Part shown: piece by piece, positions 1 through 28,371 of the stretch
How the letters are laid out: each line of letters opens with the position of its first letter
Numbering within the stretch: the first letter of the stretch is position 1
Source of the DNA: a virus
Strand: one strand, 5' to 3'
IMG/VR virus record: IMGVR_UViG_3300028592_000003
Coordinates: 1 to 28,371 of that record
Length of the DNA: 28,371 nucleotides
The notes under the pieces: generated by a model
What the model was told of the DNA's origin: nothing
Seen by the model: only the letters and a program-made list of their open reading frames with translations
Databases searched by the model: none
Program-made: the position numbers and the translations under genes

Positions 1-52
1 ACGGCTTGCCACTTTCGGAGTTCCGCTCCAAAGGGGCGGGGACCCCGGCCAT
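1..52. repeat. Terminal direct repeat, left copy (circular closure)
   Basis: Bases 1-52 are identical to 28320-28371. The repeat lies inside the tail assembly chaperone gene, and the reading frame continues correctly when base 1 is joined to base 28319. It is therefore best read as the overlap of a circular or circularly permuted genome, not as a biological long terminal repeat. The unique length would be 28,319 bp. Confidence 0.93.
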
Positions 53-361
53 CGCGGTGAGCCACGCGCCGATGATGGTGAGGACGAAGTCGGTGTCGAG
101 CTTCTTCAGTCCGTCACGGTTGGTGGGAACGGTCCGTACGCCGTCTTCGGTCAGCTCTTCGAGGTTCCAGGAGACGAGGCACCCGATGAAGATGTCGAAC
201 ATCTTCTCGGTGTCCTCGACGCTTTCCTGGGTCAGCGACTGAATCCGCTGGATCTCCAGGTAGCCGCCGAGCGGAAGACCGCGCATCGACACCTGGAGAC
301 CTTCGTATTCGCGCCCTTCGAACTTCAGGTCGTACGTCTTGGGTGTGAGCAGAAATCCCAT
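1..361 (-). CDS. Tail assembly chaperone (gpG-like), 5' part of a gene crossing the circle junction
   Basis: The ATG at 361 follows a GGAG ribosome site. The frame runs to base 1 and continues from 28319 to a TAG at 28267-28269, giving a 137-residue protein. It begins MGFLLTPKTYDLKFEGREY. It lies between the second major tail protein and the tape measure gene, which is the position of the lambda G/T chaperones in siphoviruses. Those proteins coat the tape measure during tail assembly and are not in the mature virion. A slippery heptamer at 29-35 allows a -1 shift to a 187-residue long form. Identification rests on position, size and the frameshift, because these proteins are poorly conserved. 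Confidence 0.85.
   Translation of the reverse strand, partial: MGFLLTPKTYDLKFEGREYEGLQVSMRGLPLGGYLEIQRIQSLTQESVEDTEKMFDIFIGCLVSWNLEELTEDGVRTVPTNRDGLKKLDTDFVLTIIGAWLTAMAGVPAPLERNSESGKP
29..35 (-). other. Programmed -1 ribosomal frameshift slippery site
   Basis: On the minus strand the in-frame reading is GCC CCT TTG GAG, which contains the heptamer C CCT TTG of the form X XXY YYZ. Slipping back one base gives CCC TTT in the new frame. The -1 frame is open from here to 28118 and encodes a coherent acidic and hydrophobic domain, while the zero frame stops at 28267. The same heptamer is at 28348-28354 in the right terminal copy. This matches the G/GT arrangement of lambda and many siphoviruses. 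Slippage itself is inferred. Confidence 0.82.
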
Positions 362-391
362 GGGAGTCTCCTTGCGTGAGTCAGGTACATG

Positions 392-408
392 TCATCTCAA
401 AGAGATGA
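392..408 (-). other. Short hairpin between major tail protein and tail chaperone genes
   Basis: TCATCTC-AAA-GAGATGA is a perfect 7-bp stem with a 3-nt loop. It starts directly at the stop codon of the upstream tail gene and ends about 30 nt before the chaperone ATG. It could be a weak attenuator or an RNA-processing site that lowers chaperone expression relative to the tail protein. No T-run follows, so a full terminator is doubtful. Confidence 0.4.
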
Positions 409-816
409 TCATGCCCACAGGGGCACCGTTCCGTCCGCCAGGACTCCGGGAACGGAGAACGTCAGCTCACCGCTGTCGGACCGGCTGAGCGGGTAGTCCG
501 TGAACAGGCACTCGTTGGCGAGGGTCTGACCGGACACCGTCAGGGTGACGGTGCGCGCCACGCTCGTACTCGGGACCGTCTTGAAGACGTCGTGGCTCAT
601 GTTCGAGGCGTCGTTGAAGACGCCGTTGAACGTCACCGAGAAGTCCGCCAGCAGGAGGAGCCTCTCGTACGCGCTCTTGTCGATGCCGGTCACGTCCTGC
701 ACGCCACGCGGGGTGGCGAACTGGAGGGACGTGAAGTCGTTCTTGATGGCGCGCACCGTACCCGCCGCATCGTCGACCGATGCGGTGGACCAGCCGAGCC
801 CGTTTTCCTTGCTCAT
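409..816 (-). CDS. Major tail protein paralogue 2 (short form)
   Basis: 135 residues; the ATG at 816 is preceded by AAGGAGG with 7-nt spacing. The protein begins MSKENGLGW and contains VTGIDKSAYERL near residue 40. That matches VTGINKSAYERI in the 251-residue protein at 1288-2043, so the two are paralogues. A tail-tube role is inferred from position just upstream of the chaperone and tape measure genes, and from a small beta-rich composition without membrane segments. The central and C-terminal parts also correspond between the copies (MSHDVF versus KSHPVL; GELTFSVP versus GAVTFSLQ). Which copy forms the tube and which caps or decorates it cannot be told here. Confidence 0.75.
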   Translation of the reverse strand: MSKENGLGWSTASVDDAAGTVRAIKNDFTSLQFATPRGVQDVTGIDKSAYERLLLLADFSVTFNGVFNDASNMSHDVFKTVPSTSVARTVTLTVSGQTLANECLFTDYPLSRSDSGELTFSVPGVLADGTVPLWA

Positions 817-838
817 GATGTGTCCTCCTTTGTCCTAT

Positions 839-1288
839 TCAGCCGCGCTGGTTGAGGCGGGCGATCTCTTCCTGATGAGTCGCGAAGTCGTCGACCCACT
901 GGTCCGGCCGGTCGTACGTACGACGCATCCCGTCCGGGCTGCCCCGGTGGTCACCGTTCCTGCGCACGAACAGTTCCTCGCGTTCGATGCGCTTCCTGTG
1001 CTGCCGGAAGCACGACTGTCCCGCCTTGAACGAGAACGTCGTCAGACCGTCGGGCCTCTTGGATTCCGAATAGGAGCGGCGGGCGTCCTTGCGGATGTAG
1101 TGCGCCTGTCGCTGCCCCAGCGGTGTGCTCTCGTCCACGTTCGTGTCCCAGCCGTTCACGTGGGCAGCGCATTCCACCTCGGCGCAGGTGGCGTCCTGCC
1201 AGTGCGTGGACGTCGGGGCCACGATGCCGAAAGTCTGGTAGCCGTGCACAGGCATCTTCGGCTCGATGCGGTTCATCTCGTACGCCAT
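839..1288 (-). CDS. Conserved hypothetical protein encoded between the two major tail genes
   Basis: 149 residues, beginning MAYEMNRIEPKMPVHGYQTF. Its ATG overlaps the stop codon of the preceding tail gene (ATGA), so translation is coupled. It contains a C-x4-C pair (TCAEVEC, about residues 34-39) and a later CFRQH, which could form a metal site, and it ends with a charged helix (DDFATHQEEIARLNQ). I recall similar proteins as a conserved unknown in the tail regions of Streptomyces prophages, but no function is known to me. A virion or tail-assembly role is suggested only by location. Confidence 0.72.
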   Translation of the reverse strand: MAYEMNRIEPKMPVHGYQTFGIVAPTSTHWQDATCAEVECAAHVNGWDTNVDESTPLGQRQAHYIRKDARRSYSESKRPDGLTTFSFKAGQSCFRQHRKRIEREELFVRRNGDHRGSPDGMRRTYDRPDQWVDDFATHQEEIARLNQRG

Positions 1289-2043
1289 CAGAAGGTCACC
1301 CCTTCCGTGGTGTTCTTGACGACGGACACCGCGAACGACAGGGATGTGAACCCGGCCGACGTCGTCGTCACAGCACGCACGTACCGACGGATGGTCGATG
1401 TGTTCGAGATGGAGATCCGCTCCGAGGTCGGCCCGGCAGTGATCTCGGTGAACGAAAGCCCCGTCACGTCGGAGAACGACGAGTTGTCGGCGGAGTCCTG
1501 GATCTTCACGGTGACATCGGTACCGGTGAACTCGGTCACCTGGAGGTATGCCTGGCCGCCGAAAGAGAGCGACTCGGTGGTGTCGATCCCCGTTCCGTTC
1601 GTGGCGGCCGTGTCTGTGCGCGTCCCGGCGGTGAGGAGACTCCCCCACTCCAGCCCGTATCCGTTCGCCTGAGCCTGGAGGGAGAAGGTGACCGCTCCGT
1701 CGTCTCCCCGGTTGCCGTCGTAGTTGATCTGCTTGGAGACCATCGCGGCGGCAGGGCTGCCGAGCGCGGTGCCTCGGCAGTAAAGGACGTGTACGTCGGC
1801 CGTAGGGAGAGCGCTCAGTACGGGGTGGGACTTGTCCGTGTCCGGGTTGAAGTAGCTCGTCCATTCGATACGGCCGTCCCGGATTCCTCCGATACGTTCG
1901 TACGCGGACTTGTTGATTCCGGTGACGTCGATGGTTGCAGGACCACCACCGATGGCCCCGAGTGACTGAGTGTCACCGGAGAGGTCGTATCCGCCGACGT
2001 AGAGCGCGTCGCCGAGTCCCGACTGCTTGCTCAAGGTAGTCAC
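1288..2043 (-). CDS. Major tail protein paralogue 1 (long form)
   Basis: 251 residues if read from GTG at 2043. TTG at 2034 is an attractive alternative: it gives an N-terminus (LSKQSGLG) aligning with its paralogue (MSKENGLG) and sits 5 nt after GGGGTGA. The first ~145 residues match the protein at 409-816, including VTGINKSAYERI. The C-terminal ~100 residues are an additional beta-rich domain (LQVTEFTGTDVTVKIQDSAD onward). This layout fits a tube protein with an Ig-like or decoration-type C-terminal extension. It follows the tail terminator gene, the usual siphovirus position for a major tail protein. Fold and role are inferred from order and composition. Confidence 0.75.
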   Translation of the reverse strand: MTTLSKQSGLGDALYVGGYDLSGDTQSLGAIGGGPATIDVTGINKSAYERIGGIRDGRIEWTSYFNPDTDKSHPVLSALPTADVHVLYCRGTALGSPAAAMVSKQINYDGNRGDDGAVTFSLQAQANGYGLEWGSLLTAGTRTDTAATNGTGIDTTESLSFGGQAYLQVTEFTGTDVTVKIQDSADNSSFSDVTGLSFTEITAGPTSERISISNTSTIRRYVRAVTTTSAGFTSLSFAVSVVKNTTEGVTF

Positions 2044-2050
2044 CCCCTCC

Positions 2051-2512
2051 TTACGGGACCTGGTCCCAGTTGTCGTTGATGAGCAGCGGCACGGTGATGT
2101 CCATGACGCGCATGATCTGGTTGCTGTCGATCTGGAGGTAGCCGGTCTCGGCGGACAGTCCGGAACCGGTGCGGCCCAGTAGGTCGATCGATTCCACGGC
2201 ACCGCTGAGCGTGTAGTCGCTGCTGAAGGAGTTCATGACGGCGTCCGTAGCGCGCAGCAGCGACAGGTCGATGTCGTCCTGGGGGTCCGTGAGCATCGGC
2301 AGCAGCAGGCGGATCGACAGTTCGATGCGTACGGACGTCTTGCTCAGCCCGGAGTTGGCGGGGGACGGGCCGACCGAGTTGACCCAGACGGACGCCGTGA
2401 GTCCCTTCTTCGGCGTGGACTTCGGCTCGTGCGTGGTGACCGTGCTGAAAATGCCAAGGCGCTTCAGGTGCGAGGAGACTTCCGAGACGATCCCGGTGAC
2501 GTCGAGGCTCAT
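2051..2512 (-). CDS. Tail terminator / tail completion-like protein
   Basis: 153 residues; the ATG at 2512 overlaps the stop of the preceding gene (ATGA) and follows GGGAGG at 5-nt spacing. It begins MSLDVTGIVSEVSSHLKRLG. It has a helical start and a mixed middle with SVRIELSIRLLLPM, and ends at NDNWDQVP. The size and its place between a head-closure protein and the major tail protein match the tail terminator, which caps the tail tube and joins it to the head. No diagnostic motif is visible, so the call rests on synteny. Confidence 0.62.
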   Translation of the reverse strand: MSLDVTGIVSEVSSHLKRLGIFSTVTTHEPKSTPKKGLTASVWVNSVGPSPANSGLSKTSVRIELSIRLLLPMLTDPQDDIDLSLLRATDAVMNSFSSDYTLSGAVESIDLLGRTGSGLSAETGYLQIDSNQIMRVMDITVPLLINDNWDQVP

Positions 2513-2883
2513 CCAAGCCTCCCGATGTACCGGCGAAGGACACGGTCCGCGATGGCCGAGGCGCGACGATTGGTGATCTGTGCAGCCCGCCGGAACATGA
2601 AGTAGCCCTTGAAACGGGTGCGATGGCGGTTCTTGCCGGACTCCAGCCACGGACCGTAGGCGACCTGGGAGTCGTCGACCTGCCAGTAACCGCCTGCCTG
2701 GTGGCGGCGTATCTGGGACTGGTAGTAGCCGGTCGGGTTCTTCAGAACGCGCGCCAGGCGCATCTGGACCTGGTCCTCGGCGAAGATGGCGATCTCTCGC
2801 TCGATGTCCCGGGAAGCCTGACCGAGAATGCGTACACCCCTACCGTCGAGCATGGGTCCGTCGGAATGCATGTGGACGCCCAT
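2509..2883 (-). CDS. Head-closure / neck protein (HK97 gp10-like position)
   Basis: 124 residues from ATG at 2883, preceded by GGCGG; the upstream stop is two bases away. The protein is basic and rich in Arg and Gln (VQMRLARVLKNPTGYYQSQ). Its motif GYWQVDDSQVAYGPWLESG, around residues 65-83, resembles the 'Y..Y.E.G' region of minor tail and neck proteins. It lies between the connector and tail terminator genes, as expected for a protein closing the head-tail channel. Function is inferred from order and that weak motif. Confidence 0.58.
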   Translation of the reverse strand: MGVHMHSDGPMLDGRGVRILGQASRDIEREIAIFAEDQVQMRLARVLKNPTGYYQSQIRRHQAGGYWQVDDSQVAYGPWLESGKNRHRTRFKGYFMFRRAAQITNRRASAIADRVLRRYIGRLG

Positions 2884-2884
2884 G

Positions 2885-3934
2885 TCACACCGCCCCGACC
2901 CGGCCAACGCGCCCATGGGAACGCAGCACGGACTTCCTCAGGTCGACCAGGCCACGGGCCGTGGTGTCCCTCTCCCGTTCGGCTTGCCCGGAGACGCGTG
3001 CGTACGCAGCGTTCGCCTGCTCCAGGTTGTTGAGCGCTTCGGCCATCGCCAGTTCGCGGACCTGGCCCGGGACGTCCCACCGGTGAACCGTCGCGCCAGT
3101 GTCATGGGTTGCCGCTGTCGTACCCAGAGCGCCACGGGTGACGGTGAGGGTGCGGTAGGCGTAGACCGTCGTACCCGAGGCGTGCGCGGCCAGGGTGGAA
3201 CCGTCCCACGCCCTGATCACGGTAAGCGCGTTGCCGGAGATGTCCACGATCCGCATGCGCTCGGAGCCGATCAGGAGCGTCTCCTCCACGGAGAACTCGG
3301 TGCCGTCGCTGACCGATACGGTGACGCCGCTGTCCAGGCCGTCGAGGTCTGCCTGGAGGGTCTGCCCGGTGGAGAGGGTGGTCCTGTTGGTGACCAGCAT
3401 GCGCTCCGAGTCGACCTTCAGGACGCTGCCTACCCCGATCTGGGCTGAGGTAGGGCCGTCCACGTCCACGCCCGTCTCAGAGGCGTCCAGGGCCGCGACG
3501 ATGGTGCCGACGGCGGTGGTGTCGTCGCTGTAGCCCCAGGTGCCAGTGATCGCGATGGACCGCTGCCAGGTGTCGTCGGAGGAGAACGTTGCCGCCGACC
3601 CCATGTCGATCTCGACGCGGTCGTACGGGGGACCAGAGTTGATGGGCTCCAGGAAGTAGTCCGACGCGGAGAGCGCTACGCCACCAGACGTGACGCTGGT
3701 GACGGAGATCAGGTCGTTCTCGTCCAGCCAGAGACGCCATGCTCGGGCGTACTGCTGGTTGGGCCAGTTGAAGTAGCGGGTGGCGAGGACGGGCGCGAAG
3801 GTACGGCGAAGGAACCCTTCGACCGACCGCGATGCGGACTCGATCGCTCGGTCAACCTGCGCGTTGTTCCGCGCGGTTTCCTTCATGTCAGCGGAGAACT
3901 TCACGTCCTCACGCGTGACCAGCCATACGCCCAT
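2885..3934 (-). CDS. Head-tail connector / adaptor protein
   Basis: 349 residues from ATG at 3934, overlapping the stop of the endonuclease gene (ATGA). The ribosome site AAGGTGG lies inside the last codons of that gene. The first ~150 residues look like a gp6-type adaptor: a helical start with REDVKFSADMKETARNNAQV and RAIESASRSVEGFLRRTF, then the RYF and WLDENDLISVTSVTSGG strand region. An inserted beta-rich segment of about 130 residues follows (VDVDGPTSAQIGVGSVLKVD onward), with two repeated 'GS-ERM-V' units (LKVDSERMLV, LIGSERMRIV). A C-terminal helix follows. At 349 residues it is much longer than typical ~100-residue adaptors, so it may also act as a neck decoration. Role inferred from order and fold pattern. 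Confidence 0.66.
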   Translation of the reverse strand: MGVWLVTREDVKFSADMKETARNNAQVDRAIESASRSVEGFLRRTFAPVLATRYFNWPNQQYARAWRLWLDENDLISVTSVTSGGVALSASDYFLEPINSGPPYDRVEIDMGSAATFSSDDTWQRSIAITGTWGYSDDTTAVGTIVAALDASETGVDVDGPTSAQIGVGSVLKVDSERMLVTNRTTLSTGQTLQADLDGLDSGVTVSVSDGTEFSVEETLLIGSERMRIVDISGNALTVIRAWDGSTLAAHASGTTVYAYRTLTVTRGALGTTAATHDTGATVHRWDVPGQVRELAMAEALNNLEQANAAYARVSGQAERERDTTARGLVDLRKSVLRSHGRVGRVGAV

Positions 3935-4371
3935 CACGCCACCTTCTTCCGACGGCGGTTGGCCTCGGCCACGTTCTCGGAACGCGTGAGCCATCGGCAG
4001 TTACCCGGCTCGTAGTTGCCGTCGTTGTCGATGCGGTCGACTTGGTAGTCGGAGCTGGGGCGCTCGCCCATGTCCGCGAGGAAGTTCTCGAGCTTCATCC
4101 AGCGTTCGCAGACCGAGATGCCTCGACCCCCGTAGTTCTTGTACGAGGGGACGCTCGGGTACCGGCAGCGGGCAATCATGCTCTGCCATGAGGTGTACGT
4201 CGGGGAACGGCGAACCTTCCCGTCTACGACCTCTGTGTGGCCGTGCTTGGTAGCACTCTGTCGCGCGAGCTGCTTGTGCACAGCCGTGCGCGTGTATCCG
4301 CTGACCGGCACCTTTGACTCGCTTTCTGTCCTACGGGCCAGGCCCGAGGTGCTGCATGTTGAGTTGTCCAT
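3934..4371 (-). CDS. HNH-type homing endonuclease-like protein inserted in the structural operon
   Basis: 145 residues. The conserved block is from about residue 58: SPTYTSWQSMIARC, then YKNYGGRGISVCERW, FLADMGERP, VDRIDNDGNYEPGNCRW. This pattern belongs to a widespread family of free-standing phage endonucleases usually annotated HNH; H, D, N and R candidates for the active site are present. Such genes spread by cutting alleles that lack them. Here it separates the zinc-ribbon gene from the connector gene, a place where siphoviruses normally have none, and overlaps the connector by ATGA. The ATG at 4371 has no ribosome site; the N-terminal ~45 residues look unconserved, so the true start is uncertain. 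The exact catalytic class was not verified. Confidence 0.78.
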   Translation of the reverse strand: MDNSTCSTSGLARRTESESKVPVSGYTRTAVHKQLARQSATKHGHTEVVDGKVRRSPTYTSWQSMIARCRYPSVPSYKNYGGRGISVCERWMKLENFLADMGERPSSDYQVDRIDNDGNYEPGNCRWLTRSENVAEANRRRKKVA

Positions 4372-4379
4372 GACAATGC

Positions 4380-4395
4380 TAGCGCCAAAGCGCTA
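4380..4395 (-). other. Small palindrome just upstream of the endonuclease start
   Basis: TAGCGC-CAAA-GCGCTA forms a 6-bp stem with a 4-nt loop, ending 8 nt before the endonuclease ATG. With the larger hairpin beside it, it could hide or insulate the endonuclease gene. It could also be a regulator site. Confidence 0.4.
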
Positions 4396-4397
4396 TC

Positions 4398-4446
4398 TCA
4401 CGCCAGGTCCGCCCCCCACTGCCTAGGGGCGACGGACCTGGCGTGA
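4398..4446 (-). terminator. Strong intra-operon hairpin between capsid and endonuclease/connector genes
   Basis: A 14-bp perfect stem (TCACGCCAGGTCCG at 4398-4411 pairs with 4433-4446) encloses a 21-nt loop that can pair further (CCCC/GGGG). It lies 8 nt past the stop of the zinc-ribbon gene. The reverse-strand sequence after it has no clear T-run, so it may terminate only partly or act as an RNA-stability element. It would separate highly expressed capsid genes from the downstream neck and tail genes. Confidence 0.6.
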
Positions 4447-4453
4447 AATCATG

Positions 4454-4780
4454 TCACTTAGCCGTCCTGCGGCCAGAAGTAGTGCTCTTCGAAGGGGCAG
4501 AAGAGATTTCCGCGTCCGCCTTCGACGAGCGGCGTTCCGTCGTACGGGCAGGATTGCGGGGCGCTTCCTCGCTCTTCGTCGAGGAGCTGTCGGTCGAGCT
4601 GGGCGATTCCGATGAGGGTTTCCCAGGCCACTCCTCCACCTCCCCGGCGTGGGACGGCCCGGTGTGGACCGTGATCTTGGGCATTCCGGTCTCCTCATGG
4701 TCCGTGGACTGGCAGTGGGGGCAGGCCAGGAGCCCCACGGCGAACACCGTGGGGCACTCCTGGCAGGTGCGTGTCGCCAC
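4454..4780 (-). CDS. Small zinc-ribbon protein with disordered acidic tail
   Basis: 108 residues from GTG at 4780. The first ~25 residues carry two CxxC pairs (CQEC and CPHC), a typical treble-clef or zinc-ribbon pattern. The rest is low complexity, rich in Ser, Thr, Glu and Lys, and probably disordered. The gene follows the capsid accessory gene by 8 nt and is in the same operon. A role in head assembly or scaffolding is possible but unsupported. No known name. Confidence 0.7.
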   Translation of the reverse strand: MATRTCQECPTVFAVGLLACPHCQSTDHEETGMPKITVHTGPSHAGEVEEWPGKPSSESPSSTDSSSTKSEEAPRNPARTTERRSSKADAEISSAPSKSTTSGRRTAK

Positions 4781-4788
4781 GGGCTGCC

Positions 4789-5307
4789 TCAGCTCAGGGG
4801 GGCGCGCATGTTGGCGGGCTTGCGCTTCACCTCAAGGCCGTGCAGGAGGTACAGCACGCCGCCCAGCTGGGCGTTGGTGCCGACGTCCCCGACGTCCAGG
4901 GAGACGTAGCTGTAGCCGTCCGAGAGCTGCTCTGCACGAACCTCGATCGCGAGGATCTGCTGGGACTCGGCGGAGGTACCAGCGCCGCCAGGGTCGGCGA
5001 TGGTGGCGGCTGCGGACTGCGTGACGCGGGACCAGGTCTCGGTGCCCGCCAGGGTGGTCGCCGACTTCAGGTAGTAGTGGTCGATGACCGCGAGGTTCGA
5101 CGTGGTGCCACCCGAGGAAGCGGTGTGCTGCTTCAGGGTGACGGTCGGGTCGTCTCCGGCGGTGCCTGCGCCCTTGAGGACGAGGATGGTCACGCCGGTC
5201 GCGTCCTTGAGGGAGACGCGCTTGCCAGTGGCGGCGGCGGACGACAGGTCGACGGGGGCAGCGCCGACAGAGACGTCGAACAGGTTGCCCAGTGCTTCGA
5301 TGGCCAT
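4789..5307 (-). CDS. Probable capsid accessory / decoration protein
   Basis: 172 residues; ATG at 5307 preceded by AAGGAG. It begins MAIEALGNLFDVSVGAAPVD and is Gly-, Ser-, Thr- and Val-rich with a beta-strand pattern, no membrane segment and no Cys. It lies directly downstream of the major capsid gene, separated by GC-rich hairpins. The middle part (TVTLKQHTASSGGTTSNLAV, then WSRVTQSAAATIAD) resembles phage structural proteins with a jelly-roll or Ig-like fold. A virion role is likely from position; whether it decorates the capsid is an inference. Confidence 0.6.
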   Translation of the reverse strand: MAIEALGNLFDVSVGAAPVDLSSAAATGKRVSLKDATGVTILVLKGAGTAGDDPTVTLKQHTASSGGTTSNLAVIDHYYLKSATTLAGTETWSRVTQSAAATIADPGGAGTSAESQQILAIEVRAEQLSDGYSYVSLDVGDVGTNAQLGGVLYLLHGLEVKRKPANMRAPLS

Positions 5308-5329
5308 GATGGCTCCTTCTGACTGTGTA

Positions 5330-5381
5330 CGGCGGCGGGGGCGTCACTGCCCGCCGCCGGGCCCGGCGAGATGTACTCGCC
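5330..5381 (-). terminator. Tandem GC-rich hairpins after the major capsid gene
   Basis: Two stems are packed into the 87-nt gap. CGGCGGCGGG (5330-5339) pairs with 5350-5359, and GGCGAG (5365-5370) pairs with 5376-5381. A 12-bp palindrome GCCGGGCCCGGC sits at 5356-5367, between and overlapping them. Structures at this point often protect capsid mRNA or reduce read-through. No T-run is seen. Confidence 0.5.
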
Positions 5382-5394
5382 TGGCCGGGGGGTG

Positions 5395-6759
5395 TCAGCT
5401 GCGGGTCGCGAGCTGGACGAACGGCGACAGGGTGCTGCCGTTGTTCTTCGGGGTGATCGCCGTCTGGAGCCACGGGCGGCCGTCCACGCGCTCGACGATC
5501 TTGAACGCGGTCTTGTCCGAGCTGAACTTGAAGTGCGGGGACGAGGTCGCCGTCATCGACTGGCGGTCGCCGATGATGTAGTACGACAGGTCGACGTAGT
5601 TGATGTCACCGGCGGTGCCCAGCTGGGAGACCTTCTCGGAGACGATGACCGGGCGGCCCAGGATGGTCATCGGGGCGTCACCCGCGCCGTTCTGGAGCCA
5701 GATCGCGGAGCCGCCGGTGCCCACGTTCAGGGCCATCGTGGCGAGCTGCGGGAAGGTGTCCGGGGAGACGATCCACACGGCGTTGCGGTGGGACGACGGC
5801 AGCATGCGGGCGTACATCTTGACGATGTTCTCCCACTGGATCGTCGCAGCCGCCTGGCCGGACTCCTTGGCGACCGTGACAGCCGCACCGGCGTTGAGGA
5901 AGCCCTTGGGCTGGCCCGTGCCGGAGCCGGAGATGAAGGCGTCGTCCTCGTACCAGGCCATCGCCTCGGGGAAGGTCTGGTCGAAGAAGGAACCGAACGC
6001 GGTGGCGTCGGCCATCAGCTCGTTGGGGACCTCGGCGTAGCCGGTGAGCTTCTTGGCCTCCAGGACCATCTGGCCGAAGGACGCCTGCGACTCCGTGAAG
6101 GTCGCGCCCTCCTCGGTCCAGTAGCAGACGATGCCGCCGAAGACGGAGGAGACGTTGGAGCTGGAGTCGACCATCGGGATCGGCAGTCGCAGGGACTCCA
6201 TCGGGATCACGCGGGCGCGCGAGCGGACGATGGAGTTCTCCAGGGACAGCGAGAGGATCTCCGACCGGAGGGTCTCCGGGATCAGGAAGCCACCGTCGGC
6301 GGGCACGGTGCTGCCGAAGGAGTTCTGGACCTTCTTGATCTGGGCGGCCTTGTTCTCCAGGTCGCCGGAGTTGGACAGGGTGTCCCGGTGGTGCCAGATG
6401 CTCTGGAAGAACTCGGCCGGGCCGTCCATGATGTTGTCGATCGCGGCACCCGGTGCGCGCTTGTTGTACGCGGCACCCTTGCGCGCGGTGAACCCGCCGC
6501 CGTTGTTCTTCAGGGCGGCCTGGTTGAGGCGCTTCACCTCGTTGGTGACCTTGTCCTGGCCGAGCATCTCGGCGACGGTCAGCGCAGTCTGCTGGCGGAC
6601 CTGCTCGCCCAGCTCCTTGTCCTTGTTGTGGACATGGCGGGCGTAGTTCTCCATGAACTCGGAGAACTGGCCTTCCTTCATGACGTTCTGGAGCTTGCTG
6701 GTGTCGCCCAGCATTTCCTCCAGCTCCGCCGCGTTGGTCGGAATGACGGTCTTAGCCAC
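5395..6759 (-). CDS. Major capsid protein, HK97 fold
   Basis: 454 residues; GTG at 6759 follows AAGGAGG at 7-nt spacing and overlaps the protease stop by 8 nt. The first ~140 residues are helical and charged, like the delta/scaffold region removed in HK97-type heads. The mature domain probably begins near the SFGSTVPADGGFLIPETLRS region. The SFGSTVPADGGFLIPE motif and the later GTGQPKGFLNA and WIVSPDTFPQL segments are typical of phage major capsid proteins of this family. The adjacent protease would cut the N-terminal region. Exact cleavage site not determined. Confidence 0.95.
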   Translation of the reverse strand: MAKTVIPTNAAELEEMLGDTSKLQNVMKEGQFSEFMENYARHVHNKDKELGEQVRQQTALTVAEMLGQDKVTNEVKRLNQAALKNNGGGFTARKGAAYNKRAPGAAIDNIMDGPAEFFQSIWHHRDTLSNSGDLENKAAQIKKVQNSFGSTVPADGGFLIPETLRSEILSLSLENSIVRSRARVIPMESLRLPIPMVDSSSNVSSVFGGIVCYWTEEGATFTESQASFGQMVLEAKKLTGYAEVPNELMADATAFGSFFDQTFPEAMAWYEDDAFISGSGTGQPKGFLNAGAAVTVAKESGQAAATIQWENIVKMYARMLPSSHRNAVWIVSPDTFPQLATMALNVGTGGSAIWLQNGAGDAPMTILGRPVIVSEKVSQLGTAGDINYVDLSYYIIGDRQSMTATSSPHFKFSSDKTAFKIVERVDGRPWLQTAITPKNNGSTLSPFVQLATRS

Positions 6760-7549
6760 GGGGTGCCTCCTTCACGGCGGTCATGGCTGCGCGGAAGGCG
6801 GCGAAGTCGAACGCCTCCGGCTCTTCGGTCGCGGGCTCCTCGGCGAGGGCCACGCTGTTCGTCACGTCAGGCTCATGACAAGCAGGAGCCTCATTGACGA
6901 TGGTCTGTGCGCTCTCGGGAGCGGCGTTCTTGACGGCGGCGTCCGTCTCCTCGGAGCCGAGGATTTCGTCCGCCAGCCCGGCGTCCACGGCTTCCTGGTC
7001 GGTGTACCAGGTCTCCGCCTGCATCACGGTGCGCCAGTCCTCGACGGTGCCACCAGCCCTACGGGCGTACACCGAGGCGATGTTGTCGGAGTGCTTGTTC
7101 AGCAGCTCGGCCATCTCGGCCATCTCAGCGGAGTTGCCGTAACACATCCCGGCGGCGTCGTGGATCATCATCATGGCGTTGGGAGCCATGGAGACCTTGT
7201 CACCCGCCATCGCGATGAACGACGCGGCGGACACCGCCCAGCCGTCCACAATGACGTGGATGTTCGCCGGGTGCTGGCGCAGGGCGTTCAGCATGGCGAG
7301 ACCGTCCTGGACGTCGCCGCCGGGGGAGTTGATCCGCAGCGTGATGTCCTTGGCGGTGATTCCGCCGAGGTCGGTGACGAAGTCGGCGGCGGACACACCC
7401 CAGTACCCGATCTCGTCGTAGACGCTGATTTCGACGCTGGAACCGGCGACGTTCTTGATGTCGTACCAGCGTCCGGCTCGGGCGTTTGCCGGTCGCTGGA
7501 AGTTACGCAGCGCGTAGTTACGCATCCTGCTGGCCGGGGGTTTGCGCAT
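6752..7549 (-). CDS. Head maturation protease, ClpP-like (S14)
   Basis: 265 residues from ATG at 7549, chosen because a near-perfect GGAGGTGA site lies 5 nt upstream. The gene overlaps the portal gene end by 32 nt. The ClpP-like fold shows LRINSPGGDVQDGLAML (about residues 71-87), the nucleophile region GWAVSAASFIAM with likely Ser107, and MMIHDAAG with likely His130; the acid residue is probably the Asp in the WYTDQEA or LADEIL segment. It would process the capsid precursor and possibly itself during prohead maturation. The last ~65 residues are acidic and disordered, and may act as a scaffold part. Confidence 0.93.
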   Translation of the reverse strand: MRKPPASRMRNYALRNFQRPANARAGRWYDIKNVAGSSVEISVYDEIGYWGVSAADFVTDLGGITAKDITLRINSPGGDVQDGLAMLNALRQHPANIHVIVDGWAVSAASFIAMAGDKVSMAPNAMMMIHDAAGMCYGNSAEMAEMAELLNKHSDNIASVYARRAGGTVEDWRTVMQAETWYTDQEAVDAGLADEILGSEETDAAVKNAAPESAQTIVNEAPACHEPDVTNSVALAEEPATEEPEAFDFAAFRAAMTAVKEAPRG

Positions 7550-8882
7550 GCGGGTCACCTCCCTCGGTGACATCGTTGTCTTTTCGCTGGGGAAGCTCGA
7601 AGCCGAGCAGAGGCAGGATCGTGGGGGCGAGGGTGGGGGCCCTCGTGACCAGCGTGATGAGGAGCTGGCGGTCCGCGTCGGCGCTCGGGTCGCCGAAGGA
7701 CAACGGAGGCATGCCGACCGCCTCCAGGGCTTCGGGTCCGTACACGCCCGCGTCGATCAGGGTCCGCGCGGCCAGCGACTTGGATTCACGATCCCGGGCG
7801 TCGGCCTGACGGTCGTCGGGGACGGGATTCACGTAGTCGAACTCGTAGCCCTCACCGAGCGTCCCGAACAGAGGGAGGAAGTCGTTGTTGAGGGCGGCCT
7901 TGATGCGCTCCAGCAGCGGGACCAAAACCCAGCGGGCGAAGACCACCTCGGCGGCCTCGGCGTTGGCCCGGTTCACGTCGGTGACGGTTCCCAACAGCGG
8001 CTTGGGGAAGCCGAACGCCTCGCGGATCTGCTCGCTGTTGAGCTGCTGAAGCTCGGCGAACTGCATGTCGCGGTGCGCGGCCTGGCGCTCGACCCAATCC
8101 ATCTCCTCGCCGTCGAGGATGGCGACGCGGTGGGCGTTACCCGGACCCTTGTGCGCCTCGTTCCAGCGGAACTGGAGGCGGCGGAACTCGTCGTCGTCGA
8201 GGTCGCGGTTGATCTTGATGATGCCGCCGGGTTCTGCCGAGTTCAGGAAGTAGGATCGGTTCCATTCGTCGGAGTAGCGAACGGACTCGATCTTCGCGAG
8301 GACGGACTGCACCGGTCCGATGCCCCTGTAGCTGTCGTACGGGTTGGGGCGGCGGACGAAGATGACTTCGTCCGGGTCCAGGCGCGTCAGGGAGCCGTCG
8401 GGGTTCCTGTACTCGTACGCAGTGAGGTACTCGGTCGGGTGCTCGACGACCGCCATGCGGTCGGGGCGTACCGGCCAGATCTCCGTGGGGGCGGAGAAGC
8501 CGCTCATCTTGCTCAGCACCCACCAGCCTTCGCCCGCCAGGCACATGTGCTGGGTGAAGACTTCGACGATCTCCTGCCGCGTCATGAACGGGTTGGGCTT
8601 GTTCCAGACCTTCAGCGCCAGGTGCTGTGTGACTTCCTGACGATCGTCCATGCCCTCGTGCACGTACGAACGGCGGCCGTCGGTGCGCTTCTTGTACAGC
8701 TTCCACTCGACGGCGGCTGCGGCCTCGGAGGTGCGGTTGACGATGGAGAAAACCGTTCCGACGTTCTCCATCGCGCGCAGGGATGCGGCGCCCCCCCGGC
8801 TTCCGTAGGTGGGGGCGAGGCGCTGCGGGAGGGATGTCGCGACGGGTGACTTGTTCGTGAACGCGCCCAGGAGGCTGGTCAC
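7518..8882 (-). CDS. Portal protein, HK97 family
   Basis: 454 residues; GTG at 8882 overlaps the previous stop (GTGA) and follows a GAGGGGGG site. The protein forms the dodecameric ring through which DNA is packaged. Family features are the helical start with SIVNRTSEAAAAVEWKLYKK, RQEIVEVFTQHMCLAGEGWW, EVIFVRRPNPYDSYRGIGPV, and the EAFGFPKPLLG motif around residue 295. The usual C-terminal ESKSLAARTLIDAGVY region follows. Length is normal for the family. It sits between the small membrane protein and protease genes. Confidence 0.95.
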   Translation of the reverse strand: MTSLLGAFTNKSPVATSLPQRLAPTYGSRGGAASLRAMENVGTVFSIVNRTSEAAAAVEWKLYKKRTDGRRSYVHEGMDDRQEVTQHLALKVWNKPNPFMTRQEIVEVFTQHMCLAGEGWWVLSKMSGFSAPTEIWPVRPDRMAVVEHPTEYLTAYEYRNPDGSLTRLDPDEVIFVRRPNPYDSYRGIGPVQSVLAKIESVRYSDEWNRSYFLNSAEPGGIIKINRDLDDDEFRRLQFRWNEAHKGPGNAHRVAILDGEEMDWVERQAAHRDMQFAELQQLNSEQIREAFGFPKPLLGTVTDVNRANAEAAEVVFARWVLVPLLERIKAALNNDFLPLFGTLGEGYEFDYVNPVPDDRQADARDRESKSLAARTLIDAGVYGPEALEAVGMPPLSFGDPSADADRQLLITLVTRAPTLAPTILPLLGFELPQRKDNDVTEGGDPHAQTPGQQDA

Positions 8883-9085
8883 CTACGCCCCCCTCTCGTC
8901 AGGGTCATGTCAATTGCCCGGTCCAACAGTAGCGCAGAAAATCCTCCGACGATATACCCGGCCGGAGCGAGGAACAAGGCCACGCCCCAGGTGATCGCCG
9001 CAAGTCCTGCGACAGAAAGCCACATCGACGAAAGGGTCGTCAGATACGCGCGCACACCATCGGGAAGCGCATTCCACATCTTCAT
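8879..9085 (-). CDS. Small membrane protein between terminase and portal
   Basis: 68 residues; its ATG overlaps the last base of the terminase stop. The middle has two hydrophobic stretches (about residues 18-38 and 40-54), including LSVAGLAAITWGVALFLAP and YIVGGFSALLLD, and a basic C-terminus (TLTRGGRR). A two-segment hairpin membrane protein is expected. Small membrane proteins at this position are common in Streptomyces siphoviruses and have no settled role; a holin or superinfection-exclusion role is possible but unproven. Confidence 0.72.
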   Translation of the reverse strand: MKMWNALPDGVRAYLTTLSSMWLSVAGLAAITWGVALFLAPAGYIVGGFSALLLDRAIDMTLTRGGRR

Positions 9086-10404
9086 CAGCAGGGGTCCCCC
9101 GGGCGTCGTCGGACCCGGCTCACCAGGTCGAGCTTGGCCACGACATACCTCATCGCGTCCATTCCATGGTCATTCATCTTCAGGGGCGCTTCCTTGGGGG
9201 CCTTGTTCCCTGTGTCGTCCCACACGTAGTCGGAGATCTCATCGATCGTGGACGTCGGCTTGCCCGCGTTGCGCAACTCGGAGTCCTCGTGAATCAAGGC
9301 GTCCCGGAAGAAGAAGATGCGGGGCTTTCCGTCGGCCAGCACCTCGAACCGTTTCTGCGTGGCCTGGATACCCCGAGACACATCTTTCTTGGCCTTGTTC
9401 ACGTACAGACCTTCGAGGTGCTTCATGAGGGTGGCGCGGTCCTCGGCATCATGGTCGGCGAGGATGTACGGCTTCGGATTGCGCGGATACTTCTTGATCT
9501 GATGCAGGATGCGCCTGGCGTGATCCTCCACCAGCGTCTTCGAGTGGTAGATCTCCCTGGTCAGATACAGCCGCCCGTCAGGGTCGACGCGCCACCACTG
9601 CGCGACGAACGGGTTCACGAAACCGAAGTCGATGCTGATGTACAACGGCCAGTCGTACGGCACCTTGAAACTGTCGATGACGTGGACCGCCGGGTCGAAG
9701 TCCTCGTAGATCTGCCCCTCCGCCGCAACCCACCGACCCCAGCGCATCCGCTGATGCCGTGCGCCTTTCAGGGTGTCCAGGCTGTCGAGGTACTCCCTCC
9801 CCACCGGCGTCCAGTCGGTGCCGTCGTGGTACGCCGGGTTGTCCTCGTGCTTGGAGTACAGCATCTTCGTACGACCGTCGTCCGCCCGGCGCTTCAGGTG
9901 ATGCGTCGGTGCTCCCGGGTTGGTCGCCATGATCAACTGCTGGTAGCTGAGCACGTTGTTGCGCAGGCGCGTGATGAGGGTGTCGAGATCCTCGTCGGTT
10001 ACCTCGATCGCCTCGTCCACGAAGACGATGTCGAACTCGGTCGACAGCAGACGGGACGCCTTGTCCAAGCCGGACACCAGGATCGTGGAGCCGTTGTTGT
10101 ACCGGAACGCAGGGGGTTCCTGGGCGCTTCCTCCGTAGAAATGCAGCATCCCGGAGCCGATGGCCTCGGCGGCGACCTTCTCCTTGAAGGTCACCAGCGT
10201 CGACGAGGCCAGCGAGGCATGCGTCTTGCGGACGATCAGGGCACGGACCTTCGGTGTCATCAGGCACGCCAGGTGAATCTTCATCAGGCACGCCACCGAC
10301 TTGCCCGTACCGGCGGCCCCAGACATCAGGACTTCACGCCCCCGGTACTTGAACAGATCGACGGCTGCCCCGCGCGGAACGTACTTCACGGTTGCCGTGC
10401 TCAT
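9085..10404 (-). CDS. Terminase large subunit (ATPase-nuclease)
   Basis: 439 residues; ATG at 10404 follows the small-subunit stop by one base. The ATPase part shows Walker A SGAAGTGKS (residues 28-36) and Walker B FDIVFVDE (124-131). The RNase-H-like nuclease shows SIDFGF with Asp259, the ILADHDAED region with Asp317/319, and MNDHGMDAMRY with Asp416. It packages DNA into proheads and cuts concatemers. The type (cos or headful) cannot be told from these residues; the circular, gene-internal contig closure fits either permuted headful genomes or an intracellular circle. Confidence 0.96.
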   Translation of the reverse strand: MSTATVKYVPRGAAVDLFKYRGREVLMSGAAGTGKSVACLMKIHLACLMTPKVRALIVRKTHASLASSTLVTFKEKVAAEAIGSGMLHFYGGSAQEPPAFRYNNGSTILVSGLDKASRLLSTEFDIVFVDEAIEVTDEDLDTLITRLRNNVLSYQQLIMATNPGAPTHHLKRRADDGRTKMLYSKHEDNPAYHDGTDWTPVGREYLDSLDTLKGARHQRMRWGRWVAAEGQIYEDFDPAVHVIDSFKVPYDWPLYISIDFGFVNPFVAQWWRVDPDGRLYLTREIYHSKTLVEDHARRILHQIKKYPRNPKPYILADHDAEDRATLMKHLEGLYVNKAKKDVSRGIQATQKRFEVLADGKPRIFFFRDALIHEDSELRNAGKPTSTIDEISDYVWDDTGNKAPKEAPLKMNDHGMDAMRYVVAKLDLVSRVRRRPGDPC

Positions 10405-10405
10405 G

Positions 10406-10927
10406 TCACGCCAGATCCGTGACGTCTACGCCGACAACCTCGTACTTCACGGTGCCGGACTGCTCGACCTTGGTCGGCTGGTCCAGGCCCTCCAGCTTGC
10501 GGTACGACTCCGCGATGGACTGCATGCGCGCCAGGGCAGCCAGGGCAGGCGCTGCATCGACCAGCGGGTCGCCAGTCTCCGGGTGCGTGACGACCTTGCC
10601 GTGGGCGGTGACGTAATGGGTCTCGTTCTTGATCCGCTCCGCCTCGCGGTACTGCTCGTCCAGGCGCTGCCGCTCGAACTCCCGGGCCACGTCGGTGGCG
10701 TCGGCTCGGGCAGCCTTGTACGCGCGCTGCACGCGGCTCCAGGCCGTCTGGTACGAGCAGCCCATGCGCTCGCCGATCTCGCGGTACGTCATGCGCTTTC
10801 CACGCAGGCGGGCGGCCTCGATTTCCAGGGCGCGCACATCGTCACGCGTGCGGCTCCCCTCGGGCTCCTCTCCTTCGCGAAGCAGGCCGAGTTCTGCCTT
10901 CGGGTCGGTGTCCAGGGGGTCTGTCAT
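10406..10927 (-). CDS. Terminase small subunit
   Basis: 173 residues; ATG at 10927 with GGAGG at 5-nt spacing. A helix-turn-helix is visible at about residues 45-70 (KRMTYREIGERMGCSYQTAW), as in DNA-recognition domains of small terminases. A helical oligomerisation region follows (FERQRLDEQYREAERIKNE), then a C-terminal tail that would contact the large subunit. It is the first gene of the virion operon and lies behind a palindrome-bearing promoter region. Confidence 0.88.
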   Translation of the reverse strand: MTDPLDTDPKAELGLLREGEEPEGSRTRDDVRALEIEAARLRGKRMTYREIGERMGCSYQTAWSRVQRAYKAARADATDVAREFERQRLDEQYREAERIKNETHYVTAHGKVVTHPETGDPLVDAAPALAALARMQSIAESYRKLEGLDQPTKVEQSGTVKYEVVGVDVTDLA

Positions 10928-10982
10928 CGAGTCCTCCGATTGCTTACGTCAAGTTCATGACAAGTAGAGAGTAGCTAGATGT

Positions 10983-10996
10983 GACAACGTTGTCAT
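10983..10996. promoter_or_regulatory. 14-bp palindrome upstream of the terminase operon
   Basis: TGACAACGTTGTCA is a perfect palindrome, and the identical 14 bases occur at 16540-16553 upstream of the recombinase gene. On the minus strand ATGACA-17-TACTCT could be a promoter, whose -35 would overlap this site. A dimeric regulator binding both sites could link virion production to recombination. A 13-mer (ACGTCAAGTTCAT) is also shared, at 10946-10958 and 16576-16588. Confidence 0.7.
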
Positions 10997-11022
10997 GTAC
11001 CTGTTCGTCAGGCGGCAAGCGA

Positions 11023-11056
11023 AAGCCCCGGGGGCGTCTGCTACCCCGGGGCTTTC
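11023..11056 (-). terminator. Bidirectional-looking terminator between plasmid and virion halves
   Basis: AAAGCCCCGGGG (11023-11034) and its reverse complement (11045-11056) form a perfect 12-bp stem with a 10-nt loop; each strand ends the stem with CTTT. It separates the last gene of the transfer operon (stop at 11118) from the terminase promoter region. Confidence 0.8.
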
Positions 11057-11117
11057 TGGAGGACGACTCCCAGGTCATCCCGCGCTTTGACATCGTCTCA
11101 TGTCATGTACGCGTCGG

Positions 11118-11546
11118 CTAGTTCTTGCGTCGATTTCGAGCGATCCTTCGGTGGTCCTCCAGCGAGAGGCTTCCGTGGAAACCGCCCCGTCGGCAGTACG
11201 GGACGGTCCACCCCGAGCGTTCGGTGAGAATGGCGATCTGTCCGCCACACGCCCCGCACAGTCCGCCCGTCTCCCATGGGCCGGAGTGCCAGACGCTCCC
11301 GAGTCGGACCGGCTCCGAGTAGCCAGGGTCGTCGGCGTCGTACCTGTGAACCTGCTTCCATGCGTACAGGCGTACGCCTGCCTCGTTGTCGGAGATGACC
11401 GTGTTGTTTCCACGGATCAGCGCATACATCATCTCCCCGTCGATCGTCGTGGCCTCCACCACCAGAGGAGTGTCATCGCTCTTCACTTCGTTCCCCCAGA
11501 CGTCGAATCCGTCGTCATCGTGCATCCCATAGTGGTCGTTCGCCAC
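11118..11546 (-). CDS. Hypothetical protein with CxxC zinc-binding pattern, transfer operon
   Basis: 142 residues from GTG at 11546, chosen because AGGAG lies 4 nt upstream and the previous stop is 8 nt away. It begins VANDHYGMHDDDGFDVWGNE. It has an acidic N-terminus, a middle beta region (LVVEATTIDGEMMYALIRG), then CGACGGQ and a later Cys (VPYCRR), which may hold a metal. The C-terminus is basic (DHRRIARNRRKN). It is the last gene of the TraB-SpdB operon and ends before a strong terminator. No function recognised. Confidence 0.7.
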   Translation of the reverse strand: MANDHYGMHDDDGFDVWGNEVKSDDTPLVVEATTIDGEMMYALIRGNNTVISDNEAGVRLYAWKQVHRYDADDPGYSEPVRLGSVWHSGPWETGGLCGACGGQIAILTERSGWTVPYCRRGGFHGSLSLEDHRRIARNRRKN

Positions 11547-11554
11547 GTCTCTCC

Positions 11555-12472
11555 TCAGAGGTAGGGACCGTCGAGCTTCTTGCGCTCCCGGCGGACAGTA
11601 GCCGCCACGGAGTCCTTGTTGGCGGTCGGAACGGCGGCCAGGACAGCGGCGACGACGTCCTTGTTCGGCGAACCGTTCGCGATCTGTTCGCGAACAAGTT
11701 CGGCGATGTTCGCGGGTTCGGGAACAGCGAACTCGCTGGTCACCGGCATGTTCGCCTTGGTGATCGCGAACTGTTCGGCGTCGTGTTCGGCGATGTTCGC
11801 CGTGGTGTTCGGCTGTTCGGCCGGTGCTCGCTCGACCGTGATCGCCCCTCCCCGCTCGTGCTCCAGGGCGGCGATCAGGCGGGCCGTCTCGTCGTCCATC
11901 AGGTACTCGTCCCGCTTGGACTGGGCGAGCGCCTTGCGCAGTCCGGCCCGCTGCTGACGCTGCCGCAGGAGCACCTGGTACTCCTTGTCGAGGCGGACCC
12001 GGGTGGTCTCCATGGCGATGAACCACACGCCCTTCGCGGCCAGGGAGACGGCCGCCCCGATGACGCCGACGAACACCGCGTCCACCAGGTGGCCGTGCCA
12101 GACGATCGCCGCCATGGACACCAACAGCGCGGCGACACCGGCGTTGCGCGGCAGCTTGATCTTCTCGTCGTCGTACCGGTTCAGGTATTCGGCGACCAGG
12201 CACGCCGCCCAGGCCACGTCGAAGACTCCGGCGACGCCGTAGCCCCACCCGGGGGCCAGTTGGTTCAGCATGGACCCGATGGCCACGGTGCCCCAGACGA
12301 TCGCCCCGACGGTCATCAGGATCGCGGCGACGAACAGGGCCTTGCGCAGCAGTGCGTCCAGGTTGAACGGGATGCGAGGGACGGACTCGGTGTAGTCCTC
12401 GTCGAACGTGACGTTCTCGCCGTCCACGACCTTCGTGACCTCACGCTGGCGCGTGATCTGGCGGAGCTTCAT
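11555..12472 (-). CDS. SpdB-like (DUF2637-type) multi-pass membrane protein
   Basis: 305 residues; its ATG overlaps the translocase stop (ATGA), so the two are coupled. Four membrane helices are predicted by eye at about residues 44-66, 74-97, 110-126 and 128-152, with conserved-looking WGYGVAGVFDVAWAACLVAEYL. A cytoplasmic coiled or charged part (LRQRQQRAGLRKALAQ) and a low-complexity Ala-rich tail ending in basic RRERKKLDG follow. This matches the Spd spread proteins encoded next to tra in Streptomyces plasmids and AICEs, which help DNA move from the first recipient compartment to neighbours through mycelial septa. The 3' coding part carries an unusual density of TGTTCG words. Confidence 0.78.
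   Translation of the reverse strand: MKLRQITRQREVTKVVDGENVTFDEDYTESVPRIPFNLDALLRKALFVAAILMTVGAIVWGTVAIGSMLNQLAPGWGYGVAGVFDVAWAACLVAEYLNRYDDEKIKLPRNAGVAALLVSMAAIVWHGHLVDAVFVGVIGAAVSLAAKGVWFIAMETTRVRLDKEYQVLLRQRQQRAGLRKALAQSKRDEYLMDDETARLIAALEHERGGAITVERAPAEQPNTTANIAEHDAEQFAITKANMPVTSEFAVPEPANIAELVREQIANGSPNKDVVAAVLAAVPTANKDSVAATVRRERKKLDGPYL
11662..11819. repeat. Cluster of TGTTCG/CGAACA words inside the spdB-like gene
   Basis: Nine TGTTCG copies and one CGAACA copy lie within 158 bp (starts at 11662, 11685, 11707, 11749, 11772, 11784, 11794, 11806 and 11814; reverse copy at 11691), plus more GTTCG pentamers. They fall in different codon phases (for example GCC GAA CAG and GCG AAC ATG), so amino-acid repetition alone does not explain them. 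This could be a clt-like loading site for the TraB-type translocase or a regulator array. Low-complexity sequence remains an alternative. Confidence 0.45.
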
Positions 12473-14088
12473 GCTTCCGTTCCCTTCGTGCGGTCCGCCT
12501 GATCGGCGGTCGTGAGTACCAGCGAGTACTTTTTGTCCTGGTTTGCGGTAACTTCTCCGGCGGCCACCAGCTTGGCGGCGGCCCGGGAGACGGCTCCCCG
12601 GTCCCGGCCGATCTGCCGGGCGATCTCGTTGTTGCCAATCGGCTCGGGGGAGAAGCCCAGCGCCATGCGGATCTCGTCCGCCACGGTCACCTTGACCTCC
12701 AACTTGGCTCGCTCGGGCTTCTTCACCTCCGGCACCACGTGGGTCTGTGCGGGAATCTGAGGGCCGTTCAGGTGAACGGTGGGGTCGTAGGTGGGGCGCG
12801 GTGGGAAAACCGCCTCAACGGGCGCCTGAGGCTTCACGACGGGGACGCCCGTCAGGCCGTGGATGTCGCCCTTGTCCAGGAAGAACGCACGGCACGGCAG
12901 AGGCTTCGTGTGCTCCGCGTCCCGCAGCATGAACCAGCCGCCTCCGCCTGGCAGCGTGTCCGCCGCCCAGCCCGTGCCACCGGCGTCCTCACCGAAGACG
13001 TTCCGGTTGATCCGGGGCGTCTCCACCCGAAGACCCACCACCGCCTCGGCCTGCGTGCCGATCCCGACCGGCAGGCCGCCGGACTTGTCCGTGGGGTATT
13101 GCGACGCCCACACCAGCCAGAAGTCTGCGGCCCGGCCAAGTTGTGCCAGGGACTCCAGCTGGTGGACCACGTCGTCCAGACCGGCCCGCTTCAGCTCGGC
13201 ACCCTCGTCCACGATGATGATCTCGGCAGGCTCGGCAACCGTCGGCTCGTGGTCGACATCGCCCCGGGCTGCCATCTCCTGGAGGCGTGTCCGCATGCGG
13301 GAGCCGATCCGGTTGACCATCTCCCGGACCTGGTCCGGGGTGGTGGCCACGTCCACGCCGTCGATCCGCTGCCACAGGCTGGCCTCGACCGCCTTGAGGT
13401 CCACATAGGACAGCCGGGCGTTGCGCGAGACCACGGCGGCCGAGCCGATGATCCGCAGGAAGACGGACTTGCCCGCGCCCGAGGTACCGGCCACCACGAA
13501 ACGCTGGCGGACCTTCACCTTGATGACCTTGCCGGTCTCGTCACGCCCCAGCGCCACCGGCTGGGCGATGTCTCGGCACTTGTGCCCCGGCCACGCCACG
13601 GCGTTGTCGAGCGGGTTGCGCAGGGTGATGGCGACGACCGCCTTGTCCGCTTTGCGGCCGGGAACCAGGCGGATCGAGTCGTGGGCGACTCCCAGGCCGG
13701 TCTCGATCTGCTTGATCTTGCTGGCCACGACCTCGGAGGTCAGGCTGCCGGACATGCGGACGTGTACGGCGATCCCGTACGTGGTGCGGGCGATGCGGCC
13801 CCGCAGGAGACCCTGGAGCCCCCGGTGGGCGCACATCTTGTCCCAGGTGTCCCGCTGGAGACGCCGGGCGAGCTTGCGGGTGGCACCCATGCGGACTACC
13901 CGCAGAGTGCGCAGCTCGCGCACCAGGGCGATGGCGAGCTTCTTGGCGGCCCTACGTCCGGCGTCGGTGGAGCCGACCAGGATGAGGGTCAGAGCGAGCA
14001 GAGTGACGCATCCCTCCCACCCGAGGGAGGCGACTGCGTCGTAGATCGATTCGTCGGTCTGATTGACTGGTGTTTGTGCGGTGGGCAT
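12469..14088 (-). CDS. TraB/FtsK-SpoIIIE-like DNA translocase
   Basis: 539 residues from ATG at 14088, preceded by GGAAGG; longer upstream readings lack similarity. One membrane helix is near residues 24-41. The RecA-type motor has Walker A GTSGAGKS (201-208) and Walker B IIIVDEG (290-296). Residues 468-523 look like a winged helix (NNEIARQIGRDRGAVSRAAA, then AAGEVTANQDKKYSLV). This order matches TraB of Streptomyces conjugative plasmids, a hexameric pump that moves double-stranded DNA after its winged helix binds clt repeats. A chromosome-type FtsK is unlikely, given the small N-terminus and the spdB partner. Its presence beside virion genes is unusual. Confidence 0.9.
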   Translation of the reverse strand: MPTAQTPVNQTDESIYDAVASLGWEGCVTLLALTLILVGSTDAGRRAAKKLAIALVRELRTLRVVRMGATRKLARRLQRDTWDKMCAHRGLQGLLRGRIARTTYGIAVHVRMSGSLTSEVVASKIKQIETGLGVAHDSIRLVPGRKADKAVVAITLRNPLDNAVAWPGHKCRDIAQPVALGRDETGKVIKVKVRQRFVVAGTSGAGKSVFLRIIGSAAVVSRNARLSYVDLKAVEASLWQRIDGVDVATTPDQVREMVNRIGSRMRTRLQEMAARGDVDHEPTVAEPAEIIIVDEGAELKRAGLDDVVHQLESLAQLGRAADFWLVWASQYPTDKSGGLPVGIGTQAEAVVGLRVETPRINRNVFGEDAGGTGWAADTLPGGGGWFMLRDAEHTKPLPCRAFFLDKGDIHGLTGVPVVKPQAPVEAVFPPRPTYDPTVHLNGPQIPAQTHVVPEVKKPERAKLEVKVTVADEIRMALGFSPEPIGNNEIARQIGRDRGAVSRAAAKLVAAGEVTANQDKKYSLVLTTADQADRTKGTEA

Positions 14089-14194
14089 GGGAGTGCCTTC
14101 CGTACGTGGGTCGGCCCCGGGGTCTCGGGGTCGGCCCTTTTGCTGTTGCTGGTCAGCAGGTGTTGCTGCCCGGTGTTGCGCGCATACGCGCTGA

Positions 14195-14383
14195 TCAGAG
14201 GGTGTGTCCGTCGACTCCGGCAACGGCAACGGCAACGCTGCGGTCGAAATCTTCCGGGAGCGGGGACAGCAGGGCGACGGGCTCGCCGTAGTCGGCGATG
14301 AGTACGGACTGGCCCGAGGAGTTGATCTTTCGGAGGACCTTGGCGAGGTGCCTGCGGACGTAGGTCGACGTGTACATGTCCAT
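14195..14383 (-). CDS. Phd/YefM-like antitoxin-type DNA-binding protein, apparently without a toxin
   Basis: 62 residues from ATG at 14383, beginning MDMYTSTYVRRHLAKVLRKI. The pattern 'S..ARR.L..L...I..SG..VLI.-.GEPVA.L.P' is that of Phd/YefM antitoxins: VRRHLAKVLRKINSSGQSVL followed by YGEPVALLSP. The usual toxin-binding C-terminal tail is very short (EDFDRSVAVAVAGVDGHTL) and no RelE/Doc-like toxin gene follows; the next gene is the TraB-like translocase. It may instead repress the transfer operon, like Kor proteins. A promoter with an inverted repeat lies directly upstream. Confidence 0.75.
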   Translation of the reverse strand: MDMYTSTYVRRHLAKVLRKINSSGQSVLIADYGEPVALLSPLPEDFDRSVAVAVAGVDGHTL

Positions 14384-14419
14384 GGCGCAAATGTAGCATC
14401 TTGCGCATTTATACGTCAA
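14384..14419 (-). promoter_or_regulatory. Candidate leaderless promoter of the phd-like/tra operon
   Basis: On the minus strand TTGACG (14414-14419) and TACATT (14390-14395) are 18 nt apart, and the ATG at 14383 starts 6 nt after the -10. No ribosome site is present, so the message probably begins at or next to the ATG. An inverted repeat GCGCAA/TTGCGC (14385-14390 and 14401-14406) overlaps the -10 and suits self-repression. Confidence 0.6.
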
Positions 14420-14490
14420 CCCCTCCCCGTCGATACCTCCGTCAACCCGTGTCGTAAACTTCAGCGCGTCCCGGTTTCCACCCGGAGACG

Positions 14491-14525
14491 ACGAAGCCCC
14501 CGTCGTTCGGTGACGGGGGCTTCGT
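14491..14525 (-). terminator. Strong hairpin terminator
   Basis: ACGAAGCCCCCGTC (14491-14504) pairs perfectly with 14512-14525, a 14-bp stem with a 7-nt loop. It lies 12 nt after the stop of the 57-residue gene and upstream of the phd-like promoter. No long T-run follows, as is common for Streptomyces terminators. Confidence 0.75.
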
Positions 14526-14537
14526 GCACTTCTCGTA

Positions 14538-14711
14538 CTACAGCGGGCAGGAGGGGCACCCCTCCTGGACGACCCGCTCGTGCTTGCCGGTCGCGTGGTC
14601 GATCCGCAGGCAGATCCGACGCACACCGGCCTCCAGGGTTCTCTTCAGCGCCTGGAGTTCCGCGCGCTCCTCGGCCCCGGGGCGATCCGCTCGGTCGTGC
14701 TGCTCGTTCAT
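14538..14711 (-). CDS. Small hypothetical protein (57 aa), cysteine-containing C-terminus
   Basis: Translating the minus strand from ATG at 14711 gives MNEQHDRADRPGAEERAELQ and onward to a TAG at 14538. A strong AGGAGG lies 4 nt upstream. The N-terminal half is an acidic amphipathic helix (EERAELQALKRTLEAGVRRI). The C-terminus has ICLRIDHATG and ends GCPSCPL, giving a CxxC pair. It is last in a short operon that also holds the 99-residue gene. No family recognised; the strong ribosome site and codon use make it a likely gene. Confidence 0.65.
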   Translation of the reverse strand: MNEQHDRADRPGAEERAELQALKRTLEAGVRRICLRIDHATGKHERVVQEGCPSCPL

Positions 14712-14748
14712 GGTTCCTCCTGGTTCGGTCAGGGGGTTGCCTTGCTGT

Positions 14749-15048
14749 TCAGCCCATCAGGGTGTTGATGACGTTCTTCGCGTACACCAGGTCCATGACC
14801 ATGTCGTCGAAGAACATCCGCACGTCCTCGTTCGGGACGCAGTTGAGGGTCTCGATGTCGTACTCGGGGAGGGACCAGACGAACTCGTAAATGAGTTCCG
14901 AGGTCCAGTAGCTCGCTTCCTGCTCGCTCATGTACGCGTCGCGCATGCGCTTGATGCGCAGAGCAGCGCTGAGGCGGGCTGTGAGGGTCTCGCTGGCCTG
15001 CTCCCTCTCCTGAGTCCGAAGGTTGACCACGTCGGGGATGACGGACAT
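14749..15048 (-). CDS. Hypothetical helical protein (99 aa)
   Basis: ATG at 15048 follows AGGAG. The protein starts MSVIPDVVNLRTQEREQASE and is almost wholly helical: a charged first half (ARLSAALRIKRMRDAYMSEQ) and an acidic, aromatic second half (WTSELIYEFVWSLPEYDIET, then MFFDDMVMDLVYAKNVI). No membrane segment and no motif known to me. It lies between the 78- and 57-residue genes in an operon that probably starts at the 15343 promoter. Confidence 0.7.
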   Translation of the reverse strand: MSVIPDVVNLRTQEREQASETLTARLSAALRIKRMRDAYMSEQEASYWTSELIYEFVWSLPEYDIETLNCVPNEDVRMFFDDMVMDLVYAKNVINTLMG

Positions 15049-15106
15049 CGCCGTCTCCTGTTCTCTCCCCGGATGCGCGGGTGGGCTCTTGCCGAGGGCC
15101 CGGTTT

Positions 15107-15343
15107 CTACAGCCTCTTGAAGCGGATGAGCGTCCCGTCCGGCGTCATCTGAACCTCCAGCGTAAAGCCGTTACGACGGGCGTAGTTGCGTGCGGTGGAC
15201 TGGAAGACCGGGGTCTCGGTCGAGTAGTCGACGCCCTGGTACAGACGCCACCACTCGCCGTCCGCCCAGGACGACCAGGGGTAGACCGCGCGTGCCCCGG
15301 GCTTGATTCTCTCGACCCGAGTGGGGTCAGCGTGTTCGGCCAT
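15107..15343 (-). CDS. Hypothetical protein (78 aa), first gene of a small regulated operon
   Basis: ATG at 15343, six bases after a -10-like hexamer and with no ribosome site. The sequence starts MAEHADPTRVERIKPGARAV. It has an aromatic-rich centre (YPWSSWADGEWWRLYQGVDY) and a C-terminal strand-helix-strand part (NYARRNGFTLEVQMTPDGTL) ending in FKRL. The fold may be a small alpha/beta domain. Function unknown; its promoter carries a 20-bp palindrome, so it may be a regulator or be tightly controlled. Confidence 0.7.
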   Translation of the reverse strand: MAEHADPTRVERIKPGARAVYPWSSWADGEWWRLYQGVDYSTETPVFQSTARNYARRNGFTLEVQMTPDGTLIRFKRL

Positions 15344-15378
15344 GACATGAGCATACCAATAGACATGTCGATTGGCAA
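15344..15378 (-). promoter_or_regulatory. Candidate leaderless promoter with palindromic operator
   Basis: TTGCCA (15373-15378) and TATGCT (15350-15355) are 17 nt apart; the ATG at 15343 starts 6 nt after the -10. The 20-bp imperfect palindrome at 15356-15375 (nine of ten pairs; CCAAT...ATTGG around GACATGTC) fills the spacer, the expected place for a repressor. Confidence 0.65.
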
Positions 15379-15457
15379 GTCAGGTTCGGGAGTGGGGGTG
15401 GGGTTGTGCCTGAAATCGACGTGTCGACGGTCGGTCGTGACCTGTTCGTAATTTCGA

Positions 15458-15478
15458 CCCGGGGTCGGGGACCCCGGG
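15458..15478 (-). terminator. Hairpin after the recombinase gene
   Basis: CCCGGGGTC (15458-15466) pairs with GACCCCGGG (15470-15478) around a GGG loop, six bases past the recombinase stop. The reverse strand continues CGAAATTACG. A terminator is likely and would separate recombinase transcription from the 15343 operon. Confidence 0.7.
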
Positions 15479-15483
15479 CGCTT

Positions 15484-16482
15484 TCACTTCTCGATATCTT
15501 CCAGTCGCTCGGCGATCGACGCTCCGACCGTGTACGACGGACTGTTGGACAGGCGTCCACGTGCTCTGTCGTAGCGCCTCGTGGTGCGGGGGTCCTTGTG
15601 GTCCACGCTGTCCTGCATGATGTGCAGCGGAACACCCTTGTCCAGCCCATGCGTGATGTAGCAGTGCCGGAGGACATGGGGGTGGATACTCCCCGCCTGC
15701 GGCAGCTCAGCCCGTCGAGCAGCCCGGCGCAGCATGTGCCACGCCTCCGGCTCGTCCATCCTCCTGCCGGTACGGGTCACGAACAGAGGTCCCGTCACAC
15801 GTCCACCCAGGTACTCCTCCAGGGCGTGCGCGGTGATAGGGGGGAGGGCCTTCTTCGCCGTGGCACCGCCCTTCAAACGCACCGTGATGGTGCGGTGTCC
15901 CGCGTCGTAGCCCAGGCTCTCTACGTCCGCACCCAGCGCCCCGTCCACGCGCAGGCCCACGGTGTACAGCAGCATGCACAGCGCATACGCACGAGGGCTC
16001 AGCTTCTTCGCAGCGACCAGCAGTCGGGCCATCTCGTCCTCGGTCAGGCCCTCGGTGTCCGAGTGGTCCTGGTCCAGCTTCTGCCGCTTCACCTTCTTGA
16101 CCGGGTTCACCTCGGCCGCCTCGACGTCGATGGCGTAGTCGTAGAAGGAGGAGGCGGCGGACAGTCGGGCGTTGGCCGTGCTGTTCGGCGTGCCCGCCTG
16201 CTCCATCGAACGCATGTACGCGTCGCCGTGCGGGCGCCTCGCGTCCATCGGATGCACACCCACGGAGCGGCAGAAGTCGGCCCACGCCTGGAAGCCGCGC
16301 GCATATGCCCGGCGGGTATTCGGCGATCGTTGCGCCATCAACCACAGGGAGACCAGGCGGGGCAGGTCGTCGGTGTACGTCTGTTCGAGCTTCGTACGCG
16401 CGGAGTGCGCCTCGATCGGTTCGATATCTCGAACAACCGTGGCGATCTCGGACGAGGCTGTCAGATTCTCATCGTCGCTCAT
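15484..16482 (-). CDS. int: Tyrosine recombinase / integrase
   Basis: 332 residues from ATG at 16482. The N-terminal core-binding domain covers about residues 35-135 (SPNTRRAYARGFQAWADFC). The catalytic domain has Arg178 (GLRVDGAL), a likely Lys204, His269 and Arg272 (HPHVLRH), His295 (DHKDP) and the nucleophile Tyr304 (TRRYDRAR). All expected catalytic residues are present. It would integrate and excise the element or resolve multimers of the circular form. No excisionase was recognised and no attP core was identified. The ATG has no ribosome site and lies six bases after a -10-like hexamer, suggesting a leaderless message. Three dyads lie upstream. Confidence 0.93.
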   Translation of the reverse strand: MSDDENLTASSEIATVVRDIEPIEAHSARTKLEQTYTDDLPRLVSLWLMAQRSPNTRRAYARGFQAWADFCRSVGVHPMDARRPHGDAYMRSMEQAGTPNSTANARLSAASSFYDYAIDVEAAEVNPVKKVKRQKLDQDHSDTEGLTEDEMARLLVAAKKLSPRAYALCMLLYTVGLRVDGALGADVESLGYDAGHRTITVRLKGGATAKKALPPITAHALEEYLGGRVTGPLFVTRTGRRMDEPEAWHMLRRAARRAELPQAGSIHPHVLRHCYITHGLDKGVPLHIMQDSVDHKDPRTTRRYDRARGRLSNSPSYTVGASIAERLEDIEK

Positions 16483-16517
16483 GAAGCAAGGATAACAGTA
16501 ATTATCCTGTGGTTCAA
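16483..16517 (-). promoter_or_regulatory. Candidate leaderless promoter of the recombinase gene with overlapping dyad
   Basis: TTGAAC (16512-16517) and TATCCT (16489-16494) are 17 nt apart, with the ATG 6 nt after the -10. GGATAA-CAGTAA-TTATCC (16490-16507) is an inverted repeat over the -10 and spacer, suiting repression of recombination. Confidence 0.62.
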
Positions 16518-16520
16518 CCC

Positions 16521-16536
16521 TGACGTGCTCACGTCA
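16521..16536. promoter_or_regulatory. Dyad TGACGTG-CT-CACGTCA upstream of the recombinase
   Basis: Seven-base arms separated by 2 nt, just upstream of the recombinase -35. Its TGAC/GTCA ends resemble the neighbouring palindrome at 16540-16553, so the two may be sites for the same or related regulators. Confidence 0.55.
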
Positions 16537-16539
16537 ATA

Positions 16540-16553
16540 TGACAACGTTGTCA
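16540..16553. promoter_or_regulatory. Second copy of the 14-bp palindrome TGACAACGTTGTCA
   Basis: Identical to 10983-10996 in front of the terminase operon. It lies 22 bp upstream of the candidate recombinase -35. The remaining bases to 16770 hold the shared 13-mer at 16576-16588 and no gene that I can support. Confidence 0.7.
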
Positions 16554-16770
16554 GGCTCGCGACAACTGCATGGACACGTCAAGTTCATCATTCAACTAAA
16601 ACGGGCGGCTATGTTACCCGCGAGTAGCAATCGGGCGGCGTCTCCGTGGACGAAGGAGGAGCGACGGAAGGGGCGCTCGACGAAAAGGTTTCTTACTCGG
16701 AAGTCAGCTCGGACAGGCTGCGTCGCAAGATTTGTCACACATCCCCGACGACCGTCACCAGAACGCAACA

Positions 16771-16796
16771 GAGCCCCCGCCTTCCGGCGAGGGCTC
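16771..16796 (-). terminator. Hairpin ending the copG operon
   Basis: GAGCCC (16771-16776) pairs with GGGCTC (16791-16796), with an inner CGCC-TTCC-GGCG stem. It lies 12 nt past the stop of the last gene of the four-gene operon. The reverse strand continues TGTTGCGTTC, a weak T-rich stretch. Confidence 0.68.
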
Positions 16797-16808
16797 GTGT
16801 GTCGAGGT

Positions 16809-17105
16809 TCAGGCTGCGGTCTGCTCCTGCACGGTCGTGGGTGTGGCTTCGACCGGCTGAGGGTCCTCGCTCTTCTCGGGGTTGGGCACCAGGGTGCGGC
16901 TGACGTTGTCCTGGGCGATGGAGTGGGCGATGATCCCCTCACATCCGGGGATCGTCCTGATGGGCGTCAGTTCGCCCTCCCACACGGCCATGGGCGTGTA
17001 GTCGGTGTCTCGCCATCCCGCGATGGGGAGGTAGAGCAGGGCGTCGAGTGAGCTTCCCTGTGTCTGCCGTACGACGGCGACGTAGGGCTGGAAGTTAGGG
17101 ATCAC
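16809..17105 (-). CDS. Hypothetical protein (98 aa), paralogue of the 17455-17874 product at its N-terminus
   Basis: GTG at 17105 overlaps the upstream stop (GTGA). It begins (V)IPNFQPYVAVVRQTQG, resembling (V)IPNTTNLVAVFQREG of the gene two places upstream. The central part has small beta-like stretches (DALLYLPIAGWRD, TPMAVWEGELTPI). The last ~25 residues are acidic and Thr/Pro-rich, probably disordered. Last gene of the copG operon, followed by a hairpin. No function recognised. Confidence 0.68.
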   Translation of the reverse strand: MIPNFQPYVAVVRQTQGSSLDALLYLPIAGWRDTDYTPMAVWEGELTPIRTIPGCEGIIAHSIAQDNVSRTLVPNPEKSEDPQPVEATPTTVQEQTAA

Positions 17106-17458
17106 TTGCTCTCCTTGTCGTGCGCGTTCCAGGCGCTGGCGATGACTCGCCCGAGCGGCTTGTAGCCGTAGACCTCGCCGATGTCCCGGTACAGTTCGCC
17201 GTCTTCGTACGCCTCCGGGTCCATCGCCCTCAGCTCACGGCTGGGGTCCAGCTGCACGTCGCCGTGCTTCTCTCCGATGCGCTGACACATCTTCGTGCGC
17301 TTGTTCTGCATGGAGAACAGGGCCTGCCACAGGGCGTCCTTCTCCCCCTTGGTGACGTCGCCTTCCAGGTAGGCGATGGCGTCGCTCAGGTTGGCGAGGG
17401 CGACCCGCAGGCGGTACTGGCCGATGACGGTGTCCCGGTCGTACGGGGTGTGCGTCAC
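17102..17458 (-). CDS. Hypothetical helical protein (118 aa)
   Basis: Start is GTG at 17458, overlapping the previous stop (GTGA) with GGAGG upstream; a longer upstream reading is a shadow of the preceding gene. It begins (V)THTPYDRDTVIGQYRLRV. Mostly helical and charged (RVALANLSDAIAYLEG, ALWQALFSMQNKRTKMCQRI), ending AWNAHDKESK. No membrane segment or known motif. Third gene of the tightly coupled copG operon. Confidence 0.7.
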   Translation of the reverse strand: MTHTPYDRDTVIGQYRLRVALANLSDAIAYLEGDVTKGEKDALWQALFSMQNKRTKMCQRIGEKHGDVQLDPSRELRAMDPEAYEDGELYRDIGEVYGYKPLGRVIASAWNAHDKESK

Positions 17459-17874
17459 TTGCCCTCCTTGACAGTCTTGCTGGGGTGGAAGATCCGTTCC
17501 CCGGACTCGGCGTCGGTGCCGGTGGATGCTCCGCCTTCTCCGTCGCTGACGATGGGGTAGGCGTCCCCGTTGTGCGTCACGGCCCATCCGACGACGGGCT
17601 CTTCGACGATCTCGTGGGTCTCCATGTCCACCCAGTGGGTCATCCAGCCACCGCCGGGGAGGACACCGATGTACCCGTTCAGAGCGCCAGACTCGGCCTC
17701 CATGACGTACGCGAAGTCGGGGTCCTGACGGGCGAGACGAAGCCTCCCCCTCGTTCCTTCCTTGGGAGCTACGAGGGCTTCTCCGTCGCCGTCCCAGGCG
17801 ATGATCGCCCTCTGGTACTCACCGTGGCCTTCACGCTGGAAGACGGCGACCAGGTTGGTGGTGTTGGGAATCAC
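17455..17874 (-). CDS. Hypothetical protein (139 aa), copG operon
   Basis: GTG at 17874 overlaps the copG stop (GTGA); the GGGGGAG ribosome site lies in the copG end. It begins (V)IPNTTNLVAVFQREGHGEY and has a beta-rich body with several Trp (IIAWDGDGEALVAPKEG, GGGWMTHWVDMETHEIVEEP) and a Gly/Asp-rich C-terminus. The first ~20 residues and the start-site context match the 98-residue gene at 16809-17105, so they share an ancestor at least in part. Function unknown. Confidence 0.7.
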   Translation of the reverse strand: MIPNTTNLVAVFQREGHGEYQRAIIAWDGDGEALVAPKEGTRGRLRLARQDPDFAYVMEAESGALNGYIGVLPGGGWMTHWVDMETHEIVEEPVVGWAVTHNGDAYPIVSDGEGGASTGTDAESGERIFHPSKTVKEGK

Positions 17875-18068
17875 TTGCTCTCCCCCGTGTGCCGGGCGAT
17901 GAAGTCCCGGGTCTCCTTGTCGGCGGCCTCGAACTCCCGCAGGGATCGCTCGATGGCCTCGTTGATGAAGTCCGTCATGGTCGTCCGCTTGAGCATGGCG
18001 ACCATGCGGAGCCTGTCCTTGATTCCCGGCGACGTGTAGATCGTCAGGGTGTCTCCTCGCTGTGCCAT
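17871..18068 (-). CDS. CopG/Arc-type ribbon-helix-helix regulator
   Basis: 65 residues; ATG at 18068, six bases after a -10-like hexamer. It begins MAQRGDTLTIYTSPGIKDRL. A short N-terminal strand (DTLTIYTS) followed by two helices (IKDRLRMVAMLKRT and MTDFINEAIERSLREF) is the ribbon-helix-helix pattern, in which the strand of a dimer enters the DNA major groove. It lies next to the iteron-like region and first in a four-gene operon, so copy-number or self-regulation is plausible. Whether it binds the inverted arms around its promoter or the palindromes elsewhere is unknown. Confidence 0.82.
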   Translation of the reverse strand: MAQRGDTLTIYTSPGIKDRLRMVAMLKRTTMTDFINEAIERSLREFEAADKETRDFIARHTGESK

Positions 18069-18115
18069 ACGCCTAGCTTAACGCTCGTCTATCAACCAAG
18101 CAAGATTAAGAGCGT
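18069..18115 (-). promoter_or_regulatory. Candidate leaderless promoter of the copG operon
   Basis: TTGCTT (18098-18103) and TAAGCT (18075-18080) are 17 nt apart, with the ATG 6 nt after the -10. ACGCTC (18081-18086) and GAGCGT (18110-18115) are inverted arms flanking the -35, a possible operator. Confidence 0.6.
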
Positions 18116-18180
18116 AACGCAACTACTTCACGATCGGTGACCGCCCACCGAGGTGGCGACGACGGCGTCCGGGGGGGTCG

Positions 18181-18291
18181 ACCCCACAAACCCCACATTT
18201 TTTGCATCTATGAGCGTCAGTCGTTTTCTACTGGGCTACAGGCGGTTTCTTGCGTACGGAGGAACGTAAAAAAATGTGGGGTTTGTGGGGT
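18181..18291. repeat. Perfect 23-bp inverted repeat around a 65-bp AT-richer spacer
   Basis: 18181-18203 and 18269-18291 are exact reverse complements, each holding two iteron words next to a run of T or A. The spacer (18204-18268) is less GC-rich than most of the window. The A/T runs facing the spacer could help melting, so this is the most likely unwinding part of the candidate origin. Confidence 0.7.
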
Positions 18292-18537
18292 ACCAGTCGG
18301 TATGTAGTTACGTTTCAGCAGGTCAGAGGATTATGAAGATCATTTAGGCACCCCACAACCCACCCCACAAACTTCAGCTCGGACCCCACAAAGTGCTTTG
18401 GGGCCCCACATTGTGGGGTCCGGACCGTCGACCGAGGGGCTCGTACTGACCGGTCGGTGCAACATGAGAGACCCACTCCCCCACACGAGACCAGCCGACC
18501 CCACATTTGTGGGGCGTTGTGGGCTCAGGTTGTGGGG
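18181..18537. repeat. Iteron-like array of CCCCACA/TGTGGGG, candidate replication origin
   Basis: Thirteen exact 7-mers lie in 357 bp downstream of the replication gene. CCCCACA starts at 18182, 18191, 18351, 18363, 18384, 18404, 18479 and 18499. TGTGGGG starts at 18275, 18284, 18412, 18508 and 18531. A degenerate copy is at 18518. Several are head-to-head: 18404-18418 and 18499-18514 are near-contiguous palindromes, and 18380-18390 mirrors 18412-18422. P4-type primase-helicases bind short repeats at their origins, so this is the best origin candidate. A clt or regulator array is the alternative. Confidence 0.75.
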
Positions 18538-18548
18538 TGAAAAGCGTG

Positions 18549-18579
18549 GACGCCCGGCGGGGAGAACCCACCGGGCGTC
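18549..18579 (-). terminator. Terminator of the replication gene
   Basis: GACGCCCGG (18549-18557) pairs with CCGGGCGTC (18571-18579), 20 nt past the replication gene stop; the loop can pair further. The reverse strand then reads CACGCTTTTC, giving a short T-run. A factor-independent terminator is likely, shielding the iteron region. Confidence 0.78.
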
Positions 18580-18599
18580 GCTACTGTCTGTAGTTATGG

Positions 18600-21506
18600 T
18601 CAGCGGGCGATGGCCTGCATCTCCATCCAGGTCTTCGGCTGCTCCGGACGCCGGACCCGCACGCCCTTGATGCGACGAAGAGCGGTGCGACCGCCACCGA
18701 TGGACTCGTTGACGCAGACGGTGTTCGGGAGCTTCTGAAGCTCCTTGGTGAAGTCCGGGCGCTTGATCTCGTACCGGATGTCCACGCCGGGGTTCTCCGT
18801 GCGCATCCAGTTGGTGAAGCCGTTCCAAATCTCCTTGGGGGTTGCGGAGTACTCGGGGTCGTACTCCAGCTCCTCCTCGAAGTACTGCTGGTGCAGGGAG
18901 GTGTTGTCCGCCTGGTACGTGGTGAGGGCGTTCTCCATCTCCGGGGTGATGATGAGGCCGGTCTCGGAGCGCTCGACGACACGTGCGATGTACCAGTCCC
19001 GCCACCACGTCACCAGGTGGGCGAGTACCGCCTCGGCCTCCTGGGCGAGGACGGTCCCCTTGATGTCGTACCACTCCTCGCGCGGCACAGAGATCTGCGA
19101 GAGGGGGAACAGTCGGAGCCGTCCGATGACCTGGGGCGTCAGGCGGGCCTTGGGAAGCTCGTTGGTCGTGATGACCATGGTCCAGGTGACGGGGACGTCT
19201 TCGCGGTCCTGGCGCATGCGGCGCAGGGCGACGACGGTTCCCTCGGAGTTCACGAAGCGGAGCACCTGGTTCTCGTCGAGGTGCTGGTTCTTGTCCAGTT
19301 CGTTGACGAGGACCATGCGCTTGCCCGCGACGCTGTACTCCTCGGAGTCGTGGCGCTGGTTCCGTCCCTTGGTCAGCAGTTCCGGTCGTCCGGCGAGCCA
19401 GGCAAGGTCGCTTCCGAGGATGCTGCCGACGGTTTCAACGGCCTGGTTCTTGCCGGTGTTCGTGCCGCCCTCGAAGGCTCCGAGGAGCTTCTCGGGGTTG
19501 GAGCCGTGCATCAGGTACCCGAAGAAGCGGGTGACGGCGGAGTACCGGCCGTTCGCGGTGTCCTCGTCGACCTCGCCGGGGGCGGCGCACATGCGGGTGA
19601 TCAGTTTGTGGTAGTGGGGGGCGGCGACGGACAGCGGCTCACGGGCGAGGCTGAGGTCCAGGTTGTGCTCGACGCGGTGGACGAGCATGTCGTCGGCGGT
19701 GTGTTCGTGCAGCTCTCCGGTGCGGACGTCGTACGTGCCGTTCTTGAAGTTCATCAGGTAGGAGCAGCTGTCGAACTCGCCTGGCATGGTGCTTTCGATG
19801 AGGGTGGAGAGCATCTTGACGACGCTGTGGTGTCCTCCGGCGTTGGCGAGGACGTTGTACCAGCCGCGCATGGCCTTGATGTCGGCTTTGGCCTCGGCGA
19901 GCTGCTCCTTCTTGACCTCGGCTCCGCCCTTGGCCGCCTCGATGATGGCGTTGGCGGGGGAGTTGAGGATGGCCCAGTCGGTGGCGGTGCGGATTCGCTT
20001 GGCGAGACGCGAGATCATCTGGCCGAGGATGGTGCTCTTGGCGTCGTCGCGCTGCCAGTGGCCTCGGTCCTGACGGTAGACGACGAAGGTGCAGGAGCCG
20101 CTGTCCCAGCGGACGTACGACTTGCCGTCCTGGATCTCGTGGAAGTACTCGGCGAGACCGAGGTGGTCGGGGGAGAAGCTGCGGAGGATTTCGAAGAAGT
20201 CGTTGTTGACGGACTCGTCGTTGCGCTGTTCGGGGATGCCGACGGTCTCCGTCACGTCCTGTCCTTCGTTCGGGGTGGTGCTGGTGCGGGACGTGCGGCT
20301 CTGCCAGATGTAGGGCCTTCGGTCGGGACGGTTGCGGGCCGAGGCCACGGTGCCGATGACGCCGGATCGGTCCAGACCGGCGTTGAGACCGGCGGAGATG
20401 AAGATGTCGTCGACCTCGTTCGGGTCGATCTGTCCGGCTGCCGCGTAGTCGTGGGCCTTGGCGCACTGGCGGAAGAGGGTGTCGTTGCGTGCACCCTCGG
20501 GGGTCCGGGCGACCTCGTTGGCGAGGCTGATGACGTGCTGGCGTACCTCGTCGGTGGTGGCGTCGGAGCCGCTGTACTGCGACGGGGTCCACGAGGTCGG
20601 CCGCTGGGGTCGCTTGGCCTCCTGCCGCTTCTCGATCTCCTGGGGAATCCATGCGGGAACGTTGGGGCGGGGCTGCCAGGGGTCGTTGACCCACGTGTAC
20701 TGGCCGGTGACGATGCCTTGGTTGTCGGTGATGATCGACGGCGGGGCGACGGTGTAGGCGCTCTCGGCCTTGATGTCGACGTCCTGGCCGAGTCCGACGA
20801 GGTGGTCGTCGCGTCCGGCGGAGGACTTCAGGATCATGCCGTTGGGGTGGGTGAGGTAGTACTGCCATCCGCCGGATCGGGTGCGGACCATCGGTCCGGC
20901 GGGCATGAGGCCGTATGTCTCGGCGAGGCGGGCCATGGTCTGGTCGCCGACCTTGTGGGTGCCGTCCGCCTTGCTGGCGGTGTCGACGTCGACCACGGCC
21001 GCCCCGGAGCGTCCCATGTTGATGCCGATGTTGCAGTGGGGGCGGGAAGTCCACCATGCGGTGATGACCTCGGGGTCGCGGGTGGCGGCGAGGTGCCCGT
21101 GACAGATGGCCATGCCGTTGGGGTGGGCGGTGCAGACGTTGTTGACGTGAAGCGCCTCCTGGAACCGCTCCTTGTTCTTGCGGTCGCAGGGCGGGCAGTT
21201 TCCGTTGGGCTGCTTGCCGCCCTGCTGGAGCTGGAAGACGAAGTAGCCGTTCTCGGCGTAGTCGAGCGCCCAGTTCAGCATGGAGGACCCGGCGTACTGG
21301 CCGAGGAGGATGCGACCCGAGCCGTCCATGAATCCGGCGGCTCCGGGTGCGCCGGACTTCACGAGCGTCATCCCGGTGGGGGTCGTTCGGTTCGGCGTTA
21401 CTGCGGGTACGATGTCGTTAGAAGTGCTAACGACCTCGCCCGACCAGGTTGACGACCTCTCGCCCGAGGTTGACAGATTGGCGGCAGAGCCGATAAGTTC
21501 AGACAC
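18600..21506 (-). CDS. Replication protein: Prim-Pol (AEP) primase-polymerase fused to SF3 helicase
   Basis: 968 residues from GTG at 21506, chosen because AGGAG lies 7 nt upstream; GTG at 21530 is weaker. Residues ~70-280 form a bifunctional primase/polymerase domain: LNWALDYAENGYFVFQLQQG, cysteines in NCPPC and NVCTAHPNGMAICHG, and catalytic VVDVDT near 171-176. The C-terminal third is a D5/P4-type helicase with Walker A GGTNTGKN (~680-687), Walker B-like MVLVNELDKN and sensor VITTNELP. Such proteins recognise short origin repeats, prime and unwind DNA, and drive replication of P4-like elements and many actinobacterial plasmids. It is the only replication gene here and sits beside the iteron array. 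Confidence 0.92.
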   Translation of the reverse strand: MSELIGSAANLSTSGERSSTWSGEVVSTSNDIVPAVTPNRTTPTGMTLVKSGAPGAAGFMDGSGRILLGQYAGSSMLNWALDYAENGYFVFQLQQGGKQPNGNCPPCDRKNKERFQEALHVNNVCTAHPNGMAICHGHLAATRDPEVITAWWTSRPHCNIGINMGRSGAAVVDVDTASKADGTHKVGDQTMARLAETYGLMPAGPMVRTRSGGWQYYLTHPNGMILKSSAGRDDHLVGLGQDVDIKAESAYTVAPPSIITDNQGIVTGQYTWVNDPWQPRPNVPAWIPQEIEKRQEAKRPQRPTSWTPSQYSGSDATTDEVRQHVISLANEVARTPEGARNDTLFRQCAKAHDYAAAGQIDPNEVDDIFISAGLNAGLDRSGVIGTVASARNRPDRRPYIWQSRTSRTSTTPNEGQDVTETVGIPEQRNDESVNNDFFEILRSFSPDHLGLAEYFHEIQDGKSYVRWDSGSCTFVVYRQDRGHWQRDDAKSTILGQMISRLAKRIRTATDWAILNSPANAIIEAAKGGAEVKKEQLAEAKADIKAMRGWYNVLANAGGHHSVVKMLSTLIESTMPGEFDSCSYLMNFKNGTYDVRTGELHEHTADDMLVHRVEHNLDLSLAREPLSVAAPHYHKLITRMCAAPGEVDEDTANGRYSAVTRFFGYLMHGSNPEKLLGAFEGGTNTGKNQAVETVGSILGSDLAWLAGRPELLTKGRNQRHDSEEYSVAGKRMVLVNELDKNQHLDENQVLRFVNSEGTVVALRRMRQDREDVPVTWTMVITTNELPKARLTPQVIGRLRLFPLSQISVPREEWYDIKGTVLAQEAEAVLAHLVTWWRDWYIARVVERSETGLIITPEMENALTTYQADNTSLHQQYFEEELEYDPEYSATPKEIWNGFTNWMRTENPGVDIRYEIKRPDFTKELQKLPNTVCVNESIGGGRTALRRIKGVRVRRPEQPKTWMEMQAIAR

Positions 21507-21560
21507 AGAATCGCTCCTGGCTGTGTGCACATGGCGTGGAATCCAACTGCGACGCGGTAA

Positions 21561-21629
21561 CAGGACAAGACCTTCGGGTCAGCAACCCCCGAGCCTCCGC
21601 AAAAGGCCGGGGGTCTTTGCTTTGTCCTG
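21561..21629 (-). promoter_or_regulatory. Structured leader of the replication gene (nested hairpin, possible attenuator)
   Basis: An inner hairpin pairs ACCCCCG (21585-21591) with CGGGGGT (21608-21614), with GCCT/AGGC inside. An outer pairing joins CAGGACAA (21561-21568) to TTGTCCTG (21622-21629). The structure lies between the proposed promoter and the GTG at 21506. No T-run follows on the coding strand, so it may act as an RNA switch, a processing site or a target of antisense RNA. On the plus strand the hairpin is followed by CTTTGCTTTG, so it could terminate plus-strand transcripts. Confidence 0.5.
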
Positions 21630-21645
21630 CTTCGCCTCGCGCGAC

Positions 21646-21689
21646 AGCCTATCCCCGCGCTGATCAGTAGGTCAAGACTTACGTAAGTC
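21646..21689 (-). promoter_or_regulatory. Candidate promoter and operator of the replication gene
   Basis: TTGACC (21670-21675) and TAGGCT (21646-21651) are 18 nt apart. A perfect 14-bp palindrome GACTTACGTAAGTC (21676-21689) abuts the -35. A transcript from here would carry a leader of about 130 nt before the GTG at 21506. The site differs from the TGACAACGTTGTCA palindrome, so another regulator may act. Confidence 0.58.
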
Positions 21690-21748
21690 ATACCGTTCGC
21701 GCTGACCTGTTGACCCCGTGTCTATCGGTGCGCCTGGTGTACATGTCG

Positions 21749-21781
21749 GTCACGACCCGCAGGCCGATCCTCGCTCGTGAC
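21749..21781 (-). other. Inverted repeat after the virion operon
   Basis: GTCACGA (21749-21755) and TCGTGAC (21775-21781) form 7-bp arms with a 19-nt loop, about 45 nt past the stop of the last virion-half gene. It may be a weak terminator. The rest of the gap up to 21826 shows no gene. Confidence 0.35.
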
Positions 21782-21826
21782 GCCGATTCACCGCGTCTTC
21801 GGAGCGGACATACAGGATACGCGCGT

Positions 21827-22087
21827 TCAGCCGCCGATCAGTTGCACGAGTCCTCCCGCACCGCCGCCGAGGAAGATGCCCGCGCCCATGGCTATCCACT
21901 TGGTTTTCTCCAGGGCGTTGACGCGCGTCTGGAGGTCCCCGATGGCCTCGTTGGTGCGCTCGTCGGAGGCGATCAGCATGTTCAGCTTGCCGTCGATGCC
22001 GACGAGTTTTGTCTCCACCGACCCCTGGAGCTTGGTGATGGCCAGCTCCAGGGCGAGGTCGGGGGTGGGCGGAAGCGGTGTGGTCAT
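21827..22087 (-). CDS. Small coiled-coil protein with C-terminal membrane segment (holin-like candidate)
   Basis: 86 residues; ATG at 22087. Residues ~10-60 are a charged helix with coiled-coil spacing (LELAITKLQGSVETKLVGID, DERTNEAIGDLQTRVNALEK). Residues 64-83 form one membrane helix (IAMGAGIFLGGGAGGLVQLI). Similar helix-plus-membrane proteins after tail genes in actinophages are often called holins or lysis-cassette membrane proteins. No endolysin gene accompanies it here, so a lysis role is only inferred. It is the last gene of the virion operon. Confidence 0.65.
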   Translation of the reverse strand: MTTPLPPTPDLALELAITKLQGSVETKLVGIDGKLNMLIASDERTNEAIGDLQTRVNALEKTKWIAMGAGIFLGGGAGGLVQLIGG

Positions 22088-22100
22088 GGTGTGCCCCGTA

Positions 22101-22508
22101 TCAGTCGTTCTCTGAGATCCACGTAGCGGTGACGCGGATGTTCGCGTTGGTCACGATGTCGTTCAGCGTCGAGCGCAGGGATATGACGCCCGCCGAGCTG
22201 ATCGTGCACTCGCCGTCCACGTTGCCGGACCCCCAGTTGGTGTTCATGGTCTCCGGGGGCCGCCATCCGGAGGGGAGGGTGGCCATGGTGGTGTCGACGA
22301 TGTTGTCGCCCGGTGCTGCGACGTTGATTCCGGTCCCGGTGTACTGGCAGTACACGTGAACGGTGGTGACGCCGTTGACGCGCCGTCCGGAGAACGTGTT
22401 GACGGAGAAGTCGGTCCCGGCGGTCAGTCCTGTGGTGGTCGACGTCTTGAGTGTGGCGTCGTTGAGACGGTCTGCCGTGATGAGCATCCCGGCCAGCCAG
22501 GTGGTCAT
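22101..22508 (-). CDS. Small minor tail / tip-associated protein
   Basis: 135 residues; ATG at 22508 with a strong AGGAGG. It begins MTTWLAGMLITADRLNDATL, a start style common to actinophage tail-tip proteins ('a.mlitA..lN'). It continues as a beta-rich domain (RRVNGVTTVHVYCQYTGTGI, AGVISLRSTLNDIVTNANIR) like the C-terminal heads of fibres. It follows the large minor tail gene by 8 nt. Likely a virion surface or receptor-region protein; not verified. Confidence 0.65.
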   Translation of the reverse strand: MTTWLAGMLITADRLNDATLKTSTTTGLTAGTDFSVNTFSGRRVNGVTTVHVYCQYTGTGINVAAPGDNIVDTTMATLPSGWRPPETMNTNWGSGNVDGECTISSAGVISLRSTLNDIVTNANIRVTATWISEND

Positions 22509-22516
22509 GTCTCCTC

Positions 22517-25500
22517 CTAGAGGGCTACGTAGACGGGATCGGCCAGACGCGCTTGCGTACCGGCGGTGTGGGACTTGACGACGCCGTTGACCGCCCGGGT
22601 CACGGTGAAGTTCTGCGGGTTGACGACGCGGAGGCTCTGGTAGCGGATCTCCGGGTTGACGTTGGTGTTGGTGCTGGCGGAGATCGACCGCGTGCCGAAG
22701 TAGGTGGACGTCGTGTGGGAGGTGTCGGTGACCTCGACGTGCCAGACCGGCGGCTCAGGCGTGCTGCTTTGCCACATTTTGGCCCGGAGCGTGCTGCCGG
22801 AGACCTGGAACCTCAGCCGGTAGTAGGTGCCCGCTGTGTATGTGGGCCCGGTGTAGGTGCCGAGTTCGGTTTCGGTGGCGTCGACGCGCTTGCGGATCGT
22901 CAGTGTGGTGGAGCCCGTGCTGTTGAAGGCGAGCCGTGCTGTGTAGAGGTTGTCGTTGCTGAGGTAGCGGCCGGTCAGTCCTCCGGACAGGAAGCCCCCG
23001 GTGGCGGTCGCTGAAGGGGTCATGCTGACGTAGGCGTCGAAGTCGGTGTACGTGAAGTCGGTGAAGCTGCGGCGGGAGAAGTTGGCGGTGGCCAGGCGGT
23101 GGCTGCCGTACCCGCCGGTGACCTGGAAGTCGGCGCTTGTACCGCCGCTGTTCTGCCATACGTTCCCGGTGTCCGCCGTTCCCCAGCCGTTGGACGAGGT
23201 GCGGGCGAAGGTGTCGGTGATGATGTCGGCGATGGAGGACACGGTGACGACTTCCCCTCCGACGAGGAGGTCGAAAGGGAAGTCGGACGTGGTGGTCGTC
23301 CAGATCGCCGAGCCGTCCTGCGTGAGGACTTTGAGGGAGGTGTCGCTGCTCCCTGCGGCGGCGCTCAGCGTGGAGCCGGATGTGTCGGCCCGTGCCGTGG
23401 TGCTGGTGGCCACGGCGGTGTTGTAGGGGGATGCCGGGACGCAGTTGATGGTGATGTCCCGCTCCAGCGCCCCGTACGTCTCGGTGAAGCCGATGACGAT
23501 CAGGTTGATGTCGTCCGGCGGCAGCCAGCTCGGCGGGTTGGTGATGGTGATGAGGTCGCCGACCTCGATGGTGAGGGCCTGGCTCGTCTTGGTGGCGTCG
23601 CCGGTGAAGGATGCATGCCGGAGGTTGATGCTGATCTGCGGGTAACGGGCTTCGTCCACGGTTCCGAGGTGGAGCCTCCACGCGGCCTGATTGCCCAGCT
23701 GCGCGTCCGTTCCCAGGGAGATGGTGACGCCCTCCTGGTAGCGTCCGACGCCGTTGGGCGGCTCCAGGACGGAGAGCGCGCCCTCTTCCAGGGTGGCCCG
23801 GTAGAACGATCCTCCGTCGCGGGTGACGATGATGTCGTTGCGGGTGTACCGGTCGTCGTCCACGGGGGTGGGCGGGCCGGACAGCTCGTTCTGGGAGTAG
23901 TCCAGGGAGAGGCTGACGTCCTGGTTGTACAGGGACAGCCTGGATCGGTAGGCGAGTCCGATTTCGTCTCTGGGCTCGTAGAGGATGCCGAGGTCGGTCT
24001 CTTCGATCTCGCGGACCAGGTCGATGAAGTCTTTGACTCCCTGCGGGCCCATGGTGACGCTGTTTCCGGTCTTGCCCCTGGTGTGCAGCTGGTAGGGGAT
24101 GCCTTCTTCGTCCTGGATGAGGCGGCGCAGCCTGTTGGTGCCGCTTTCTCCGCGCAGTCCGATGAGCGCCTGGCCGGTCTCCGCGTACGCCTCGTCCCGG
24201 TCGGCCAGGGAGACGTGCCCGATCACTGTGTCGCCGAGCCCTCCGGCCCCGATGGTGATGCGCGTGGCGCGTCCGACGGTGTAGCCGGTGAGCGTGTCGC
24301 TGGTGGCTCCTCCGGAGACGCCGTCGGAGATGGAGGCGTAATTGGTGTAGTCGAAGGCCCAGAGCTGCCAGTCGATATTCGATCCGTCCTGAATCAGGTC
24401 GAACAGAATGTGCGTTTTGTCCCCGTTAACACCGAATCCGACGTAGCCCTTGCCGAGGAGTTCCACCCCATCGCTGTCGTATGCGGCGACCTTCATCGAC
24501 CCGTCGGTGTTGAGGGTCACCGTCCAACGCCTGGCGGTGCCGGTGGTGTAGACGGAGAACAGTTCTGTGGCGGCGGATACGCCGCCGGAGGGGACCGCCA
24601 TCACGAACTGCGTGATGGTCTCGTTCGTGGTGGTGTACGAGGGGATGGCACCGGTGAACGTGCCCGTCCCCATGGCGGGGAGGGGCTCGGAACCTATCCA
24701 GGTGTCGGATGAGGCAAGGGACGGTGTGCCGGTGTACGTCATCGCCGGGTGGCCCGGGAACCCGGACGCGAAGGAGGACGCTGACGAAGCGTCTTCGAGC
24801 GGCCAGTAGGCGATGATTCCGAAGCGCTCGGGGTTGGTGAGGTCCCGGAACATGGGGGAACGCAGGGGGGATTCGCTCTGTGTAAGGCGGCGGATGATCC
24901 CGGACGCCTCGATGCTGGTGACGACGTCGCTCCCGGAGATGTCCCAGTCGACGGGCCAGGACGCGACTTCTCCGGTGAAGCGGATGTGCCGGTTGGAGAG
25001 GGAGGCGTTTCCGGCGACGGTCCATGTCCGACCTGCGCTGTCGGAGAAAGATGTGGTACCGACAGCCTGGGCGGTGAAGTCCGGGTTGGCGACGATGGTC
25101 CCGTCGATGCCGTTGCGGATCTCCGCCTTGTACACGCGCCCGGTGAGGGGACTGGTGGTGTCGTTGGCGATGTCCCCGATCTCCAGCGGTGCCGTGGAGT
25201 TGTAGATGGTGCCCGCCGTCGCGAGGGTCACGGTGGTTCCGAGCTGTGTCCAGGTGCCGTCGATCGAGTCGGCCGTGTAGAACTTCACGTCCTGCCCCGA
25301 CGCGCCGTTGTCGACGTCGAGGGTGGCACGGATGGCCATACGGGAACGCCCGTTGTTGGCGAGGGAGGTGCTGGCGACAGCGGTGCGAAGCGTGGACCCG
25401 TTGGCGGACCACGTGAGGGCGAGGTAGCCGCCGCCGTCCACGGTCAAGCGCCAGGATCGCTGGTCTCCGGCGGTGGTGTACTTCCCGAAGACTTCGGTGG

Positions 25501-25879
25501 TGGTGGCGGTGTTCCAGTCGAGGAGGAACATCTCGATACGAACGTCGATGTCGCCCGTGATGTCGAGGGCGGCGGCATCGGGGGTGCTGATCTTGTCCCC
25601 TGCGCCTCCGGGGCAGTCGAGATAGGCGAGACCGCCGTCGATGGACACCCGGATGGGCGTGTTGCGCCCGATCTGCCCGTAGTAGGCACCGGTGGGGTTG
25701 CGGGGTGAGAACCGTCCGTCGCGGTTGTCCAGCGTCATCGTGCAGGTAGAGGTGCTGGCCTGCGATGCTTCGGCGCTCCGCCCTCGGCGGATGCTGATGC
25801 GGTCGCTGTACCGGACGTACGACGTGATGTCCGTCCAGGTGCCGCCGACGTTGAGTTCGACTATCGGATGGTCGGACAT
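22517..25879 (-). CDS. Large minor tail protein with lectin-like (LamG-type) domains
   Basis: 1120 residues from ATG at 25879; GTG at 25885, overlapping the tape measure stop, is possible. The N-terminus (VELNVGGTWTDITSYVRYSD, then TCTMTLDNRDGRFSP) is the hub-type start of Streptomyces phage tail-tip proteins. Residues ~100-265 resemble a LamG/concanavalin A-like fold (IDVRIEMFLLDW, SWRLTVDGGGYLALTW). A second such region follows at ~350-560 (IIAYWPLEDA). A third lies at ~890-1090 (DTFARTSSNGWGTADTGNVW). The C-terminus ends TVTRAVNGVVKSHTAGTQA. It probably joins distal-tail and receptor-binding functions, as no separate Dit gene is seen. Confidence 0.82.
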   Translation of the reverse strand: MSDHPIVELNVGGTWTDITSYVRYSDRISIRRGRSAEASQASTSTCTMTLDNRDGRFSPRNPTGAYYGQIGRNTPIRVSIDGGLAYLDCPGGAGDKISTPDAAALDITGDIDVRIEMFLLDWNTATTTEVFGKYTTAGDQRSWRLTVDGGGYLALTWSANGSTLRTAVASTSLANNGRSRMAIRATLDVDNGASGQDVKFYTADSIDGTWTQLGTTVTLATAGTIYNSTAPLEIGDIANDTTSPLTGRVYKAEIRNGIDGTIVANPDFTAQAVGTTSFSDSAGRTWTVAGNASLSNRHIRFTGEVASWPVDWDISGSDVVTSIEASGIIRRLTQSESPLRSPMFRDLTNPERFGIIAYWPLEDASSASSFASGFPGHPAMTYTGTPSLASSDTWIGSEPLPAMGTGTFTGAIPSYTTTNETITQFVMAVPSGGVSAATELFSVYTTGTARRWTVTLNTDGSMKVAAYDSDGVELLGKGYVGFGVNGDKTHILFDLIQDGSNIDWQLWAFDYTNYASISDGVSGGATSDTLTGYTVGRATRITIGAGGLGDTVIGHVSLADRDEAYAETGQALIGLRGESGTNRLRRLIQDEEGIPYQLHTRGKTGNSVTMGPQGVKDFIDLVREIEETDLGILYEPRDEIGLAYRSRLSLYNQDVSLSLDYSQNELSGPPTPVDDDRYTRNDIIVTRDGGSFYRATLEEGALSVLEPPNGVGRYQEGVTISLGTDAQLGNQAAWRLHLGTVDEARYPQISINLRHASFTGDATKTSQALTIEVGDLITITNPPSWLPPDDINLIVIGFTETYGALERDITINCVPASPYNTAVATSTTARADTSGSTLSAAAGSSDTSLKVLTQDGSAIWTTTTSDFPFDLLVGGEVVTVSSIADIITDTFARTSSNGWGTADTGNVWQNSGGTSADFQVTGGYGSHRLATANFSRRSFTDFTYTDFDAYVSMTPSATATGGFLSGGLTGRYLSNDNLYTARLAFNSTGSTTLTIRKRVDATETELGTYTGPTYTAGTYYRLRFQVSGSTLRAKMWQSSTPEPPVWHVEVTDTSHTTSTYFGTRSISASTNTNVNPEIRYQSLRVVNPQNFTVTRAVNGVVKSHTAGTQARLADPVYVAL

Positions 25880-25881
25880 GG

Positions 25882-28128
25882 TCACCGCCCCAGCACGGTC
25901 TGAACGTTGCCGCCGCGTACGCGAATGGCCTTGCGGAAGATCTCGATGAGCATTTCGTCCGTCTGCGCGCCGCTGGAGTTGATCTCCAGGATGATGCGCT
26001 GATCACCGCCGCCTGCTCCGTTGAACATCCGACGGGTGTCGTCGTTGCTCCGTACGCGGCTTCCGGGGGCGAGGTCGACAAGTTCGGGGCCCTGCTCGCC
26101 GACGAGCGTCAGTCGGCTGCGTGCGCCTCCGGAGGCGGCCTGTCCGACAATGCCTCCGTGGGCGAAGCCGAAGAGGCTGCTGAAACTGGACTGGGCGGCC
26201 TTCACGGAGACGAACACGGAGCCGACGGTCCGGCCGATGAGACCGTTGACCGTGTTCCAGAATCCCCGCGTGTCGGCCTTGATGGACGACGTCTTGTTGG
26301 GGACCTTCGCACGGAAGACGGAAGCGCGCTTGGAGTCGAAGTCGCTCTTGTTGCCCTTGAAATACGTAGTCTTCGACGGGGTCATGTTCCGGAGGTTGCG
26401 CTCCGCCTCGGCGATCTTGTCCTGCCAGTTCTTGATGTCGGCGGTGAGCTTGGCCCGCTTGCCGGGTGGCAGGTTCTTGTCCTTGAGCTGCTCCTTGGCG
26501 TCGTCGATCTGGGTAGTCCAGTTCGAGATGTCCATGCGGAGCTTGTTCTCCTGGAGCTTCGGCGTGACGGCTCCGGCGAACTCCTCGGCCTTCTCCTGAG
26601 CGACGCCGAGACCCTCGATGAACTTGCCCTTGAAGACGTCGAAGGACTCCTTGGCCCCCTTCAGCTTGTCGCCGATTCCGGGTATCCAGCCGAACGCTCC
26701 GGCAGCGCCGGTGAGGATGGCGTCGAACGCTTCGAGTGCGCCGATCGACATCATGCGGAGCCCTTGGAGCAGGATGGGCAGGGCGTTGACGCCGAAGATG
26801 ACCATGTCCATGATCGCGTTGGCGATGAGGCGGAACACCTCCCGGATTTCCGCCCGGTGGTTGTTCGCCCAGTTCGAGAGGTCGGTCAGCTTGCCGTTGA
26901 GGCCGTTGACCTTGTCGCTCGCGCCGGTCATCTCTTCGAAGGTCTCGATGAAGGGCCCGGCGATGTAGCCGCCGAGATCCTTCATCAGGGGAAGGATCAC
27001 CTTCATGGTGTCGAAGAAGTTCTTGAGCGGGATGACAGCGAGACGTGCAGCGAAGGCCAGCCCCTCCCCCAGCGCCTTGATCAGCGGGCGGAGGAAGCCG
27101 GTGGACTCGTCCATCGCCTCCGATGCGGAGCCGAAGGCGGGGGCCAGTACGTTGAGCGCCGGTACGACGGCGTCCATGATGGCCGCCGCGAGGTCGCCGA
27201 AGAATCGGAACAGCGAGCCGAGGAGTGGTCCGAAGGTGTCGGCGAGCGCGCCGGAGAGGCGTCCGAAGGCGGGCAGCACCAGGTTGATGGCGTCGAAGAG
27301 TCCGTCGAACATCTTGGCGGAGCCTTCGATGCCCTTTTCCAGTCCCTTGAACATGCCGGGAAGGCCGATCCCCAGGACGTCGTTGATGCCCCCGCCCAGG
27401 GCGTCCAGGGTGGGCTTGGACTTGGCACCGAATTCCAGGAAGCTCTGTGTCAGCTTTCCGAGGGATGCTCCGAATTCCTTGAACCACTCGGAGCCCATCT
27501 TGACGTTCTGGAGTAGGGCCTTCTGGAAGGCGGGGGACTTGGCGAACTTTCCTGCCTGGGCGGCCATGTCGCCCATCGCCTTTCCCGCCACGGTGACGGC
27601 GGGCTCCAGCTCCTTCATGGCGACCTTCAAGTCCTTGAACATGGACTTGACGCCCGGCATGATCGCCTTCGAGGCGGCCTTCTGAAGCCCCTCGAATTCC
27701 GGCTTGAGGGTCTTCGCCTCCTTCTTGATGTCGTCCATGGAGAGGGAGACGACAGCACCGGCGGCGGCTACGCCGAGCAGCATGGGGGCAAGGGCGCCCA
27801 GGGCGGGGAGGGCGGACATGCCGATGACAGCGCCCAGCCCTCCCACGACGCCGGACAGGCCGCCACCAGCGGGTCCGAGGGAGCCTGCCGTGCTTGTTGC
27901 GGCACCGGATACGCCCTGGAGGGTGTTCACCATTCCGGCACCGGCTACGGCGAACCGGCCTTGTGCGTCGCGCAGCCGCCCGGAGGAGTCCCGCGTGAAG
28001 TTGTTGACGGCCTGGTTGGTGTTGTTCGCCTGGACCTGCACGCTGCGCAGTCCCTGGTTGACCGCGTTGAATCCGGTGTGGGTGTTGTTGTTCACCGACA
28101 CCGTGATCACCACGTTGTTACCAGCCAT
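25882..28128 (-). CDS. Tail tape measure protein
   Basis: 748 residues from ATG at 28128, preceded by GGAGG at 5-nt spacing; GTG at 28134 is less well placed. The start overlaps the -1 frame of the chaperone by 11 nt. The protein is long, helical and Ala/Gly-rich, with hydrophobic stretches (about residues 92-130, and in the INLVLPAFGRLSGALADTF and IFGVNALPILLQGL regions). Its C-terminal block FAHGGIVGQAASGGARS and VGEQGPELVDLAPGSRVRS is a tape measure hallmark. Length sets tail length; at about 0.15 nm per residue the tail would be near 110 nm. No lysozyme or peptidase domain was noticed. Confidence 0.93.
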   Translation of the reverse strand: MAGNNVVITVSVNNNTHTGFNAVNQGLRSVQVQANNTNQAVNNFTRDSSGRLRDAQGRFAVAGAGMVNTLQGVSGAATSTAGSLGPAGGGLSGVVGGLGAVIGMSALPALGALAPMLLGVAAAGAVVSLSMDDIKKEAKTLKPEFEGLQKAASKAIMPGVKSMFKDLKVAMKELEPAVTVAGKAMGDMAAQAGKFAKSPAFQKALLQNVKMGSEWFKEFGASLGKLTQSFLEFGAKSKPTLDALGGGINDVLGIGLPGMFKGLEKGIEGSAKMFDGLFDAINLVLPAFGRLSGALADTFGPLLGSLFRFFGDLAAAIMDAVVPALNVLAPAFGSASEAMDESTGFLRPLIKALGEGLAFAARLAVIPLKNFFDTMKVILPLMKDLGGYIAGPFIETFEEMTGASDKVNGLNGKLTDLSNWANNHRAEIREVFRLIANAIMDMVIFGVNALPILLQGLRMMSIGALEAFDAILTGAAGAFGWIPGIGDKLKGAKESFDVFKGKFIEGLGVAQEKAEEFAGAVTPKLQENKLRMDISNWTTQIDDAKEQLKDKNLPPGKRAKLTADIKNWQDKIAEAERNLRNMTPSKTTYFKGNKSDFDSKRASVFRAKVPNKTSSIKADTRGFWNTVNGLIGRTVGSVFVSVKAAQSSFSSLFGFAHGGIVGQAASGGARSRLTLVGEQGPELVDLAPGSRVRSNDDTRRMFNGAGGGDQRIILEINSSGAQTDEMLIEIFRKAIRVRGGNVQTVLGR

Positions 28129-28371
28129 CTCCACCTCCGTTCATTTCGACGGGACGCCCCGCTGCTTCGATTGCGAGAAGCTGAATGAGTTCTACGTCCT
28201 CGGAGAGGAGCTGACTCGGGAGGCACCCGAATCGTTCGCAGAGCCCGAGGACGAATTCCGCTTCGACTAGTTGGTGAGGTTTGCCGTTGACACTTCCATC
28301 GGCATTGACGCCTCCAGGGACGGCTTGCCACTTTCGGAGTTCCGCTCCAAAGGGGCGGGGACCCCGGCCAT
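28118..28371 (-). CDS. Tail assembly chaperone, frameshifted extension (gpGT-like)
   Basis: This is the -1 frame reached from the slippery heptamer (29-35; copy at 28348-28354) and ending at TAA 28118-28120. It has no start of its own. The coding quality is clear: WQAVPGGVNADGSVNGKPHQ, then LVEAEFVLGLCERFGCLPSQ and LLSEDVELIQLLAIEAAGRP. The 'FG..PSQLL.ED.EL..LLA.EA' pattern is typical of the T-part of tail chaperones. The full fusion is 187 residues. It overlaps the tape measure start, as in other siphoviruses. An alternative third-frame reading there is Arg-rich and looks like a shadow. Confidence 0.85.
   Translation of the reverse strand, partial: GRGPRPFGAELRKWQAVPGGVNADGSVNGKPHQLVEAEFVLGLCERFGCLPSQLLSEDVELIQLLAIEAAGRPVEMNGGGDGW
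28267..28371 (-). CDS. Tail assembly chaperone (gpG-like), 3' part of the unshifted form
   Basis: Zero-frame continuation of the gene starting at 361, ending with TAG at 28267-28269 (…EVSTANLTN). Bases 28320-28371 duplicate 1-52. The last ~26 residues of the short form are used only when the ribosome does not slip. Confidence 0.82.
   Translation of the reverse strand: MAGVPAPLERNSESGKPSLEASMPMEVSTANLTN
28320..28371. repeat. Terminal direct repeat, right copy (circular closure)
   Basis: Exact copy of bases 1-52; see the left copy. Reading the minus strand across base 1 into base 28319 keeps both chaperone frames intact, which supports true circular continuity. Confidence 0.93.

Follow-up and report, generated by a model that had tools for sequence, protein, structure and literature searches.

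A compact circular Streptomyces siphophage-like element that combines a full virion operon with a plasmid-lineage TraB translocase

Introduction

The idea that one element may travel both as a phage and as a plasmid is not new for Streptomyces. As far as the published accounts describe them, pZL12 (phage ZL12) and pFP4 are each a single molecule in which the genes of a tailed phage accompany plasmid replication and a transfer region (PMC4170104, PMC3583192), and pZL12 is a 90.4-kb element with ParAB (PMC3583192). In Streptomyces plasmids, TraB is the sole plasmid protein needed to transfer the double-stranded molecule; SpdB2 of pSVH1 interacts with TraB, and spd genes have been linked to plasmid stability (PMC4170104). 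Actinomycete integrative and conjugative elements (AICEs) of the pSAM2, SLP1 and pMEA300 type unite a tyrosine integrase, Prim-Pol-type replication and an FtsK-type Tra in one element (PMC3218068). P1-like phage-plasmids that turned into plasmids have lost lysis genes and gained conjugation-related functions (PMC10879196).

Here, we describe a further member of the conjugative plasmid-phages of Streptomyces, which differs from pZL12 in having a third of its size and represents a compact new form. The window, i.e., the whole stretch of 28,371 nucleotides that was analysed, is the complete circular 28.3-kb genome of a Streptomyces siphophage-like element. The two ends of its record share an identical 52-bp repeat, which makes it circular, with 28,319 bp once the repeat is removed.

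Results

Gene content of the circle

One strand (minus) encodes the full set of head and tail proteins along with a tyrosine recombinase and a Prim-Pol/D5 replicase, the latter accompanied by an iteron array; traB and spdB are on it too, as an overlapping pair. A sequence-only reading of the same DNA had named these parts, and every one of them is present at about the positions it gave. The virion genes are the following.

1288 to 2034, minus strand: major tail protein (phrog_9522, 1e-19)
2885 to 3994, minus strand: head-tail adaptor (phrog_442, 4e-12)
5395 to 6759, minus strand: HK97-type major capsid protein (PF05065, 4e-55)
6752 to 7573, minus strand: ClpP-type head maturation protease
7518 to 8882, minus strand: portal (PF04860, 6e-60)
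9085 to 10404, minus strand: large terminase, TerL
10406 to 10927, minus strand: small terminase-like (HTH) protein, terS (position before TerL)
21827 to 22087, minus strand: coiled-coil/TM gene (phrog_5225)
22101 to 22508, minus strand: minor-tail-like gene
22517 to 25885, minus strand: large, presumably tail protein that follows the tape measure (phrog_5313, 5e-247, a PHROG with no assigned function in the library, and position)
25882 to 28134, minus strand: tape measure protein (phrog_305, 3e-28)

TerL, portal, protease, capsid, major tail protein and tape measure are all present in this full set. TerL is 50-52% identical to its counterparts in Thermobifida phage P1312 and Streptomyces phage Xkcd426. 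The dN/dS values of the virion genes, 0.02-0.14 between the window and contig L006, indicate purifying selection. The replication and recombination genes and the associated repeats lie between the two ends of this set.

10982 to 10995, no strand: palindrome TGACAACGTTGTCA before terS (repeat search)
15484 to 16482, minus strand: tyrosine recombinase (XerC/D-like), int (PF00589, 5e-24)
16540 to 16553, no strand: palindrome TGACAACGTTGTCA before int (repeat search)
18182 to 18537, no strand: iteron array, eight copies of TTGTGGGG in both orientations
18600 to 21530, minus strand: replicase, Prim-Pol (2e-34) with D5/SF3-type helicase (D5_N, 2e-10)

The iteron array holds the best 8-mer cluster with eight copies, compared to at most four in shuffled sequence. 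The replicase, array and recombinase are present as had been proposed. The 14-bp palindrome is common to the int-transfer and virion operons and is kept in relatives.

Both halves of the element reside on one molecule. They are joined in contigs L002-L006, where the replicase-to-TerL (L004), replicase-to-portal (L005) and spdB-to-tape-measure (L006) stretches are each contiguous in an independent contig, and again in a second circle (G007/L009). A chimera of a phage half and a plasmid half is thereby ruled out. The window, known from a metagenome record, has virion genes and plasmid-type replication genes on one circle, as phage-plasmids do. The earlier label 'AICE-type' fits only loosely: Int, a replication protein and an FtsK-type Tra are all present, the same combination as in AICEs, but AICEs move by Tra without virion genes, whereas the window holds a full virion operon, and neither an att site nor a tRNA gene as target was found in it. 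AICEs integrate site-specifically at an att site, often within a tRNA gene; the element has an integrase gene, and no integrated copy of it was seen.

A TraB of plasmid lineage with an SpdB homologue

The transfer region lies between terS and int and comprises the following features.

11555 to 12472, minus strand: SpdB homologue, 305 aa (hhalign to pIJ101 SpdB)
11662 to 11819, minus strand: CGAACA/GCCGAACA repeat cluster inside spdB, a weak candidate clt-like site
12469 to 14088, minus strand: TraB, FtsK/SpoIIIE-type dsDNA translocase, 539 aa (profiles, tree, model)
12826 to 14456, minus strand: exchangeable cassette of promoter, Phd-like gene and TraB motor (contig comparison)
14195 to 14383, minus strand: Phd/YefM-antitoxin-like small gene before traB (PF02604)
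14385 to 14419, minus strand: promoter-like TTGACG-18-TACATT with the inverted repeat GCGCAA/TTGCGC lying over it

In TraB, an N-terminal TM segment (about residues 19-44) is followed by the motor and a C-terminal winged helix (469-523). The protein matches FtsK_SpoIIIE (5e-9) and the NCBIfam plasmid_TraB profile (2e-8), and its Walker motifs are intact. Walker A (GTSGAGKS, 201-208) is read directly from the sequence, while the winged helix, which had been predicted along with it, appears in the AlphaFold model with a local pLDDT of about 76-80; as the mean pLDDT of this model is 54, it was used for the winged helix and hints on the motor fold only. In the motor tree, the window, L004 and two Streptomyces plasmid TraBs form one group (support 99/94) nested in the pIJ101-type clade (96/88), apart from chromosomal FtsK and EccC. 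The best plasmid match reaches 187 bits versus 104 bits for the best phage match. The proposed TraB affinity holds in the tree, which also rules out that the protein is an ordinary chromosomal or phage FtsK. With 33 bits against a curated cut-off of 800 bits, it does not reach membership of NF041214 (plasmid_TraB) and is related to that family on a different TraB branch. By its sequence, it is an FtsK-type translocase of plasmid lineage that has a membrane anchor and a predicted winged helix.

Phage translocases of the Xkcd426/YDN12 type are themselves found inside the TraB clade of the tree. In Streptomyces phages Xkcd426, YDN12, Mischief19 and TP1604, whose TerL proteins are 45-50% identical to that of the window, the gene for the TraB-clade translocase lies at the end of the genome; when the map is drawn as a circle, this is upstream of the terminases. 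Unlike the circle of the window, these are linear records of 56-68 kb; those examined lack an SpdB next to the translocase, and no Prim-Pol/iteron module was recognised in them. The annotated FtsK-like gp71 of pZL12 has no PF01580 match and is placed elsewhere in the motor tree than the window TraB; the pZL12 annotation shows neither a pIJ101-type traB-spdB pair nor a Prim-Pol replicase, and the window has both.

The stop of traB and the start of spdB share 4 bp; the two genes also overlap in L004 and L009. The membrane protein encoded downstream, whose hydrophobic segments fall within residues 47-146, had been read as SpdB-like, with DUF2637 similarity proposed as the test. That test came out negative: there is no match to DUF2637 (PF10935) up to E 10 and hhalign to its members gives 3%, so this identity is ruled out. 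Neither does pIJ101 SpdB itself match DUF2637, and genuine DUF2637 proteins occupy the corresponding slot in relatives. The SpdB-like reading was borne out at the profile level, with a 96.4% hhalign probability (E 1.1e-9) against pIJ101 SpdB and negative results against other membrane proteins. Plain BLASTP between the two SpdB proteins returned nothing, and the match is detected by profile comparison alone. Profile homology and a place downstream of tra are both in line with pIJ101 SpdB. A dN/dS of 0.12 versus L004 (0.12-0.34 overall) points to purifying selection on spdB. Phages TurkishDelight and SF3, pSITFR-21c and a prophage-like region of Streptomyces all encode homologues that have no TraB next to them, and the first three records contain no FtsK match at all; SpdB therefore need not imply conjugation. 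Inside spdB, a 6-mer is repeated 10 times compared to 5-6 times in shuffled sequence. This cluster is a weak candidate for a clt-like site and is not convincing as such, as it may also fit a repetitive protein linker.

The window thus shares with pIJ101 and small Streptomyces plasmids the TraB motor clade, the SpdB homology and the order of tra followed by spd, which the plasmids realise as tra-spdA-spdB or traB-small gene-DUF2637. Set against these plasmids, it lacks an spdA between traB and spdB, it has a Phd-like gene upstream where they have a GntR-type (KorA) regulator, and it adds the Prim-Pol replicase and a full virion operon.

An exchangeable motor cassette

Among contigs that are otherwise 96-100% identical on both sides, a cassette of approximately 1.6 kb is strongly diverged with sharp edges, reducing whole-TraB identity to 46%. 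Three cassette alleles have separate origins, and a Phd-like gene precedes traB in all of them (window, L004 and L009, with PF02604 at 2.6e-5, 1.2e-10 and 9e-7, respectively, the window copy scoring under the Pfam cut-off). The inverted repeat over the cassette promoter is a candidate autoregulatory site, and the other alleles have different inverted repeats in the corresponding place. From these comparisons, the TraB motor, its private promoter and the Phd-like gene form one allele-swapped cassette. Such repeated swaps of the motor with a small regulator-like gene suggest selection on specificity rather than housekeeping.

Absence of recognisable lysis genes

No endolysin (no PF01510 match) and no unassigned gap of more than 600 bp was found in the window, nor any lysis-category PHROG match among the window genes scanned. 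Neither of the two complete traB-carrying circles (the window and G007/L009) has an endolysin or the known holin, while relatives lacking traB do have a lysin, a correlation drawn from one lineage. In one such relative (G012), endolysin and holin are located directly upstream of the phrog_5225 gene; they are missing at 21827 to 22508 of the window. The absence of a recognisable endolysin weakens the case for exit as a phage particle. The combination resembles P1-like phage-plasmids turned plasmids in its lysis loss and conjugation gain, but differs in that the virion genes are still under selection and the motor is of the self-sufficient TraB type instead of depending on mob/oriT mobilisation.

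Discussion

We consider it probable that the element is a temperate phage-plasmid with a siphophage backbone and a pIJ101-type conjugation unit in its int-to-terS region. The replicase and iterons would maintain the circle as a plasmid, and derepression of the shared operator TGACAACGTTGTCA would turn on the int-transfer and virion operons together. No repressor gene for this operator was identified, which counts against the model. By analogy with Kor restraining Kil in pIJ101, the Phd-like protein may restrain TraB. TraB would bind a clt-like repeat, perhaps within spdB, and drive the circle, as double-stranded DNA, into the next hypha, with SpdB assisting septum crossing. Particles would be made as well. 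Because no endolysin is recognisable, their release probably occurs via hyphal death, with the element leaning on mycelial transfer. A bolder version is unlikely, though worth stating: a tailed phage that has lost its own lysis genes would travel mainly as TraB-driven dsDNA through the mycelium, its swappable motor cassette would be guarded by the Phd-like protein and held in common with small plasmids, and its particles would be a second route dependent on host death.

A lesser but real possibility is that TraB and SpdB act within one mycelium only, moving prophage or infecting DNA across septa without inter-strain transfer, to the benefit of maintenance and colonisation by an extrachromosomal prophage. 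Many Streptomyces phages keep FtsK-like translocases, some of them in the TraB clade, and the presence of such genes in isolated phages of the Xkcd426/YDN12 type implies that they can serve a lytic phage; phages also hold SpdB homologues without TraB, and the link of spd genes to plasmid stability (PMC4170104) agrees with such a role. Yet, the nearest plasmid TraBs are located in conjugative-plasmid layouts with spd genes, and the repeated motor swaps speak for a role in which specificity matters.

It is quite improbable that the genes are passengers of plasmid origin that have no role or a different one, such as exclusion of related plasmids or a Kil-type host effect, and that the Phd-like gene keeps them as an addiction-like pair. 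The Phd/YefM similarity of the small gene would suit that explanation, as would the frequent allele exchange, which is also seen in passenger and exclusion genes, but the intact Walker motifs, the coupling of traB with spdB and the constraint on spdB argue against it. An assembly artefact joining phage and plasmid sequence, whether between the halves or around the motor cassette, is very improbable. In its favour, the window motor allele and its junctions are absent from the other viral contigs searched (three exact-pattern scans) and near-identical contigs hold another allele; the contig evidence answers the chimera objection for the joining of the halves only. Nonetheless, the reading frame is preserved at the cassette's internal edge within traB, the adjoining winged-helix end has its own scattered changes, and the halves are contiguous elsewhere, as described above.

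On the preferred reading of a conjugative phage-plasmid, the way in which the element moves may be as plasmid-like as it is virus-like. Evidence for phage-plasmid conversion usually consists of decayed remnants. This small family instead combines a selected virion set and a self-sufficient plasmid transfer motor without a recognisable lysin, and allows the direct question of whether conjugation can replace lysis for a phage in filamentous hosts. The motor swaps on a near-constant backbone offer natural allele pairs for testing the determinants of TraB specificity, and with the same pairs it can be tested whether a Phd-type protein can stand in for Kor.

Genome organization and host

The ends of the record carry an identical 52-bp repeat, so the element is circular with a length of 28,319 bp. 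The minus strand carries all main genes, which are arranged as three blocks:

18.1-21.5 kb, minus strand: replicase and iterons
11.5-16.5 kb, minus strand: integrase to spdB
from terS over the capsid, tail and tape measure genes, past the junction of the record ends and up to 21.8 kb, minus strand: virion operon

The element has its nearest relatives in Streptomyces genomes (53-62% for the large terminase, TerL), in Streptomyces and Thermobifida phages and in Streptomyces plasmids; the host is therefore most likely a streptomycete. The first gene past the iteron region, a 66-aa ORF (17872-18069), resembles a ribbon-helix-helix regulator by eye, has no Pfam match and is a candidate for a repressor or copy control. 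Between the head genes, an HNH endonuclease-like ORF (3934-4371; by eye) is possibly a homing insertion, as this stretch is absent from the near-identical contig L006.

A plasmid-type translocase in an exchangeable cassette

The 539-aa TraB (12469-14088) is homologous to the FtsK motor. Both of its Walker motifs, A (201-208) and B (VDEG), are intact; it further has an N-terminal hydrophobic segment and, in a predicted structure model, a C-terminal winged helix. A maximum-likelihood tree of 59 motors places it together with the TraBs of two Streptomyces plasmids (support 99/94) and, along with pIJ101 Tra, inside a 23-member clade (96/88), far from chromosomal FtsK and type VII EccC. The TraB affinity proposed by the sequence-only reading is thus borne out. 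Proteins annotated as 'FtsK-like DNA translocases' in the Streptomyces phages Xkcd426, YDN12, Mischief19 and Quantum also nest within the plasmid TraB clade. Because of this placement, the tree indicates that plasmid-phage traffic in the translocase gene extends beyond the present element and that Streptomyces phages commonly carry plasmid-type transfer motors. For NZ_CP061945.1, recorded as a 5.3-kb plasmid of 'Pseudomonas sp. SK2', the tra match equals that of pIJ101 in coordinates, identity and bits; this record is perhaps a cloning vector or contamination.

At the protein level, the replicase, integrase, spdB and terminase products of contig L004 are 98-100% identical to those of the window, but its TraB is only 46% identical. 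This second allele recurs in L002, L003 and L005, contigs from other metagenomes with a backbone ~96-99% identical at the DNA level. Divergence is limited to one block, which starts at ~14456, directly after a hairpin and the shared TTGACGGA, and ends at 12826 within traB, so that the winged-helix end hardly differs. The second complete circle (L009) has a third allele, in which the winged helix is a different one. The three alleles fall in separate lineages of the motor tree: TraB of L004 is nearer to plasmid TraBs than to that of the window, and TraB of L009 groups with Mischief19. At the head of every cassette lie a short inverted repeat particular to it (read by eye) and a gene resembling Phd/YefM (PF02604: 2.6e-5, 1.2e-10 and 9e-7, the window copy lying under the Pfam cut-off). 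By analogy with the Kor proteins of pIJ101, the Phd-like protein may regulate or neutralise the TraB of its cassette. The replication module has been exchanged too, L009 encoding an unrelated 490-aa P-loop protein (222-1694) versus the Prim-Pol/D5 replicase of the window (18600-21530).

The phage and transfer halves are one molecule, as the sequence-only reading had assumed, since independent assemblies span the joins: L004 and L005 run from replicase over int, traB and spdB to terminase, L006 covers spdB through tape measure, and the second circle (also recorded as G007) is complete with an end overlap of 127 bp. This support does not extend to the motor cassette, whose window allele was present nowhere else in a scan of viral contigs. 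Such uniqueness would fit a local misassembly of the cassette alone, which is nevertheless unlikely.

Membrane proteins between int and terS

The membrane protein (11555-12472) had been expected to resemble DUF2637, a prediction that fails, as a Pfam search returned zero matches. The profile of its eight-member family does match pIJ101 SpdB (probability 96.4%, E 1.1e-9, 168 columns). In the same test, probabilities stay at 0-3% for DUF2637 proteins and for two further membrane proteins, so hydrophobicity alone is insufficient for this match. In relatives L008 and L010, the int-to-terS slot holds real DUF2637 proteins plus two more small membrane proteins, and in L015 a related gene; hence, the slot seems to be reserved for membrane and spread functions, whether TraB is present or not. 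The traB-less relatives (L010:2655-3741, L008, L015 and L037) keep an operon there for two small membrane proteins and a short Cys-rich protein. These membrane proteins have no Pfam family and are possibly unrecognised spread proteins. The records TurkishDelight, SF3 and pSITFR-21c contain SpdB homologues and lack an FtsK match. pSITFR-21c (NZ_CP134608.1; L051, L140), listed as a 103.5-kb plasmid, encodes capsid and minor head proteins and ParB as well as the SpdB homologue in an operon with apparent synteny to gp97-100 of phage TurkishDelight; it is probably an unrecognised phage-plasmid.

A putative shared operator, lysis and virion genes

The element has exactly two copies of TGACAACGTTGTCA, upstream of int and of terS; the number expected by chance for one given 14-mer in 28 kb is about 1e-4. 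L004, L010 and L011 keep both; L026, L037 and L066 share the terS copy and have another one further downstream. Given this conserved placement, one putative repressor appears to control both the transfer and the virion operons.

Between its tail genes and replicase, the traB-less relative G012 encodes an endolysin (phrog_880 match at 5e-53) along with a holin (phrog_443, 1.5e-13), and G014, likewise traB-less, has a lysin-like gene at this position (by eye). Neither G012 gene was found in the tail-to-replicase region of the window or L009, and the window has no unassigned stretch long enough for an endolysin; its single-TM gene at 21827-22087 could be a holin. As the two circles are close kin (TerL 94%), the absence of lysis genes counts as one evolutionary event and not as a statistical association. 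The dN/dS values of the window's virion genes (0.02-0.14 against L006; 0.07-0.45 against L009) indicate purifying selection, which makes it probable that the element continues to produce particles and benefits from them.

Proposed working and relation to known elements

Homology, gene order, the traB/spdB overlap, cassette exchange, operators and selection form the observed basis of the following model. The iteron origin would keep the element as a plasmid, and both operons would be induced together; TraB would drive double-stranded DNA between hyphae, SpdB would aid spread, and particles would leave although no recognisable lysin is encoded. Two findings speak most against this model: SpdB homologues exist without an FtsK match in TurkishDelight, SF3 and pSITFR-21c, and TraB-clade motors also occur in isolated, presumably plaque-forming phages.

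Both conjugation and particle production are on record for the Streptomyces plasmid-phages pZL12 and pFP4 (PMC4170104, PMC3583192), and P1-like elements include phage-plasmids that lost lysis genes and gained mobilisation functions (PMC10879196). No paper on the present combination was found in a search that covered few subscription journals. The element is a compact variant that has a motor of the pIJ101 type and an exchangeable, putatively Phd-guarded cassette, and in which no endolysin was recognised.

Follow-up and report, generated by a model that had tools for sequence, protein, structure and literature searches.

The question raised by this locus is whether a dense array of one 7-bp word, lying next to the gene of a primase-helicase, is the replication origin of a tailed phage, and whether it belongs to a type of origin already known.

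Genome and near relatives

The window (the whole stretch of DNA that was analysed, i.e. the virus record IMGVR_UViG_3300028592_000003 of 28,371 bases) is a complete circle of 28.3 kb, the ends of which overlap by 52 bp. Family searches identify genes encoding terminase, portal, capsid/major head protein, head protease, tape-measure and tail proteins, and a tyrosine integrase gene. One large tail protein has its best matches among Streptomyces phages (31.8-38.7% identity among the 12 matches listed of 46 records), which points to a streptomycete or a relative as the probable host.

Two near relatives (L001 and L003) cover the array. The 620 bp around it are identical in both to the window, so that they provide no substitution pattern on which selection on the words could be tested. 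Between 14419 and about 19.4-21.4 kb, both match the window at 99-100%; below 14419, they match only short pieces (14071-14139 and 12627-12826). The stretch 12826-14419 is thus replaced or deleted at a gene encoding an FtsK/SpoIIIE-like DNA translocase (12469-14235, minus strand; possible C-terminal HTH). The association of this translocase with a plasmid-like Prim-Pol replicase and an integrase in a small phage suggests a phage-plasmid or a hybrid with an actinomycete integrative element.

The replication gene and its neighbours

The elements found on either side of the array are the following.
18600-21530, minus strand: rep, primase-helicase with Prim-Pol, D5_N and SF3-type helicase regions (Pfam, phrog, TIGR01613).
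18549-18579, minus strand: hairpin without T-run between the array and the rep stop (inverted-repeat search).
17871-18068, minus strand: gene of a 65-aa ribbon-helix-helix (RHH)-like protein, the next gene on the rep strand beyond the array (weak Pfam matches).

The minus-strand rep ORF encodes 976 aa counted from the first GTG; the 968 aa given in the first-pass annotation would need an internal start. Rep matches the Pfam families Prim-Pol (2e-34) and D5_N (2e-10), and its residues 83-964, i.e. almost the whole protein, match phrog_1156 DNA primase (3e-65). The match to the P4-family C-terminal domain TIGR01613 has an E-value of 1.9e-21, but its 76.2 bits are below the cut-off of 108.7. Rep has only distant counterparts in the phage and plasmid collections (identity below 60% in each of the 357 phage and 331 plasmid records with a match). 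No relatives of Rep, and none of pRN1 Rep either, were found in the genome contig collection. An hhalign comparison aligns the C-terminal part of Rep with the corresponding part of nine relatives (E 7e-6); profiles of relatives match the solved primase-helicase 7ola (3e-21 over the full length, 9e-4 for the C-terminal part). The name of the 7ola entry is 'DNA primase'; we take it to be a SaPI protein. The predicted structure model of Rep has a pLDDT of 36, and the C-terminal winged helix is putative, read from the alignment.

The hairpin lacks a T-run and is therefore not a canonical terminator; no terminator-like site was found by the terminator search. The Pfam matches of the RHH-like protein (0.014-0.04) are all below cut-off.

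The CCCCACA array

18182-18537, both orientations: iteron array, 13 CCCCACA words (word counts, clustering).
18351-18537, both orientations: second block of the array, nine iterons including two tight palindromes, pitches of 8-23 bp (word positions).

The exact word CCCCACA is found 13 times in the 28,371 bases of the window, always within these 356 bp (1.26% of the circle). Eight copies are on the plus strand (18182, 18191, 18351, 18363, 18384, 18404, 18479, 18499) and five on the minus strand (18275, 18284, 18412, 18508, 18531). The thirteen bidirectional 7-mers reported by the first-pass annotation were thus all recovered, as were its two tight palindromes (18404+/18412- and 18499+/18508-) and its placement of the array directly 3' of the replication gene (62-419 bp beyond the rep stop). 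That annotation had named a similar word density elsewhere in the circle as counter-evidence; the density elsewhere is nil.

The total number of words is mildly unusual (shuffle mean 5.5; 13 reached in 1 of 100 shuffles). Their clustering is extreme: 13 of 13 lie within 360 bp, and the best unrelated 7-mer reaches 6. For the extended word ACCCCACA, the log10 Poisson value of the cluster is -22.7, versus -6.6 for the best of any word in 20 Markov simulations. One-mismatch copies at 18100-18600 are about as numerous as expected (2 versus 1.1), and the core is therefore a strict 7-mer. It is preceded by A in 10 of 13 copies and followed by A or T in 12 of 13.

The four words nearest the RHH-like gene belong to a perfect 23-bp inverted repeat with a loop of 65, the longest repeat of the region, which is absent from the first-pass annotation. 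This 2+2 element (+309 to +419 from rep) includes:
18181-18203, plus strand: left arm, ACCCCACAAACCCCACATTTTTT, two iterons at 9-bp pitch followed by T6 (repeat search).
18204-18268, no strand: spacer of 65 bp, about 50% A+T (composition).
18269-18291, plus strand: right arm, exact reverse complement of the left arm, A6 followed by two inverted iterons at 9-bp pitch.

The T6 and A6 tracts of both arms face the spacer. The A+T content of the spacer is moderately, not extremely, above the genome-wide value of about 35% (genome near 65% G+C). Two iteron sets thus flank an A+T-richer stretch, as in P4/PICI-type origins, and the spacer is a candidate melting region. The DNA fold of 18172-18300 has a z of -7.6 versus shuffles.

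GC skew

The GC-skew plot that the first-pass annotation had proposed as a check was made cumulatively over the circle, with the mean removed; significance was assessed by 1000 block shuffles. The minimum is at 18508, inside the array, and the range of 439 was reached in none of the 1000 shuffles. The ORFs with a family match on both sides of the array are all on the minus strand (13/13; the ORFs tested were mostly minus-strand ones), so that gene direction does not explain the turn of the skew.

Homologous rep loci

The sample includes 20 loci chosen by Rep homology alone (18 phages and two plasmids). In each locus, the top-scoring 8-mer cluster and inverted repeat were compared with 20 Markov simulations; a cluster is called clear when its log10 value is below -10. 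Ten loci carry a clear cluster: six 3' of rep at 0-670 bp (Aminay, GMA4, Angelica, T25, LP-101, Mdavu), three within about 1 kb 5' of rep (Gibson and both plasmids), one inside rep (vir555) and none far off. No clear cluster was found in the ten others (Attoomi, Mabodamaca, Lilbooboo, phiBT1, Coltrane, Htur, NadineRae, Vibrio H188, Rabbitrun, JCL1032); the Rabbitrun homologue is a primase-only protein, and Attoomi and Rabbitrun have three-copy words slightly beyond their simulations. Angelica and Mdavu are closely related and are counted as one lineage. The array words vary by lineage (AGTGTCGG, CGGGTGCC, AGCACAGA, ATCCGTCA, ACTATCCA). Each Rep having its own specificity, a different word is expected in each lineage.

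The geometry of the arms was searched in an exact form (exact 2+2): a 6-mer found twice at a pitch of 8-12, then its reverse complement found twice, with a gap of 30-140. The word must include at least two different letters; a setting of at least three misses the window. The exact 2+2 is found in 6 of the 20 homology-chosen loci (both plasmids, GMA4, Angelica, T25, Mdavu), always beside rep, versus 9 of 1350 simulated sequences. It is also found in BIP-1 and pRN1. Both matches in the window circle are inside the array (0 of 50 simulations). The strict search was negative in P4, pHEN7, pRN2 and pDL10 at either letter setting; pSSVx was outside the search. Over 14 arrays (the window, P4 crr, six homology-chosen arrays and six chosen by the word CCCCACA), a distance of 9 bp separates 29 of 53 pairs of neighbours in the same orientation; this figure takes in word-chosen arrays and relatives and is purely descriptive.

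Two scans of viral contigs for an exact CCCCACA 2+2 retrieved the near relatives and L008, L092, L268, L269 and L270. The arrays of L269 and L270 are directly 3' of DUF5906 genes of the toprim/SF3 type; no rep was identified in L268, the contig of which starts about 930 bp ahead of the array. A three-word scan retrieved arrays directly 3' of SF3-type genes in the unrelated phages L084, L008 and L092.

The idea that CCCCACA is itself conserved and special was rejected, since bidirectional arrays of the reversed word ACACCCC were no fewer, several of the latter lying inside HTH_36 genes. Among the 119 loci listed for each word, at least 22 carry ACACCCC in both orientations (at least 8 with two or more each way) and at least 13 carry CCCCACA in both (at least 3 with two or more each way). 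Many of the 119 loci listed by the first scan are one-orientation coding tandem repeats and were set aside. The arrays of L033, L069, L017 and L013, which lie beside AAA_25, FtsK, ERF/HTH_36 and terminase genes, were not used.

Comparison with known origins

The window resembles P4 crr/ori1 (NC_001609 annotation), in which bidirectional 8-bp type 1 repeats lie directly 3' of the alpha gene and include a tandem pair at 9-bp pitch followed by an inverted pair. The helicase domain of alpha, like that of the window Rep, is of the P4 family. P4 differs by its word, by a second origin region, by the negative strict 2+2 search and by a primase which, according to the available text of PMC4234260, is toprim-type, unlike the Prim-Pol of the window. 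The same text describes the winged helix of P4 alpha as binding the repeats, before unwinding and priming.

PICI origins are described as two iteron sets located 3' of pri-rep around an A+T-rich region (available text of PMC6092414). By this description, the PICI/SaPI pri-rep-ori resembles the window in having its origin immediately 3' of rep. PICIs are satellites; the window phage, in contrast, encodes capsid, portal, terminase and tail proteins of its own. In SCCmec, the C-terminal domain of the helicase Cch2 binds short iterons directly downstream of its own gene; unlike the window, this origin has three AAGTG iterons and a separate primase-polymerase (available text of PMC7581432).

In pRN1, the origin was shown to be a stem-loop of 100 bp that lies 54 bp beyond the Prim-Pol/SF3 gene; it is stated to lack iterons, and a similar stem-loop is named in Bordetella phage BIP-1 (available text of PMC4234260). 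The window shares the general form of this origin, in which arms of about 20 bp enclose a loop of about 60 nt on the 3' side of a Prim-Pol/SF3 gene, but with its 13 iterons it departs from the absence of iterons stated for this type. The pRN1 arm itself (TTATGTCCATAGTGTCCAACT, 21 nt) carries TGTCCA twice at 9 bp (loop 58), and the BIP-1 arm (TTGCCTCGTTTGCCTCGTTTCT, 22 nt) a 9-bp unit twice (loop 60). Since the BIP-1 stem-loop was named by PMC4234260 and its sequence was examined after the hypothesis had been drawn from pRN1, it is an independent check. pRN1 and BIP-1 thus share with the window a Prim-Pol and SF3 replicase and an inverted repeat 3' of rep with arms tandem at 9 bp. They have only four iterons each, where the window has nine more, and have therefore been described as stem-loops. 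In the wider pRN family the signal is weaker, and among single arms it is clear in pRN1 only: the tandem signal per arm has a shuffle p of 0.007 in pRN1, 0.16 in pHEN7, 0.19 in pRN2, 0.53 in pDL10 and 0.70 in pSSVx. When these five arms are pooled, offset 9 gives 32 identities of 67, versus 0.19-0.30 at other offsets (p 0.0008); pRN1 and pHEN7 are related (72% in Rep), so these two arms are not independent.

Nature of the array

An iteron-type replication origin at the array is well supported: the array lies 3' of rep, its words are clustered, the skew minimum is inside it and the same arrangement is found beside related rep genes. It is very probable that the array is the origin of the phage and that its iterons are read, as predicted, by the phage's own Prim-Pol/SF3 replicase through a DNA-binding C-terminal part. 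Counting against this reading are the ten of 20 homologous loci that lack a clear array, the negative strict 2+2 search in P4, pHEN7, pRN2 and pDL10, and the RHH-like gene beside the array. Of the proposal in the first-pass annotation that this may be a new origin type, the iteron origin stands and the novelty of the type does not, the type being known from P4 crr and PICIs. The array adds to this type a case from a tailed phage, and its word is new.

The array could instead be an operator or a partition site, the 65-aa RHH-like protein binding the 7-mers for self-repression or for copy pairing and segregation. RHH proteins often read short repeats, omega and ParR-type proteins being models for such roles, and the gene of this one, identified by sub-threshold matches, is the next past the array and could encode its reader. 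This type of array accompanies rep genes, however; the skew minimum indicates replication, the pitch is not that of a regular heptad, and in the six homology-chosen loci with 3' arrays the next annotated gene is not called RHH (several are 'hypothetical protein'). An operator or partition site is therefore unlikely. Slightly less likely again is an origin read by its shape, in which the 23-bp repeat would be extruded as a stem-loop and the words would be mere by-products, as proposed for pRN1 and BIP-1 (available text of PMC4234260). The perfect arms, the fold z of -7.6 and the need of pRN1 for an intact stem-loop reported there agree with it. Against it, nine more words lie outside the stem (18351-18537), and in the window, pRN1 and BIP-1 alike each arm is itself a tandem repeat at 9 bp, a feature that a stem acting by shape would not require. 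The pRN1 mutants described in that text are arm truncations and a loop deletion and include no compensatory arm change; they break iterons and stem alike and therefore do not decide between the two.

Two further explanations are less probable still. Repressor stoperators, or other scattered silencing or regulatory sites, would account for many copies of a single word, but every copy is in one place and none is spread over the genome, which makes them very improbable. The least probable is an origin dependent on host DnaA with CCCCACA as a variant DnaA box: CCACA is common to the word and the DnaA box, but exact TTNTCCACA is found 0 times in the window, and its one-mismatch sites number 3 versus 10.7 expected, none of them in the array.

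Proposed mechanism and possible common architecture

In the iteron origin, the inverted pairs of tandem iterons at 9-bp pitch would position Rep subunits on either side of the spacer, facing opposite ways. Two helicase rings would assemble at these pairs and then melt the A+T-richer spacer, and the Prim-Pol domain would prime bidirectional theta replication. Binding of the words by the C-terminal part of Rep and the loading of two rings are proposed by analogy with P4 alpha, SaPI Rep and Cch2 (available text of PMC4234260 and PMC7581432); melting, priming and bidirectionality are inferences as well.

A new proposal is that stem-loop origins (pRN1, BIP-1) and iteron origins (P4, PICI) of SF3 primase-helicases share the 2+2, 9-bp geometry; judged from sequence comparison, there is an even chance that they are one architecture. 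It would consist of two inverted pairs of tandem iterons at a pitch of about 9 bp, separated by a spacer of 40-130 bp, each pair docking one ring, a description to which equal weight is given for and against. Its extent, just as evenly poised, would include archaeal plasmids, actinobacterial, Bacillota and Proteobacteria phages, and satellites, with the geometry and not the sequence conserved. The window phage, with a perfect 2+2 stem and nine more iterons, could with the same balanced probability be the intermediate that reveals this architecture. No earlier statement of this unification was found in the titles and abstract openings listed by searches of the open-licence literature.

The array provides a testable origin for a phage group without one described in the literature searched, and opens to test the question whether sequence or shape is what is recognised at such origins. 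It also gives a search rule, by which 2+2 tandem iterons at 9-bp pitch beside rep indicate likely origins; the rule finds candidates in mycobacteriophages, in Gordonia and Lactobacillus phages and in Streptomyces plasmids.

Other repeat clusters

Arrays of TGACACCCC-like words in L176, L198, L209, L226, L151 and L131 are inside HTH_36 genes or similar genes (the domain was scanned in L131, L151, L198 and L226; the other loci are assigned by similarity to one of those). These in-gene arrays look like lambda-O-style origins within an initiator gene. In the Methanomicrobiales virus vir555 (L246, about 4303-4594), CAGTTGAA is found eight times within the primase gene, a possible in-gene origin. 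The window itself carries a weaker second word cluster (GCCGAAC six times in 360 bp, 11662-12000, plus overlapping words), which falls inside the gene at 11555-12472 and may be a coding repeat. A linear plasmid of Streptomyces caniferus (L130, 2825-3251) carries, immediately 5' of its split Prim-Pol/helicase genes, a dense array of AGCGACTGA that includes 2+2 elements; this array is a candidate origin for Streptomyces plasmids that have such a split pair.
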